Assembly (NCBI GenBank): GCA_020740775.1
Contig: JAHEWK010000030.1
Location: 310,001 to 374,000, forward strand
Length of the DNA: 64,000 nucleotides
From: Ilyonectria destructans
Taxonomy: Eukaryota; Ascomycota; Sordariomycetes; Hypocreales; Nectriaceae
Direction of reading: 5' to 3'
Shown: positions 1 through 64,000 of the stretch, in pieces
Layout: each line of letters begins with the position of its first letter
Numbering within the stretch: position 1 is the stretch's first letter
Made by a program: the position numbers and the translations under genes
Notes under the pieces: generated by a model
What the model was told of the DNA's origin: nothing
The model's input: only the letters and a program-made list of their open reading frames with translations
The model's database searches: none

Positions 1-558
1 TTGAATTGATGACCACCCTGAATTCAACAGCCCAAGCTTTCGAGTTGGATACCCACGTCATGTCTGTAAAAACGCGCTCGATAATCGATTTTACGTAAAT
101 GGGGTAGGAAAAAACAACGACCTCTCATGTTACCTATTCATGCTAGCAGTTGTAATGGGTAAGGCGATATCAAGATATCAACTAGGGGCTAGTCAAATAG
201 AGCGACAAGCGCATGATTATACGAGGCCAAGGAGCTCAGACTATATGGACCTCTTTTGAACCTCGCGAGCAGCTGCCACAGCAAATGTTAACGAAGTTAT
301 GAGACAAGAGGGGATATATTGCAAACACTATAATACAGGCTAAGGCTAGAACTTGACCTGACAGACTTAGAAGACGAAGAAGAACTTGACAAGAGGAGAG
401 TACGATTTTTCTGTGTGCATATATCACTCCGAGATAATAGCACTCTCAATTGTATGCCGATTTTGCGGGGCATAGTGGTATGAGCATACACCCTCAATGG
501 TAGCCGCAGTTAGTATGCTTGATAAGCAGGGTGGTGCGTTTTTCAAATGCTCCTCGAA
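1..558. other. Left flank, no gene recognised
   Basis: No convincing gene or repeat is seen. The short open frames here have no recognisable domain and no plausible splice structure. The stretch ends at the 8-bp target duplication of hAT copy A. Confidence 0.5.
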
Positions 559-566
559 TGTATCCC

Positions 567-3500
567 CAAGGGTCGGAACCACTACATCCACTCCACTTTG
601 GGGCCAAGTACAGTGGATGTACGATTTTTAGGCAATTACAAAGTGGATGTAGCACATATTCGACCGGAATGGAATGGATGTACACACGTGGATTTATAAG
701 TGGATTTATAGTGGATCTTTGAGGCTCTTCACAACCTCGTCGGTGCCTATTCAGCCTCACTTTCAGACGTTGACACTAACTCTTCAGCCTGTTGCTGCTG
801 TGATAAATCGTCAACCTCGCTGGCGCTGTTCTCGCCCTCCAATAGCCATTTTGACTCAGCAAGCGCCAGCTCGTCCTCGCTTAGAGTCACGCAGCCGGCA
901 TCCAGCTTGCTTTCAAGGTGTGACTTAAGCAATGGATCCAGGTCCTTGATAAGGCCAGCACGGTACCAAGAGCGTAAAACTTGACAAATGGCGATAATCT
1001 CAGCATCTAGGTTCGTACGCAACCCCGAGACCATCTTGCCAGCGGCTGAAAATAACCTCTCACACTCGGCTGACATCGGCTGGATCGTCAGGAAGTCCAA
1101 GGCTATCCTGGGTAACCGAGGATATCTGCTTTGCTTAGTTATCCAGTAACCAATTGGATCACGAACGTCGCCGTCGCTGGCCTCACGATCCGTCTGCCAC
1201 GCTTGGTACTCGTCACCAACAATAGCTGCTGCGTAGGCTGGTATTGAGCTTGGCAGACGACTGTTCTTCTCGAAGGGATTGAAAAACCGAGGTCTTTTTG
1301 CCGGTGGCTCGTCGTCGCCTCTGCTGCTGCTAGTTCTAACCTCGAGATGAGCGTAATCGGACAGCCAGATGTCGGCAACTATCTCTTTTGCCTTTTCAAC
1401 CCAGCTAGGCTTATGAGCCCACGTTTCATCAAACCAGTCCCAACGATAAGCTGGATGGAGCGCCATAGCCGTATAGTAGATGGGCGTCTCGTCCAGCCGC
1501 TGATAATATTCATCCAGCTTATCCCAAGCAAGGTTGATTCCAATGCGCTCTGGATCAGGAAAGTCAGCAGCAAGCTGCTTATATTCTTCCAGTGTATTAA
1601 GCAGCAACTCATAGCCAAGCACCACGTCCCAGATATTGCCATAGGAGCCAGTCCAGCCTTGCTTACGCCTTCGGATGTGTCCATCACCCTCAAGCGTCTT
1701 TACCATGGTCTCAAACACAGTCAGAATAGCCTCCAAATGGTAAAGAACCTCTCAGTCTTTGTCCGTTAGCTGATTCTCGTCTCGGAGGATGCGTGGTTTT
1801 TTCGCCAACTTGGCTTGTGTCACTTGGCCAGTCTTTTTAGACCGATTTTCGTCCTCCCATTGCGCCTTATACTTGATCAGTAGGAGTTCGATAGAGGTTT
1901 TCAACCGTAGAGCCCTGCGGATCATGTAGAGTTGTGACAGCCAACGCGTGTCGTTGTCGATAATTAGCTTGAGTGGTTTCTTCGATCGGAGTTTAAGGGT
2001 GGTGGCGCGATTAATTTCGTCCTGTTAGATATACCGAGTTAATATGAGACGAATAGGATTTAGTTAAACCGCTTACCCTCTGGACCTCCTTGAACAAGTA
2101 AATCAGCCGGAGGCTAATACGCACATCAACTACGATATTGTGTAACTTGCCAACTGGTCCTCTTTTGCGCCATCGAGCGTATCCAGTATCAGATAACGCT
2201 ACTGCGCCTGATAATTGCTGCTCGAACGCGTCGACGTTTTTGCCGAATAAGAGCGCCTTGGCTGACAAGTTAATTGTGTGGCCAATACAGCGTCCTCGGC
2301 GTAGTCGGCCATCGAACCCAAGTTCAGCACCAATGACCTCCATGGCAGTATCGTTGTTTTCAGCATTGTCGAGCGTGAAATAGCCAATCTTCTCTGGACC
2401 CACGCCAAGAGTGTGTAGGACGTCGAGAACCTCCCCACCGATCGTTGAGCCGAAGTGACGATGAGCCTCTGGAACTCCAATCATGATTTTGCATGGCCGA
2501 TTCTTCTCATCTCTGAAAAAACAAGCAATGCCGTAGAGGGCAAGCTTATTTCGAGACGTCCAGCCATCAAATGAGATATGAATCGCTCCAGGGGAGTTCC
2601 TCAGCACCTCGATAACCTTCTGCTTGTGGCGGTTATACTCTTGAATGACCTTATATCAGACAGTCCTGGCACTCAAGTTGGCGCGCTGGATCGAAACGGA
2701 GGGATTCAAATAGTCGAAGATTTCTCGGAGGATGGGGTTCTCGGCGAAGGAAAAGGACTGGTTGCTGCTGACAATTAACTCGACTAGCATACGCTGAAAG
2801 TGTTGCTTATCAAAGCGTGAGATGAAGCTATTCGCGATATTCTGTTCCGTAGGCTTGTTGACGTCCAGTTTCAAAACAGAGGCAATAGTCGGCTGGTTCG
2901 ATTTCAGTGCGCCTTCGGATTTCAGCTGTGCTGTGCTCTTTTTCTCTCCCTCTGGTGCTGGTGTTTTGTGCTCACGCCATAGATGATTTGCCGCGTTCTG
3001 GAGACCTGAAGAGGTAAAACTCGCGATAATGGGACGATTTCCGAGGATACAGTCCTTGCAAGCCCATTCGCGTAAGCCATGACGTTGAATATCATAGCCA
3101 AAGTCCCACAGCCAAGAGTTAGTATCACGAGCGCGTTCTGACCAATTCCAGCCTCTGAAATGGCGAAAAAGACGGTCTTCGAGCTGCTGCTGTTGGCCTG
3201 GTTGGCCTGGCTGGTTGGCTGACATTGTTTAAAAATATTTTTGGGGCAAAAACAAAGCAGGAAATCTGTAGAAAACGCGCTCAATAGGGGTATTTTCTCG
3301 TCTAATGTTATAAGATTAACTGTAGGAGTGATCGACCTCGGCTAACTTGGGTCTAGGTACCTCGATTTAATAGGCAATTATATACAAAAATAAGTACTAT
3401 GAACCGTACAGGGCCAGGGAATATCCCACTGTACCTAAATCCACCTAAATCCACTCCATTACATCCACTTTCAGGTCCAAGTGTAATGGATTATTACGTA

Positions 3501-3587
3501 ATCTGAGCGCCGACAAGTGGATGTAATAGAGATGGGCCACTTATATGTGGTCCACGTGGATTTACAGTGTAGTGGGTTCGAGCCTTG
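567..3587 (-). mobile_element. hAT transposon copy A, complete ends
   Basis: This is a 3.0-kb hAT element whose ends are visible. The left terminus begins CAAGGGTCGGAACCACTAC and the right end is its imperfect inverted match ending GTTCGAGCCTTG. An exact 8-bp target-site duplication, TGTATCCC, flanks it at 559-566 and 3588-3595, the length expected for hAT. Many short subterminal copies of GTGGATGTA or GTGGATTTA lie inside both ends, as is usual for hAT transposase-binding arrays. The transposase gene runs on the minus strand but carries stop codons, so this copy is dead by itself. Copies B (4798) and C (33452) are close relatives. Confidence 0.9.
747..3225 (-). pseudogene. hAT transposase (BED finger, C-terminal dimerisation domain), inactivated
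   Basis: The gene starts at MSANQPGQ (3225) and runs left. A BED-type zinc finger occupies the first ~75 residues (WACKDC followed by HLWREH). The RNase H-like core follows (ISFDGWTSRNKLALYG, then DNAENNDTAM). The end is the hAT dimerisation block (FLTIQPMSAECERLFSAAGKM). Compared with copies B and C, a CGA codon has become TGA near 2656 and a TGG has become TGA near 1752; these are C-to-T type changes typical of RIP. An intron starting GTAAGC after the FKEVQR codons and ending AACAG separates the two coding parts. Unlike B and C, this copy keeps the correct frame through the VDAFEQQLSG segment, so it best shows the ancestral protein. Confidence 0.88.
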
Positions 3588-3827
3588 TGTATCCCTTCGT
3601 ATTCCAAGTCCCCACATACTTAGGGATCCTTGGCATTTCCACATTGACTAAAACCTTGTCAGATTTTACGAATCAAATTGATGTGAGCCTGCCGAACTGG
3701 AAAGCTCAGACTATTCTCACTTTCTAATGAAGCTGAAATAAAGGCAGGATTACCGTAACACAGTTCTTTCCGAATACCTCAGTTTTATGGTGTTTGATGG
3801 ATTTTCGTTTTAACCAAATTGTTTATG

Positions 3828-4097
3828 ATGGATAGATGGAATGAGAACCCTCTTCAACAGCAGTCGCCACTGGAGAATGACAACATGGGACAATTTCTTC
3901 CCAGCAGCTTCCAAGAGATCGAGTTACCACCGCTATCCGCTGAAGAGTTTGCCACATATAACCGCCCGGCTGTTATGATGGAAGGCTTTGTACGGTGAAT
4001 TGCTGATGTGCTCGTTATACTCTAGCTAACAAGACTGGAGCACGAACACTTTCGTCGTATTTGGAATACCCTGCTTAAAGCATGCAACCCTGAATAA
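3828..4097 (+). CDS. Possible small two-exon gene, hypothetical
   Basis: A 56-codon frame begins MDRWNENPLQQQ and contains PPLSAEEFATYNRPAVMMEGF. If a GTGAAT...CTAACAAG intron at 3995-4033 is removed, the frame continues to LEHEHFRRIWNTLLKACNPE and stops at 4095-4097. The branch-like CTAAC supports splicing, but 39 bp is short even for a fungal intron, and no domain is recognised. It lies between two hAT copies and may be a remnant or a chance frame. Confidence 0.28.
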
Positions 4098-4797
4098 TTG
4101 TTTAACCGACTTTGAAGCAACACTTGCAACTTGAGTACAGTACAATAATGTGGCAGATATTTAAACAATCACCAAACATGGTGCCTGATTAAAGCGAGCA
4201 TCCTTTGCATGTCCAGATTGTTCCGAATTTTCTTAGTTAACAAGGTATGACAAATCCATGTGACATGAAGACGGAGAAAGGCGCACGCCTCGAGATGTCA
4301 AAAATCTGGACGTGGCTGGAACTATCACGCTTGGCAGGGTAGCATAAGTCACCTACCCTAGTAGTTGACCAAACCACTCGTTGACCGGCCCACTTTAGGC
4401 CGCGTTGACCACAATGCGTCTCTGACCACACGCGTTTCTTCCTTCCACAACACCTCATTGGGCAATTCAACCTCTTTGGGCTATTCAGCATGCCCAATTA
4501 CACCGAAAATGACCTCCAATTGGCTATTCAAGAGGTTACTGAAGGCACTCAATGCGCAAAGCAGCCAATCACCACAATGTTTGCTACGGAATTTGTGAGG
4601 GGCTGGCCCATCTAGGATGAGAAGTCTCTCCTCATTAGACCTATCCGGCTTTGGTGGTAGTTTTGAATCGAGCGAATTCTACTACCCGCAGTCGCAGGAT
4701 ACATAATACTCCTGAAATCCTCACAATATGTCTTGCAACCAGGGTTCAAATCCATACCACGAAATGCACATATGGATCCATAATGTGGATCCATATC
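4098..4797. other. Intergenic, nothing recognised
   Basis: No gene is supported between the small frame and hAT copy B. A GGTTCAAATCC string at about 4743 resembles a tRNA T-loop but lacks a paired stem. Confidence 0.45.
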
Positions 4798-7142
4798 CAA
4801 GGCTCGAACCAACTACACTGCATATCCACGGGGACCACATATAAGTGGTCCATCTCTATTACATCCACTTTGCCGCGCTCAGCTTACGTAATGATCCACT
4901 ACATTCGGACCTGAAAGTGGATGTAATGGAGTGGATTTAGGTGGATTTAGGTATAGTGGGATATTCCCTGAGCTTGCACGGCCCATAGTACTTATTTTTG
5001 TATATAATTGTCTAGTAAATCGAGGTACCTAGACCCAAGTTAGCCAAGGTCGATCACCCCCCCCCCAGCTAATCTTATAAACGTCATACGAGAAACTGCC
5101 CCTATTGAGGCGTTTTCAACAGATTTCCTGCTGTTGTTTTTGCAAGAGATAATTTTTTGACGATGTCAGCCAACCAGCCAGGCCAACAGCACCACCTCGA
5201 AGACCGGCTTTTTCGCCATTTCAGAGGCTGGACTTGGTCAGAACGCGCTCGTGATACTAGCTCTTGGCTGTGGGACTTTGGCTATGATATTCAACGTCAT
5301 AGCTTACGCAAATGGGCTTGCAAGGACTGTGTCCTCAGAAATCGTCCCATTATCGCGAGTTTTACCTCTTCAGGTCTCCAGAACGCGGCAAATCATCTAT
5401 GGCGTGAGCACAAATCACCAGCACCAGAGGGAGAGAAAAAGAGCACAGCACAGCTGAAATCCGAAGGCGCACTGAAATCGAACCAGCCGACTATTGCCTC
5501 TGTTTTGAAACTGGACGTCAACAAGCCTACGGAACAGAATATCGCGAATAACTTCATCTCACGCTTTGATAAGCAACACTTTCAGCGTATGCTAGTCGAA
5601 TTAATCGTCAGTAGCAACCAGTCCTTTTCCTTCGCTGAGAACCCCATCCTCCGAGAAATCTTCGACTATTTGAATCCCCCCGTTTCGATCCAACGCGCCA
5701 ACTTGAGTGCCACGGCTGTCCGATATAAGATCATTCAAGAGTATAACCGCCACAAGCAGACGGTTATCGAGGTGCTGAGGAACTCCCCTGGAGCGCTTTA
5801 TATCTCATTTGATGGCTGGACGTCTCGAAATAAGCTTGCCCTCTACGGTATTGCTTGTTTTTTCAGAGATGAGAAGAATAGACTATGCAAAATCATGATT
5901 GGGGTTCCAGAGGCTCATCGTCACTTCGGCTCAACAATCGGTGGGGAGGTTCTCGACGTCCTACACACTCTTGGCGTAAGTCCAGAGAAGATTGGCTATT
6001 TCACGCTCGACAATGCTGAAAATAACGATACTGCAATGGAGGTTATTGGTGCTGAACTTGGGTTTAATGGCCGACTACGCCGAGGACGCTGTATTGGCCA
6101 CATAATTAACTTGTCAGCCAAGGCGCTCTTATTTGGCAAAAAGCCGGCGCGTTCGAGCAGCAATTATCAGGCGCAGAAGCATTATCTGATACTGAATACG
6201 CTCAATAGCACAAAAAAGGACCAGTTGGCAAGTTATATAACATCGTAGTTAATATGTATATTAGCCATCAGCTAATTTACTTATTTAAGGAGGTCCAGAG
6301 GGTAAGTGGTTTTTACTAAATCTTGTTCGTCTCATACTGATTTGGTATATCTAATAGGACGAAATTGATCGCGCCACCACTCTCAAACTCCGATCGAATA
6401 AACCACTCAAGCTAATTGTCGATAACGATATGCGTTGGCTGTTACAACTCTACATGATCCGTAGGGCTCTACGGCTAAAAACCTCTATCGAACTCCTACT
6501 GATTAAGTATAAGGCGCAATGGGAGGACGAAAATCGGTCTAAAAAGACTGGCCGAATGACACAAGCCAAATTGGCGAAAAAACCACACATCCTCCGAGAC
6601 GAGAATCAGCTAACGGATAAAGACTGGGAGGTTCTTTACCATTTGGAGGCTATTCTGACTGTTTTTGAGACCGTAGTAAAGATGCTTGAGGGTGATGGAT
6701 ACATCCGCAGGCGTAAGCAAGGCTGGACCGGCTCCTATGGCAATATCTGGGACGTGGTGCTTGGCTATAAGTTGTTGCTTAACACACTGGAAGAATATAA
6801 GCAGCTTGCTGCTAACTTTCCTGATTCCGAGCACTTCCGCATCGGAATCAACCTTGCTTGGGATAAGCTGGATGAATATTATCGGCGGCTAGACGAGACG
6901 CCTATCTACTATACGGCAATAGCGCTCCATCCAGCTTATCGTTGGGACTGGTTTGATGAAACCTGGGCTCATAAGCCTAGTTGGGTTGAAAAGGCAAAAG
7001 AGATGGTTGCCGACGTCTGGCTGTCTGATTACGCTCATTTCGAGGTTAGATCCAGCAGCAGCAGAGGCGATGACGAGCCACCAGCAAAAAGACCTCGGTT
7101 TTTCAACCCCTTCGAGAAGAACAGCCGTCTGCCAAGCTCAAC
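4798..7142 (+). mobile_element. hAT copy B, 3' truncated
   Basis: The left end begins CAAGGCTCGAACCAACTACA, matching the right end of copy C in inverse orientation. It carries the same subterminal GTGGATTTAGGTGG repeats and the same 5' UTR as copy C, here with a run of 10 C. The element stops abruptly in the transposase gene, after the codons for SRLPSS, where a different hAT element begins. The C-terminal domain and far terminus are missing, so it cannot move as a unit. Confidence 0.87.
5163..7142 (+). pseudogene. hAT transposase, frameshifted and truncated (copy B)
   Basis: The frame starts at ATG 5163 (MSANQPGQQHH) with the same BED finger as copy A. It stays open through the RNase H-like core to about 6138. 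There a one-base deletion in an A-run shifts the frame (ALLFGKKPARSSSN instead of ALLFGKNVDAFEQ), and the protein ends at 6248. The second coding part after the GTAAGT...AATAG intron (about 6301-6358) is intact until the break at 7142. The C-terminal dimerisation domain is absent. The same deletion is present in copy C. Confidence 0.85.
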
Positions 7143-7143
7143 T

Positions 7144-9659
7144 AGGGATGGATCGAGGTAAATTACCAGGAGGTAAATTACCAAAACCCCTAGGTAAATG
7201 ACGGTCATAAACCCGAGGTTTATGACGCGTCATTTATCACGTGCTTCCAGTACTATTTGGTGACTACGGAACGGCGTCGGTGGAATGATATACGCACAAA
7301 CAGTCTGGTGTGCATTGGTATTCGTCGGGGATGAGGTACCGATCACACCAAAATCGGCTGTGCGGGTACAAGAGGTCCATACCCCCGTGCAACGGCTCCG
7401 TGTTCGTTTCTTCGTCAAAACTCCCAGACTTGCTACTTCAATATGACAGTATTATATTTCTCGAAAGCCAACTTATTTACATTTCAACGTTAATAAACAG
7501 ACTCTGTCTCTGCGTCCGTGCCTGTATCTACAAAAATGCAGTCCTGGAAGTCGTCCTCGAGCTCTAAGAGCAACTTCACGTCAGCCGTCTCCCAGGATTG
7601 GCCGCTCGGCATTCTCCAAGGTGTCTCTTGGGCTGTCTCAAGTTTTCTCAACACCCGACTATTCATATATATGAATGTCAATTTATTGGTGCTAGTGACA
7701 GTAAGACGATTGCGAATCTTGTTGTGGAGGAAATTGATGGAGGAAAAAGATCTCTCAGAAGGTACGGAATTAGCCAAAGCGCCCAGTACTCGTTTGGCCA
7801 ATGCAGCGAGTGATACATTCATAGAATGAAGATACCGCTAACTGTTAAGGACGTGTTGGTGGTGCGGAGTGCCCTCGGATGCTGCTCTGTATATGCGACT
7901 TCCTGGGCCAAAGAGGTTGCCCTCCCGAGCTCTAAATTGACAAAACTCCCGGAAGATATTGCCGTATTCCTCAGCGTTGGTGTTGTCCTCAAGAAAGTTG
8001 TGTGCTCTTCTGACAATGTCTGTGGTCAACAAATGGTGCTTCGGGTCGGTAGTGGCAGGGTCCAAAGCAAAGGCCATGTAGTGTATGTCGTCCGTTTGCA
8101 CGTCAAACCGTTGCTTTCGTAATGCCTTCAGTTCTTGGTAGTTTATTAGTGGGTCCTGACCAGCCTCTTCCAATGCGTCCCATGAAGCCTGAATGGATAG
8201 CCAACGTGGAATGACCTCCCCAAGACCCGCGCGGTCGCGTTCTGAGTTGGCTTGGGCATGGCCAATCGGCTGAAGAACTTTGAATAACATTTCCAGATTG
8301 GCCCAAAATTCGAGATCGTTGATATATGATATCACCTGAGGTAGACTTGACTGTGTCACCTGTTCCTCCTCTTTGACAATTACCGGCTTCATTCCGTTGA
8401 GAATAACTGGATCGCGTGCGAAAGCTCGAAGGGCGTCTTTGTTGGCAAACACAGATTTAACAGCAGCAAGTTGTGTTCCCCAGCGTGTGATTGCAGCAGT
8501 AATGAACGCCTTGCGCTGCCCGTAGCATTCCTGCTGATGAATGCGAAGCCTTGACAACTGCAATTTGGCTTTCTTAAAGAAGGCAATAAGAAAAGTAATC
8601 TTCCCAAAGATTGGCATCCACCGCTTCGACTCCACAATGTCTTTGATAAGCAATTGAAGTCCGTGAGAATCGCACAAGATATAAAGGCAGTGGCTGAACT
8701 CTGGCAGCGCTTTCATTTCTCGATGAAGCTTTCTCATCGTGCTATATGTATCTGTACAGATAGCATTCAGCCGCGAAAAATCGTGTCCGAATATTTCAAG
8801 AAGAGATGGCTTGATAAGGCTCAAGGTCGTCAATGCCGTGTGATCATAATCTTTAGTATCGATTGTCGTCCAGTAAAATGCAACCGAACTAGGAATTTCA
8901 ATAGATATATTGATAATTCGGTTGCTTGAGATATCATCTGAGGCATCGAATATAACGTTAAGATACGGGGCCTCGTCCAGAAGAGCCTTAACACGTTGCT
9001 GATAGTCCAGGTAGACAGGGTCGAGGAATGAGGCAACTCGATTGCGATCTGGAGGTTTATATGCCGAATTTAGCATTTGGAATAGTTTCAGTGTCTCAGG
9101 CTCTTCATAGAGGGAATAGGGTTTGCCGGAGGTAAAGACTGCGACGGCGGCTTGACGGTCCAATGCATCCTTAGATGCTTTGCTAACACTATCCAACTTA
9201 GTGTTGATGAGCGGTTGTCGGCTGGGAATGACTTCATGAAGCTGTCGATATGCGGTGCATTGCGTGTGAAGGTGTCGAAGTTGTTTGGAGGTGTGCTTCG
9301 CCATAGTCTTTGAGCAGAGCTTGCAGACTACACGGTTCAGCGTAAAGCCCTCTTCCGAAGCCGGCCGGAAATATTCGTCAATGCCATGAAGTTTAGGACG
9401 ACCTCCCCGATTGGTCATATTGACTCAGTAATGACCATAAATAGTTGTTGTCGGTGAAGAAATCTCAACAGCAACATCGGGGGGTGATGAAGCCTCCTCA
9501 GGGGTCGCAACAACTCATGGTCGTCCCCCACCCCAACCCCTTTTTGGTTAGTCACTAAACCCAATTAGGAAGGAGGTTTATGACGGTAAATTACCCGTCA
9601 GTTGGGGTTTATGACGTCAATTGGTAACTTGGGGTTTATGACGTCAAAAACGCATCCCT
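7144..9659 (-). mobile_element. Second hAT-family element, ends AGGGATG...CATCCCT
   Basis: Terminal AGGGATG and its inverse CATCCCT bound a 2.5-kb unit. Both subterminal regions repeat GTTTATGACGTCA-like and GGTAATTTACC-like words, alternating several times. A hAT transposase frame fills the interior on the minus strand. No 8-bp duplication is visible: only ACT is shared on both sides. Since hAT copy B does not resume on the far side, insertion was probably accompanied by, or followed by, deletion. Confidence 0.78.
7490..9418 (-). pseudogene. hAT transposase (BED/C2HC finger), one in-frame amber stop
   Basis: The frame begins MTNRGGRPKLHGIDEYF with a finger (CKLCSKTMAKH...HLHTQC). The hAT core follows (YLNVIFDASDDISSNRIIN; later CLYILCDSHGLQLLIKDI). 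After residue 526 a single TAG at 7838-7840 interrupts the frame. Immediately beyond it, in the same frame, MNVSLAALAKRVLGALANS and PSERSFSSINFLHNKIRNR encode the hAT dimerisation domain, giving 642 residues in all if read through. The frame is otherwise clean, so inactivation is very recent, or the copy is read through or complemented. An intron over the stop is not supported by obvious splice sites. Confidence 0.82.
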
Positions 9660-9669
9660 ACTAGTGCAA

Positions 9670-10940
9670 TGTTGTACCATGCCCCACCACCCTTCCGGAC
9701 GCATCACCCTTTGGGACAGCAAAAAATCCACCAGCCCATATAAAACTCAACCACATCACTTATAGAGATTAGGCTCAATTTTGAAGTTATTCGCAAGCCG
9801 TCGCCTTCAACGATTATGAAAATGACTGAAGATCATTATACGCAATTTGTTTGGTTGATTGGAACACTGGGGAACGTGCGCACCCCTGTAGTGCAATACC
9901 GGTATTGGCTGACAGCCACCAAATTTCCTCCTGAATTCACTCAACTCTCTTTCTCTTAATCTTCAACAACGTCATCAAAATGACTCGTAAGAGGCCTCGA
10001 CACGTTTATTCAGAAGAAGCGATTGCGAACGCTATATCAGACGTCACAAACAAGCATCTATCCCTCACCAAGGCTTGTCAGAAGTGGGGAGTGCCAAAGC
10101 AGATCGTCTCCAATAGACTCAACGGACAAGGTGCCTTAGCCGATCAGATTCAGCCAAAAGCACGCCTCTCCAAGAATCAAGAAGCTCATTTAGTCTCCTG
10201 GATTCTTCGTCAAGAGTCTTTGTGTCATGCTCCCTCTCACAGTCAGATTCGTGCCTGCGTCGTGGCCCTCATGAATCAACAAAATGACAAGGGGATATTG
10301 GGGGCCAACTGGGTAGCCAGATTCATCAAACGTTATCCAGAGATAAAGACCAAGCGCGGAAGACGTCAAGAAGCCAACAGGGTTGACTCATTCACTCCCA
10401 AAGCCGTGAACTGGTACTTTGATATCCGAGAAAAGGAATATGGATGGATTAAACCGGAGAACACTGTTAACATGGACGAGGGAGGTATTATGTCCGGTTT
10501 TGGTGGGTATTCATGCCTTTATTCATGGATGTAACTGATCAGATTGATTCTGTTAGGCCTGGACAGTTTGGTGGTTGGAAGTGCAGAGCCTAAAAAGAAG
10601 GCATTTCTTAAGGGCTCTCAATCCCGTACCTGGACCTCATTCATTGAGGCTATCACCGCAGACGGGCGTGCTCTTAGGCCTGGCATCATTTTTAAGGGCA
10701 AGGAACTCCAATCGCAGTGGTTTTTGAACGAGTTTCGGAAAATAGCTGATTGGCATTATATAACCTCATCCAACGGGTGGACGGACAACCACATCGCCGT
10801 TAGGTGGCTCGAAGAGGTGTATATGCCACAGACTAAGCCTGCAGATGCCTCTGACGCCAGACTTATCATCATGGACGGCCATGGAAGTCATGCAACGGTA
10901 CGTTCTTCACTTCTATTCCCAAAGGTCAATGTTAACATGA
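9670..10940 (+). mobile_element. Fot/pogo-type element 1, 5' part only
   Basis: The left leader, starting near TGTTGTACCATGCCCC, precedes a pogo-type transposase gene that is lost after its second intron starts. At about 10941 a very similar leader (GTGGTACCATGCACCACC) begins, indicating that a second pogo-like copy was inserted in the intron or joined by recombination. No right terminus is seen for this copy. The left boundary is approximate. Confidence 0.65.
9980..10897 (+). pseudogene. Pogo/Fot-type DDE transposase, C-terminus missing
   Basis: Exon 1 (9980-10502) encodes an N-terminal psq-type helix-turn-helix (EEAIANAISDVTNKHLSLTK), a CENP-B-like second HTH, and the first catalytic Asp in VNMDEGGIMSGFG. 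A 54-bp intron (GTGGGT...GTTAG, 10503-10556, branch TAACTGAT) joins in frame to LDSLVVGSAEPKKKAF. Exon 2 carries the second Asp motif IIMDGHGSHAT and ends at a GTACGT donor at 10898. The matching intron site is used in the 42-kb copy (GHGSHAQ). The exon with the third acidic residue is absent, so the gene is broken. Confidence 0.82.
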
Positions 10941-11243
10941 AGTGGTACCATGCACCACCTACCAATGACTAACACCCACCAATGACTAGCGTAAAACCAC
11001 CTACTGCCCACACAAACTCTACAACTTCACTTACACCGCACTCGGCCACATATAAAGCTATTCACAAGCTGAAACTTGTGCTGCATAATTTTATGCACCA
11101 TGTTTTGTACCAAGTTTTTTTTTCCCCGAACGCCACCAATTTTACGGACCTCCTGAAGCATGAAATTTGGCATTTTCTCTCTATTCCCACCTATTGACTT
11201 GAGATCATTTGTATGTGTTTTTACCGGCCTGAAATCTTTCCAA

Positions 11244-11370
11244 AATGCCTTATCGTGCTTATACCGAAGAAACCCTAGCTACCGCTCTTTCGACATCACA
11301 GATAACGGCATGTCGCAATACGAGGCTGCACAAAAACATGGAGTCCCTCAGTCTACTCTTTCTAACGACA
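11244..11370 (+). pseudogene. Second pogo-type transposase, N-terminal stub
   Basis: ATG at 11244 begins MPYRAYTEETLATALS. A frameshift then moves to DITDNGMSQYEAAQKHGVPQS, a typical psq/HTH segment of Fot-type transposases. The similarity ends near STLSN and unrelated sequence follows. The leader at 10941-11243 resembles that of the first pogo copy. Confidence 0.7.
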
Positions 11371-11459
11371 CATACATAGAACTTCACACACTTGGGCACG
11401 TGAAATTAATCAAAACAATTTTGTTTAGCAAGTACACTAATACAGGATTATGAATTCTC

Positions 11460-12001
11460 ATCACCGGGTATATCAAGCAGTCCCCAATTCCGAACACCGT
11501 CCACTCTGTTTCGTAGAGTCCCAGTCTGACTACCTCCCTGCGCAACTTCCCCAAACCTAGCTAAGCAAGTGACTCAAACCGGCCTCTAAGGAAGAAAGAG
11601 AGAAAAGGAAAAGAAGGAAATACTTTATTCTAAACTGACTGAGCAAAAACTTTGCCAAGGGCCTGAGACATTTCCATTCTTAAGGCTGATTGTCGTCTCT
11701 GCTTTTGAAAACCCGTTGCTTTACTTTGCCCACATTGTACAGAGAAGATAATAGTAAAAGAAGAAAGTAATGAAAAAAGAAAGAGTAGGAAATCGGAGAG
11801 AAGGAGAGTGTTAAATTTTGTTGGAGACGTTGCGTCTGATTGAATATCCCCAAACAGCCAGGGACATCTTAGTACATGCATGATTTTTTGTGTGTGCTAT
11901 CTTTAAGCTCTGTGTCGCAGGTGCCTGTTGGCGTTGGGAATCTGACGGCCAAGTTGAGGTGGGCGTCGGCGTGCGTACAGCGGAGGGCGACTATGCTCAT
12001 C
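11460..12001. other. Intergenic, nothing recognised
   Basis: Purine-rich stretches at 11590-11630 and 11750-11810 are visible. This is probably the downstream region of the minus-strand gene that ends at 12002. Confidence 0.45.
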
Positions 12002-14151
12002 CTAGAAGAACGACGGCTTTGTGAGGACTCGATACTCGACGTAGTCCTCGCCATCGATGTTGACAATGGTGCCCTGCGAGACCATCTTGCCCATGAAGGG
12101 GCCGGTAGCCTTTCGATCATACTTGATGCCTCCGTAAATCTTGGCATCCTCAGCGCCAGCCTTGGCTCGTAGGCTCTCCTGCCTGGCCCATACCTTATTC
12201 AGCCGCTGCATCTCTTCAGACTCGTGGAATCGCATTCTGCCGTTGATGGTGATCGCGGGGATCGCAGCAGCGGCAGCAGCAGTGGCATCGGCAGCGGCAG
12301 CAGTAGCACGTTCTCGGTTAGCTGCGTGTCGGTCGGCGCGGCCTTGGGCAGCCTTAGCTCGAGCGATCTCGCGACGAGCCAGCGTATTGGTTTGCTCAAG
12401 AGCATCGCCACTCTGCGCTCGATTCACTGTCGGTCGGATCTCACCATTGGGGTGTGGCGGTCGAGCAGGGCGGCCATCCGTCTTTGCCTCGACGCGGCGG
12501 CTTTGACGAAGCTCATGACCACCGAATCCGGCCCTTCCGTTCTGATCGACAACTTCGGCGGGCGGTTCGGGAGCGATTGGGGGGTAGGACTGGGTCATGA
12601 TAGGGACGTTTTTGAACCCAGTTCCAGCACGGGCTTGAGCCTCGTGAACGGCCTTTGTCTCGTTGGCGGCTCGGTCTTCTGGGGCTTCGCCATGGTCAAG
12701 TTGCCACTGTCGGACTCGGCAGTACTCCTTGATCTCTAGTCGTGCGAGAGGCTTTAGGTGATCCTCGAACTCAACTTCCTCGTATTGAATCCACAAGGCG
12801 CCGGCGCCAATCGGGAAATTTCCGTCTACGAACCGGCCGTCGCGGGTCTCTCGGACGAGCTTGACGCGGAACATGTCGTTTTGGCCCAGGATGCCATACA
12901 CTGCATGGCGATCTTTGAGGCTGGGTTCACTAGATCCCTTCCAGTATCCCAGCAGAATACGTGTTGGGCGCGTTCCTGGAAGCGGATCGACAGGAGGACG
13001 CTGTGCGGCCAGTGGATGAGGTGCAGCACCAGACTGCTCGTGAGAAACTCCGTTAGTTGGAGCACGATTGATCGTCGCGAAGTCACCACTAACTCTTCTT
13101 CGCTTTGCATCAGAGCGGTTGGGGGTCGCAAGATGCTCGGGAATTTCCAGCCCATAGGCGATGAGAGGGGGGTTCGGATTGTTTTCGATCAGGGGGTTCA
13201 TCTTAACGCGTTGCCTTGCCTCCCTGACAGCTGAATTCTCTGCGGCCTTGCGCTCCTCGTCGGTTTCCTCGGGCGGGTCGGAACGGATTCTGACGTATTC
13301 TTTGACTTGATGGTGATCTAGATTCACGAGATGATCCGAGAAGACGATGCGCTCAAAGGTGACCCAACTCCCACCAGGGCCTGGGGGTAGGGGATACTGT
13401 TCTGTCACCGATTCGCCCACGGTGTTGATGGCCCCGATACGAGTTCGCAGCCGATCCCGAACATCAATGAAGCCAATAACTGCATGCTTGGATCTCTCAT
13501 CAGGCGCGGGAGAGTCTCTCCAATATCCGAGGATGGCACCTTTGACACTGCTCAGGCTGTGTCGAGCAGGTTTGGGCTTGATAACCTCTGTGAGTGTAGG
13601 CCTGTCGTCGGGAACACTCTTAGGAATCTCGATTTTGCTCTCACTCAAGTCATTAAAAAGAGATGTGCGCTTCCGCTTCGGATAGTGGGAGATGATGGGT
13701 TCATCATCTACGTCGGCCATGCCTTCGTCTTCGCGATCCGACACAACGCGGAGAGGAGACAACTTTCCGGGGCCGTTGCGCTCACCGACAACAATCTCGT
13801 CCTCGAGTTCGGTGAACCTAACCCCAGATGGGGAATGAACACTGCTGGCAGGTTCACTGAGTTCGCTTTCAGGATCGTCTCCAAATATCTTGTGGCCGTT
13901 GGGATGTCTAAAATTGATTTGGTCAGTCTCTGCCTAACAAGCAAAATGGAACACTAAAGCAAATTGTTGCTTAGGCTAACCCGGGGAGATAAGGCCGCGA
14001 CTCGCTTGTGCCAAAGTCACAGAGCTCACTTGTCATCATTTGAGACCACTTGATCTGAAGGGCAGAAGTAGGTGGAGTTGAGTATGCGAGCTTACGAGCA
14101 TGTGTATGGATGAATGGCCAACTCGAAGTCGGAGATTGGGAGCGGAAACAT
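12002..14151 (-). CDS. Hypothetical fungal protein with duplicated ~100-aa domain (653 aa)
   Basis: A short first exon (14151-14096, MFPLPISDFELAIHPYTC) splices over a 188-bp intron (GTAAGC; CTGAC branch; TTTTAG) to a long second exon (13907-12002). The junction keeps the frame. An ATG preceded by CTTTCAGCC suggests a further intron in the 5' UTR. The protein contains two related blocks, each beginning with a GYW motif: ILGYWRDSPAPDERSKHAV then HLVNLDHHQVKEYVRIR, and LLGYWKGSSEPSLKDRHAV then HLKPLARLEIKEYCRVR. Each block is followed by a charged Ala/Glu helix. An Ala-rich, Arg-rich coiled region comes next, then a conserved-looking tail ending VLTKPSFF. I do not recognise the family. The absence of stops and normal codon use suggest a real host gene. 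Confidence 0.75.
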
Positions 14152-15053
14152 GGCTGAAAGAAGGAAGTTGTGGTTATGAAATCGAACAGGGGATTGGGGG
14201 CGGGCTTTGGAATGCGCAGCTCGAGGTGAGGTCAATCAAGAGGCCATTCAGGTACCTGAGGCAAAGGTAGTGAGGCAAGGTTGTGGTAGCGAAGGCTGAG
14301 AGCCGTTGCAACGTGTTGCACAACTGTTGGCCGACACGTTCAATTTGACAGCGCCACAGTGAGTCTGATGAAATGACTCTCAAGGGACTCCGAACTTTCT
14401 TTCGCGGGTAGGTTGAGGTCGAGGTCAAAAGAGTTGATGACAAACACAGCCGGGGTGTGTGATGTGCTGGGGAGAGATGTACTGTCAAATGTAAATGAGA
14501 AGATGCCATGCATGTGAGGGTTGTAGAGAGTCAAAATTGGCCTTAACCACTGCCCAAGTCAAGAGGACAAAGGTCCCAGTTATATACACAACGGTACCCA
14601 AGTGGGTCGGGACGCCTCCTCGGCTGGGGCGGAATATCGTTTGACATGTACAACCGGCGCTGGGAGGAAGGAAGTAGGGCAAGGGTAAGGATTTGGAATT
14701 GCCCGAATCGCCGAAACGGAACGAGACCCGTGCAGCGAAGAGTCTTCTAGACGGCCAGTGCTTGACCAGTTGTTTTGCACAACAGTGAATCAGAGCAGTT
14801 CCCTGCAACTTTGGGGTTGGATGGGCCCGCGTCTTTGGGCGTTGGGTGCGACGGCAAGCGGTTGTTGTCAAGTGCGGTGAGAAGCCGCGAGCAAAAGGGA
14901 AAATGCCAACTAGCAAAGTCCCTGCAAGAGGAGCCACGCCACTTGACGGGGACGGGGACGCAGACATCGGACAACAAAGAGCCAACAAAGAGCGGCGACA
15001 ATTGCAACAGATATGAAGACGAGCAGAGAGATAGAAGGGAAAAACTGACCACT

Positions 15054-15475
15054 TACTAGGGCGACTTTGATTTCCCGACTGGGTTAGCAGACTCTTTTGA
15101 TGGCTCCCGAATGGGAACCTGCGCTGGTGAAGGGGCGCGATCTTTGGTGGCCGGAGCAGAGGCAGATGCAGTTGCAGTTGCACCGGAAGAGACCGCGACG
15201 CCCAAAGTCGAAGCCGGGGCCGTAATAGAGGCCGAGACGGAAGATGGCACGCCGACGGGAGCAGAAAGGCCACTTTGCACAGGTTCTCGCGGCGCAGTTG
15301 TGTCGGACGCTGATGATGGAAGAGGAGCCCGCGCAGACTCGGGGGTTGGAGCCGGAGTGGGAGAGGCCGGTTTTCCTGGCGCTGACGTGGGAACAGCGGA
15401 TGCTGAAGGCGCTGGCGATATTGGCGCAGGTGGCGCAACCGGCGCCCTGGCCTTGTCGGCCTCGACGTTATTCAT
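15054..15475 (-). CDS. Pro/Ala/Ser-rich exon, hypothetical
   Basis: ATG at 15475 starts MNNVEADKARAPVAPP. The frame stays open for 139 codons of low-complexity Pro, Ala, Ser and Thr, and ends KSKSP. A GTAAGT donor overlaps the TAG stop (CCCTA|GTAAGT at about 15054), so this may be a first exon. I could not find a following exon that keeps the frame into the neighbouring 653-aa gene: joining at the TTTCAG acceptor near 14153 creates a stop. It is therefore a separate small gene, part of an unresolved upstream gene, or noncoding GC-rich leader. Confidence 0.35.
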
Positions 15476-16180
15476 GGTGTGATGTGGAAGGGGAAGCTGG
15501 AGTAACGATGCGAAACGCGCCGGGGAGCGAGTTAACAACTGTTGAAGAGGCTTCACGAGCTGGTTTCCACAGGGAGAGAGGGAAGCGAGTCGCGGCTTTG
15601 GAGGGCTGATGTGCAGGGCAGGTGGCAGAAGAAGGACGGAAGCGACGAGACCCGCGCGTCGGGGGCGGGAAGCAGGAATGGTGAATCAAGACAGACGCCC
15701 TGGTTGGCCGAGGATCTGGGATCTGGAATCTGGGAGCCTGGGTCAGGGCTAAAAGCAATAAGCGCGATCCCAATCCCAATCCAACTTTGGCAACCCTGAA
15801 CGTAAAGAGGTGCCCGCGCTTGAACTGAAAGACTTGACCAATACACCCCCTACGAATTACGAATTGCGTGCGTGCGCCAAGCGATGACTGGGTCAACGGC
15901 GACAATGATGACACGACTTGCCTTCCATAGGACGGCCAATACCCCTTTGGGCTGTATCCCCGCAAATCGTATCGCTGTCTAGCATTCGCAGACAATGGCA
16001 ATGTCCAACTTCGGCGTACCGTCACTCGCACAGTGTCGTTACATCAGGATCACGCGCGCCAGGAAATAGACGACGCATGTGCTGATTGATACATGATGAT
16101 GACATGCTGGGCCTCCTTGACGCCAATCAACAACAATAATCCGGTAAGCCCAAAAAAGAGGCGTGGCCAATGTCATGGCA
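15476..16180. other. Intergenic, nothing recognised
   Basis: No gene is supported. The region probably carries the upstream control sequence of the minus-strand gene that starts at 15475. Confidence 0.4.
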
Positions 16181-16530
16181 ATCTCGTGTCACGAACCCAG
16201 ATTGTCTGAAGTGTCTGATTGGGTAGATGTCTGTTCTTGATTTCGTCAGATCCCCACTCTGAGTTCCTGTCCATCCTTTATTCTGAAGCAGCTAGAAGGA
16301 TATTGCTATAACAATTACGCGCCCAGTTATCCAATATACACACCGCGACATCTCGTGCCACGAGCCCAGATTGTATGTAGTGTCTGATTGGGTAGATGTC
16401 TGTTCTTGATTCCGTCAGGTCCCCGCTCTGAGTCCCTGTACATCCTTATACTGAAACCAGCTATAAGGATATAGCTATAGCTGTCACACGCCATGTACAC
16501 GCCCTGCTACCCAAATACACATCGTGACAT
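16181..16530 (+). repeat. Tandem duplication, ~169-bp unit, two copies
   Basis: The unit starting ATCTCGTGTCACGAACCCAG at 16181 is repeated from 16350 as CATCTCGTGCCACGAGCCCAG with scattered substitutions. A third start (ACATCTCGCAAC) is seen near 16527. Both units contain CTGATTGGGTAGATGTCTG and a short AGCTATAAGGATAT-type element. There is no coding potential. It could be a decayed tandem repeat or a duplicated promoter or MITE piece. Confidence 0.8.
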
Positions 16531-17083
16531 CTCGCAACCTTCCCAAACATCCGGCCTTACACCCACGCCCACCACACGGCTGGCAACGCACACACCCTTT
16601 TGCATGCCCATCGCGGCAAAAAAATAATATTGGGCCCCAAGAATTATGCTGTACCGTCCGTCAATGCCCATGTCTTGACACGTTCCGTGACAACCCAAAC
16701 ACCTTCCCAAACGGAATCAAGGCGCCAACTGCTGATGCCGTTACCCGTCATTCCTGTTGGAAGCCTTCGAGCCTGCGGGCTTAAGGAGAAAACCGGTGTT
16801 GACTTGCGAGCCGGCAGTGCCCCACGCAAGGAGCAGAATAGGATCTAAGGGGATGCAAGGTAGAGGGTCCATGTAGGTAGACGCGCTGCAGCTCGACTGA
16901 TTATTTACTCTGAAAATACAAATCAATACTCAGACGCATCCACTCACAGGTCTCAAGATGTCAAGCAGCCGGAGATGTATATCACTGTGACGGGAACGTC
17001 CGGAGTGCTGGACCCAGGGTGGGGCCGATACGTAACTAGGGCGCACGGGGCAGGCCACAGGGACTATCAACGCGTCTACGCGT

Positions 17084-17932
17084 CTACGCGCCTGCCCGCT
17101 TCTCTCTTTCCTCTCCATCGTAGGATCCTCGCAATACAGTGGCATTACCTCTTGAGTTGATCTCATCTGGCCCGTGACAGAGCCCAAGGTGTTGCATATG
17201 TAAAATCGTTTTCAATGCCTCGTCCTCGGGTTGGTGGAGTGCGTATAAAAGAGCTGTAGCTCCGTCGCAGTCTTCCACATTTACATCGACATGACAGTCC
17301 TCCACAAGGTGGGTGATCATGTCGCAAATCCCACTCCTGGCTGCAGCATGAAGCGCGTTAAATCCACATGCTTCTACGTCGGCTCCTCGCCAAAGAAGCA
17401 TCTTGGCCATGTTGACTTGGCCATAGTAGAGAGCCATGAAGAGCGCGGTAATTCCACTGTCCGACTGCTGGTTGATCTTCGAAAAGGCTAAAAGGACACA
17501 GACAACAGCATCGCGCCCTTCAGCAGCAGCTAAAAGCAGTGGTGTGACGCTCAATTTTCGATTCTTTGGGCGGTAGACAGGTCCATATTGAGTGTACTCG
17601 AAGTCGACCATGGCGCTGATTCCGGGTAACGTGACTACTTCTTCTTCATCCCAACTGTCGTCTAACTCGTCGAGGATCGCGTGTGTCTTAGTGTCCAGCA
17701 GAAGGGTCTCGGGTCATCCTTTTTCCATATTACAAGCTTCTTGTACTCGATTCAGCAGAGTCTCGGCTTTGCAAATCGTATTGCGGGCTCTTAGTGCCTC
17801 CGCGGTGAATGTAGGTGCCTCTGCGGTGAATGCTGGTGTCTCCGCGGTGAATGTGGGGTTGTGATTGCGTAGAGTATCCAGAATCCTCTGGAGCCTATTG
17901 GATGAGGTTTGGTTCGTTGTGATTATTGTCAT
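17084..17932 (-). pseudogene. Ankyrin-repeat protein, interrupted by one TGA
   Basis: The frame starts MTIITTNQTSSNRLQRILD with a short helical region and a three-fold mini-repeat (TFTAETPAFTAEAPTFTAEA), visible in DNA as three copies of GCCTCTGCGGTGAATG-like sequence at 17797-17855. TGA at 17714-17716 breaks the frame; the context GGATGACCC suggests CGA changed to TGA. The same frame resumes with at least three ankyrin repeats (VTPLLLAAAEGRDAVV; GITALFMALYYGQVNMAK; FNALHAAARSGICDMI). The C-terminal ~25 residues derive from a ~50-bp segment repeated in inverse at 26690, so the 3' end may be acquired sequence. Ankyrin proteins of this kind often belong to fungal NLR or heterokaryon-incompatibility-type genes, but no NACHT or HET domain is seen. 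Confidence 0.7.
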
Positions 17933-18366
17933 TGCGGCCTGCCAGGTTGAAGGAAGCGTTGACTGTAGAAGCGTTGATCGGGTTGGGAGAACCGTTTTTA
18001 TAGACGATTCAGTTGTTCGTTCGCCATACTCTACGCCATTTGATCAAGCGGTATTATGACTTACCGTCTTGTCAGCCCAGGGAGATCCATCCTAACCCAA
18101 TGATCAGCAGATTACAAGGGTAACCTAGGCCTGCAGAGTGGTCAGCCGAAAGTTTAGCCGAGGCATGAGGATGGTATAGCCCCTGAGCCACGTCATCCCA
18201 CTGTATAGGAGATCTTCTATGGCCGCTATCTCAAGAACCTCGTGTGACTTTACAGCCACACCAGATGGGTATCTCGACCTTTATTGGCTAGATTAAGATT
18301 TTAACTTGGCCTTGCAAGGCCACATGTAGACAGTCGCGGCTGTCCAGGAGTACTATGGTTTGCTAG

Positions 18367-18374
18367 TATATAAA
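18367..18374 (+). promoter_or_regulatory. TATA box (TATATAAA)
   Basis: A TATATAAA at 18367 lies 105 bp upstream of an ATG in the strong start context CCGCCACCATGTC at 18479. This looks like a real fungal core promoter pointing right. Confidence 0.5.
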
Positions 18375-18478
18375 CTAAACGACGAAGCCGGGAGAGAGTA
18401 GAGGACTATGAAAGGCTGATTAGTCTCTCAAAATTAATTCCTGCGAACTGAATTCTTTACATTTACTCAACCGCCACC

Positions 18479-18609
18479 ATGTCATCTGCCGAACCATTGA
18501 CCACTCGCCTTCCTCACTTTGCAGTCACTCACTCAGGTAACATATCCCTGTTCCTCTGTCTGCTACCAACAATCACGTATTCACCAATTTAGACGGACCG
18601 TATGCCTGA
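18479..18609 (+). CDS. Spliced 24-aa micro reading frame with consensus start
   Basis: ATG 18479 has the context CCGCCACC. Exon 1 (58 nt) encodes MSSAEPLTTRLPHFAVTHS. A 56-bp intron with GTAACA donor and TTTAG acceptor (18537-18592) restores the frame as DGPYA and a TGA at 18607-18609. TATA, start context and intron are all good, yet the product is only 24 residues and no family is recognised. It may be a true micropeptide, an upstream frame of a transcript whose main frame has been lost, or the 5' stub of a truncated gene. Confidence 0.35.
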
Positions 18610-19317
18610 GTAAAGGGGGGAAGACTATACCCTCCAAGAAATGCCCAATTCGATGTTCAGAGCAATAACTGACATGCCAATCTGGCGCAGAGCCGATTGA
18701 ATCACTGAATAGAACAAACCAAACAGCAACCGCCATACATCACTTTTGCACCTGGCTAAATTCCTTTCTTCCTTTTCCTAAAGCTCCGTCCTATACCTCA
18801 AAAACCGGAGAGCAGAAAGCAAGTCCGAGAAAGAGAAGCTGCGAACAAACAACTAGATTAAACAAGAGCTGTGAAAGGCCTCTAGCGAGTTGATTCAACT
18901 AACTAGTCCCTATGCTGTTTACTTTCAAGATGAAGAAAGGAAAGAATCTAAATACAAACTGGGTGCGTGAAGACGCGTTATATCTTCTTTAATATAGAAG
19001 ATTCGAGAATCAACTCGATGGCGCTGTGGAGAAGAATTCGGGCTTGGCGGCAGAGCCGCCAGCCAAGTGGGCCTGACCCGTTACAAGAGCGACCAAAAAG
19101 ACCTAATGCTCATGTCAGGCTTTGGTTATTGTGACGGTATAAGGGCACGAACGAGGTCGAGTGCGACTGGGGCAAAATGATTGTTTACAAGGAGAGAAAG
19201 AGATTCCTAAGGAAAGCTCTGACTTAAGCTATTTACACAACTTCATAAAGTGAGACTATTCATAAAGTATGAAAGTCACATAATCGTTCCCTCACAGTTA
19301 TCAAACTGAGTCGTTCT
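18610..19317. other. Intergenic, nothing recognised
   Basis: No open frame with a domain is present. A short palindrome, TATCTTCTTTAATATAGAAGAT, occurs at about 18980. The rest is likely the 3' flank of the Zn2Cys6 gene. Confidence 0.45.
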
Positions 19318-20675
19318 CTAATCCATACCTAGCTGACCCCCATCGCCCAACTCCTGGTTTTGTTTCTCTACCACATTGCTGAGTCTCATAACCGACGAAT
19401 CCCTTTGCTGTGACTGTTGGTTGGAGCCCTTGCTATGCCGAGCGACGGTCGACGCTCCGCTGGAGCCGTTCTGCGCTGTTGGGGATCGACCGCCTAGAGC
19501 AGACACCGCATAGCTTTCTCCTGGCGCCGGCTGTGGCAGCGTACTTCCGCCAAGGTTGTAAGGGCTCTGACTTACCTTGATTCCACCTGGGCTGTTATGG
19601 ATTGAAAGTTTAAGCGCAGCCTTTCTCCAAGCATCCAATCCCACAGTTTCTGTCTGGGGGCGTGGCCGGCGCCTCTCGTCCTGCTCCGAGGTCCTTTTCC
19701 GGCGTTTTCCGGCAACTTGGCTGCCATCGTCGGCCCTCACTTCTTCCAGTACTGGTGGCGCGTAAGAAGGATGCTTCTGATTGGTGCCTGGAGGATGAGA
19801 TGCTGGTATCGAACTGGGGTTCAGAGGTTGGCCGTATGCGCCGAAAAGCTGAGTACCTGGTGGAACTCCACCGGGAACTGCAGAAACTGGGATGAATGCC
19901 GTCGAGCTCTTCAACGAGACAGGTTCAAAGATGCATTCCTGGTTCATTCGGGCACAGTTTTTGCACTTGCCTCCCGAGGCAGTCTCGTAATCACTACATC
20001 GAATCTATGAAGATTAGCAAAGCGAAACAAGCGGGACCTACGTAACGCATGACATACTTTTCGCTTTCGGCAGTGTTTGCAAGCAATTGAAGCACGCTGC
20101 CTGGGAGCGGCCTGGGTTAACTGAGACACAAAGCCGGGCCTCTCAGGATGGCACCCGTAGACGTCGCTGGCATGCTGGGCGCCGTGGCCACGAAATCTGT
20201 TTGGGGTCTGGGGTCCCTGGGGTTGTTGCCCCCAGTAGGCGTAATAGGGATCCGATGAGTACGGCTCTTGATCATGAAGCCTAGGAAGGTGACGGTCGTC
20301 ATAGTATCCGCCTCGCTGATCTGGGGGTGGGTAGGCCGGAGAGCGAGGGTCAATCTGAGACTGGAGCGGTGGAAAATACGGGAGCTGCTGCTTAGGCGGG
20401 CCCTGCTGGACCGGAGGTAAGTACCCGTTAACGGCATTGGGCGAAGCATACCGTGGATCGGGGGGATAACCACCTCCTGGAGCAGCGACGCGTGGACGGG
20501 AGATGGGCGGGAGGGAGATGACGGCGGGCATCGTTGCCGGGATAAGAGGGCACGATCCGAGTGAGGTGGAGGATGCTGAGGTCCGTTCTGGTTCTCTTTG
20601 GTAGCGGCAGTTCTGATGATACTCCTCCGTTGGCCGCGCTACGTCGGTGCCCAAGAGTAACTTCGGGATGTCCAT
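19318..20675 (-). CDS. Zn2Cys6 (fungal C6) DNA-binding transcription factor, 434 aa
   Basis: Start chosen at ATG 20675 (MDIPKLLLGTDVARPTEEY). Exon 1 (20675-20058) and exon 2 (20004-19318) are joined across a 53-bp intron (GTATGT; GCTAAT branch; CATAG). The intron splits the zinc cluster exactly after RKRK. The assembled cluster has six cysteines at about residues 199, 202, 209, 220, 223 and 230, spacing C-x2-C-x6-C-x10-C-x2-C-x6-C, as in fungal Gal4-type regulators. The first 190 residues are Pro/Tyr/Gln-rich, with PPISRPRV and YPPDPRY patches. After the cluster comes a basic KRRKRT stretch that may serve as nuclear import signal, then a disordered Ser/Gln-rich tail. No fungal_trans middle homology domain is seen. 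Target genes cannot be inferred. Confidence 0.85.
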
Positions 20676-22003
20676 CTCCAAATGATGAGAATTAGTTTCA
20701 GAAGAGTGTATCGAGAGCGAACGTCGAAAGGGTACAGAAGTTATTAAATAAGGTAGACAGAGGCGTGGAAGGGTACAGTGCGAGATTAGTAGGATGGCCC
20801 ATTGTCGTGCCGTTCCCTGTTCAGGGAGCCGACTAGCATACACTCGGCCAGGGGGTGGGAGTGGCGAACCATGGGATGGGCCGCGAACGTCTTGTAATGG
20901 GTCGTAATAAGCTCTTCGCCCGTCATCATCCTCCGGGAGGAGGATTGAGTGGCGCACTAGATCTGTGCTTTTCGGATCATTTCCGTGCCGTAGAACCCCT
21001 GAACTGGGATGCCCTCAATCGGCAAGGCAGGTTTTGCCATGTACCAGGGAAGCAAACCAACCTCTTATCTTCACCAATTAAGCGCCGGTACTCTTGGTTG
21101 ATTCCAATTCATGACTGTTCTTTATTGGCCTTTGCAGACGGTGAGCTGTAATGATGGAGTGGGGAGACAAAATCAAGCTTCGTAGTAACGAACCCATTGA
21201 CAGTCCGGCAGCCTGATTTTGACAGAGGTAGTTGGCTATACTGAGACCACCATACGCCTAAATAGGGAAGTCATTGTTGAGCCCTATATACAAAGATTAA
21301 TTACAGCTTTAGCCATCGTGCATCGACGAGAATCCACGCATGCAACTGCGGCTTGTATGCAGAAGAGCTCAAGTCACAACTCCTCTCTCGTACCCTACGT
21401 ATACTGTCAAGCCGCCTCGCGTTTTCCTTTGTTGTTTATTCGCGCATCGTTCATCCTTTAAAACGTCGTGAGACTGCGAGAGGTGTTAGCGAATGACGTG
21501 TTGGAAACACTAGGACGGAAACTGTTCAATTCAATATCGTCCAAAACTAAACCTACAACAAATGATCTCCATTATTTGCGTGGTTCTTGGCTGACCCTCT
21601 TGCTGTATTTCTGCAAATGTATCATCCTGTTAATTTTACTTTGAGGGATGTCCTCTATCTCTATACCTCACACCAATACTCTATTCAATGATACGAAATG
21701 CGACAAGCCAGGCTGGATTTGATCCATGTAAGCCTCTCCTACTTCTGAGACCTTAAACCAACTCTACATGAGTAAGCCGATAAAATCGAGACTGAATAAC
21801 GGCGTTGACTAACAAAACGGCACTTGTGAACACCGGATGAGCTCCATTTGGAAGAGAAGTTAGGTGTGGGAGGCCGCGGATATGCTGTCACTGAGCCACA
21901 AAGGCTCCAGTCACTGGGGGGTCAGTATTATTAACACACACAGCCAGGTCTATTTCTCGGAATCACCTCTTCGTACTCCTTGAAACTGTATTGTCGTGTA
22001 GCG
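20676..22003. other. Intergenic, nothing recognised
   Basis: An open frame continues upstream of the chosen start of the Zn2Cys6 gene to about 20957 (MRHSILLPEDDDG...) and could be a 5' exon. Otherwise no gene or repeat is recognised. Confidence 0.4.
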
Positions 22004-22716
22004 CCCTGGGCAGACATCCCAATAATGAATAAATACATAATATTGCCATATTCTTATGTATTCATAGTCGTGCCCTTATATTCTTATCTATTCTTAAGCT
22101 TATGAATTATTCGTAATATAAACTTGGGGGCCCACTTATATCGCCGTCGTCGCTGGCGACTTCCATGACCTCGTCATCTACTGCCACATAGACTTTGCGG
22201 ATCAAGTCGTTCTTCACCCAATTGCTCAGGCATTGAACTTTCTCGACAGTATCAGCCGAGAGCCGTGCCCTGTCCCATGAAATTGTCCGTCATGCGCAAG
22301 AGAATACCCGTTCCGGGTCGTCTGACATCGCTGGTACACTGAGTACGTCAATGGCCAAGTACGAAACATTGGAGGAGCTCGTCCAAATGTCACATATAAT
22401 ATAGGCCTCAGTTACACTACGCATTAGCGGAGTGTTCATTCCACTTTTGCCGTAGCCGTCAATGCGATACCAAATCCTTCTAGAGGCTTCGTCGGCAGCA
22501 ATGCGCGTCACGGCTGCAATCAACATGAAACACGCTCGTGTAAGCAAGCGTGGTGGGGGCATCCCTGTGGGGGAGGTGCCGGATCCATATTCTTAAGAAT
22601 ATAAGAATTATGTATTCATTGGCAGCCTCTATATTCTTATCCTTATGCATAAGCTTAAGAATGAATATGCTCTTAAGAATAGATATATATTCATTACTGG
22701 GATGTCTGGCCCTGGG
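22004..22716 (-). mobile_element. Small hAT-like remnant with inverted ends
   Basis: Left GGGCAGACATCCCAATAATG and right CATTACTGGGATGTCTGGCC are imperfect inverted repeats with a CCCTGGG edge. Inside each end are several TATTCTTAAG/CTTAAGAATA words in both orientations, giving AT-rich foldback arms. The centre keeps the last ~150 codons of a hAT transposase. No clean target duplication is visible. It looks like an internally deleted hAT element. Confidence 0.68.
22107..22562 (-). pseudogene. hAT transposase C-terminal fragment with TGA
   Basis: The frame reads through SYLAIDVLSVPAMSDDPERVFSCA, a typical hAT dimerisation motif. It then hits TGA and continues in the same frame as RTISWDRARLSADTVEKVQ and CLSNWVKNDLIRKV. 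The stop sits where a CGA (Arg) is expected, consistent with RIP-type C-to-T change. Confidence 0.72.
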
Positions 22717-23404
22717 CCTGGCTGCGGGATTACCGAATGAATTATTGCCCTCACAGCATTACAGTTCGAGTTCAGGTCATGTGGAGAAAGGAAGACAGCC
22801 AGTACTTATGAAGAAAGAACGGGTTAGTATAAAGATACGTCGCATTGCAGAGTATGGCAAAGGGGAATTTACACTCCATTCAGGTGTAGTATTAGATTGG
22901 CTTCTACTGAACGACCTACTCCAGAGGGAAAAAAAGGACAGCAACTTGTTCAATACGACAGGTGCAGATGGTGTATAAGTCAAGAGACCCTATGAAGCAG
23001 ATCAAAAGTGTCATGGATTGGATTTCAAGACGTGTTAAATTGCTGTCTAAGTAGTTGAGTTTCTGGCCAAAGCTACTGAATAACAGCAACCATTCTGATA
23101 GGATGCTGGCTTTAGTCCCACAGTATACCAGGCCTTTCGACAATCCTGAGGCTTAAATTTGCTTCCACCTCTTAGAAAATGCTTCAGCTGGTTCGCGCAA
23201 TGTGCAGGATTGCTGTCATCAGCGTCAATGTGGACCAACCGGGAAGAAATAATGGACGTGAATCAATGCGCCCTATTGGCTCGTCTAGATTTCTGCAGGT
23301 CCACCGTGTCATTCTGAACACTCGGAATTGGCTTATCAAGTGTGGGGCTCTAAACTAACAATCCAATCATAATTATTTATTATGGCACAAATAAAGGCTT
23401 ACCA
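22717..23404. other. Intergenic, nothing recognised
   Basis: No supported gene is present. It includes the probable upstream region of the Ulp1-like gene. Confidence 0.4.
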
Positions 23405-23642
23405 TTGGCTTATTTATCTCCCCTTAGCCGACCATTATCCCTCAAGAACGTGACACTACGATTGGTTTGGCACAATACATCCTCCCTCGCCCCGCCGTTT
23501 CGAATAATCCCCTCAAATTTTACCGACCATCAGTGCTCCGAATCCGATCCTGAAGCTTCACTAGGTCGTGCAGGTCCCTTCTGCATGATCGTTTCTCGAT
23601 GCCCAATCCAGTCCATGCAAGCGCTTTATCGGGATTACCAGT

Positions 23643-25487
23643 ATGTTCAGCAATGCCTTGCGGATAGAGTCCGAGAATGGGTCCATGTTGACATGCAGCC
23701 AGGCTGTCATCCCTGACCATTCATCAGCACCACCCCTCCAGAAGAACTCGAAGACAGGACCACGACACGACCGCAAGAACAAAAAATCCCCAGAGGAGAA
23801 ATGCATTGCCGAGCTGAACGGGGCCTGGGGTCACACTCCCTGGCTGCCTCCTGATGTGCGTCCAGCACGAGGCTCCAATCTAGGGCTGAATTCCTTAAAA
23901 GCACTACTTGCCGTCACACAAACCGCTCTGGGCAATGGAATCTGCCTAGAAGACATCTGGAAAAATGGGCACTATATGAGAAAGGAGCTACTAGGAGACC
24001 CGCCGCTCTTCAGCATTCCAGCCTGCTACCGAGTAATTCAGAGCATGAAAGCAGACAGTCAACGCCATTTGCTTGTCGAATCTATTTTGCCGTCCGTCGA
24101 GGAACCGGGAATGAATTGCATTGAGGCACACGGATCACCAAAAAGCAGTGACGAAGGCGGAGACCCCTCAGCTAGCGACCGCAAGAGTCCCCACAACGAA
24201 GATTGGGTTGACCTAACTCAGGATGAGTCCCCGAATCCACACGAACGCCCGACAAAAAGACTCCGCCAAGACGATACCCTGCCAAATGTCGATAAGTTAC
24301 AGCATCAACTCACCAATGAGGTTGCATTGAGTGATGATGTTATGGACCTCCTATCCAGAGTTCTCATAAACCTCACCCCATCCCAGTCAGTCATACTTCG
24401 ATACCCCTTATGGTTCCAAGATCCAGACTGGAATCAATTACCATCAAGGCCCCGTTCCCTGAATGCCGGGTCCTTGCTCTGCTTCCCCATTCATCATAAA
24501 GAACCACTCCATTGGACACTGGCTATCATTCGAATCGATAACGACAAGGCCAGATGCACCTTCTACGACTCTATCGGGAATGAAGAGCGTGCCCAAGAGG
24601 TAGAAGCTCGACTCCGGCAATGCATGAGGAAATGGGCTATACCACAAGAGCTTCTCTTCGAACGTCCGGTTTGTGACCCACACGCCACACCTCCGATATC
24701 TGAAGCGAATCGAGACTAACTGAACTAGGAATGTGCTCAACAGGACGACGGAACAAGCTGTGGTGTCATTGTTCTAAGCAATATGTTGCGCATTCTTCGT
24801 GGACAGCCGGTCCCTAAGTCGATTGAAGATCCATCAATGGAGAGGCAGACGCTACTCTCCTTGTTATGCAACGCGGACGGATCTCGCTTATCTCCAGAAG
24901 AAGATTCCCTCCTCAACGACTTGAGAAAACATGCCATCATGCAAGCCTCCCAAGATGAGCTCCAGGGGCTCATTCGTGCCGAAGAGCAGCGTCTCATGAA
25001 GGCAACCCATGCCCACAGCGAGGCAACCGCGAAACTAAGTCAAAATGAAGGCAAAGCCGAAGTGATGGAAGATTTCCGTGGATTATTCCGTTCTCTCAAG
25101 GACCAGATCTCGCCTGGTTACGAAAACACGAGGGAAGGCGGTGCTCCTATTGACAGCAGCAATAACCAATCAGAGAACGAAGAGGCGGCCACAAACCTCC
25201 GAGCCGTAAAAAACCGCTTATCTTACGCGATGGATAAAGCCCTTGAGGTCACGCGTGTAGAGGGCCACCAGGAAGGTGTGAGAGCATGTTTGAGCAAGGT
25301 GGATGAGCTTGCAACAGGCATTGAGAGCCAGATCCGAACTAATTCAGATGAAATTCGTCAATACTTGGCCGATATTGAAGATGCAACGAGGAATTTGGGA
25401 CTGTTCAAAGAGGTATATGAACTTAAGCAGAGGTTGGATAAACTTGACACACTTAGCGTATATAGGTCACTCTCCTCTCGTACTTAG
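23643..25487 (+). CDS. Ulp1/C48-like cysteine peptidase with C-terminal coiled coil (~594 aa)
   Basis: Exon 1 (23643-24668) and exon 2 (24729-25487) flank a 60-bp intron (GTTTGT; CTAAC branch; ACTAG). Removing it yields ...LLFERP|ECAQQDDGTSCGVIVL in frame. The order His290 (PLHWTLAII), Asp309 (TFYDS), Gln347 and Cys353 (GTSCG) is the Ulp1/SENP catalytic arrangement, so deconjugation of SUMO-like modifiers is the likely chemistry. A canonical SUMO-interacting-type patch, WVDLTQDE, precedes the domain. After the catalytic Cys about 230 residues of charged heptad-like sequence suggest coiled coils. The N-terminus is uncertain: an overlapping frame from 23405 (QALYRDYQYVQQCLADRVRE) could supply an upstream exon. 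Such peptidases occur both as host genes and as transposon passengers. No flanking terminal repeats were found here. Confidence 0.72.
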
Positions 25488-25838
25488 GTAGGCTTTAAAA
25501 CATAGAAACATGCCCCAAATACTTCAATGCTATGTTATGTAATCTACATCCCATCCCAAGGTTAGCTTCTATCTGAGAGAGCTAATTACGACAGGTTTCT
25601 TGGCCGCTACATACTTGCGATTGCGCAGTGCGACATGGGAAACGAGCACCAAGGCACTAGGCGAACGCCAATGTACTAGAATGCCCACTCACATCAAATG
25701 TACCGTAAATAGGTCTGTCACTGGTGAGAAACCTGATTACCCCACCAAGAGATATTTTCGGCCTGTCAAGATTGCCAGCAGGTCGCGCTACTGTAGGCTG
25801 CGTGTATTCCTCTCTCAAACGGCGCGCGGTGAGCATCC

Positions 25839-26040
25839 TGTCGGATAGCGTACGGCACATTCAATCCAAAGGATTAACGCTCAATATGGTGTGGAGACCA
25901 AAGATGATTGTATTGATCTAATATGCCTCCGGCCCCCTCTTTTCTCCAGAGGGGTTTTATGTCATCTCACGCCCCCTCCCTGACTAAGGTCAGGATATCG
26001 ATCTATCAGAAGTTTCGTAATACAGGGTCACAATCCAACA
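25839..26040 (+). repeat. Solo LTR (202 bp), family 1, plus orientation
   Basis: It starts TGTCGGATAGCG and ends CACAATCCAACA, with the inverted TGTTGGAT/ATCCAACA edges typical of LTRs. A second copy of identical length lies inverted at 29733-29934. Both carry GATATCGATCTATCAGA and GGGGTTTTATGTCATCTCAC. No clear 5-bp target duplication is seen, so it is probably old. Confidence 0.8.
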
Positions 26041-27849
26041 AATCCCATTAATCGATCATCTCTGCATACTGTACCATATTTTTTATTCAAACAGTTCCTT
26101 GTCACTACGTCCACACCAGGTCAAGCGAGTGTGGAGCAGCCATGGCACGTCTCCCGCTGCCTCATTAGAATCTGGACAAGTTCCAGGCAAGCTAGAAACG
26201 GATATTCCTGTACTTATTTAACAATAATTTCTGAGTCGGACGTATTTGGCATCCGTTGATATCTAGATAGCACGATTACAGTCAATCACAATTCATTACG
26301 CCTGGCGGCTTAAGCCGAAAGGGCACTAAGTTAGTTACTAATATAACCATACATTGCCCAAATTGTGTCCCTATCTCCTTAAACCCTTACTGTGTCCGCT
26401 CCTTGCTTATGCTTCCTTACCCATTGGCTCTCTCTCTCTGTGTGTGCGGGTTCCCGTGGGTTAGTAGTGTTATTAGCGAACTAGCTTGAAGCCTTTTCTT
26501 TAAGTGCTCAGTGTCCAATCTACGGCGGCTGAAGCGCCACGATTATAGTATCGGAAAGCAATATCATTTTTCACCTTGACGTTCCGGGACCGGTCTTCCA
26601 ATTGTTTGACACTAAGCCTTCGAAATGGTCCTAGTACGCAATTGTTCCGATTCGAAATACCTGACGGACTATCGATAACCGCTGTCACGGGCCGGATGAG
26701 ATCAACTCAAGAGGTAATGCCACTGTATTGCGAGAATACTACGAGCTATTTAAAGTTAGTGTCTATTCTGTGTCAAGCAGGGCATGTTTTTATCATAAAA
26801 TAATGACCGAAATCAAGTTCCACTTTTGCCGTACAATTCATTTAACCCAGGGCCATTTTTGGCCGACGTGACTGAGAAAGAGGTATTGGTTTGGATAAGT
26901 CTGTGGCAGCAAGCGGAACTTGATTTTTGCCGCCACTATATAAATCGGCTATGGTCACAATTGATTAATTTTCTCTTTACACTGAAAGGCATCCAGCTGT
27001 TTTACAAGTTCTCAATGGAGGCCGTTGAAGATTTTCCCACACTCCGCGCGCGGATGTTCAAATACCAATGCACTTCAAGGACTTGGCAACGCGCATACGA
27101 AGCAGAGTTGAATACTAACCAGTACCTCTCCGTGGAATTATGCCATAAAGGCATTACTCGCTGCAACGGAGTCGCGCAGCAAAGTTGTAACAGCAGAAAA
27201 TCAACCACCAAACCTAATTACGGAACACCTAGTACTTCCCACTTGGTGCCCACCAAGTTCTTGTGCTTGAATTATCTAGATGCTTGAAGATATCGATCCT
27301 CCGACTTCTTATTAAAACTCGACTGACGTGGTAGGACATAACTCGGAAAGGGTAGAAGTTCTCCAAGAAAAAGAAATGGTAGTGGAGTCGTGCACACATG
27401 GGCAACTTACTCTGTTATCCTGTTGCTTGTTCTGTATAACATGTTAATATTCTTTATTCTGCTATTCTGTTATCATGTTATGGCTCTCACACTAATCTGT
27501 TATAACTAATGGAATAACAAAATAAATAGGATAAGTGGAATAAGGGGTTTTTATTGCTTTTGTTACATCCAACGGACCAAAAGGTCATACATGTGATCAA
27601 ACCAGAAACGCTGTTCACTAGCAGGTCGGAAGTCCGAACTTCCGGTCAGAAATTGGTGTCATTTATGTCTCCCAAAAAGCAAGTTCTTCGACACAACGGC
27701 CCCGGTGGCCCTTCACCCTAGGTATAAGAAATCGACCTATTTTCCATTCATTAGAGAGAGAACCAAGAGCTTCTGTGACAATCAATTCATCCCTGAATGC
27801 GACGGCTTTTTATCGCCGCAGACATCATAAGTGTCGGGAAATTTTCACA
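26041..27849. other. Mostly empty; short segment shared with 17.1 kb
   Basis: A ~50-bp segment at 26687-26740, starting GTCACGGGCCGGATGAGATC, matches 17117-17178 in inverse orientation. Its TGTCACGGGCC edge equals that of the local Gypsy LTRs, so it may be a fragment of a related retroelement. A 153-codon frame at 26826-27287 (MPYNSFNPGPFLADVTEKEV) has no recognised domain. Nothing else is supported. Confidence 0.4.
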
Positions 27850-28106
27850 TTAAGATAACAGTTTCCATCTCATACCTATCGTTATTGGAAATACAGTGTG
27901 GTTGTTGAATTCGTCATCAAACCTCCACCCTTCATATAGAAAAGGAAAAGAACTACAACCTTGCTCGTCATCCATCTCCACCAGATTCTCAGTGCAAAAC
28001 CCCAGTATTCGTACAGCAGGTCCGAGGGTTGCATGTCCCGAAATGGAAATAAGAGTTTCCAGACTTTGTCGTTCAAACATGACATAACGAGGCTTAAGAA
28101 GCTTGG
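27850..28106 (-). pseudogene. Possible F-box-type protein fragment
   Basis: The frame KLLKPRYVMFERQSLETLIS continuing into ISGHATLGPAVRILGFCTEN resembles the segment after the F-box in large ascomycete families (SLE-L--IS-H--L---V--L-F pattern). No F-box itself, start or complete exon structure is visible. It looks like a gene relic. Confidence 0.3.
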
Positions 28107-28749
28107 CCTATAATAAAATTTGCAAGCCAGCCGTCCAGTTGGAAGTCCAGTCTCAGTCGGACTGGTCTATTCTGGTATATATCAACCCGAGCCCGCACAC
28201 GAGCTTGGACAGACCAGAGATCATTCTTGTCATCATTCAGACTCTATTATCTGTTGATTTGCGCGACTGGCGAGAGTTCCGCTAGGCTGTAGCGTCCCAT
28301 CACCTAGAGTAGCACCCGTTCCCTCTTCGTATTCAGCTTGCCACAACTAAAAGAAATCAAATACTAAAAACGTTTAAAAATTCACTACTCTGTAAGAGTA
28401 CAGAAAAGGTAGTAGAGCACTATATACAGTTACATATAGTTCTTTCAGTTAATAGTCAGCCTACAGTCAAATGCAATCACATTGGTAAATAGCCTTACTC
28501 AGTCATCTCGGGCAAGAGGCGTCCTCCACTGGGACTCCACAAGGACCCCACTGGGCTGCAGGAAAGCAGAGGAGAACCAGTACGATGAGTGAGTTTTACG
28601 GGTAATAGTGGAAAAGTGGAGGAGCCAGCTGTGACAGCAACACATTGGATTGGCTCTCTTCTACTTCCTGCGGCTCAGTGGGGGCACAGTGGAGCACGCC
28701 TCTTGACCGAGATGACCGAGTAGTTACGGTAGCTTCTTTCTGTTGCCTA
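28107..28749. other. Intergenic, nothing recognised
   Basis: No gene or repeat is supported. This is the likely 3' flank of the MYND gene. Confidence 0.4.
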
Positions 28750-29544
28750 CTATCCCCGCCCACTACCTAGTAACTGCGCCAATACTTCCTCGCGACTCAG
28801 CTCCACGTATCGTTCCGGCTCGCCAGGGGCCGAGACATTGAACACGCCGCTATGTGTGATAGACACCTCCGGGTTGGGATCTGTGATATTGTCCAACGGG
28901 GTCTGGTATCCTTCCACGACCGGGTCTCCTGCGACTACGGGGTCGTTCGAGGTCGCAGCTATCCTAGTAGATTCGCTGTCGACATTCGCCCTGGCGGCGC
29001 AGTCCTTCTTGTGTGTCTTCCAATCCGCCTTCTGGTGGTCTTTCCCACAATAAGCCACGGCCGAGCACCGCGAACACCACTTCGCCCCTTCCGTCTTCCG
29101 ACATACGTTACAGTATGCAACTTTGTACGAAGTGGTGGGTCCCGGTAGATTTCGCCTCTCGCGCTCTTCGTTGGGTTCAGCTGTGACCTCTAGCGATGCT
29201 TGCAGTATCTGAGTTCTGCAATGCTCCTCTCCACACGCTGGATAAACCCAGACGAGGACCATAGGATCACTCGGTCGGTGAAGCCAGGACTGGGTCGTCT
29301 GCAACGCCTTTACCGTAGGCGACCCACAGTTTGCACAAGAGGGGCCCGACATCGCCTTACAGGCCGGTTCGTGCTCCTTAAAGATGGGCCGCAGTGCGTC
29401 CGCAAAACGCTGTTGGTATTCGGCATCGGATTGTGCGAATCGAGTATCGACGTTGAGGAGACTACGTGGGATTTCGTGGACAACCCGTAGCTTTCCGTCA
29501 GTCTCCATACAGTGGAATTCGAAGCGAACGGCTTGCATCGCCAT
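28750..29544 (-). CDS. MYND-type zinc-finger protein, 264 aa
   Basis: Start chosen at ATG 29544 (MAMQAVRFEFHC); the frame is open further upstream to 29643 but without a better start. Residues ~145-182 form a classical MYND finger: CNVC, WCSRC, AYC, then H170, H178 and C182. A second possible metal site lies at ~70-109 (CANC with C104 and C109). The acidic Pro-rich tail ends EEVLAQLLGSGRG. MYND proteins usually mediate protein-protein contacts in chromatin or development, and no SET domain is present. The gene is uninterrupted and lies between two inverted solo LTRs. Confidence 0.82.
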   Translation of the reverse strand: MAMQAVRFEFHCMETDGKLRVVHEIPRSLLNVDTRFAQSDAEYQQRFADALRPIFKEHEPACKAMSGPSCANCGSPTVKALQTTQSWLHRPSDPMVLVWVYPACGEEHCRTQILQASLEVTAEPNEERERRNLPGPTTSYKVAYCNVCRKTEGAKWCSRCSAVAYCGKDHQKADWKTHKKDCAARANVDSESTRIAATSNDPVVAGDPVVEGYQTPLDNITDPNPEVSITHSGVFNVSAPGEPERYVELSREEVLAQLLGSGRG

Positions 29545-29732
29545 AGTAATGAATATCGAGGATCGAGGCCCTGCACTGCCGAGCTTTGGTGTAGATCCGA
29601 TCTTGCTGACTTCTGGCGATCGACTTTGAAGGAAAAAGGACAACCGAGGAAGACGCGATGCGAAACATGTTTAGATCTACCTGGCTCGGTGGGTAATTAA
29701 GCCGAGCGAGCCAGCCACGATTTTTAGCCACC

Positions 29733-29934
29733 TGTTGGATTGTGACCCTGTATTACGAAACCTCTGATAGATCGATATCCTGACCTTAGTCAGAGGGGGC
29801 GTGAGATGACATAAAACCCCTCTCGAGAAAAGAGGGGCCGGAGGCATCCTAGATGAACACAATCAACAGATTCAGGATCCACGCCGGATTGAGCAGTCAT
29901 CCCTTGGATTGAATGTGCCGTACGCTATCCAACA
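29733..29934 (-). repeat. Solo LTR (202 bp), family 1, minus orientation
   Basis: This is the inverted counterpart of 25839-26040. On the plus strand it begins TGTTGGATTGTGACC and ends GCTATCCAACA. Length is identical, with scattered differences and no target duplication. The pair brackets 3.7 kb that includes the MYND gene. Confidence 0.8.
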
Positions 29935-31920
29935 AAAAGCATAAGAACAGGTTTGAATGCATTATATCGCTACCCTACATGGAGTACGGTGCATGGTAGT
30001 GTTGAGTGTTGGATTTGTTCCCTGGCACGCGCGACTGCATTATCAGCTAGGATTTTCTGGTCACATGCAAGAAAATCTCTAACCCTTATGCCACGTCAGT
30101 GTGGAGTAGTCATGGGTTGTGCATCTTCCAATGTTTGTGCCGCTTTGACTGTCACGCATGTTAGCTCACATGTTGTGACGAGGGGAGGGGCTGTCAGCCG
30201 TTTCGAAGTATTACAAGCAGTAATGTGATGGTTGTCGGTTGAAAGTACATATCTTATCTCTAGGCGTTGATTTGTCGAATCACCACGTTCTTCTCACCGG
30301 CTGCAGCCAAGTCGGATAGAACGGATACCTTGCGATATTTTTGTTATGCCTTGACGTAAGCGTCCCGGATTTTCACGCCACCTTGCATATTAACTAGGTC
30401 GGTAATAGCATGCAATGAGCTTCTTGCACGCGAACTCGATCATCTGCCTGATCTTCCTGTCCAATCCAGATACATCGTTGTAGAAGCCCGTAAGATCTCA
30501 CCAAGCCCGCAATCAACTCATTCCCCAAACCACCTAACTATCAGTTGCCCAAATCAGTAAACAATATGTCTTTTTATTTCATTTTCAGGCCGTCTTTTTT
30601 CTATGAATTGCTTAGGCAATTATTACTTAACGTATTGATGCCCAACTGGATCCGAAATCTACTGCTCCGTCAACGTTCTCTCCATTGAAATGCCCTTCTA
30701 CTGTACGACAGGACATTGTCTATCCAATATATCAGTTGCACCAATCTCTCAACCCTATGGTAAGCTTCTCAGACCACTTACATGTGAACATATGACCACA
30801 AGAACTCACGCCGCAGAGCTACAAGTTCGCGATGGATGGTCAGACGTGGGCTGTCCCACCCTAGAGCTAATGTCCAATGACGACCTGATTCGATATCTCT
30901 GTGGGTGGAGTTGCCACGGTTAGCTGCATCGCAATATGTCCCTCTGTCATTCGTCAGTGCTGATGCCGTGTTACACTCGGTTTCTGGGCATGTTGGTGAT
31001 AGCACGAAAAACAAATAGGCTTCCGAAGGAGCAAGGGACTTGCCACGTGAACTTTTATTCTGCCTGGAGATTGCCATTACTACTCCTCAGAAATACAGAT
31101 GGCCACAGCCGTCTTTAAAGACAGATCGGGACAAGAAGCTGATGGGTTATGAACGGAAGGAGTGACCCAGGAAGAAGTAGCTTGCAGAAGCAGCGGCAGG
31201 CGAAGGCCCTTTGATGAGGAGTGGGGTATAGTGGGCAAGTCGGATCTCTCTAGTGCCGTTTCATGAGCCCTGGATACTTCTTGGGGCGCTGGGTAAAAGG
31301 GTACTCTCGTTTTTTTCTGAAGAATAGCCCGTTCACGCAACAACAACAGCCTTTTGCGCAAGCTGAGTGCGCGTCATTTAAAGACACGTCATCTCCCCGC
31401 GATGATACACTATTGATGCCTGATGGTCGGCCAGCGAGCAGCCCACTAAGTCATTGCAGCCCTCAGTATGCAAGAAAAGGAGGGGAAACCGCACTATAGC
31501 CAATAGGGAAGGCACTATGGGGAAGCGCGCTCCAATCCTTAAGAACAGCATTCGTACAGTCCTTCGGATTTCTTCAGCCTTCTTGCATGTGGAAAATGCC
31601 CCACCACACACCAGCCCAGTAGTGACTTGCGATATTTCCGAACGGCAATCAAGCTAATGGCCGCCCTCTCGAACTGGGCGTCGACACGTCACTAGCAAGA
31701 CAGTGAGCCCCCATGGCTCATTGGTGCATCAGAAGGCAAGGCGCGGACGCGTAGCATCGAGACCAGGATGATGATATGGTGGCGAGGGACTGACGAAGTA
31801 TGACGCTATATTTAATTGCTAGCCACCACTCGTAAAGGGGCTATCCAAGCTCTGTAAGCGTGCCCTCCAGCAGATCTCACCCTTGATATACTCGACCTAG
31901 CGCAATGTTTCACTATCACA
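29935..31920. other. Intergenic, nothing recognised
   Basis: About 2 kb without a supported gene. Short frames have no domain or splice support. No terminal repeats are seen. Confidence 0.4.
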
Positions 31921-31924
31921 CGAA

Positions 31925-31967
31925 GCCCCTATTTCAAATACACCCCCCTATTTCAAATACACCCCCC
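31925..31967 (+). repeat. Two tandem copies of CCCTATTTCAAATACACCCC
   Basis: The ~20-bp unit is repeated head to tail, with a third CCCCCCTTTAG edge, about 35 bp upstream of the gasdermin-like start codon at 31999. The position suggests duplicated control sequence, but no factor is recognised. Confidence 0.7.
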
Positions 31968-31998
31968 TTTAGATGCAGCGGAGTACCGAGATAATCTA

Positions 31999-32802
31999 AT
32001 GGGCAGTGTTGTCAAATATCCAGATATGCCCACAGAGACATATGCCCCCTACAAAATCGAAAAATTGCCAAAGAACATCATATTAAAACTGAACCCTCCC
32101 ACCCAGGTCCAGAATATCAAATTTTGGACACATAGAATCAAAGACACCAAGGTTTTATCATCGGTTAACGAAGGTCTTGAGAGATTCCACGAGAGTTCGA
32201 ATGCAACAATGGTAACTACAGCGCTGGTATGGCATATGGATTTACCCGGCGAGAAGTTCAAGGAACTCCTAAAACAAAGAGCCTATTTGAAGCAGGTGGT
32301 CGGCCTGCTGAGGAATAGTAAGAATCATGAGGGGTATTTCGTTACAGATATCGTCACGCTGGTAAACTATGAGGCGGCCGTAGAGTCTCGAAACTCACAA
32401 ACGAATAGTGTAACAGAGCAGGTGCTTGTTAATCCCTCCTTGGGGGTAGAGGTTGGTGCTAGCATTCAGCATCGAGTTTCCAGTAAGAACTGGTACTCTG
32501 GATGCTATGAGGGGGAAACAATTATGTTTATTGGATATCATTGTATAAAACTCAAGAAGATGGATGGCGCCATGGCAACGCTTGGGAGGTTGTTTTTAGG
32601 TCAAAACCATGGCCTCAAGGTGCGATATGGGTTCGACTTATGGCAACAAACAATTGGGGATCCTGCCGAGAGAGGTATGGAAATACCCTTGGGCGATACA
32701 AACGGGAGAAACACAACTGTCAAGGATCAACGGGTACCACTACCAGATGATCACGCCGAAATTGTCAGGGCGCTGGGGTTTGATGTTGAGATTGTGGGAT
32801 GA
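31999..32802 (+). CDS. Possible fungal gasdermin-like (RCD-1/HET-Q1 type) protein, 267 aa
   Basis: A single uninterrupted exon starts MGSVVKYPDMPTETYAPY. The order of elements resembles the gasdermin pore-forming fold: an early aromatic FWTHRIKD region, a charged helix before a GYFVTDIVTLVNYEAAVESR strand pair, then VNPSLGVEVGASIQHRVSS and ETIMFIGYHCIKLKK. Length (267 aa) is close to that I recall for the fungal allorecognition gasdermins RCD-1 and HET-Q1, which carry only a short C-terminal inhibitory tail. In those systems cell death follows activation by a partner allele or a subtilisin-like protease; no such protease lies in this window. The call rests on motif pattern, not on an alignment. 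Confidence 0.42.
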   Translation: MGSVVKYPDMPTETYAPYKIEKLPKNIILKLNPPTQVQNIKFWTHRIKDTKVLSSVNEGLERFHESSNATMVTTALVWHMDLPGEKFKELLKQRAYLKQVVGLLRNSKNHEGYFVTDIVTLVNYEAAVESRNSQTNSVTEQVLVNPSLGVEVGASIQHRVSSKNWYSGCYEGETIMFIGYHCIKLKKMDGAMATLGRLFLGQNHGLKVRYGFDLWQQTIGDPAERGMEIPLGDTNGRNTTVKDQRVPLPDDHAEIVRALGFDVEIVG

Positions 32803-33451
32803 GTTAGCGGGTAGCATTATAATCTGTCAGATTACTAGATCCGGCCAGCTACAACAGCATAGAAAATAGCCTTTGGCTGGGGAATGTAATAGCTGCGGAT
32901 CCGCAACTTCAATGAAAGTCAATTGCTGCGAACCCAATCTGAAGCTATCCACATCTCTACATCCCCATTACACTCCTTTTTTTTTTTATTAGTGAAAAGA
33001 CGCTTTGTCGCTTCCTCTTTTGCTACTAATCCTTCTTATATGTCCTTCCACCTAAAAGGCCTCCTTAGCAATAGAAGCCCAACTGCATTTGTCAAGTCAA
33101 AAGGTCGAAATCCTACACCTGCCCCTGAGACCATGCAATTCGTCGCCTAGCGGCCGACGAACTCAATTGCGTGGGACATGAAATGGCGTTAGCATGACAT
33201 GGGTACGGCAGCATATCGGGGTCTGAAGTGGGTCTGCATAAATAAATGTCGCACTGAGCATGCTTAAAGGATCAAAGGTCAGGTAAACGATAATGAGCAG
33301 CAGCAGTGTGTTGATTGATTGTTGTCTAAAGCGCGGAGTACTCTAGCCACAGATTTTACTTGAAGCACACAGCTGGATTACTAAGTACAGTTGTTTCCTG
33401 AGGCTCGTTGAGATCGTGCTGTCGTGAGCCAATTTGTTAGATTGTTGTACC
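32803..33451. other. Intergenic, nothing recognised
   Basis: No gene is supported. It ends at the left terminus of hAT copy C. Confidence 0.45.
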
Positions 33452-33633
33452 CAAGGCTCGAAACCACTACATCCACTTCACTTTTGGACCAAGTAGAGTG
33501 GATGTACGATTTATTAGGCAATTACATAGTGGATGTAACACATATTCGACCGGAGTGGAATGGATGTACACGTGGATTTATAAGTGGATTTTTGTAAGTG
33601 GATTTTTGAGGCTATTCACAACCTCGTCGACGC

Positions 33634-36109
33634 CTATTCAGCCTCACTTTCAGAGGTTGACACTAACTCTTCAGCCTCTTGCTGCTGTGATGAATCGTCA
33701 ACCTCGCTGGCGCTGTCCTCGCCCTCGAATAGCCATTTTGACTCAGCAAGAGCCAGCTCGTCGTCGCTTAGAGTCGCACAACCGGCATCCAGCTTACTTT
33801 CAACGTGTGACTTAAGCAATGGATCCAGGTCCTTGATAAGGCCAGCACGGTACCAAGAGCGTAAAACCTGACAAATGGCGATAATCTCAGCATCTAGGTC
33901 AGTTCGCAACCCCGAGATCATCTTGCCAGCAGCTGAAAATAACCTCTCACACTCGGCTGACATCGGTTGGATTGTCAGGAAGTCCAAGGCCATCCTGGAT
34001 AACCGAGGATATCTACTTTGCTTAGTGATCCAGTAACCAATTGGATCACGAACGTCGCCGTCGCTGGCCTCACGGTCCGTCTGCCACGCTTGGTACTCAT
34101 CACCAACAATAGCTGCTGCGGAGGTTGGTGTTGAGCTTGGCAGACGGCTGTTCTTCTCGAAGGGGTTGAAAAACCGAGGTCTTTTTGCTGGTGGCTCGTC
34201 ATCGCCTCTGCTGCTGCTGGATCTAACCTCGAAATGAGCGTAATCAGACAGCCAGACGTCGGCAACCATCTCTTTTGCCTTTTCAACCCAACTAGGCTTA
34301 TGAGCCCAGGTTTCATCAAACCAGTCCCAACGATAAGCTGGATGGAGCGCTATTGCCGTATAGTAGATAGGCGTCTCGTCTAGCCGCCGATAATATTCAT
34401 CCAGCTTATCCCAAGCAAGGTTGATTCCGATGCGGAAGTGCTCGGAATCAGGAAAGTTAGCAGCAAGCTGCTTATATTCTTCCAGTGTGTTAAGCAACAA
34501 CTTATAGCCAAGCACCACGTCCCAGATATTGCCATAGGAGCCGGTCCAGCCTTGCTTACGCCTGCGGATGTATCCATCACCCTCAAGCATCTTTACTACG
34601 GTCTCAAAAACAGTCAGAATAGCCTCCAAATGGTAAAGAACCTCCCAGTCTTTATCCGTTAGCTGATTCTCGTCTCGGAGGATGTGTGGTTTTTTCGCCA
34701 ATTTGGCTTGTGTCATTCGGCCAGTCTTTTTAGACCGATTTTCGTCCTCCCATTGCGCCTTATACTTAATCAGTAGGAGTTCGATAGAGGTTTTTAGCCG
34801 TAGAGCCCTACGGATCATGTAGAGTTGTAACAGCCAACGCATATCGTTATCGACAATTAGCTTGAGTGGTTTATTCGATCGGAGTTTGAGAGTGGTGGCG
34901 CGATCAATTTCGTCCTATTAGATATACCAAATCAGTATGAGACGAACAAGATTTAGTAAAAACCACTTACCCTCTGGACCTCCTTAAATAAGTAAATTAG
35001 CTGATGGCTAATATACATATTAACTACGATGTTATATAACTTGCCAACTGGTCCTTTTTTGTGCTATTGAGCGTATTCAGTATCAGATAATGCTTCTGCG
35101 CCTGATAATTGCTGCTCGAACGCGCCGGCTTTTTGCCAAATAAGAGCGCCTTGGCTGACAAGTTAATTATGTGGCCAATACAGCGTCCTCGGCGTAGTCG
35201 GCCATTAAACCCAAGTTCAGCACCAATAACCTCCATTGCAGTATCGTTATTTTCAGCATTGTCGAGCGTGAAATAGCCAATCTTCTCTGGACTTACGCCA
35301 AGAGTGTGTAGGACGTCGAGAACCTCCCCACCGATTGTTGAGCCGAAGTGACGATGAGCCTCTGGAACCCCAATCATGATTTTGCATAGTCTATTCTTCT
35401 CATCTCTGAAAAAACAAGCAATACCGTAGAGGGCAAGCTTATTTCGAGACGTCCTGCCATCAAATGAGATATAAAGCGCTCCAGGGGAGTTCCTCAGCAC
35501 CTCGATAACCGTCTGCTTGTGGCGGTTATACTCTTGAATGATCTTATATCGGACAGCCGTGGCACTCAAGTTGGCGCGTTGGATCGAAACGGGGGGATTC
35601 AAATAGTCGAAGATTTCTCGGAGGATGGGGTTCTCAGCGAAGGAAAAGGACTGGTTGCTACTGACGATTAATTCGACTAGCATACGCTGAAAGTGTTGCT
35701 TATCAAAGCGTGAGATGAAGTTATTCGCGATATTCTGTTCCGTAGGCTTGTTGACGTCCAGTTTCAGAACAGAGGCAATAGTCGGCTGGTTCGATTTCAG
35801 TGCGCCTTCGGATTTCAGCTGTGCTGTGCTCTTTTTCTCTCCCTCTGGTGCTGGTGATTTGTGCTCACGCCATAGATGATTTGCCGCGTTCTGGAGACCT
35901 GAAGAGGTAAAACTCGCGATAATGGGACGATTTCTGAGGACACAGTCCTTGCAAGCCCATTTGCGTAAGCTATGACGTTGAATATCATAGCCAAAGTCCC
36001 ACAGCCAAGAGCTAGTATCACGAGCGCGTTCTGACCAAGTCCAGCCTCTGAAATGGCGAAAAAGCCGGTCTTCGAGGTGGTGCTGTTGGCCTGGCTGGTT
36101 GGCTGACAT
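33634..36109 (-). pseudogene. hAT transposase, frameshifted (copy C)
   Basis: The start codon is at 36109; the LTR insertion sits directly before it and has removed the native leader. The BED finger and core are open from 36109 to about 35140. There the same one-base deletion as in copy B gives ALLFGKKPARSSSN. After the intron the second coding part (34842-33634, 402 codons) is intact and includes the complete dimerisation domain (FLTIQPMSAECERLFSAAGK). A single substitution (GWTS to GRTS) separates it from B in the core. Without frame correction it makes no full transposase. Confidence 0.85.
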
Positions 36110-36243
36110 TGTGAACGGCCTCTAGTAACTGTATTCCAGCTATCTAGTCCAGGATGCTATTTACATCAAAGATGAAGAAGAAAGAAAGAAGTTCCCAAGT
36201 GCCCCTGAGCTGTGGAACGATTATCATCCCTGGCGCGCACGTG

Positions 36244-36283
36244 TACGGAAGGCTATATCTAGGACTGGGTCAAAACCCATTTT
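36244..36283 (+). repeat. Element 1 left terminal inverted repeat (40 bp)
   Basis: Begins TACGGAAGGCTATATCTAGG and ends ACCCATTTT. It is identical over 40 bp to the reverse complement of 41607-41646. The first ten bases are shared with Element 2. Confidence 0.95.
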
Positions 36284-36519
36284 CCATCGATTTTAGTCAA
36301 TACAGGGACCCTACCCCATACCCCATGTCGCCCACCCCACCCCGGTATATGGATTAATTCATATCGAAATATACCATACTACGTATTGAAAATAAAAAAT
36401 GATGTGCGCGAACGGCCCGGGCGTGGACGGCCACGTTTGCCCCCGTTTGCTCCCGGACAGCATCGTCCGCGCACATTTATGTTTCCATCGCAATACACTA
36501 AATCTATTATCCTTTCGTT

Positions 36520-37719
36520 ATGCCTCCAATACTCGTGTACTGCCCAGCACGGGTCCGTACTCAACATGCCACGATCTTACGGGATAACCCTTCTTGGGTC
36601 TCCTGTCCGCATTGTGGTAGCCCCCTAGCCGATAAGCCCTCCGACGATGCCTCTGACGATGACCTTGAAGAGGTAGACTTCCAGAGCCTACCCGATCGGA
36701 CCCGAAAGGCCTTTTCAGCGACTGAACGCCCCCAGCCAGTACTGTACGCCTCAAACGCCGAGTCGCAAGCGGCACTTACTCATCGAGCTGGCGCAACCAA
36801 TTTCTCATCTGCTCTTCGAGAGGCGGATAAAGCCCGTCAGGCCAGTATTCGGAACGATAAAACTAAGGCCGAACGGAGCAGTATGGAGCTTATACAGCCC
36901 CGTAAGATCGGAATATCGTTGTACTTGTACGCTGGGAATTACTGTACGGCCGAGTCTGGTGGTATCGAGACCCTTGAGTGGTTTGATGTCATGGCCGTAC
37001 ATAGGTTTCCGATGGCCGTACAGTTCAATACGGCCCTGGAAGCAGATACACACCAGCAGTTAATGTCCGCCCTTATCAAACGGTTCTTTTCTAACTCAGG
37101 GGAATGGGCAAAACTAGCTGAACGGGAGTGGACGGCTATTCCTATCGATGGGAAGGCAGCAAGCCTAAACTTGAACGTTCGGTTCTGTGAGGCAGCGTAC
37201 GAGTCCACTCAGCTCTGGACATTCCTGCTGCAGACGGGACTTCTGCCTCGGTCGGAAATCCGCCTACACCTACGTACCGGCGTCTCTGCCAACCAACCAG
37301 AACAGGACAGAAAGGTCAGTACGAAGGGTAAAAGGACCGTACTGGCCCATCCACAAGGACGCAAGCGCGATACGCCCGAGTCACGTACCAGTATTACAGA
37401 CAAGACCGAGAAACGCTCCACTTCGACAGCTAAACGAATCAAGACGGAACCGAGCGGGCCAGTACGGAAGAAGGATAAAAAGGCGTCTGGTAAGGCCGAG
37501 GCTAGCGAGTCTGCCCAGCAGGAGCTAGCTAAAGCAGAGGTGGACATACCCGTTCAGGAGATAATAGTTGCGGATGAGCCTGTTCGGTATGGATCTGAAG
37601 GAGGTAACGAGGATTGCGAAGACCCCTTTGAGGATAGCCTCTCGCAGTCCGACCCCTTCGTGGTATTTAAAGGTACACGTTCGTACGCGAAGGCTTCTGA
37701 ACGGGCATCTTTACAGTAA
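36520..37719 (+). CDS. Element 1 gene A: CPHCG-motif accessory protein, 399 aa
   Basis: An uninterrupted frame runs from MPPILVYCPARVRTQH. Residues ~28-31 hold CPHC, a possible zinc ribbon half. An acidic patch follows (DDASDDDLEEVDF). A conserved middle (~120-260) runs IGISLYLYAGNYCTAES ... WTAIPIDGKAASLNLNVRF ... QLWTFLLQTGLL. The last third is basic, then acidic (RIKTEPSGPVRKKDKK; EDCEDPFEDSLSQSDPF). Element 2 gene A has the same order of parts with low sequence identity. No known domain is recognised. Its position, transcribed from one terminus toward the integrase, suggests a transposition partner, for example for DNA binding or target choice; that is inference. Confidence 0.8.
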   Translation: MPPILVYCPARVRTQHATILRDNPSWVSCPHCGSPLADKPSDDASDDDLEEVDFQSLPDRTRKAFSATERPQPVLYASNAESQAALTHRAGATNFSSALREADKARQASIRNDKTKAERSSMELIQPRKIGISLYLYAGNYCTAESGGIETLEWFDVMAVHRFPMAVQFNTALEADTHQQLMSALIKRFFSNSGEWAKLAEREWTAIPIDGKAASLNLNVRFCEAAYESTQLWTFLLQTGLLPRSEIRLHLRTGVSANQPEQDRKVSTKGKRTVLAHPQGRKRDTPESRTSITDKTEKRSTSTAKRIKTEPSGPVRKKDKKASGKAEASESAQQELAKAEVDIPVQEIIVADEPVRYGSEGGNEDCEDPFEDSLSQSDPFVVFKGTRSYAKASERASLQ

Positions 37720-37725
37720 AAGTTC

Positions 37726-39393
37726 CTACTCTATAGCCAGCCCCGTTTCTGAATTTACATCCCATTCGTTCTCGGAACCGTCCGTTCTCCTGCGTACATG
37801 CCCGTCCAGATCAAATCCTCGCATCCTTAATGTATCCTCTAAGTGTTGGATACCTCCGGTTGGCGGCTCCTGGAGCTGTAATTGAGGGTCGACTCCGGAT
37901 TTGTGGTGGTCTTCGAGTTTTTCCCGTAGGTAAACGTATGAGCGATAAAATGGGATCTTGATACCGTTTACACGGCGCTGTTCGCTCCCTTCCCTGGCTG
38001 AACAGCTAAGTACGGACTTGCAAAGCCCTAATACCTCGGTAGAGAGATACGACGATAGATCGAATGATCTGTGACCAAGAAGCTCCTCCATCTCCTCTAG
38101 TACGGCCGGGATGATTGGTTCCCTATAATCCTGCGTACGGGACTGTTCAGGGTGGTGATAGAGGACGTATGGGACCCCAGGAATAACGTGAGGTCGGTTG
38201 GATTGTTTGCGGATGTAATGATTATTCCATACCCGTACGAAGCCGCGCAGGTCCGTATCTAAAGGTTCCATATATATATAGAGTAGGGCAATCTGGTCGT
38301 AGATTTGGCTTGGTTCGAAAAGCCCGATTGTATGTAGGGTGCCAAAGACAGTCTACACATATTAGTACGGGGGCGTTTAGGGACGCCCGGAGGCGCTTAA
38401 GAGTGTCCTTACCCGCCAAAACTGCGAACGGCCTTTACAAAGACGATTCCACCAGCTCTCGATCTTAACATTATGGATGCTCTTGCCGTATACAAAACAG
38501 TCCTGAAACTGAATTGGTACGGCCTCGCCCGTAAGTGGTTGTACCCGTTCGCGCCCAGTCTGACTCGAGTGGTACCAATGGAGGCCAGCAACAACCGGAG
38601 TTTCTTTCCCACGATCAGCTCGTATAATCCGAGGCGTAAAGCCAAGTTCGCGAACGACCGAGAGGTATTGGAGCCCAACGCCGATGGACGTATGCGTACG
38701 AAAGCCGACAAAAAGCCAAGGGATATATCTCGAGTAGGCGTCGATCCCAGCGTAGATCTCAAAGCCGTATGGCCTTAATTTATCGTACGCATCGATAGAC
38801 CAGATGAAATTTGGCCCAGGGCAGGTCCAGCCCGTACGGCGCCGTCTAAACTCGTCCCGCCGGTCCCGGAAGCTCCGTTCGTGGACCTCTTTGTAGGCAG
38901 AGTAGAGGACATCTCGGCTTATAGACAATCCTTGTTGGCGCAGCTCTGTTCGGAGGTATTCCCGCCCGTACCCTGCCAAACGGCTCGTTGGGTCGACTGC
39001 TTGGGCGATATGAGTAATGGCCTGTTCTCGTAAGGTAATATTTTCCTCTCGAGTATGCCGCTTGCGAAGGTCCATCTCTTGACGTAGCCGTACGAGGCCG
39101 GTTAGGGTAATAGAAAACCCCTCGGAATGTAGTACCTGGAGTAAGCGCTCGTCCGTAAGGTAGTGTTCGAAGAAGTGGAAGCGTAAACGGTCCCGGAGGG
39201 CATCGGTCACATCCGTACGGCCCTCGCGTTGGAAGCCCCAAAGTCGAAGGAAGCGCTTTAGGGTAGATACGGAAACAGAGACGTCTAGGTCCGTCCGGAG
39301 CCATTCGCACAAGGCCTTATCCGTCCAGCGTAACTGCCATTTCTCGTAGATTTGATGTTGGTAAGGCTCAAGATTGATCCTAGGTCGGGGCAT
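37726..39393 (-). CDS. Element 1 gene B: DDE integrase/transposase with N-terminal HTH, 535 aa
   Basis: Exon 1 (39393-38413) and exon 2 (38352-37726) are joined across a 60-bp intron (GTAAGG...GTGTAG) at the codon boundary after QFWR. Residues 1-55 look like a Clr5-type helix-turn-helix (PYQHQIYEKW ... TLKRFLRLWGF). Catalytic acidic residues are D201 (FIWSIDAYDKL), D260 (IIRADRGKET) and E312 (NVKIESWW), with 51 residues between D260 and E312. The GKSIHNVKIE motif is typical of retroviral-type integrase cores found outside retroelements. Exon 2 has the conserved WNNHYIRKQSNRPHVIPG block. The stop lies 6 bp from that of gene A, so the transcripts probably overlap at the 3' ends. Confidence 0.88.
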
Positions 39394-39862
39394 ATTATCG
39401 TTGCGTTCGGGGGCGTTAGCAGACGTTCGGGGATGTTACGAGGCGTTCGGGAGCGTTCGGGGGTGTAAAAGATATTTCGATGGATATACAGTCGGATGTT
39501 AAGACATGTACGAGGAAGAGAAAAGAAGACAGCGCAAGGTCCATTTCTGACCCGTACGGGGGAGAGCCCGCCCGCCGGACTATCTCAAATACCGAAAGCC
39601 CAAAACGGTTATGAACAGGAGCTCACCCTCACGAACAGGCCCGTTCGTCATCCCCCCCACCCAAAAAAAAAAAAAAAAACCCGAAAATCTCTGTCTGAAA
39701 AGCAAATGGCGCCGTACGGATGCTCACCCATCCGAACGCACCCGTACAGACAAGAACGGGAAGCCAAAAAAAACCTTGCCGAAAACGTGATACCGACCGA
39801 CCTGTGCGAAGCCAAACGGGGTCGTTCGCGGGTATAGTATCCTGAACGCCAACGGAAATGAC
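39394..39862. other. Element 1 spacer between genes B and C
   Basis: About 470 bp that probably hold the gene B promoter. Octamer-like CGTTCGGG words recur at 39400-39465. An 18-A run lies at about 39663-39680. No frame is supported. Confidence 0.5.
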
Positions 39863-40958
39863 CTACTCGGAACCAGAATCTAGAAAAAAGTTAGATATCG
39901 TCCGGGAATGTACAGACCTGTGCGCGCCCGTACGGGGATGAGCGGGGATATACATACCTGACTCCTCCTCAGACTCGTCGGCGACCTGGCTGAGGACGTC
40001 CGCGAGCATACGGAGGTGCCTACGGGGGACGGAACGGATGGCGTCAAGAATGTCTTCGTCGTCGTCTAGGGCCGTACGCTTGCGGCTGCGACCGCCCGAG
40101 GCCTTACGGCTACGCTTCTTGCCCCTAGGCTTGGCATCTCCGTCCTTGACTAGAAAAGACATAAGAACGGGAGCGAACGGGAGCGAACGGGAGAAAGCGG
40201 GGGAAAACGGGGGCAAATGGGGGCGTACGTACTATAGAGACTGCACCGCTTAGCGGCGGAGTTGTAGCGACAGTTCGCGCAGGAGCCGCTGATCTGAACG
40301 CAGCTTTCGAACGGTCCCAAACCCTTCCGGCAGGAAGCGCACGCATCCGTTCCGGACCGTAAGTTGCCGTACAGATGGTGGAAGGCCGCATCAGAATTAG
40401 CACCCCGCTTCAGATTGAGCGAACTGGAGATTTCGGCTCCGTCCACGCCCGGACGGGTACGGACGCCCATCTCACGCTTGATCTAAATGTGGACGTCAGC
40501 GTACAGGTCTAGACGAGGCCGTACGGCTACGAGCGGGAGCAAACAACAAACCCTGAAGTAGTTCTGGGCAAGGGCACGAACGGCGGCGGACACGTTCTTA
40601 GAGATATCTATCGAACGGGTCAGAACGGGTGTAAACGGATAGAAACGGGCGTGAGCGGGAAAGTACGCTTGAGGACCCAAGCGGTCAAATGCTCGCCAAC
40701 GGTCTCGTTCGGCTGCGGATCCTCAAGCTCTACGTTCGGGAGCCGATGGCCGCGAACGCGAGTGTCCGGGGGCGTCCAGCTAGGATGGTTGGGGGGAACC
40801 CAGGGCTCGAAGTCGTCCGCCTCCGAGAGGGCGTGTTCGCTAACGTCCGAGAGCGAATCGCTTCCGTCCGGGCCAGGAAGGGGGTTACCGGGACTGGGGC
40901 CGTTCGGGGCCGGAGCGGGACCGGACGCTCCCTTTCCGGAGCGAGTTCCCCGAGGCAT
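39863..40958 (-). CDS. Element 1 gene C: Cys-cluster protein in five exons, 268 aa
   Basis: Reading from MPRGTRSGKGASGPAPA, exons 40958-40667, 40607-40552, 40482-40233, 40149-39958 and 39879-39863 keep one frame, each with GT...AG ends. A Pro/Asp-rich start leads to LTAWVLKHISKNVSAAVRAL. The central cluster follows: C-x2-C (CASC), GPFESC, CANC, KRC. The end is a basic then acidic tail (RKRTALDDDEDILDAIRSVP; ADESEEESDSGSE). The Cys pattern resembles the fungal DUF3716 cluster as I remember it. Element 2 gene C has the same plan, which supports this exon model. Confidence 0.72.
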
Positions 40959-41606
40959 ATCGTTCAGGAGTATTCGGGAGCGTTCGGGAGTGTTTGGGGG
41001 CGTTCGGGCGCGTTCGGGAGTTGGGGCGTACGGAATTGTACGAAAGTGGCTATCGACAAACCGGGGCTATACGCAAATGTTAGTATGTGTACGGAGCCGA
41101 ACGAATGTGTGAAAAATAAAGAAAAAAATATGGGGAAGTTAAGGTGGGGGCCGGAAGGCCCCGTACGGGACCGTACGAGATCCGAATTTCTCAGGGAAGG
41201 TGGGGAAAAAAAGATTTGGGGCAACTGCGGAAACTGCTGAAAAACGCCAGTAAGGCAAGAACCAGAACAAAGGCAGGGCAGGCGCCCAGGCACGTGACTG
41301 CCAGGCAGGGGAGCAAGCCAGCCGACCGGTTGCAATTGAGCGCCTGCACGGAAGCGATCGTGAGAACCCATCTCTGGACGGTTCGGAACGCGAAAAAGAC
41401 GCTGCGTATTGACCTGATCGCTCCCGATCGGCCGGCGTATGTAACAAGGCGGTATTGTGATGGCGCGGGCTGGAAAACTGGGATATGAGAAAAGACCCAT
41501 AAATCTTAGAGTTTCCAGCGGTTTTATTGGCTATTGCCAAATTGGGACTAGCTGATTGCATCTATCCAGTGGTGGTCCGAACGCACGGCTGCCGTGGATC
41601 TATCCA
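40959..41606. other. Element 1 right subterminal region
   Basis: Probable gene C promoter, with a cluster of CGTTCGGG-type repeats at 40970-41030. No gene is supported. Confidence 0.5.
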
Positions 41607-41646
41607 AAAATGGGTTTTGACCCAGTCCTAGATATAGCCTTCCGTA
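41607..41646 (-). repeat. Element 1 right terminal inverted repeat (40 bp)
   Basis: Ends ...GATATAGCCTTCCGTA. It is the perfect inverse of 36244-36283. Confidence 0.95.
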
Positions 41647-41805
41647 CACGTGCCTAGTATGTCTTGCGGCACAGCCGCAAGGATATGGGCCTTGGCCCGT
41701 GACAGACATCGTCAAAAAATTATCTCTTGCAAAAACAACAGCAGGAAATCTGTTGAAAACGCCTCAATAGGGGCAGTTTCTCGTATGACGTTTATAAGAT
41801 TAGCT

Positions 41806-41825
41806 GGGGGGGGGGGGGGGGGGGG
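41806..41825 (+). repeat. G20 homopolymer in hAT copy C leader
   Basis: Twenty consecutive G lie where copy B has ten C on the opposite strand and copy A has no run. It could fold as a G-quadruplex in the leader DNA. Assembly error in length is also possible. Confidence 0.8.
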
Positions 41826-42084
41826 TGATCGACCTTGGCTAACTTGGGTCTAGGTACCTCGATTTACTAGGCAATTATATACAAAAATAAGTACTATAGG
41901 CCGTGCAAGCTCAGGGAATATCCTACTATACCTAAATCCACCTAAATCCACTCCATTACATCCACTTTCAGGTCCGAATGTAGTGGATCATTACGTAAGC
42001 TGAGCGCGGCAAAGTGGATGTAATAGAGATGGGCCACTTATATGTGGTCCACGTGGATATGCAGTGTAGTTGGTTCGAGCCTTG

Positions 42085-43184
42085 GCTGTCACCGCAACTG
42101 GTCGCGCTTTAAAACCGGGAATTATCTTTAAAGGAAAAGAGCTACAGAAGCAGTGGTTTATTAACGAATTCGAATTGATAGCAGACTGGCACTACATCAC
42201 ATCACCGAACCGCTGGACCGACAACCATATAGCTCTCGAGTGGTTGAAAGACGTCTATCTACCTCAAACGGAGCCTCGTGATGCATCGGATGCGAGACTT
42301 ATTATCCTTGACGGTCACGGAAGCCATGCACAGGTGAGTCTTTTGGGGTTTTCACTGCAGAGTCTCCCGCTATAAGATCGCTGACGAGCATCCAGGATGA
42401 GTGGATGGCTACGTGTTTTCTGAACAACGTCTACTGCTATTACCTACCAGCACATTGTTCTCATGGTCTGCAACCGTTAGATAATGGGATTTTTAATGTC
42501 ATCAAAAGTGCGTATCGGAAAGAACTCCAAAAGCTTGCTAGTTTGACCGATTCTGCGCCGGTTGACAAAGTCAACTTTATTCGGGCATACGCGAAAGCCA
42601 GAGAGGCGGGCATGAGGAGGGAGGTTATCTTATCCGGCTGGAGATTTACCGGAAATTGGCCAATAAATCGTCGCAAAGCTCTAACACATCCGGAAATTCA
42701 ACCGGATAAAGAAAAAGTGCCGGAACGGTTCAAGACGCCCAGCCCTCCTCAACTGCACTCAGATGATACGCCGAAAACGAGCCGCCAGGTGAGAGATTTG
42801 GCCAAACACCGAAGTCGTCCGACCAGGCAGAAGTACAGTAAGATCGCAAAGGGGCTGGAAGCTTTAGAGATGAAGGTGGCCGTTCAGAATTCGCGGATTA
42901 CTGGCCTGGAGGAGCAAATGGACCGGCTGCGGCGAGGGAAGAAAAGAAAGGCGGTACCGAACCCGAACCGACGATTCATGGCTCTAGCGGAGGCTCTAGC
43001 GGCTGGAGAAGCTCTTCCTGACTCAAAGGAGGCAGAAATAGAGGTGGTTGTGGATGAGGAGGTCGAGTCGGTGATTGAGGTGGGTGTCAGGTCAGAGGAC
43101 GAAAGTGAGGACTTCATGGTTGTAACAAAGCACTGCCAGCGGACACGCAGCGGTCGGGAGGTCAAAAAAACACGCAGAGAGTAA
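42085..43184 (+). pseudogene. Fot/pogo-type transposase, N-terminus missing
   Basis: The preserved part starts AVTATGRALKPGIIFKGKEL directly at the end of hAT copy C. It carries the second Asp motif IILDGHGSHAQ, a 62-bp intron (42334-42395, GTGAGT...CCAG), then YYLPAHCSHGLQPLDNGIF with the third acidic residue. A C-terminal coiled coil and Arg/Lys-rich tail ends at 43184. The hAT end interrupts the gene before the first catalytic residue, so the N-terminal HTH and first Asp are lost. Intron position and motifs match the 10-kb pogo copy. Confidence 0.85.
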
Positions 43185-43654
43185 AATTTGATCAATTTTA
43201 TGGAGAGTCTCTTTACTAGCTTCGATTTTTATTGACACGGTGGTCTATTGTTGTGTGCACCAAAATTTAGATTTTGTATGGGGGGATCGAAATTTTGGTG
43301 ATGCATTAGGTGGGGCTATGCATTAGGTGGTCCTGGATGGTAATGGGGCTTCGGGTCTAGGGTGTTGGCGTTCCGGGTATCCGGAATTTCTCAACTTCCT
43401 AACGTCTTCGTGGTGTTGTTTCGCGGAAGCTTGACTTACCGGTATTTCCTTTACTCTCTTCATTTTCAAATCTAGCTAGAAGAATCTCAGGGTTCACTAC
43501 ATATATCGCATCGAGCGAAGACGAAATGTAGATAAATTGTTTACATGTGATTGACGGCTCTGATAGTCCCAGGCACCGCAGACTCAGCCTGGGTCCGGAA
43601 ACCTCGGTCACGGAGAAGTTATTAATAACACCTACATATAAATATAAAGATATT
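43185..43654. other. Pogo 3' end and unresolved left Gypsy boundary
   Basis: A repeated GATGCATTAGGTGG at 43301-43330 probably belongs to the pogo right end. From about 43395 leftover sequence leads into the left LTR, whose outer end I could not place. Confidence 0.4.
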
Positions 43655-43786
43655 TATATCGAAGAAAGAAAGAAATTCCTATTCCTAAATGCCCCTGAGC
43701 TGTGGAACGATTTCTCGTGCCTGGCGCGCACGAGCCTAGTACGTCTTGCGGCACAGCCGCAAGGATATGGGCCCTGGCCCGTGACA
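43655..43786 (-). repeat. Left (3') Gypsy LTR, outer part divergent
   Basis: From GAAGAAAGAAAGAAATTCC to GGCCCGTGACA (43786) it matches the right LTR closely. To the left, where TGTGAACGGCC is expected, sequence is different (ATATAAAGATATTTATATC). The outer LTR part therefore comes from another subfamily or has been replaced. The intact palindrome CTCGTGC...GCACGAG is seen here. Confidence 0.75.
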
Positions 43787-43806
43787 TTACCCCCCTCCCT
43801 CCCGGA
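43787..43806 (-). promoter_or_regulatory. Polypurine tract of the Gypsy element
   Basis: On the minus strand GGGAGGGAGGGGGGTAA directly precedes the LTR start TGTCACGGGCC. This is the expected primer site for plus-strand DNA synthesis. Confidence 0.85.
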
Positions 43807-43821
43807 AGACGGAGTTGAGGG

Positions 43822-46800
43822 CTACTTGCGGCTCCCCTTATGGCTCTTGCGCCAGAGCTTCCACTGAGCGGTAGCTTGCAGGTTGCCAATGGGTTCCCAC
43901 GTAGGCTCAGAGTAACCAACCCACTTCACTAAAGCTTCCTTGCGCCTTACGCCTTCCTCAGTCTTCCACTGCTCATCCAAAATGCGCTCTACCTGCCACT
44001 CCTCCTCGCCATCAACTAGAATGGGTGCCGGTTGTGTGTTATCTGGTCTCTGTGAGGGCAGGTGGTCTGTCGGTGCTGGGCGTAATAGATCGACGTGAAA
44101 GACTGGGTGAATCCTACCAGGTACGTTCAACTGATAGGAGTGAGAGTTAACTTCTCGGACCACTTGGTACTTGGCATGTAGCCAGTCCAGCTTCTTCGAT
44201 GGTCTTGTAGTCTTCACATTCTTCAAACTCAGATAGACCCAATCGCCTGGCTTATACCTCGGCGCTGCTGTGCGGGACTTGTTGGCGAACCGTTCCTGCT
44301 TCTCCTGGGCTATGGCGATGGCCGCCTGTGCCCATTCTGTAGCATCTTGCAATCGTCTTATAAAGTCCTCAGCGAGAGTTTCGCCCTCCTTCTGCTTTCC
44401 CTCAGTCATGCGGTCTGCCACCAGGCGGATCGGTTCGTTATGGTAGCCATGCATAAAGAAGAATGGGCTCAGGCCTGTTGAGGATGCTTCTCGGTTGTTT
44501 ATGCTTGCCATTGCAATTGGCAAGAGGTCCAGCCAGTTATCCTGAGTGTAGGTAGCCCAAATCCGTATAATCTTCTCGATCTCCTGATTCATACGTTCTG
44601 TAGCGCCATCAGTCTGAGGGTGATATCCCGTTGAGAGCCGTTGTTCAATCTTGAGGAGTTTGCAAAAGTGCTTCCACAAATCGCTTACAAACTGCGGCCC
44701 TCTATCACTAGTTATTGCTGTCGGTATGCCATGAATTGGGTAGTGGCGTTCAAAGAGCCTCTTTGCAACTGTCTCAGATGAGATGTCGTCCATTCCTTCT
44801 AGCTCTACCCCTTTCGTCAGGCGATCAGTGACAACCATACAATTTGTCGCTTTATCCCTCCCGGATGGTGGTAAGTCTGTAATGAAGTCGATTGAGATCT
44901 CTCCCCAGATGCGCTCAGGGACTGGCATTGGCTTGAGGAGCCCCTTCTTGGTGTCTCTCCAGATCGTATTCCTGCCACAGATCTCACAGTTTCTCACAAA
45001 CTGGCGCACATCTGCTGCTGCTCCAGGCCAGAAGAACTGCCTCGATAGAATAGTATAGGTAAGGTCTCTGCCGGGATGTCCAGTAATATGGGAGTCATGA
45101 ATATCCTGAATGATCTTTGTGCGAAGGGGTTCTAAATTTGGAATCCAGACTCGATCGCGGAAACGAAGAAGACCTCGCTCATCCACAGTGCACTCAGTGA
45201 TGCTAACAGTTTTCTCCTTCTGAAGGTGGGTAGGCAAGTGTCTTTCGTCCCTAGCCACACACATTGTGAGTTGTCTGTAGAGTGCATCCTTTCGAGCTTC
45301 GTGCCATAGGGTCTGTAGTTCTTGGTCTTCAAAAAGCCGTACTTCCTCTTCAAAGTTGATTTCCTCAGGTTTCGCCGGGACTCCCATTGATGCAATGTGC
45401 ACACTTTTGAGGTGTTCGGACTGCAACATCCTCATGAACCTAGCCTTCAACCGTTCGTCGCTACCATCTGCTGGGAGGTCCTGCCCCCTACGAGACAGGA
45501 CATCAGGACGCCCCAAGCTCTTGCCTGGCTTCCACTCCAGAGTGAAGTTGAACCTAGCGAGGTACTCGGACCAACGCACTTGCCTCTCAGTAAGCTGCTT
45601 CTCAGAATAAAAGTACTTTAAGTTCTTATGGTCTGTGAGAACCGTAAAGTGCTTAACTGCCTGCAACTCGGGCTGCCATGCTTCAAGACAGCGTATAATG
45701 GCAAGGAGTTCCTTATCGTGAATGGGGTAGTTGGCTTCAGCAGGAGAGTGCTTCTTCGACAAATAAGCAACAGGGCGCCAAATACTATGGTCGTCCTTCT
45801 GTAGCATCAGCCCTCCTGTAGCGTAACCAGAGGAATCAGCCTCGACCATAGTCTCTCTCTCCGGGTCGAAATGCGCGAGGATTGGGGCCGTAATGAGCAT
45901 TTCCTTCAGCTTGTCGAATGCTTCTTCACATCGGTCGTCCCATTTGAACTGAACATCCTTCTTCGTTAGCTCGGTCAACGGTCGAGCTATGTCTGAGAAG
46001 TCTTCGATGAAAACCCTGTAGAAGTTCACGAAGCCAATGAACCCGCGAACTCCTTTGACTGAGGTTGGTGTAGCCCATTCTCTGATTGCCTTGACTTTCT
46101 CGGGTTCGACTCGGATGCCAACCTCCGCCTCGATCAAAAAGCCCAAATACTTGACAGTCTTGACCTCAAATTCGCACTTATCGATATCAATCTGGAGGCC
46201 AGCATCCATCAATCTTTGTAGAACTCGGCCGACCTTCCTCCTGTGGTCCTTCAGGGACCCTGAGGAGTATACTAAGACATCATCCACATATGCAGAAGCA
46301 AAGTCATCCAGGTAGTCTTGTAAGGTGCTGTTGATGTAGCGTTGGAAGGCAGCTGGGGCTCCAGTCAACCCAAATGGCATGACTCGGTACTCAAAGGAAC
46401 CATATCTCGTACGAAAGGCCGTTTTGTGTATGTCTTCCTCCGCTATCCGTACCTTATTGAAGGCAGCGATGATGTCGAGTTTTGTGAACCACTTTGCCTT
46501 TGCGATATTCCTTAAGGTTTCACTCAGAAGCGGAAGAGGGTACCGGTCCTTCTTGGTAATGCTGTTCAACCCTCGGTAGTCGACGCAAAAGCGAATTCCT
46601 CCACCTGGTTTCTTAACTAATAGGACTGGGGCAGCTGCCGGGGAGCTGCTCGCGCGGATAAACTCCTTGTCCAGCAGCTCGGTGAGGGTCTTCCTCAAAA
46701 CCAGGAGCTCTTCTCTTCTCATACCGTACAACGGGCTCCAAGGGAGGTTCCTCTCATTTCCATCTTTGTCCTTCATGATCTGGATTCGAAGGTCGATACT

Positions 46801-47421
46801 GGGTCGTAGGGGCGGGGGTTTGTCGGCCAGTTTCCTGCTGAATGCCTGGAGCCATTGGTGGTAATGCTTCGGAAGCTTCTCTTTTGGGTCCGTCCTCGTC
46901 TTCGGCCTTAGGGCCTTATCGATGTCCTTCAGGGTGACGGAGAACACTCCAGTGCCCTGCCGCCTCTTGTCTCGTCGTACCTCTGCCATGAAGACTGATG
47001 CCATCACTTGTTTGACCTTCACATCTGGGACTGGTTGCTTAGCCCGGTTCCATACCTGCACACCTGAGGACCTAATCGTAAGGCAGCCCTTCTTTGCTGA
47101 GATATGTACGTCCTCATCTTCCATCCAAGGCTTCCCAAGGATAATACTATAGTTCAGCTTTGGAACCACGTAGAAGAAAATCCTTTGGCGCTGGTGACCG
47201 TCGATATCAACTGACGCATAAGTGACTGTGTCAATCACTGTATTGGGGTCGCCAGTAGCGTTCTCAAGTTTCCGAGGAGGAATGGGGATCCGTGGCAGCT
47301 TTAAGGAGCGGAAGAGTTGATCATTTATAGCAGCATAGCAAAGACAACCGTAGTCGACCAGACCTGTAGTGAAGTCGGTTGCATTAAGTCTGATGTCGAC
47401 TAGGAAAGGGTCTCCATCCAT
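43822..47421 (-). CDS. pol: Gypsy pol: protease, RT, RNase H, integrase, chromodomain (1199 aa from first Met)
   Basis: Protease-like region at ~1-125 with LVDYGCLCYA near residue 21-30. Reverse transcriptase at ~250-430, with YVDD at 378-381 and the VMPFGLTGAPAAFQ motif. RNase H follows (TVLTDHKNLKYF). The integrase has an HHCC zinc domain (HITGH ... CEICGRN) and acidic residues in SIDFITDLP, TSDRGPQF and ATERMNQEIE. A C-terminal chromodomain (EWQVERILDEQ ... LVKWVGYSEPTWEP) places it among chromoviruses, where this domain directs integration to heterochromatin marks. It is in the same frame as gag, 17 codons after a single TAG, so it is probably made as Gag-Pol. No stops or shifts are present. 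Confidence 0.93.
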   Translation of the reverse strand: MDGDPFLVDIRLNATDFTTGLVDYGCLCYAAINDQLFRSLKLPRIPIPPRKLENATGDPNTVIDTVTYASVDIDGHQRQRIFFYVVPKLNYSIILGKPWMEDEDVHISAKKGCLTIRSSGVQVWNRAKQPVPDVKVKQVMASVFMAEVRRDKRRQGTGVFSVTLKDIDKALRPKTRTDPKEKLPKHYHQWLQAFSRKLADKPPPLRPSIDLRIQIMKDKDGNERNLPWSPLYGMRREELLVLRKTLTELLDKEFIRASSSPAAAPVLLVKKPGGGIRFCVDYRGLNSITKKDRYPLPLLSETLRNIAKAKWFTKLDIIAAFNKVRIAEEDIHKTAFRTRYGSFEYRVMPFGLTGAPAAFQRYINSTLQDYLDDFASAYVDDVLVYSSGSLKDHRRKVGRVLQRLMDAGLQIDIDKCEFEVKTVKYLGFLIEAEVGIRVEPEKVKAIREWATPTSVKGVRGFIGFVNFYRVFIEDFSDIARPLTELTKKDVQFKWDDRCEEAFDKLKEMLITAPILAHFDPERETMVEADSSGYATGGLMLQKDDHSIWRPVAYLSKKHSPAEANYPIHDKELLAIIRCLEAWQPELQAVKHFTVLTDHKNLKYFYSEKQLTERQVRWSEYLARFNFTLEWKPGKSLGRPDVLSRRGQDLPADGSDERLKARFMRMLQSEHLKSVHIASMGVPAKPEEINFEEEVRLFEDQELQTLWHEARKDALYRQLTMCVARDERHLPTHLQKEKTVSITECTVDERGLLRFRDRVWIPNLEPLRTKIIQDIHDSHITGHPGRDLTYTILSRQFFWPGAAADVRQFVRNCEICGRNTIWRDTKKGLLKPMPVPERIWGEISIDFITDLPPSGRDKATNCMVVTDRLTKGVELEGMDDISSETVAKRLFERHYPIHGIPTAITSDRGPQFVSDLWKHFCKLLKIEQRLSTGYHPQTDGATERMNQEIEKIIRIWATYTQDNWLDLLPIAMASINNREASSTGLSPFFFMHGYHNEPIRLVADRMTEGKQKEGETLAEDFIRRLQDATEWAQAAIAIAQEKQERFANKSRTAAPRYKPGDWVYLSLKNVKTTRPSKKLDWLHAKYQVVREVNSHSYQLNVPGRIHPVFHVDLLRPAPTDHLPSQRPDNTQPAPILVDGEEEWQVERILDEQWKTEEGVRRKEALVKWVGYSEPTWEPIGNLQATAQWKLWRKSHKGSRK

Positions 47422-47469
47422 CTTTGCTCTGCCATCTCTTTTCCATTCCCTCCGAGCTGCCGCGTGCCC

Positions 47470-47472
47470 CTA
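47470..47472 (-). promoter_or_regulatory. In-frame UAG between gag and pol, candidate readthrough site
   Basis: The context is CAA TAG GGG. Gag, stop, 16 codons and the pol Met are all in one frame. Readthrough would give one Gag-Pol of about 1645 residues (about 1625 from the 48699 start). A mutation of a sense codon in a one-frame Gag-Pol is the alternative. Confidence 0.6.
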
Positions 47473-48759
47473 TTGCTCATCTCCAGTGGTCTCATTCTCA
47501 CTCGACTCGTCCTCGAATGCTGCTTTAATGACGCGAGGCCTTGCTGATGTAACGCTGACATGTGTCTGCGAATCCGGGCGTAGGGGTGCTGCTAATGGGC
47601 ATGTGAGGATTCTGCAGTCGTCTCTCCCACAGCGGAGGCAACGGTGCTCGCGTCGTCGCGCGTCGATCTCCTCCTGACTAACCCACTTGGCTCTCTTCCC
47701 CAGGAGGGTTTTATCCTGAGGTCGCTTCGAAGGATACCCATTGAGATTATTGTTCCTCCTGGGCCTCAATGCATTGACCTGCATCGAGCCCGGGGGGGTC
47801 GGGTCCCATTCTATCATGTCCTCTCTCTTAGCTTCCGGTTGGGCACGACTGCCAGGGGCAGCGGGTGAAGGGGCCCTCGGTTGACTCCTGCTGCTGTTCG
47901 ACTTCTTCCACTGACCAAGCAGCTCCATAGAGTTGCTCAACTCGTCACACTTCGTTGCAAGGCCGACGTAGGAGTTGATCTCGGCTCGGTTTACCGGCAC
48001 AAGCATCATCTTCAGCTTATCGTTCAAGGCATTGCGTAAGTATGAGATTTTGCTGTCATCAGGCCACGCTTCCGCATTTGCATTGGCAATCTCTCTCTCG
48101 AATCGGGGGTAGAAGGTAGCAAAGGACTCGTTCTCTCCTTGCTTGAGGCTGTGTAGTGCCTGAATAGCCTTCCTTTCGCGGTCCCGGTCTCCATATAAGA
48201 GGTCCAGGCGATTGAGAAGCGAAGCGGGTTTGGCCTCTGGGTTTTTGGCCTCGATCTCCACAAACGTGGTGACATCCTCCTTTGCTCTTCCCGATAGCCG
48301 AGAGTACACATACTTGAATTGTGATGTAGAGTTGCCCAGTGCATCAGCGTCTTCATGCAGCTTGTTCTCCATCTCCAGCTTCCATCCACGCCATGTACTC
48401 TTCTTTCCTTCGTAAAGGGCTGGGTCGGGGAGTCGAGGGCGTGGTCGCTGAGTGGGCTTCTGTTCGGGAACTGGGATGCTGACTTCTTCTTGGGGTGTCG
48501 AGATACTGAGTCCGCTCGGGGTAAGGGGGGCGGTATTGGTTCGTCTGTCGTGGACTGCAGTTTCGACGGCTTGTAACTTCAATCTAAACTCTTCTTCGTT
48601 CTCGGCTAGAGTTCTTTTGAGCTCTGCGTTTTCTTCTCGTACGCTCTTGAGCTCCTGCATTATAGCTTCGAGGGTGTCGGTCGGGTTGACGTGATCCATT
48701 CTGTCGGCTTCTAGCTCAAAGTCTTCGATAACAAAATAATAAGTGCTCCAGATATGCAA
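47470..48759 (-). CDS. gag: Gypsy gag (429 codons; likely start at 48699)
   Basis: The likely start is MDHVNPTDTLEAIMQELKSV at 48699. A coiled-coil start, retrotransposon gag core (WRGWKLEMENKLHEDADALG ... GDRDRERKAIQALHSLKQGE) and a zinc-knuckle-like HRCLRCGRDDCRILTC follow. The knuckle is C-x2-C-x4-C-x4-C, so the usual His is replaced by Cys. The frame ends GDEQ-TAG-GHAAA and continues into pol. It forms the particle and packages RNA. Confidence 0.87.
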   Translation of the reverse strand: MHIWSTYYFVIEDFELEADRMDHVNPTDTLEAIMQELKSVREENAELKRTLAENEEEFRLKLQAVETAVHDRRTNTAPLTPSGLSISTPQEEVSIPVPEQKPTQRPRPRLPDPALYEGKKSTWRGWKLEMENKLHEDADALGNSTSQFKYVYSRLSGRAKEDVTTFVEIEAKNPEAKPASLLNRLDLLYGDRDRERKAIQALHSLKQGENESFATFYPRFEREIANANAEAWPDDSKISYLRNALNDKLKMMLVPVNRAEINSYVGLATKCDELSNSMELLGQWKKSNSSRSQPRAPSPAAPGSRAQPEAKREDMIEWDPTPPGSMQVNALRPRRNNNLNGYPSKRPQDKTLLGKRAKWVSQEEIDARRREHRCLRCGRDDCRILTCPLAAPLRPDSQTHVSVTSARPRVIKAAFEDESSENETTGDEQ

Positions 48760-48767
48760 ATAAAATG

Positions 48768-48779
48768 ATCTTTGATGTA
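48768..48779 (-). promoter_or_regulatory. Self-primer-type primer binding site
   Basis: On the minus strand TACATCAAAGAT directly follows the 5' LTR. The same 12 bases in the opposite sense (ATCTTTGATGTA on the minus strand) occur inside the LTR at 48832-48843. RNA starting there could fold back to prime itself, as known for Tf1/sushi elements. No tRNA-type PBS was recognised. Confidence 0.65.
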
Positions 48780-48901
48780 TGTGAACGGCCTCTAGTAACT
48801 GTATTCCAGCTATCTAGTCCAGGATGCTATTTACATCAAAGATGAAGAAGAAAGAAAGAAATTCCTAAATGCCCCTGAGCTGTGGAACGATTTCTCGTGC
48901 C

Positions 48902-48941
48902 TACGGAAGGCCGGAGGGATCAACTGGTCATAACCCCCCTG
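48902..48941 (+). repeat. Element 2 left terminal inverted repeat (40 bp)
   Basis: Perfect inverse of 54057-54096. Identity stops exactly after ...AACCCCCCTG. Confidence 0.95.
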
Positions 48942-49333
48942 GCCTCACAGACCCTTGCCAATTGTCTCTTAGGTCGACCCTGGCGTGTGAGCCCATTCCT
49001 GCTTAGATAAATATCACTCTTGGCCACATACGCTGCTCCCAAAACAGCCAAGTGCCAGAGCTGAGGCAGTGGCACTACGGCAGTATTGCTCGTATGATTC
49101 CATTCGCAATTTGCCGTTCTCCAGTCAACCCCAGATCTACAATTGCCAGTTGTTATGATAATATATCTCTCTGTATGTAACCATACTGTACCGGCTTCAT
49201 ATATACAAACTACCATTCTCATCTCTACTATAAGAGAGTGCTCTTCTTCTTATACTTGAACTTGAACTGAAATCACTCTTCCTCCCATTCTTATCTACAG
49301 GTAAACCTTCTGTCTCTTTTACACAAGCCCATC
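48942..49333. other. Element 2 left leader, probable gene A promoter
   Basis: No frame is supported. AT-rich sequence (TTATGATAATATATC) at 49153-49167 could serve as a TATA-like core. Confidence 0.4.
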
Positions 49334-50473
49334 ATGCCTTCTACTTTGACTCCATTCTGTTCTATTGGGGGAGGCAGGCATGCCAGCTTCCAAGCTAAGA
49401 ACCCCCGTGCAGTTTGCTGCCCCCATTGTGGACAACAGTTCAAACCGATCACTGATTGTGTTGATCTTACGGAGGACGACGATGAAGATGCCCCTACTCC
49501 TACTGCCGTCCCTACTTCTCGCCCCAACGAGCGCCGCAAACTATCATCAACGATTATTCCTACCAATCGCTCGACTTCACTCCCCGCTGGTATCGAAAAT
49601 GCCACGCTTGACGCAATGGCTAGGCGTCAAGAAAGCATTGCCAATACGGGCCGCAAAGACCCAATTGCTATTGGGGTTCAAGCTACATTCTGGGTTGGTG
49701 CTGGAGCCTATGAATATATTGGCGACATTAAGACCATTGAGTACAGCAGCGCGCCGAAAGCCGTACGGAAGTGCATGGGCAATGTTTCAGTTGTCCTCCA
49801 TCGCGACCACGGGACTCATGAGGCGATGGTGCGTTATCTAGTCAAGCAACTAGATCTAGAGCAGAGCAAGCATGCGTGGGAAGTTGTCTTCTCCGTCGAG
49901 AAAGGTGGCAGCGCGCCTGGACCAGCACGACTGCCCGAAAGGGCTTACACAACTACTAGACTCTACGACCTCTTGCGCCAGACTTCTACCAACTTTGACA
50001 AGGACATCAGGAGCTCTAAGGCTTCTCTGAGCTTCTGGCGTTTCTTTGAACTTGACCCTTTGGAGATGCCACCAAAGCCTAGGACCAAGAGGGGTTACGA
50101 GATCATGTCGGATGCTGACTCAGAGACATACTCGCCAAGTCCCAAGAAGAAAAAGGCCACTCGCCCAAAGGCACGCCTTCCAGCTGTCAAAGAAGAGTGG
50201 ACTGTGACTGTGAAGTCAGAAGCTATTAAGCAGGAACCAACCACGCCTCTATCGGCAATAAAGGCGGCAATCAAACAAGAGCGCATCGTCGAAGACAAGC
50301 ATATCGAGGATGACGACCCCTTCCTCTCTGACGTTGAGAATAAGACTATGAATGAGTTGTTGGCCGAGATTGTTGTCGCTGGGGATGAGGAGATCAGGGT
50401 TGAAACAACCCCTTCAAAGAGACAATCATCTCGTGTATCCAAGAAGTCATGGAAGGTGCAGCAGGATACATAG
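49334..50473 (+). CDS. Element 2 gene A: CPHCG-motif accessory protein, 379 aa
   Basis: A single frame starts MPSTLTPFCSIGGGRHASF. The CCPHCG motif is at ~28-33, followed at once by DCVDLTEDDDEDAP, which fits the SUMO-interacting pattern (hydrophobic core plus acidic run). The middle domain (QATFWVGAGAYEYIGDIK ... AWEVVFSVEKGG ... TRLYDLLRQTSTNF) parallels gene A of Element 1. The C-terminal third is basic (SPKKKKATRPKAR) and contains four psi-K-x-E sites (VKEE, VKSE, IKQE twice), the consensus for SUMO attachment. It ends with a DDDPFLSDVENKT acidic patch that also occurs, as EDPFEDS, in Element 1. Function is unknown. Confidence 0.82.
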   Translation: MPSTLTPFCSIGGGRHASFQAKNPRAVCCPHCGQQFKPITDCVDLTEDDDEDAPTPTAVPTSRPNERRKLSSTIIPTNRSTSLPAGIENATLDAMARRQESIANTGRKDPIAIGVQATFWVGAGAYEYIGDIKTIEYSSAPKAVRKCMGNVSVVLHRDHGTHEAMVRYLVKQLDLEQSKHAWEVVFSVEKGGSAPGPARLPERAYTTTRLYDLLRQTSTNFDKDIRSSKASLSFWRFFELDPLEMPPKPRTKRGYEIMSDADSETYSPSPKKKKATRPKARLPAVKEEWTVTVKSEAIKQEPTTPLSAIKAAIKQERIVEDKHIEDDDPFLSDVENKTMNELLAEIVVAGDEEIRVETTPSKRQSSRVSKKSWKVQQDT

Positions 50474-50985
50474 GAAGGTGTACTGTTGTGGCGTTAGGAT
50501 CTCTTTATTCTTGTAATTTTAGATACGGGTGTGTGTGTGTGTGTGTGATCAATACTCTTAGTCTATTTGCGTAACAAAGAGAATACTTGTAGTCCCTTAC
50601 AGACGCTTTATGTATATGCACAGCACGGTCCTGATATGACAAAGGGTTACAATTAGTGTGTGATATCCTTGGCCATTGAAGGCCTCATGATACCTTAACA
50701 CTTATCGCAAGTGAAGCCTCCAAAGTATCAGGGGTGAGAGCGGGTCTTAGTGTGTGCACTTGCGATAAGTTCAAGACCTGTGTTTCAATTGACAAGTAAC
50801 CTTTTTGCGCTATTTGCGAAAGCCTTGGGTTCGAATTCTGTTTTTCCTTTTTTTGGGGGGCTGGTTGGCGTGCAGGTTGTGTAATTGCGATGAGGCTGCG
50901 CAACCAAGAGAAGGGAAGGTATGCAACGAAGAGGAGGTTCGCAATGAAGAGAACTCGAAAGAGCATACATATATATGAGGCTCAA
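50474..50985. other. Element 2 convergent spacer between genes A and B
   Basis: Includes a (GT)n run at 50529-50548 and a 14-bp inverted repeat (see 50700-50770). No gene is supported. Confidence 0.55.
50700..50770. terminator. Inverted repeat between convergent genes A and B
   Basis: ACTTATCGCAAGTG at 50700-50713 is the exact inverse of 50757-50770. It lies between the converging 3' ends and may form a hairpin in either transcript. A role in transcript end formation is inference. Confidence 0.4.
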
Positions 50986-52630
50986 TTAAAAAGCATCATC
51001 CTCTGCAGCTGCCGCAGCAACGCTTTGGCTGAGTTCTTCCACATGGATGCCATTGTCTCCTAAATGGCCTCTAAGTCGATCAAGGCCACCAACAGGCGTC
51101 TCTAAAAGGCCAATACTCGGGGCTGTGTTCTGCTCGAGATGACGCTGTAGATAATCACGCAAGGCGAGGTATGCAGACAGGCGTGGTGTTTCTCCAGAAT
51201 CCCTCTCGTTATCCTCCTCTTCTTCCTTAGGATCATCTTTATATCCATATTCTTCTGCAAAGACTTCGCACACATCGATCGTATCGTCCGGCAAATATGC
51301 ATCAAGGTCATAGGGGTCGTCGGCAAAGGCATTCTGCAACTCCTCGAGGCGGTCTTGAGGAATGACTTCAGCAAAGTTCGTAGCTTGATGAGCCTCAGGT
51401 TGATGATATAGTACAAAAGGCTGGCCCGGCACAACATGTGGTCTGTTGCTTTGCTTGCGAATGTAGTGGGAGTTCCACATCAACACAAAGTCGGCAAACT
51501 CCCTGCGCAGGATTGGCATGTAGATATAGAGTAAGGCAATGCGGTCGGGGAGGGAGTCATTAGAGAAATGACTGATCTGTGTGAGGGTTATGAAGTACTT
51601 CTGTAGATAAAGACTTTATGTTAGTTACGGTAATGAGTCAAGAGAGAGAACATACCCGCCAAGCCCCTCCTCTTCCTCGAGAGAAGCGAAGCCACCAACT
51701 CTCAATCTTCTCATTACTAGTGCTTTTTCCATATATCCAGCACTGTCGGAATGTAATGGGATCCCTTTGTCCATCATCACGCACACGTAGTCGGTTTTGG
51801 GAGAGATACCAATGTGCACCCGCCATGAGAACAGTTTCTCCTCCGCGGTCAGAGCGGACGAGATTCGGCATCTTCCCTCGCTCAGAGAGAACACGTAGAT
51901 ACTGGCCTGCTACACTACGCGATGTACCAGCAGAGATTCCAATATAGAACCAGGTTATGTAGCGCGAGTAGGCATCAATTGAGGCGTAGATCTCAAATCC
52001 CCAGGCCTTGAGCTTGTCATGTGCATCAATTGACCAGATGAAGTCAGGCCCTGGGGCAGTCCATCCAACGCGCTGGTATCTCATCGTCTTCCATCGATCT
52101 GTAACACTCGCAGGATGGAACTCTCGAAATGCATCATAGAGTACCTTCCGACTGAGTACGTGACCTTGTTGGCGCACGTAGGTATAGAGATATGTTCGGC
52201 CGTATGTATTGAGGATTGTATTGCGCCGGGACTGGGATTCGAAAAACTCTCGTAACTTTTCGAGTTGGGGGGCGATTTTGTCTTCATCTTGGCGGCGCCA
52301 AAGGCCGAGTTCTCGACGTATACGGCTCAGACCTGTCTTAGTGATAATGAAACCGTCTGAATGGAGCTGGAGGAGGAGGAAGTGATCATTGAGAACCTGT
52401 TGAAAGAAGAGGTATTTGATACGATCACGTAGTTCCTCTGTATCCTGCGTCAACGTTCGAAAGGAAGTGCCCCATTTACGGAAGTTCCAGTAAAGTGTTG
52501 ATTGACTTATCTCTAGGGAGTAGTCAGATGCGAGTCGCTGCAGAATCTCTTGGTTAGTGAGCTTATCGTGAGACCTCCATTCCTCAAGCTGGAATTGATA
52601 GAGAGATAGATCGTGAGTTGGCCGAACCAT
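50986..52630 (-). CDS. Element 2 gene B: DDE integrase/transposase with N-terminal HTH, 529 aa
   Basis: Exon 1 (52630-51656) and exon 2 (51600-50986) are joined across a 55-bp intron (GTATGT...CTACAG) at the codon boundary after GGAWR, the same site and phase as in Element 1. HTH 1-55 (YQFQLEEWRS ... STLYWNFRKWG). Catalytic D202 (FIWSIDAHDKL), D261 (LVRSDRGGET) and E310 (NEKIESWW), with 48 residues between the last two. Exon 2 begins KYFITLTQIS, includes RIALLYIYMPILRREF and the strongly conserved WNSHYIRKQSNRPHVVPG, then an acidic tail. Identity to Element 1 gene B is highest in the catalytic core and at WN-HYIRKQ-NRPHV. Confidence 0.9.
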
Positions 52631-53034
52631 GTTCTCTCATCCCCGAGGATAAGTCAACAAGAGTAATACAGGACAGAAAAGTGGGGAAGAGAGAAAGGGG
52701 GAGGAAATGTCTCATACACAAGAGTGGAGAATAGAATCTTTTCATACCGCCTCGTATGCTACTAGTGCTGACGCGGACTGGTCTACCCCTGACGAGAACT
52801 GGTCTACCCCTGATGATCAATACTCTTCATACCCTATACCTATGTCAATTCAAGAAAATAATTCAAATAAATTTATCAAGAGATCAAGATAAAGAAGGCA
52901 TATATAATATCATGGTGAAGTCATTACTTATTTCTGAGTTATACTTAAAGAGAAGGAGGGGTATCAATCCATTAGTTCCTCCTACGCCATATCCTAAGAT
53001 TACATGAAACAAAGGGAGAGACCTGCATCGCGAT
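52631..53034. other. Element 2 spacer between genes B and C
   Basis: Probable gene B promoter. Direct repeats of CTGGTCTACCCCTGA are seen at 52778-52813. No gene is supported. Confidence 0.5.
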
Positions 53035-53819
53035 TTATTTATTTCTTGATGACCTTGACTGGCGAGCTCTTTTTGACCTCCGCTTTAAGGCTCTAGTAAA
53101 GATCTTCATGACCTCCCGAAATGCATCTTTTTCGTCAGGCTCGAGCTCATCAAAGAGATCTCGGCCATCCTCACTATCATCAGATTCAACCGCTTTGCGC
53201 TTCGTAGATGGTTTGGCTAGAGATAGTCAGCAATGAAATGAGACCAAGATATAGATACATACGTGATTCAGAATGAGAAGCAAGAGAACATCCAAGCCCT
53301 GATCGATTCCAGTCACAATTACCACAGATTGTAGAGCCCTCAGCTACGATACAGCCAATAAGGGCGCCTTTCTTCTGAGCACACCTAGTACAACAGTCCT
53401 GCGCCTCCCGCTCGTCTCCCATGAGATGGCGGATCATCGCATCACAGTTCTGACTGCGACTGAAGTTCAAGACGTAGGGGTTCTGCTTCAGACTCCGCAT
53501 ATCATACCGGGATCGGAGCTCTAACTCTCGGACCGGCTGTATAGGTTATTACAGAGCAGACCGGGGCAAGGACCAAGAGACTGACCTTATTGAGCTCGAG
53601 GATCGGAAGCACTCGAGTCGAACAGTGTTTGAGTGCATTCATTAGGGCCCAGACGGTGAGGTCTGGGTTTGCATCAGGCTGAGCAGCTTCATGGTCAAAG
53701 ACACGTGTCTCTATACCAAAGATCTCTTTGGGCAGGAAGCAGAGTCTACTGGAAGGGAAACCGATAAGAGGTTCAGGTTCAGTACTCGCCGAGGCAGAGC
53801 GTCTTGTCTGTTGAGCCAT
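53035..53819 (-). CDS. Element 2 gene C: Cys-cluster protein in three exons, 229 aa
   Basis: Exons 53819-53586, 53536-53263 and 53216-53035 keep one frame. The start is MAQQTRRSASASTEPEP. The first part has LTVWALMNALKHCSTRVLPI. The Cys cluster is CCTRC, GCIV, CGNC, LGC, the same layout as in Element 1 gene C and like the fungal DUF3716 pattern as I recall it. Then comes an acidic stretch (VESDDSEDGRDLFDELEPD) and a basic tail (ALKRRSKRARQSRSSRNK). Donor GTCAGT of intron 1 is unusual; the others are standard. Confidence 0.74.
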
Positions 53820-54056
53820 TGGAGTGAAATTGAATTGATGAGGGTTATGTGAACACACATAAACACCACGTCAGCAGTAGCATGAAGAGAGTAAGGCTCG
53901 TGGGTGCCACAGCAACACCAGGATGACAAGGGGGTCGAATGAGGATACGGATATTACGATCACTAGAGGTGGAGTCGATGTAAGTGGAAGAGTTATTTCA
54001 GTACTGAAGGGGGTGAGGTCCTCTAACTTGGTGTGCCCTGATTGAAATTGGGCCAG

Positions 54057-54096
54057 CAGGGGGGTTATGACCAGTTGATCCCTCCGGCCTTCCGTA
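54057..54096 (-). repeat. Element 2 right terminal inverted repeat (40 bp)
   Basis: Ends ...CCCTCCGGCCTTCCGTA, then the duplicated GTGCC. Confidence 0.95.
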
Positions 54097-54166
54097 GTGC
54101 CTGGCGCGCACGAGCCTAGTACGTCTTGCGGCACAGCCGCAAGGATATGGGCCCTGGCCCGTGACA

Positions 54167-54519
54167 AAAACAGGCTATATAGTCCGAGGATTTTTAGGAA
54201 AATAATTCTAGATATTCAATTAAAAAAGTCACAATAGGCTATTTTTCTTATATTATTAATTAATTAATTTAATTTTTTAAAATTAAAAATAAGAAAAAAA
54301 AATGTATAAATAAGATTTTTCTAAATAACTCTATAAAAAACCTTTCTAATATATTAGGAAAACTTATACTTATTACTATATACTTAATAGATATACATTT
54401 AAAATTATAGCTATTTTTAACATAGTATGAATTTTAAAGATTTTTTTAAAAATCGCAATTTAAGGTGAAAATCAGAGTGTATCACTCGCTTGTCTGTATC
54501 GCTCGCTTATCATATACGT
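54167..54519. mobile_element. MITE remnant, right end of the TAACGTATATGATAAGCGAG family
   Basis: The right end CTCGCTTATCATATACGT followed by TA is the same terminus as the 57.6-58.0 kb MITE. The left end is missing where the Gypsy LTR begins. Very AT-rich. Confidence 0.6.
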
Positions 54520-54836
54520 TATACTAACTTTGTTAATATTATATTACTCTTTAATATAATTGAAGTTAATCCTCCCTCTGTATCTACTTATTTTCTAAAT
54601 ACATCTATTCTTACAAATCAGCTGGGCCAATGACCTATGTATTTATTAAATCAACTAATATTTTAGAAAATTGAATAACTTTAGTCTTTCAATATTTCTG
54701 AGTAATGTGCTCAAATTTATTATATTTATAATAGATATAATCGGAAGTCTTATTCTCGATTCCTTACTTCAGCAGCTGATTAATAAGTCTTTATAAAATT
54801 ATATTTAAAACCCCGGATCCTATATTTGTGAACGGC
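54520..54836. other. AT-rich, nothing recognised
   Basis: RIP-like AT-rich sequence without frames or repeats that I can name. Confidence 0.5.
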
Positions 54837-54909
54837 CTCTAGTAGCTGGATTTCAGCCCAGGACGGCATTCACGTCAAAGATGAAGAAGAAAGAAAGAAG
54901 TTCCCAAGT
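54837..54909 (-). repeat. Gypsy LTR fragment
   Basis: TGTGAACGGCCTCTAGTAGC to AAGTTCCCAAG matches the inner end of the Gypsy LTR at 36111. It is cut off where another LTR starts. Confidence 0.8.
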
Positions 54910-55084
54910 TGTCAGATATGTCAGTGGCGAAAGTTGCCACCTATTGCCACCTATTGCCACAAGGCTTAGCAATCAGCTTCTAGCTGATTCTATACAGAAG
55001 GGAAAGGGTATATAAAGCTTGCTCTGAAACCTCAAGATATAGGGGGACACAATACACAACTTTGATTCACCCTAATATTTGACA
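54910..55084 (+). repeat. Solo LTR (175 bp) with promoter
   Basis: Starts TGTCAGATATGTCAG and ends CTAATATTTGACA, with short inverted edges. It contains TATATAAAGC at about 55010 and a likely start region. The style suggests Copia. It is inserted in or joined to the Gypsy LTR fragment; no target duplication is visible. Confidence 0.6.
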
Positions 55085-57425
55085 ATAAGGAAAATAATTA
55101 CCTTTCTGGGAACAACTTCCTCATTAAGATAAGAAGAATATTCTTCTATAGTCTCATTAGAAGATATATAGAATTCCTAATCAGAATCTGACTCAGAATC
55201 TTTACGGGATTCTACACTATAAATATCCTCATTTAATTCATCAAAAGATAAATTAGGATCAGTATTTAAGCCTCCTCTTTCTCTTTTAAGCCTATTTAAA
55301 ATTAGTATACTGAATATAAGAAAAGAGGAAAATATATAACTTACTTGTTATATTCACTTTTTAATATACTGATAACATCATCAGATATTTGCAAATAGTG
55401 AAATAATAAGCCCCTTTCCTTAAAATGAATTATTTTAAACCTAGGGTCTAAAATAATACCTAAAAGAAAGGGTTTGAGCTTTCTAATAGTAGAAGCTGTT
55501 ATTTTCGTAGGAAAATATTTTTCTAGTTTTTCTAAGCCAGCTTGTATAGCAATAGAAAAATTAGAATAGAAATCCTCCTATATATAATTAGTATTATAAT
55601 ACTAGGGATTTAGACAAAATAAAACTTACCTCAGAATTCCGGCTATTTTTTAGAAGAAAATCACTATTTAATCCTTCAACTTTATTATATATCTGATATA
55701 TATATAACAAACCCTCTGAAATAGTAGTATAAGCCTGGCCTTGTAATTTAATAGAAGGCTTAAGAAAAACCTCAAAAATCCTTTTTAATTGCCCTATTTC
55801 TACCCAGTCAGAATTAGAGAAAAGAATCCTTTTAAATTCAGTATTTGAGGTATTTCTCATAATATAGAATAAAGGGTCTTTTAGCTCTAATACTGAACTA
55901 AGTATATAATAGGTTGAATTCCACCTCGTTGTATTATCTATTATAAGATTAGTAAGGTTTTATAAGCTTATAAAGATTAATAATTACCAAGAGGAATAGA
56001 GGATTTCTTAGAAGTTAATTTCCCTTCTTTTTGATATTTTAAAGTACCCTCTTCTAGAAGCTTTTTAGCTTCCCGAGTATATTTTATAATAGTTATAAGC
56101 CGTCTTATACGGCTTATAAGAGCTAGAAAAGTTAGTATTTTTAGGTTAAAAGAGAAATAAGATATTAAAATAAAAAAGAGAAAGAGAAAGAGAAATAGGA
56201 AATAGACAATAGAAAATAGGAAATAGGAAATAGGAAATAGGAAATAGGAAATAGGAAATAGGAAAAAATAACATACTATTAAAAGAAGGCTCTTTAGGCT
56301 CAATTTCTTCATCCTCTTCAATAGCATTATTAAATAATACATTAGTATAATTTAATAACCTATTTTCTAAAGAAGGATTAGAAAGATAATTCTTTAAAAT
56401 ACTCCGCACAATAATATTAATTATATGTGCAATACAGCGAATATCATTTAAAAAGGAACCTTTAAAATTACTTAGATAAGCATTTTCAAAGGTTTTAATA
56501 AATGTATTATTATTCGCTGCATTATCCCTAGTTATACTATAATTTTATATTATCTTATTTCTATTATAAAGGGAAATACCAACCTAAGAATAGATTGAAA
56601 ATCTATATTAGGATAAGGCTTTAGAATTTGAATAAATTCATTAAAGAGATATAATCCAGTATGGATTTCATTAAGATTAGAAAATCCTATATTATATTAG
56701 TTATTAAATAAAATAATGGTAGAACATACTAACCAATTAGCTTATAATATAAATTAAAAGCTGAATCAATATAAATAAGAATTATCCCTAAATAGGAAAT
56801 CTGATTACTAGCAGTCCAAATATCAAAAGTTAGGGAAAATGTCCCTTGACTTTTAATATTAGCTACTAGATGGGTATTTAATTCTAATAGACTAAAATTA
56901 AAGGTCTTATTTAAGATCTCTTTAATTTTATGTCTATTAATAATTGGCCCAGATCTATAAGAATAATTAGTTTATATATATAGGAAATTAAGAATACTAA
57001 CTTATTATAAAAGGATAATAAATCCTGAAAAGATAGAGAGTTAATAACTCTAAAAGAGAGATTATTTTCAATGAGAAAATAAAGGATCTTATTTAAAGCC
57101 TCTTCTTCAGTAAAAGAAATAAAGGAATTAGGCCTTATTCTTTTAGCTAAATTAAAGCTAAAAGTTTCAGGGCTTTGTGGGCTTAAATTGCTTTCTAAAA
57201 ACTATTAGTAAAAAAATAAATAAAATAATAAAAATAACTAACTTCTTTTTTTGGTTTTTTCAGCTTCCTTATTATAAGAAATTTTTGGATGCTTATATTG
57301 ATAGTGGCGAGCATAATTATATGATTTAAATTCTTTAATAATATCGATATTTTTATAGTTGCAACTAATAAAATATTAGTATCTTAAAAGATAGATTTTT
57401 AAAATAGAAAATAGAAAAATAAATA

Positions 57426-58293
57426 ACGTACTTGATAAGCATGCCAGTCAAACAAGCTTGCCGGACACTCATACTTTACAGCTAAAAGTAACAATATTAG
57501 ATTTTCGAAAACGGGCTATATAACTATTAAAAATATAAAAACATCATTTTTAGATATTTAAAGAAAAAGAAAATAGTATAACGTATATGATAAGCGAGTG
57601 GGACAAATAAGCGAGCGTGACACCTATACTGTACAGCTAAAAGAGCAAACTTTAAATTTTCTAAAATAGGGCATTTAATTACTATATAGCTAAAAATGAT
57701 TATCTAGTTTTTTGAAAAGAAAAGTTATAATATAGTATTTTTTATAGACTTTTGAAAAAAATTATATAGCTTAAAAACTTAAAAAGACTTTAAAATAACA
57801 GTGCGAATAAGGTTTTTCCTAATAGCCTTACAAATAACTTTTTTAAAAATCTAAGAAAATTGATATTAAGTATTTATTATATAACGAAACTAATTGAGAA
57901 GTTTTAGCTACTTAGAGCAAGGTTAAATTTTCTAGAAACTTTTTATCTTAAGGTGTAAATGCTAAGAAATTTAAACTCTCACACTCGCTTATTTGTCCCA
58001 CTTGCTTATCATAGACGTTAGTATTTTTCTTAAATTTTTAGTTAGCTTATTATATATAAAAATATGAAGATACACAGTGCGAATAGGTTTTTTCTTAATA
58101 ACTTTATAGAAAAAAATAAATAAGATTTTATAAAATCTTCTTAGATATTGTATTACATAATTAACATACCTTCTAAGTTTTAGCTATTTTAGGCTTAGTT
58201 CTGATTTTTAAATTTTTTTTAAAAATTGCGATTTAAGGTATAAAACGCAAGTGACTGGTATACTTGTTTGACCGGCATGCTTATCAAGTACGT
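57426..58293. mobile_element. Outer MITE in the dead hAT gene
   Basis: Ends ACGTACTTGATAAGCATGCC and its inverse at 58274-58293 are flanked by TA on both sides, as for Tc1/mariner-type elements. Net length without the inner MITE is about 428 bp. It splits the hAT coding sequence between the N-terminal segment and the BED finger. Confidence 0.75.
57581..58018. mobile_element. Inner MITE nested in the outer MITE
   Basis: Termini ACGTATATGATAAGCGAGTG and inverse (CACTTGCTTATCATAGACGT) flanked by TA; 438 bp. It is related to, but distinct from, the host MITE (GATAAGC core shared). Confidence 0.75.
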
Positions 58294-58620
58294 TATACCT
58301 TGTACAAGCTTTAATACCTGCCTATTAATAGCAGGAGTAATAGGCAGTAGCTCCCTTATAAAAAGACCCTCCTTAAAAATATAGATTTTTGTTTTATTTG
58401 GAGGGTCTAGGGCATACTCAATCCTATTATAAGGGGATTTAATAGGATTGGAAAGAGAATTAGAAGAATCAGCTTCTTCTAAAATAGAGGAGGATATAGC
58501 TCTATTAAAAGGCAAAATAGAAGAAGAAGATTCTTCTAAATTAGAAGATATTTCCCTATTAAAAGGCTGAGTATCAATTTCAGATTCAGAATGATATTCT
58601 TCTTGAAGAGAGTCTTAAGA

Positions 58621-59229
58621 TTCCTTAAAGCTTTTATTATAGCTAGACGATATTATTTTAATAGAAAGTAAAGAAAATAGTGTAATTAGGTTATTTAGAT
58701 AATAGGATAGAATCATAAGCTAATATAGCAGATAGTAATAATATTAAAAATGAAGGATATACTGATATTATATATAATAAGATATATTACTTTAAAATCT
58801 ATTGCTTTAAAATCTATTACTTTAAAATTAATTACTTTAAAAATAGAATTTAAAGTAGATATATTATTTATTTCTATCGGAATATTAATTATCTGATATT
58901 TTATTTTTATAATTTAAATTAATTTTTAACTTATATATTTTTAAAGCTTAATCAGCAGAAATAAACTATTTTTATAATTTCTTATTTTAGCGATTTTTAC
59001 TATTTTAATACTTTTTAAATTAAGTTAATTATTTATATTCTCCAATTTATCTATTTCCTTTATATATTTAATATACTATATATATTACTATTTATATTTA
59101 TTATATCTATTTATTATATCTATTTATTATATCTATTTAATATATTTATATAATCTATCTAGTTAAGCTACCTATATAATATATTGATTTAGTATATATA
59201 TTTATATTATATATTAGGGAATTGATATA
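58621..59229. other. AT-rich, nothing recognised
   Basis: Extremely AT-rich with repeated TTTATTATATCTAT words near 59100-59160 and TTACTTTAAAATCTATT words near 58790-58850. No genes. Confidence 0.5.
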
Positions 59230-59996
59230 GCGGCATGACTATTCTGATACAGAGGCATGACTCTTACAGTGGCATGACTTTTACAACATCTTATTCGCCA
59301 GATTTCCGTCGACCCATAGATACATCCTCGCAAAGGCGGTGAAGCCAGCTTCGCTAACAAGACCTCCTTTTCAGTGTAGAAGCAATTAGGTCGGGCAAGC
59401 TCCCCTAGAACAGGTCTTGTCCAGGCGTCAAAATAAAGTCTAGTTTTCCATACAGAACAAGGCCAGCTCTATTACGCCCTCGAAGGCAGCTCCCTCTATT
59501 TCCTAACTGTAACACCAGAACGAACCTCCTCGTCGCTCTCAACCATCTTCCACTGACTCCTTCAACTGCGGACGCTTGGTTGCGTCCTCCGTCCGCTGGC
59601 ACGTACCCATGTAGTAAGGGTGGGCTGACCCTGTCTTGTCAGCTCTGTCGCTGTCGTTTTCGTGGACGTAATTGATCGCTAGAACTAGGGCTTCGAGTTC
59701 GACGTCTTTGACTGCTCACTGAGCTCGAACAAGACTCGGACCGGGACATGATGCACGTCCTGATTGTTGACGGTTGATAGATTAGCAGTGCGTAGCTAGC
59801 TTGCGGATGGAGAGCTTGATCGCGTCGCGTCGCGTCAGTTACTAAGGTATGATTGTGGAGAGCTAAGCTCTGGGTACGAATTAGAGCTGTCGGCAGAATC
59901 GTGATGTGCTAACAAAAGAGGGTCCTGTCCAATCAGATGTTGTAAAAGTCATGCCACTGTAAGAGTCATGCCTCTGTATCAAAATAGTCATGCCGC
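59230..59996. mobile_element. MITE with ~60-bp inverted ends (767 bp)
   Basis: Ends GCGGCATGACTATTCTGATA and inverse, each containing three spaced GGCATGACT words, flanked by TA at 59228-59229 and 59997-59998. The interior is GC-balanced, in contrast to neighbours, suggesting arrival after the RIP episode. No transposase; mobilisation by a Tc1/mariner-type enzyme is inference. Confidence 0.82.
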
Positions 59997-59998
59997 TA

Positions 59999-60329
59999 CC
60001 CGTTGGTTCATGTGGAGCGAAGCTCCAAGGCGAACCAACTAAGCAAGCTTAGTTGGCCACAAAATTGCGAGACAGCCACAAAACTGCGAGACAGGATCAA
60101 GATCACATGAATTTTGCCATCAGATTGTTAACCGAAGAGAGCCCGATGCGATTTTCGAGAGCCAAATTTTTGAGCCGCAGATATACCTTTTGTACTAGCA
60201 GATTTACGCCAATTTCCCCGCCAACTCTGATGCTGTCTCGCGTTTTTGTGGCTGTCTCGCAATTTTGTGGCCAACTAAGCTTGCTTAGTTGGATCGCCTT
60301 GGGGCTTGCCCCACACATGATCCAACGGG
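59999..60329. mobile_element. MITE with ~90-bp inverted ends (331 bp)
   Basis: Starts CCCGTTGGTTCATGTGGAGC; the right end is the inverse. Inner arms share CAACTAAGCAAGCTTAGTTG (itself a palindrome) and CCACAAAATTGCGAGACAGC. TA flanks both sides, and the left TA is shared with the previous MITE. Confidence 0.82.
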
Positions 60330-60813
60330 TATATCAATTCCCATTGTTTATTCTTAATTAATTGTTATAACTTCTTGTATAGTTAATTAATTATTTAATT
60401 TAATTCTTATCTTTAATAAAAAATATTAATTCTATCTCTGCTATTTTAATAAATACGTGTTGTAGTCTATTATAACTTAATTTGTGAACTAATTAGTTAT
60501 TTCCTATTCAAGCTTCAGCTAAGGTTGATGTTTATATAATTTTCCTTATTCTATTGCAGCACTAGTTATTTACAAAGAATTGAAGTTAAAGAATTATTAG
60601 AATATATTTGGGGTTTTTTTTTTAGCTTTACTCAATATCATCAGATAGATCAAAGCTATACAGTGTTCATAAACAATAGACACACATTTAGCACTACACC
60701 TAGTACCAGAAGAGAAAGTAGCTGAACGACAAAGATTACTAGGATATATAGTTGAAAAGATGTGATTCAAAAAGAAATAGAATTTGAATAGATATAATTA
60801 TATTATAAGATTT
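60330..60813. other. AT-rich, nothing recognised
   Basis: No gene or named repeat is seen. Confidence 0.45.
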
Positions 60814-61011
60814 TGTAACGGGCTGTGCCCGTAGGTTGCCTCGGGAACCCTCGGCCTTTCGTGGCCCACTTTTTACCTTTAAGCCACCATGACAAGTATA
60901 TTTATGGATGGACCTCCTCTACTCTCTTTCTCTTCTTCTTCTTTCCTTAAGTTTGGTATACTCTGTAGAGTGGCCTAGCTAGTTGCAATATACTACCTTG
61001 AGACCATTACA
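60814..61011 (+). repeat. Solo LTR (198 bp), left arm of inverted pair
   Basis: Starts TGTAACGGGCTGTGCCCG and ends TTGAGACCATTACA. It is nearly identical in inverse to 61035-61231, with only a 23-bp spacer. Confidence 0.82.
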
Positions 61012-61034
61012 GATTTGAACTTGATAAATCTTAT

Positions 61035-61231
61035 TGTAACGGTCTCAAGGTAGTATATTGCAACTAGCTAGGCCACTCTACAGAGTATACCAAACTTAAG
61101 GAAAGAAGAAGAAGAGAAAGAGAGTAGAGGAGGTCCATCCATAAATATACTCGTCATGGTGGCTTAAAGGTAATAGTGGGCCACGAAAGGCCGAGGGTTC
61201 CCGAGGCCACCTACGGGCACAGCCCGTTACA
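61035..61231 (-). repeat. Solo LTR (197 bp), right arm of inverted pair
   Basis: Plus strand starts TGTAACGGTCTCAAGG and ends CACAGCCCGTTACA. With the left arm it forms a ~400-bp foldback. No flanking duplication is visible. Confidence 0.82.
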
Positions 61232-61519
61232 CTTATTAAAGACTCTTTCTCTATTTCTGTTTGAATACTCCCAAGTTTTAAGTAGATACAATTTTATTAA
61301 AGTTTTCGAGTAGAAGTTCAGCAGCGGTTTACTGAAATTCTTAGGATATAATTTTAATATTTAATCTTGAATTAAAAACGTATTTAATTTTATAAATAAA
61401 TGGAAAAAAGCATAGAATTCTATAATCGCATTCTTTATTGTAATATTCTACTGTTAATATCAAGGCTGTAATTTATAAATAAGCTTTTATTAAATATTTA
61501 AAAGACTATTAGTATTATG
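61232..61519. other. AT-rich, nothing recognised
   Basis: No gene or named repeat is seen. Confidence 0.45.
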
Positions 61520-61765
61520 TGTGAAGGGCTGGACAGGAGTTTGTTCAACAGGCTGTTGCCGTAAGATTGTCTATCTAAAGCTAAAGAGCAAAAAGGAAGA
61601 AGGGAAGCCCTTAGCCTCTAGCAGCTAGGAAAGGAGTATGCTCGCGAGAGCGCTAGGCTTGGCTAAATCCCGGTCCGAGGGAAATCGCCGGGGTCTCGGT
61701 GGAGCCCCGGCGAGGGCCGGGTTCCGGCACAGCCGGAACCCTTACTAAGGCCTCAGCCTGTGACA
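61520..61765. repeat. Solo LTR (246 bp) with target duplication TTATG
   Basis: TGTGAAGGGCTGGACAGG...GCCTGTGACA is flanked by TTATG at 61515-61519 and 61766-61770. It contains GC-rich palindromes (GGTTCCGGCACAGCCGGAACC-like). Not RIP-affected, so younger than the surroundings. Confidence 0.88.
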
Positions 61766-61914
61766 TTATGGAACTTAAAATTAAAATAGTAAAGGTTTAT
61801 GTATAAATAATATAGATAGGTTTTATTAATTTTATACAAAAATAAGAAATCATTTTTTAAAGTTGAAAGAAGATTTTAATGTATATTAAGAAATAAGTAA
61901 ATTTATTAACGTAC

Positions 61915-64000
61915 TTGGTGTCACAGGTCTTCGCGCCCGACGACGGGTCGTCCGGTCGCCGAATGACCGCACGGCCCCCATACGAATCCCTGTTCAAATC
62001 TGAAGGCCCGGTCCTTCAGAATTCAATAGGGATTCGCTCGGATGACCGGCGTTTCAGGCCGAAATTGAGGGTCCGTGGCCACCAAAGGCGGTGCAGGGCC
62101 TTCATTTTTGGACAGATCACCATCATTTTGGCAGGAGCATCAATTATCCCCATCACCGACCAACCATAACCCGCCACCACAACGCAATGGAATCTACGGA
62201 TTCGAACGCAATTAAGGATCCCAGGGTTAGGGCGGCTATCGAGCACTACCTACTGGATCTAGAAAGTACCACGCCGCCGAATACGTTGAGGAATTACAAG
62301 CCTAAGCAGAAGGAATGGCAGGTTAGTACATGCAGATAGATGCAGATGCATCTGCAACACCTATATACACAGAGGAGGCTCTATTTTACCTTGGATTTTC
62401 CTAGTAACGATAAGCAGGGCTGGTGTAAGCAAAACTGGCCTGCTATACCTGCAGGATGGCCTCCACAGGACCCGATTCCATCTGGTCAACAGCTGCCCGG
62501 AGATCTCGTCGATGAAGGCAAACTACTGCTCTTTATGAAAGAGGCTGTAGTATCCCGGGCTCCAAGGAAGGGAAAGAGGGCCGCACATGAAAGGAAACAT
62601 CACCTCGAGGAACAGGAAGCGAAAAAGGCTGCGAAACGACGGAAATATGCACCAGGTAAGCTAAGCAGTTGCTGCCGTGGAGCAGTCTGGCCCTCGGGAC
62701 CCCAGCTCATTCACATCTATTTTAGGGGACACCATCTATGTTGGTGGTAAGGATGGTAGTAGTAGCAGTAGCTCTGACTCTGACTTCGAAATATTCGAGT
62801 CCCAGCTTAAACTGCAGTATAATTCTGTACGTGGGTACGTCTCAGCGATCCAAAAGCTCTACGATGAGCAGAAAACTAGGGGGATCAACCCTGCGCCGCG
62901 GCCACAAGGCGTGGCGTTGAAAGCTCTCAAGCGCAGTATCCTAGCCACTACGTGGTCTAAGAAGCGAAAAGAGTATACCGATAGAGGCGTGGGGACCTTA
63001 AGAGATGTATACTCGCCGGCGCAGATACCAGACCACACCGCCGTAGCCTGGGCTGAACGAGATCGGATATCTATCGGCAGCGCCTTACGGACCCAGGTCG
63101 ACTTTCTGTTCGGGAATCACATGTTGCTACGGTCGAGTAACCGGCTCCCGATGGAACTGGCGGACTGCTTTTGCCTCGGCCTTCCAAACGAAGGTCTCAA
63201 AACTGAAGGATTTACTACGAAGGCACTGATCGTTGTGATGAACGGCGGGAAGACGAACCAACACGGGCGGATGGAATACGGCGCTGCCCTCCGCCACCGA
63301 GATCCGAGATCCTGTCTTATCGGCGCATTAGCATTCTTCTTCTTCTGGCGTTGGCAGGCGGAAAAGGCTGAGAAATTTCCAGTCTTTGGAAAAAGCGAAG
63401 ACTGGTACGGGATAAAGGTCCTGCGGCGGTCAGCGAAGGAGCCGAAAGGTTAGTGTTGTGTTGTGCCACCGCGTAACTTCGCCCTCCGTCCCCAACACTT
63501 CCTGACTATTATATAGCTCCCCTCTCGTATCAGACTGCTCGTGACTGGACCTCCCGCTTCTATGAGAAGGCAGGTATCAAGGTCAGCAAAGTCAGCCACG
63601 CGCCTCGGGTAGCCGGCACGCAGAATGCAGATATTGCAGGCGTGGCCGAAGGTCAGGTACGTAGTGCAACTAGGTATAGCGGATGTCAGTATAGCACTGG
63701 GCATATCTGAACTGTGGAAATTTGTATGGAGGAATTGCAAATTCGGCTAAAGTCAGCCAAAATTGCATATTCAGCCCTAGTAAAGTGGCCACGCTTTACA
63801 CAACCCCCTGCCTATTACACGATCCTATCTACTTTTACACCTACTCTAACTAACTGCTCACAGATTCGCCGGGCGGGCAGGTGGAATAACGGGGATCAGA
63901 TGACTGGCTGTTACCTTACCTCCCTACCGTTCGAGTTTATGCGGGCAGTGGCCGACTTTGACCCAGAGTGGTCAGGAACCTACTTTGTGCCACGTGCTAC
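61915..64000 (+). mobile_element. Crypton-type element, right end outside window
   Basis: At about 61915 base composition changes abruptly from AT-rich to GC-rich. A tyrosine-recombinase gene follows. No terminal inverted repeat is seen, as expected for Cryptons, so the left limit is set by composition only. Confidence 0.65.
62187..64000 (+). CDS. Crypton tyrosine recombinase, 3' incomplete
   Basis: Exons 62187-62321, 62418-62655, 62726-63448, 63517-63656 and 63864-64000 (open at the edge) keep one frame, each with GT...AG introns. The N-terminus (EHYLLDLESTTPPNTLRNY) and VRGYVSAIQKLYDEQKTRG form the DNA-binding core. ALRHRDPRSCLIGALAFFFF gives the first Arg; VSKVSHAPRVAGTQNADI gives His-x-x-Arg; GRWNNGDQMTGCYLTSLP gives Trp and the nucleophile Tyr candidate. 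ADFDPEWSGTYFVPRA, next to the Tyr, is characteristic of fungal Cryptons. A GCR1_C-type DNA-binding domain may follow beyond the window. No lesions are seen. Confidence 0.82.

Follow-up and report, generated by a model that had tools for sequence, protein, structure and literature searches.

A stretch of Ilyonectria destructans DNA 64,000 nucleotides long (the window) carries an element with terminal inverted repeats (TIRs), an integrase-type transposase gene and two further genes, and it raises the question of whether this element belongs to a named superfamily of DNA transposons and what its additional genes contribute. A preliminary description of the locus had read it as an integrase-type three-gene DNA transposon that is neither Ginger1 nor Ginger2 and has no assigned superfamily.

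Structure and copies of Element 2

The element, here called Element 2, is 5195 bp long and occupies window positions 48902-54096. Its features are as follows.

48897..48901, no strand: left target site duplication GTGCC, 5 bp (sequence and flank comparisons)
48902..48941, plus strand: left TIR, 40 bp, beginning TACGGAAGGCCGG (sequence and genome-wide TIR search)
49334..50473, plus strand: gene A, 379 aa, no intron; open reading frame with a predicted N-terminal C-H-C-C and a lysine-rich tail
50986..51600, minus strand: gene B exon 2, coding for the C-terminal part of the transposase, 529 aa in all (gene prediction)
51601..51655, minus strand: gene B intron, GTATGT...CTACAG, predicted (splice signals and family comparison)
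51656..52630, minus strand: gene B exon 1, coding for the helical N-terminal region together with the integrase core (profiles and motif reading)
53035..53216, minus strand: gene C exon 3, lysine/arginine-rich end (gene prediction)
53263..53536, minus strand: gene C exon 2, cysteine-rich DUF3716 domain (Pfam)
53586..53819, minus strand: gene C exon 1, predicted (gene prediction)
54057..54096, minus strand: right TIR, 40 bp (sequence and genome-wide TIR search)
54097..54101, no strand: right target site duplication GTGCC, 5 bp (sequence)

The perfect 40-bp TIRs of the preliminary description were confirmed at 48902-48941 and 54057-54096, as was its 5-bp duplication GTGCC at 48897-48901 and 54097-54101; a repeat-finding tool extends the TIR to 41 bp, since it also pairs the outer C/G of the duplication. 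The ends read TACGG..CCGTA, i.e., TA..TA termini. The three predicted genes are open, and in this sense the element is intact and free of lesions, as had been claimed. Neither RNA families nor tRNAs (ARAGORN, bacterial code) were reported within the window.

An empty insertion site had been placed at 43.7 kb. We joined the flanks of Element 2 with a single GTGCC and aligned them to this region, which gave one further feature.

43661..43786, plus strand: empty copy of the repeat hit by the Element 2 insertion (95% over 126 columns against the joined flanks)

The site is indeed an empty copy of the repeat, but it is a paralogous copy and not the ancestral locus of the insertion.

We then searched the genome of which the window is part (71.67 Mb, 74 contigs). 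The 40-bp TIR occurs 11 times at up to three mismatches and not once in a reversed control. At the DNA level, Element 2 has one further full-length match (99%) besides the window copy, and three more copies (98-99%) are long but partial or interrupted. Relative to the window copy, 46 of 65 substitutions in the copy on contig C16 are C-to-T or G-to-A, a pattern that repeat-induced point mutation would give; in the copy on C26 these changes account for only 13 of 32, and the copy on C19 is split by roughly 0.7 kb of inserted DNA that is bordered by an 11-bp repeat. Element 2 is a real, intact, multi-copy DNA transposon that has probably been mobile recently. The multi-copy state anticipated in the preliminary description is confirmed, and the gene set is common to close relatives. 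One of these, the second, diverged Element 1, has the same layout and lies in the window as well.

36244..41646, plus strand: Element 1, same group as Element 2, target site duplication CACGTG (TIRs and genes)
36520-37713, plus strand: Element 1 gene A (frame)
39393 to about 37729, minus strand: Element 1 gene B, two exons (frame)
40482-40153, minus strand: Element 1 gene C, DUF3716 frame

Genome-wide, protein B has at least 87 matches, which collapse to at least 77 loci, and PF24764 has 162 matches. We studied eight families, namely Element 2, Element 1 and six that we name F2 to F7; loci such as C14:473658 and C47:45811 belong to families outside these eight.

The integrase and its superfamily

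Gene B (52630-50986, minus strand) is predicted to encode 529 residues in two exons. The protein matches PF24764 (E=5.9e-22) and, below cut-off, PF00665 (E=4e-05). Its catalytic residues were read as D202, D261 and E310, a spacing of 48 that makes the core DD48E, and an H2C2/HHCC finger gave no match in B at E up to 1. The Clr5-like helix-turn-helix that the preliminary description had seen in gene B stayed below the Pfam cut-off, with E=0.35 in Element 2 and 0.0071 in its sister element at 36.2-41.6 kb. In all three B proteins compared with NCBIfam, IS3 transposase was the best match (9.1e-06, 0.0014 and 4.6e-08, all below the curated cut-off); IS630 followed closely in Element 1 (0.0025) and IS481 also matched the F7 protein (4.4e-05). 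Against solved structures, a sequence comparison of exon 1 returned TnsB of Tn7 as the best match (E 0.23), and a structure model of this exon had a mean pLDDT of 45.5, with blocks of residues 11-50 at 76-87.

These features point to IS3EU. As described in PMC10045372, IS3EU elements always have TA..TA ends, usually make 6-bp duplications and have no HHCC, and the fungal TET-bearing members reported in PMC12730594 combine TAYGG..CCRTA ends and TIRs over 30 bp with a transposase and an alpha-kinase in opposite orientation. Element 2 shares the TA..TA ends, the TIRs over 30 bp, an integrase-type DDD/E core without HHCC and a second gene opposite in orientation to the transposase. It differs in the 5-bp duplications of its group, in its DUF3716 gene and in its partner gene; an alpha-kinase identity for A, as in the partner gene of rust IS3EU, was rejected, as Pfam gave no such match for A of Element 2, Element 1 or F7 with E up to 1, and A, B and C show no TET/JBP match. 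GingerRoot, described from plants and animals, also has an integrase-type transposase and mostly TA..TA ends (PMC10045372), and its 6-bp duplications are those of the sister families of Element 2. Among fungi, IS3EU is reported as the commonest DNA transposon in Colletotrichum (PMC11645255). A further fungal relative is Styx of Zymoseptoria, which is described as a 7927-bp element with four reading frames (transposase, GATA, CCHC and DUF3577) and 6-bp duplications, related to IS3EU and probably derived from an ancestral IS3EU encoding two proteins (PMC10853768). Like Styx, Element 2 is a multi-gene fungal element with an IS3EU-related transposase; compared with Styx as described there, it is shorter (5195 bp), has three genes and lacks Pfam matches to GATA, CCHC or DUF3577.

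Ginger1, Ginger2/TDD and IS481EU elements would also account for an integrase-type transposase in a TIR transposon and for the retroviral-type core seen by PF00665 (E=4e-05), and TDD-4 and TDD-5 make 5-bp duplications as well (PMC2836005). Ginger elements, however, end in TGTNR, with Ginger1 targeting CCGG or CCGT and Ginger2 targeting RTATAY and carrying an H2C2 finger, and most of them have specific 4-bp targets (PMC2836005), while IS481EU has TNT..AYA ends and duplications of about 4, 15 or 25 bp (PMC10045372). Element 2 ends in TACGG, the duplications in its group are 5-6 bp, its insertions do not lie in Ginger targets and its B protein has no finger match at E up to 1. We give an origin in any of these groups next to no credence, in agreement with the preliminary claim of a three-gene integrase transposon outside Ginger1 and Ginger2.

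The claim of no assigned superfamily did not hold, as IS3EU/GingerRoot fits the ends, the TIR length, the integrase type and the duplications of the sister families. Membership of Element 2 in IS3EU is very likely, a placement that rests on these features and on weak profile matches. A separate, unnamed fungal superfamily beside IS3EU, defined by a pair of A and B genes, 5-6 bp duplications and a DD48E core, would be suggested by the 5-bp duplications in eight copies from four families, by the A and B pairing and by DUF3716, of which the accessible literature made no mention. Yet fungal IS3EU as described by Kojima agrees in its ends and TIR length with Element 2 and in its duplications with the 6-bp sister families, and an ancestral two-protein IS3EU has already been proposed (PMC10853768), which makes a separate superfamily improbable. 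Within IS3EU, a superfamily already named, the group of Element 2 is new in its gene set and in its 5-bp duplications. Repbase may already list these families or their A gene; a literature search for the element name 'FinTIR' returned nothing relevant.

Target duplications and the integrase tree

The TIRs of Element 2, Element 1 and F7 (40 bp, 40 bp, and 34 bp at 97%, respectively) were found without assuming an end, and in F2-F5 the search for ends used the TACGG pattern together with position. With these procedures, TACGG..CCGTA bounds all seven families with located ends, those of F6 not having been located. Among the 31 copies with both ends located, 19 are flanked by exact duplications, eight of 5 bp and 11 of 6 bp, and 12 are not. 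The 5-bp duplications belong to Element 2 (3/3 two-ended copies), F2 (3/4, the fourth differing at one base), F4 (1/1) and F3, in which two of six copies have duplications, one of 5 bp and one of 6 bp. Duplications of 6 bp were found in F5 (2/4), Element 1 (1/2) and F7 (7/11). Outside this count stand copies whose second end was not located (F2 and F3 on C25, an Element 1 relative on C28 and six F4 copies), one-ended copies of the Element 2 family (C28, C16, two on C13, and C33), six of the 17 listed F7 copies, three further F7-like matches and five of 12 F3 copies. As a control, left and right flanks taken from different copies agreed over at least 5 bp in 4/930 same-strand and 6/1860 opposite-strand comparisons, the six being three separate agreements that were each scored twice, once per side. 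In two pairs, F7 on C15 and C18 and F3 on C16 and C18, the copies lack their own duplication and the flanks agree across copies, which would fit copies that exchanged sequence, or a join made in assembly. An exact reciprocal exchange was rejected for the F7 pair, in which only one side (CCCTCC) pairs exactly and a two-base offset is seen on the other.

In the tree of B proteins, F6 and F7 stand opposite the other six families with support 99/98. All six carry gene C and the B intron at one shared site directly after W-R, where F6 and F7 have open coding sequence. Within the six, Element 1 and F5 (6 bp) lie beside F4, Element 2, F2 and F3 (5 bp), and the latter four are supported at 90/93. As the tree is midpoint-rooted and has a long F7 branch, the direction of the stagger change is not fixed. 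The simplest reading would be that 6 bp became 5 bp once; one F3 copy with 6 bp speaks against this. Integrases with 5-bp and 6-bp staggers in this genome are about 46% identical.

Genes A and C and the proposed mechanism

The preliminary description had recognised neither A nor C as a transposon protein. This remains so for A, which had no Pfam match above cut-off in Element 2. Its genome search gave 31 matches, 26 of which lie within 5 kb of a match to B among the B matches listed, and A therefore belongs to the transposon in this one genome, where its proximity to the integrase was judged. Conversely, these searches place neither A nor C beside 33 of the 77 B loci (among the matches listed); F7, which is among the 33, has an A-like frame, so A is undercounted. 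A profile built from A of Element 2, F2, F3, Element 1 and F5 found A of F4 at 8.2e-17 and A of F7 at 0.002, the best of 6000 shuffled decoy sequences being 0.011, and did not find A of F6, a family whose copy is truncated where A begins. When F4 was added to the profile, F7 dropped to 0.74, within the decoy range, and blastp aligned A of F3 and F7 at 1.7e-05 over 34 N-terminal residues. Homology of A beside the integrase is therefore firm in six of the eight families, marginal in F7 and unproven in F6. In all eight, A and B lie tail to tail, facing each other.

The motif C-x(6-15)-H-x(12)-C-x2-C is present in A of six of the eight families and absent from F4 and F6 in the frames read. In Element 2 the lysine-rich tail contains four psi-K-x-E motifs, and the middle part is without match. 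Over the eight families, the last 170 residues of A contain 24 psi-K-x-E/D motifs against shuffled means that sum to about 4.1, and no such motif occurs elsewhere in A or in B of Element 2. By family, shuffle p values were 0.0008-0.0072 in six, with F4 (two motifs, 0.16) and Element 1 (one motif, 0.38) not enriched; these are not eight independent tests because the families share ancestry. In four families, a tail psi-K-x-E motif is followed by S/T-P. We take psi-K-x-E/D, with or without the following S/T-P, to be a SUMO-type motif. A structure model of A, built on a two-sequence alignment, had a mean pLDDT of 34.5 and carries no confidence. Judged from sequence, A is most likely a zinc-binding protein with a SUMO-modified lysine-rich tail, and we lean towards a role as the transposition partner of B.

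Gene C (53819-53035, minus strand; 229 aa, two predicted introns), in contrast to A, is recognisable, since it matches DUF3716 at E=2.1e-07 and 31.2 bits against a gathering score of 22; Element 1 and F4 score 45.1 and 50.5 bits. Its search gave 85 matches, 67 of them within 5 kb of a B match, and after collapsing, 41 of the 58 C loci have B nearby, where about 0.6 would be expected (B matches listed in both cases). DUF3716 itself has 53 genome matches, of which 46 lie within 6 kb of a listed rva_4 match (132 of 162 were used, second matches at the same F7 loci being omitted) and seven lie alone. We infer that some of these seven are host genes, and C looks captured because DUF3716 relatives exist away from the listed integrase matches. 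Two DUF3716 domains occur in four F4 loci. Genome searches did not find C with F6 or F7, and it was seen only in the six families whose integrase gene has the shared intron. C would thus most likely be a captured host-type DUF3716 gene kept by one lineage, and the chances that it acts as a helpful accessory appear evenly balanced.

Alternatively, A and C could be recently caught passengers without a role in transposition; that C was not found with F6 or F7 and that 7 of 53 DUF3716 matches lie away from the listed integrase matches would agree with this. The selection data argue otherwise. Between Element 1 and F5, dN/dS was 0.24 for A, 0.24 and 0.17 for the B exons, and 0.36 (42 codons) and 0.20 (79 codons) for two segments of C; this range of 0.17-0.36, from one family pair and without a statistical test, lies well under 1 and, for that pair, shows purifying selection on all three genes. 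In addition, A and B are tail to tail in 8/8 families, C is doubled in four F4 loci, and a recent passenger would not follow the B tree. We therefore regard the passenger explanation as rather unlikely.

We are confident that Element 2 is a cut-and-paste IS3EU/GingerRoot transposon with B as transposase. In the proposed cycle, N-terminal helix-turn-helix units of B would bind the TIRs, and its DD48E core would excise the element at the TA..TA ends and join it to target DNA with a stagger of 5 bp, or 6 bp in the sister families. The transposon-specific A would probably help the transposition complex, or help to place it in the nucleus or on chromatin, and C may well serve as an accessory or anti-silencing factor. 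More tentatively, and with less weight than the reading of Element 2 itself, it is tempting to speculate that fungal IS3EU is a two-protein machine of B and a zinc-binding, multi-site SUMO target A, with a captured DUF3716 gene added in one lineage, a branch of which would have switched its stagger between 6 and 5 bp.

IS3EU has been described, in the literature consulted here, mainly by its transposase and ends. If A is required, IS3EU would join the transposon groups that need two proteins. As one genome holds sister integrases with staggers of 5 and of 6 bp, it would be possible to ask directly what determines the target spacing of a retroviral-type integrase. Finally, the mismatched duplications, if they arose from recombination between copies, would fit the link of Styx to chromosome rearrangements (PMC10853768).

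Insertion sites of Elements 1 and 2

In the window, Element 2, the three-gene, very probably IS3EU-type transposon, and Element 1, a diverged element of the same group, are inserted at homologous positions, approximately 12 bp apart, in two copies of one repeat. The regions compared were as follows.

Insertion-site regions in the window
36224-36249, Element 1 site
48890-48905, Element 2 site
43661-43786, repeat copy

The target duplications at these homologous sites differ, GTGCC for Element 2 versus CACGTG for Element 1, and the two different elements may perhaps have a target preference in common. Direct and inverted repeats of 2-2.7 kb (92-99.8% identity; 565-7142 and 33450-36115) stop near the Element 1 site.

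To the right of Element 2 the sequence is A+T-rich (54200-60000; GC 0.24-0.33 in 2-kb steps), compared with a GC of 0.43-0.56 to its left, and in composition this region resembles sequence changed by repeat-induced point mutation. Another Element 2 copy is interrupted by an insertion of about 0.7 kb (C19:369270-369964). This insertion is bordered by an 11-bp direct repeat and, judged by a motif, probably carries hAT-like coding remnants.

Duplications and TIR ends of other copies

Two copies of family F7 (C15:53751-57377 and C18:137758-141384) and two of F3 (C16:702417 and C18:176097) lack a duplication of their own, each having a flank that matches that of another family copy. This agreement likely reflects either exchange between copies or assembly joins. 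Two extra bases separate a 6-bp repeat from one TIR end in an Element 1 relative (C18:57557-62959), and the same offset is seen across the F7 C18/C15 pair, as if this end had been left untrimmed prior to joining.

Arrangements of the DUF3716 gene

At four F4 loci, a DUF3716 domain, the domain of gene C, flanks the integrase on both sides.

F4 DUF3716 pairs
C35:24061 and 28020
C37:155854 and 159810
C13:789020 and 792889
C16:218961 and 222936

From one copy and the DUF3716 matches at these four loci, we infer the gene order C', A, B, C, where A is the putative partner gene and B the integrase. Gene C N-terminal halves (~50% identity) without a gene B match occur at C31:55051-55790, where a partial gene A match lies 0.2 kb away, and at 11 other places; these C-only places perhaps represent an internally deleted, non-autonomous family.
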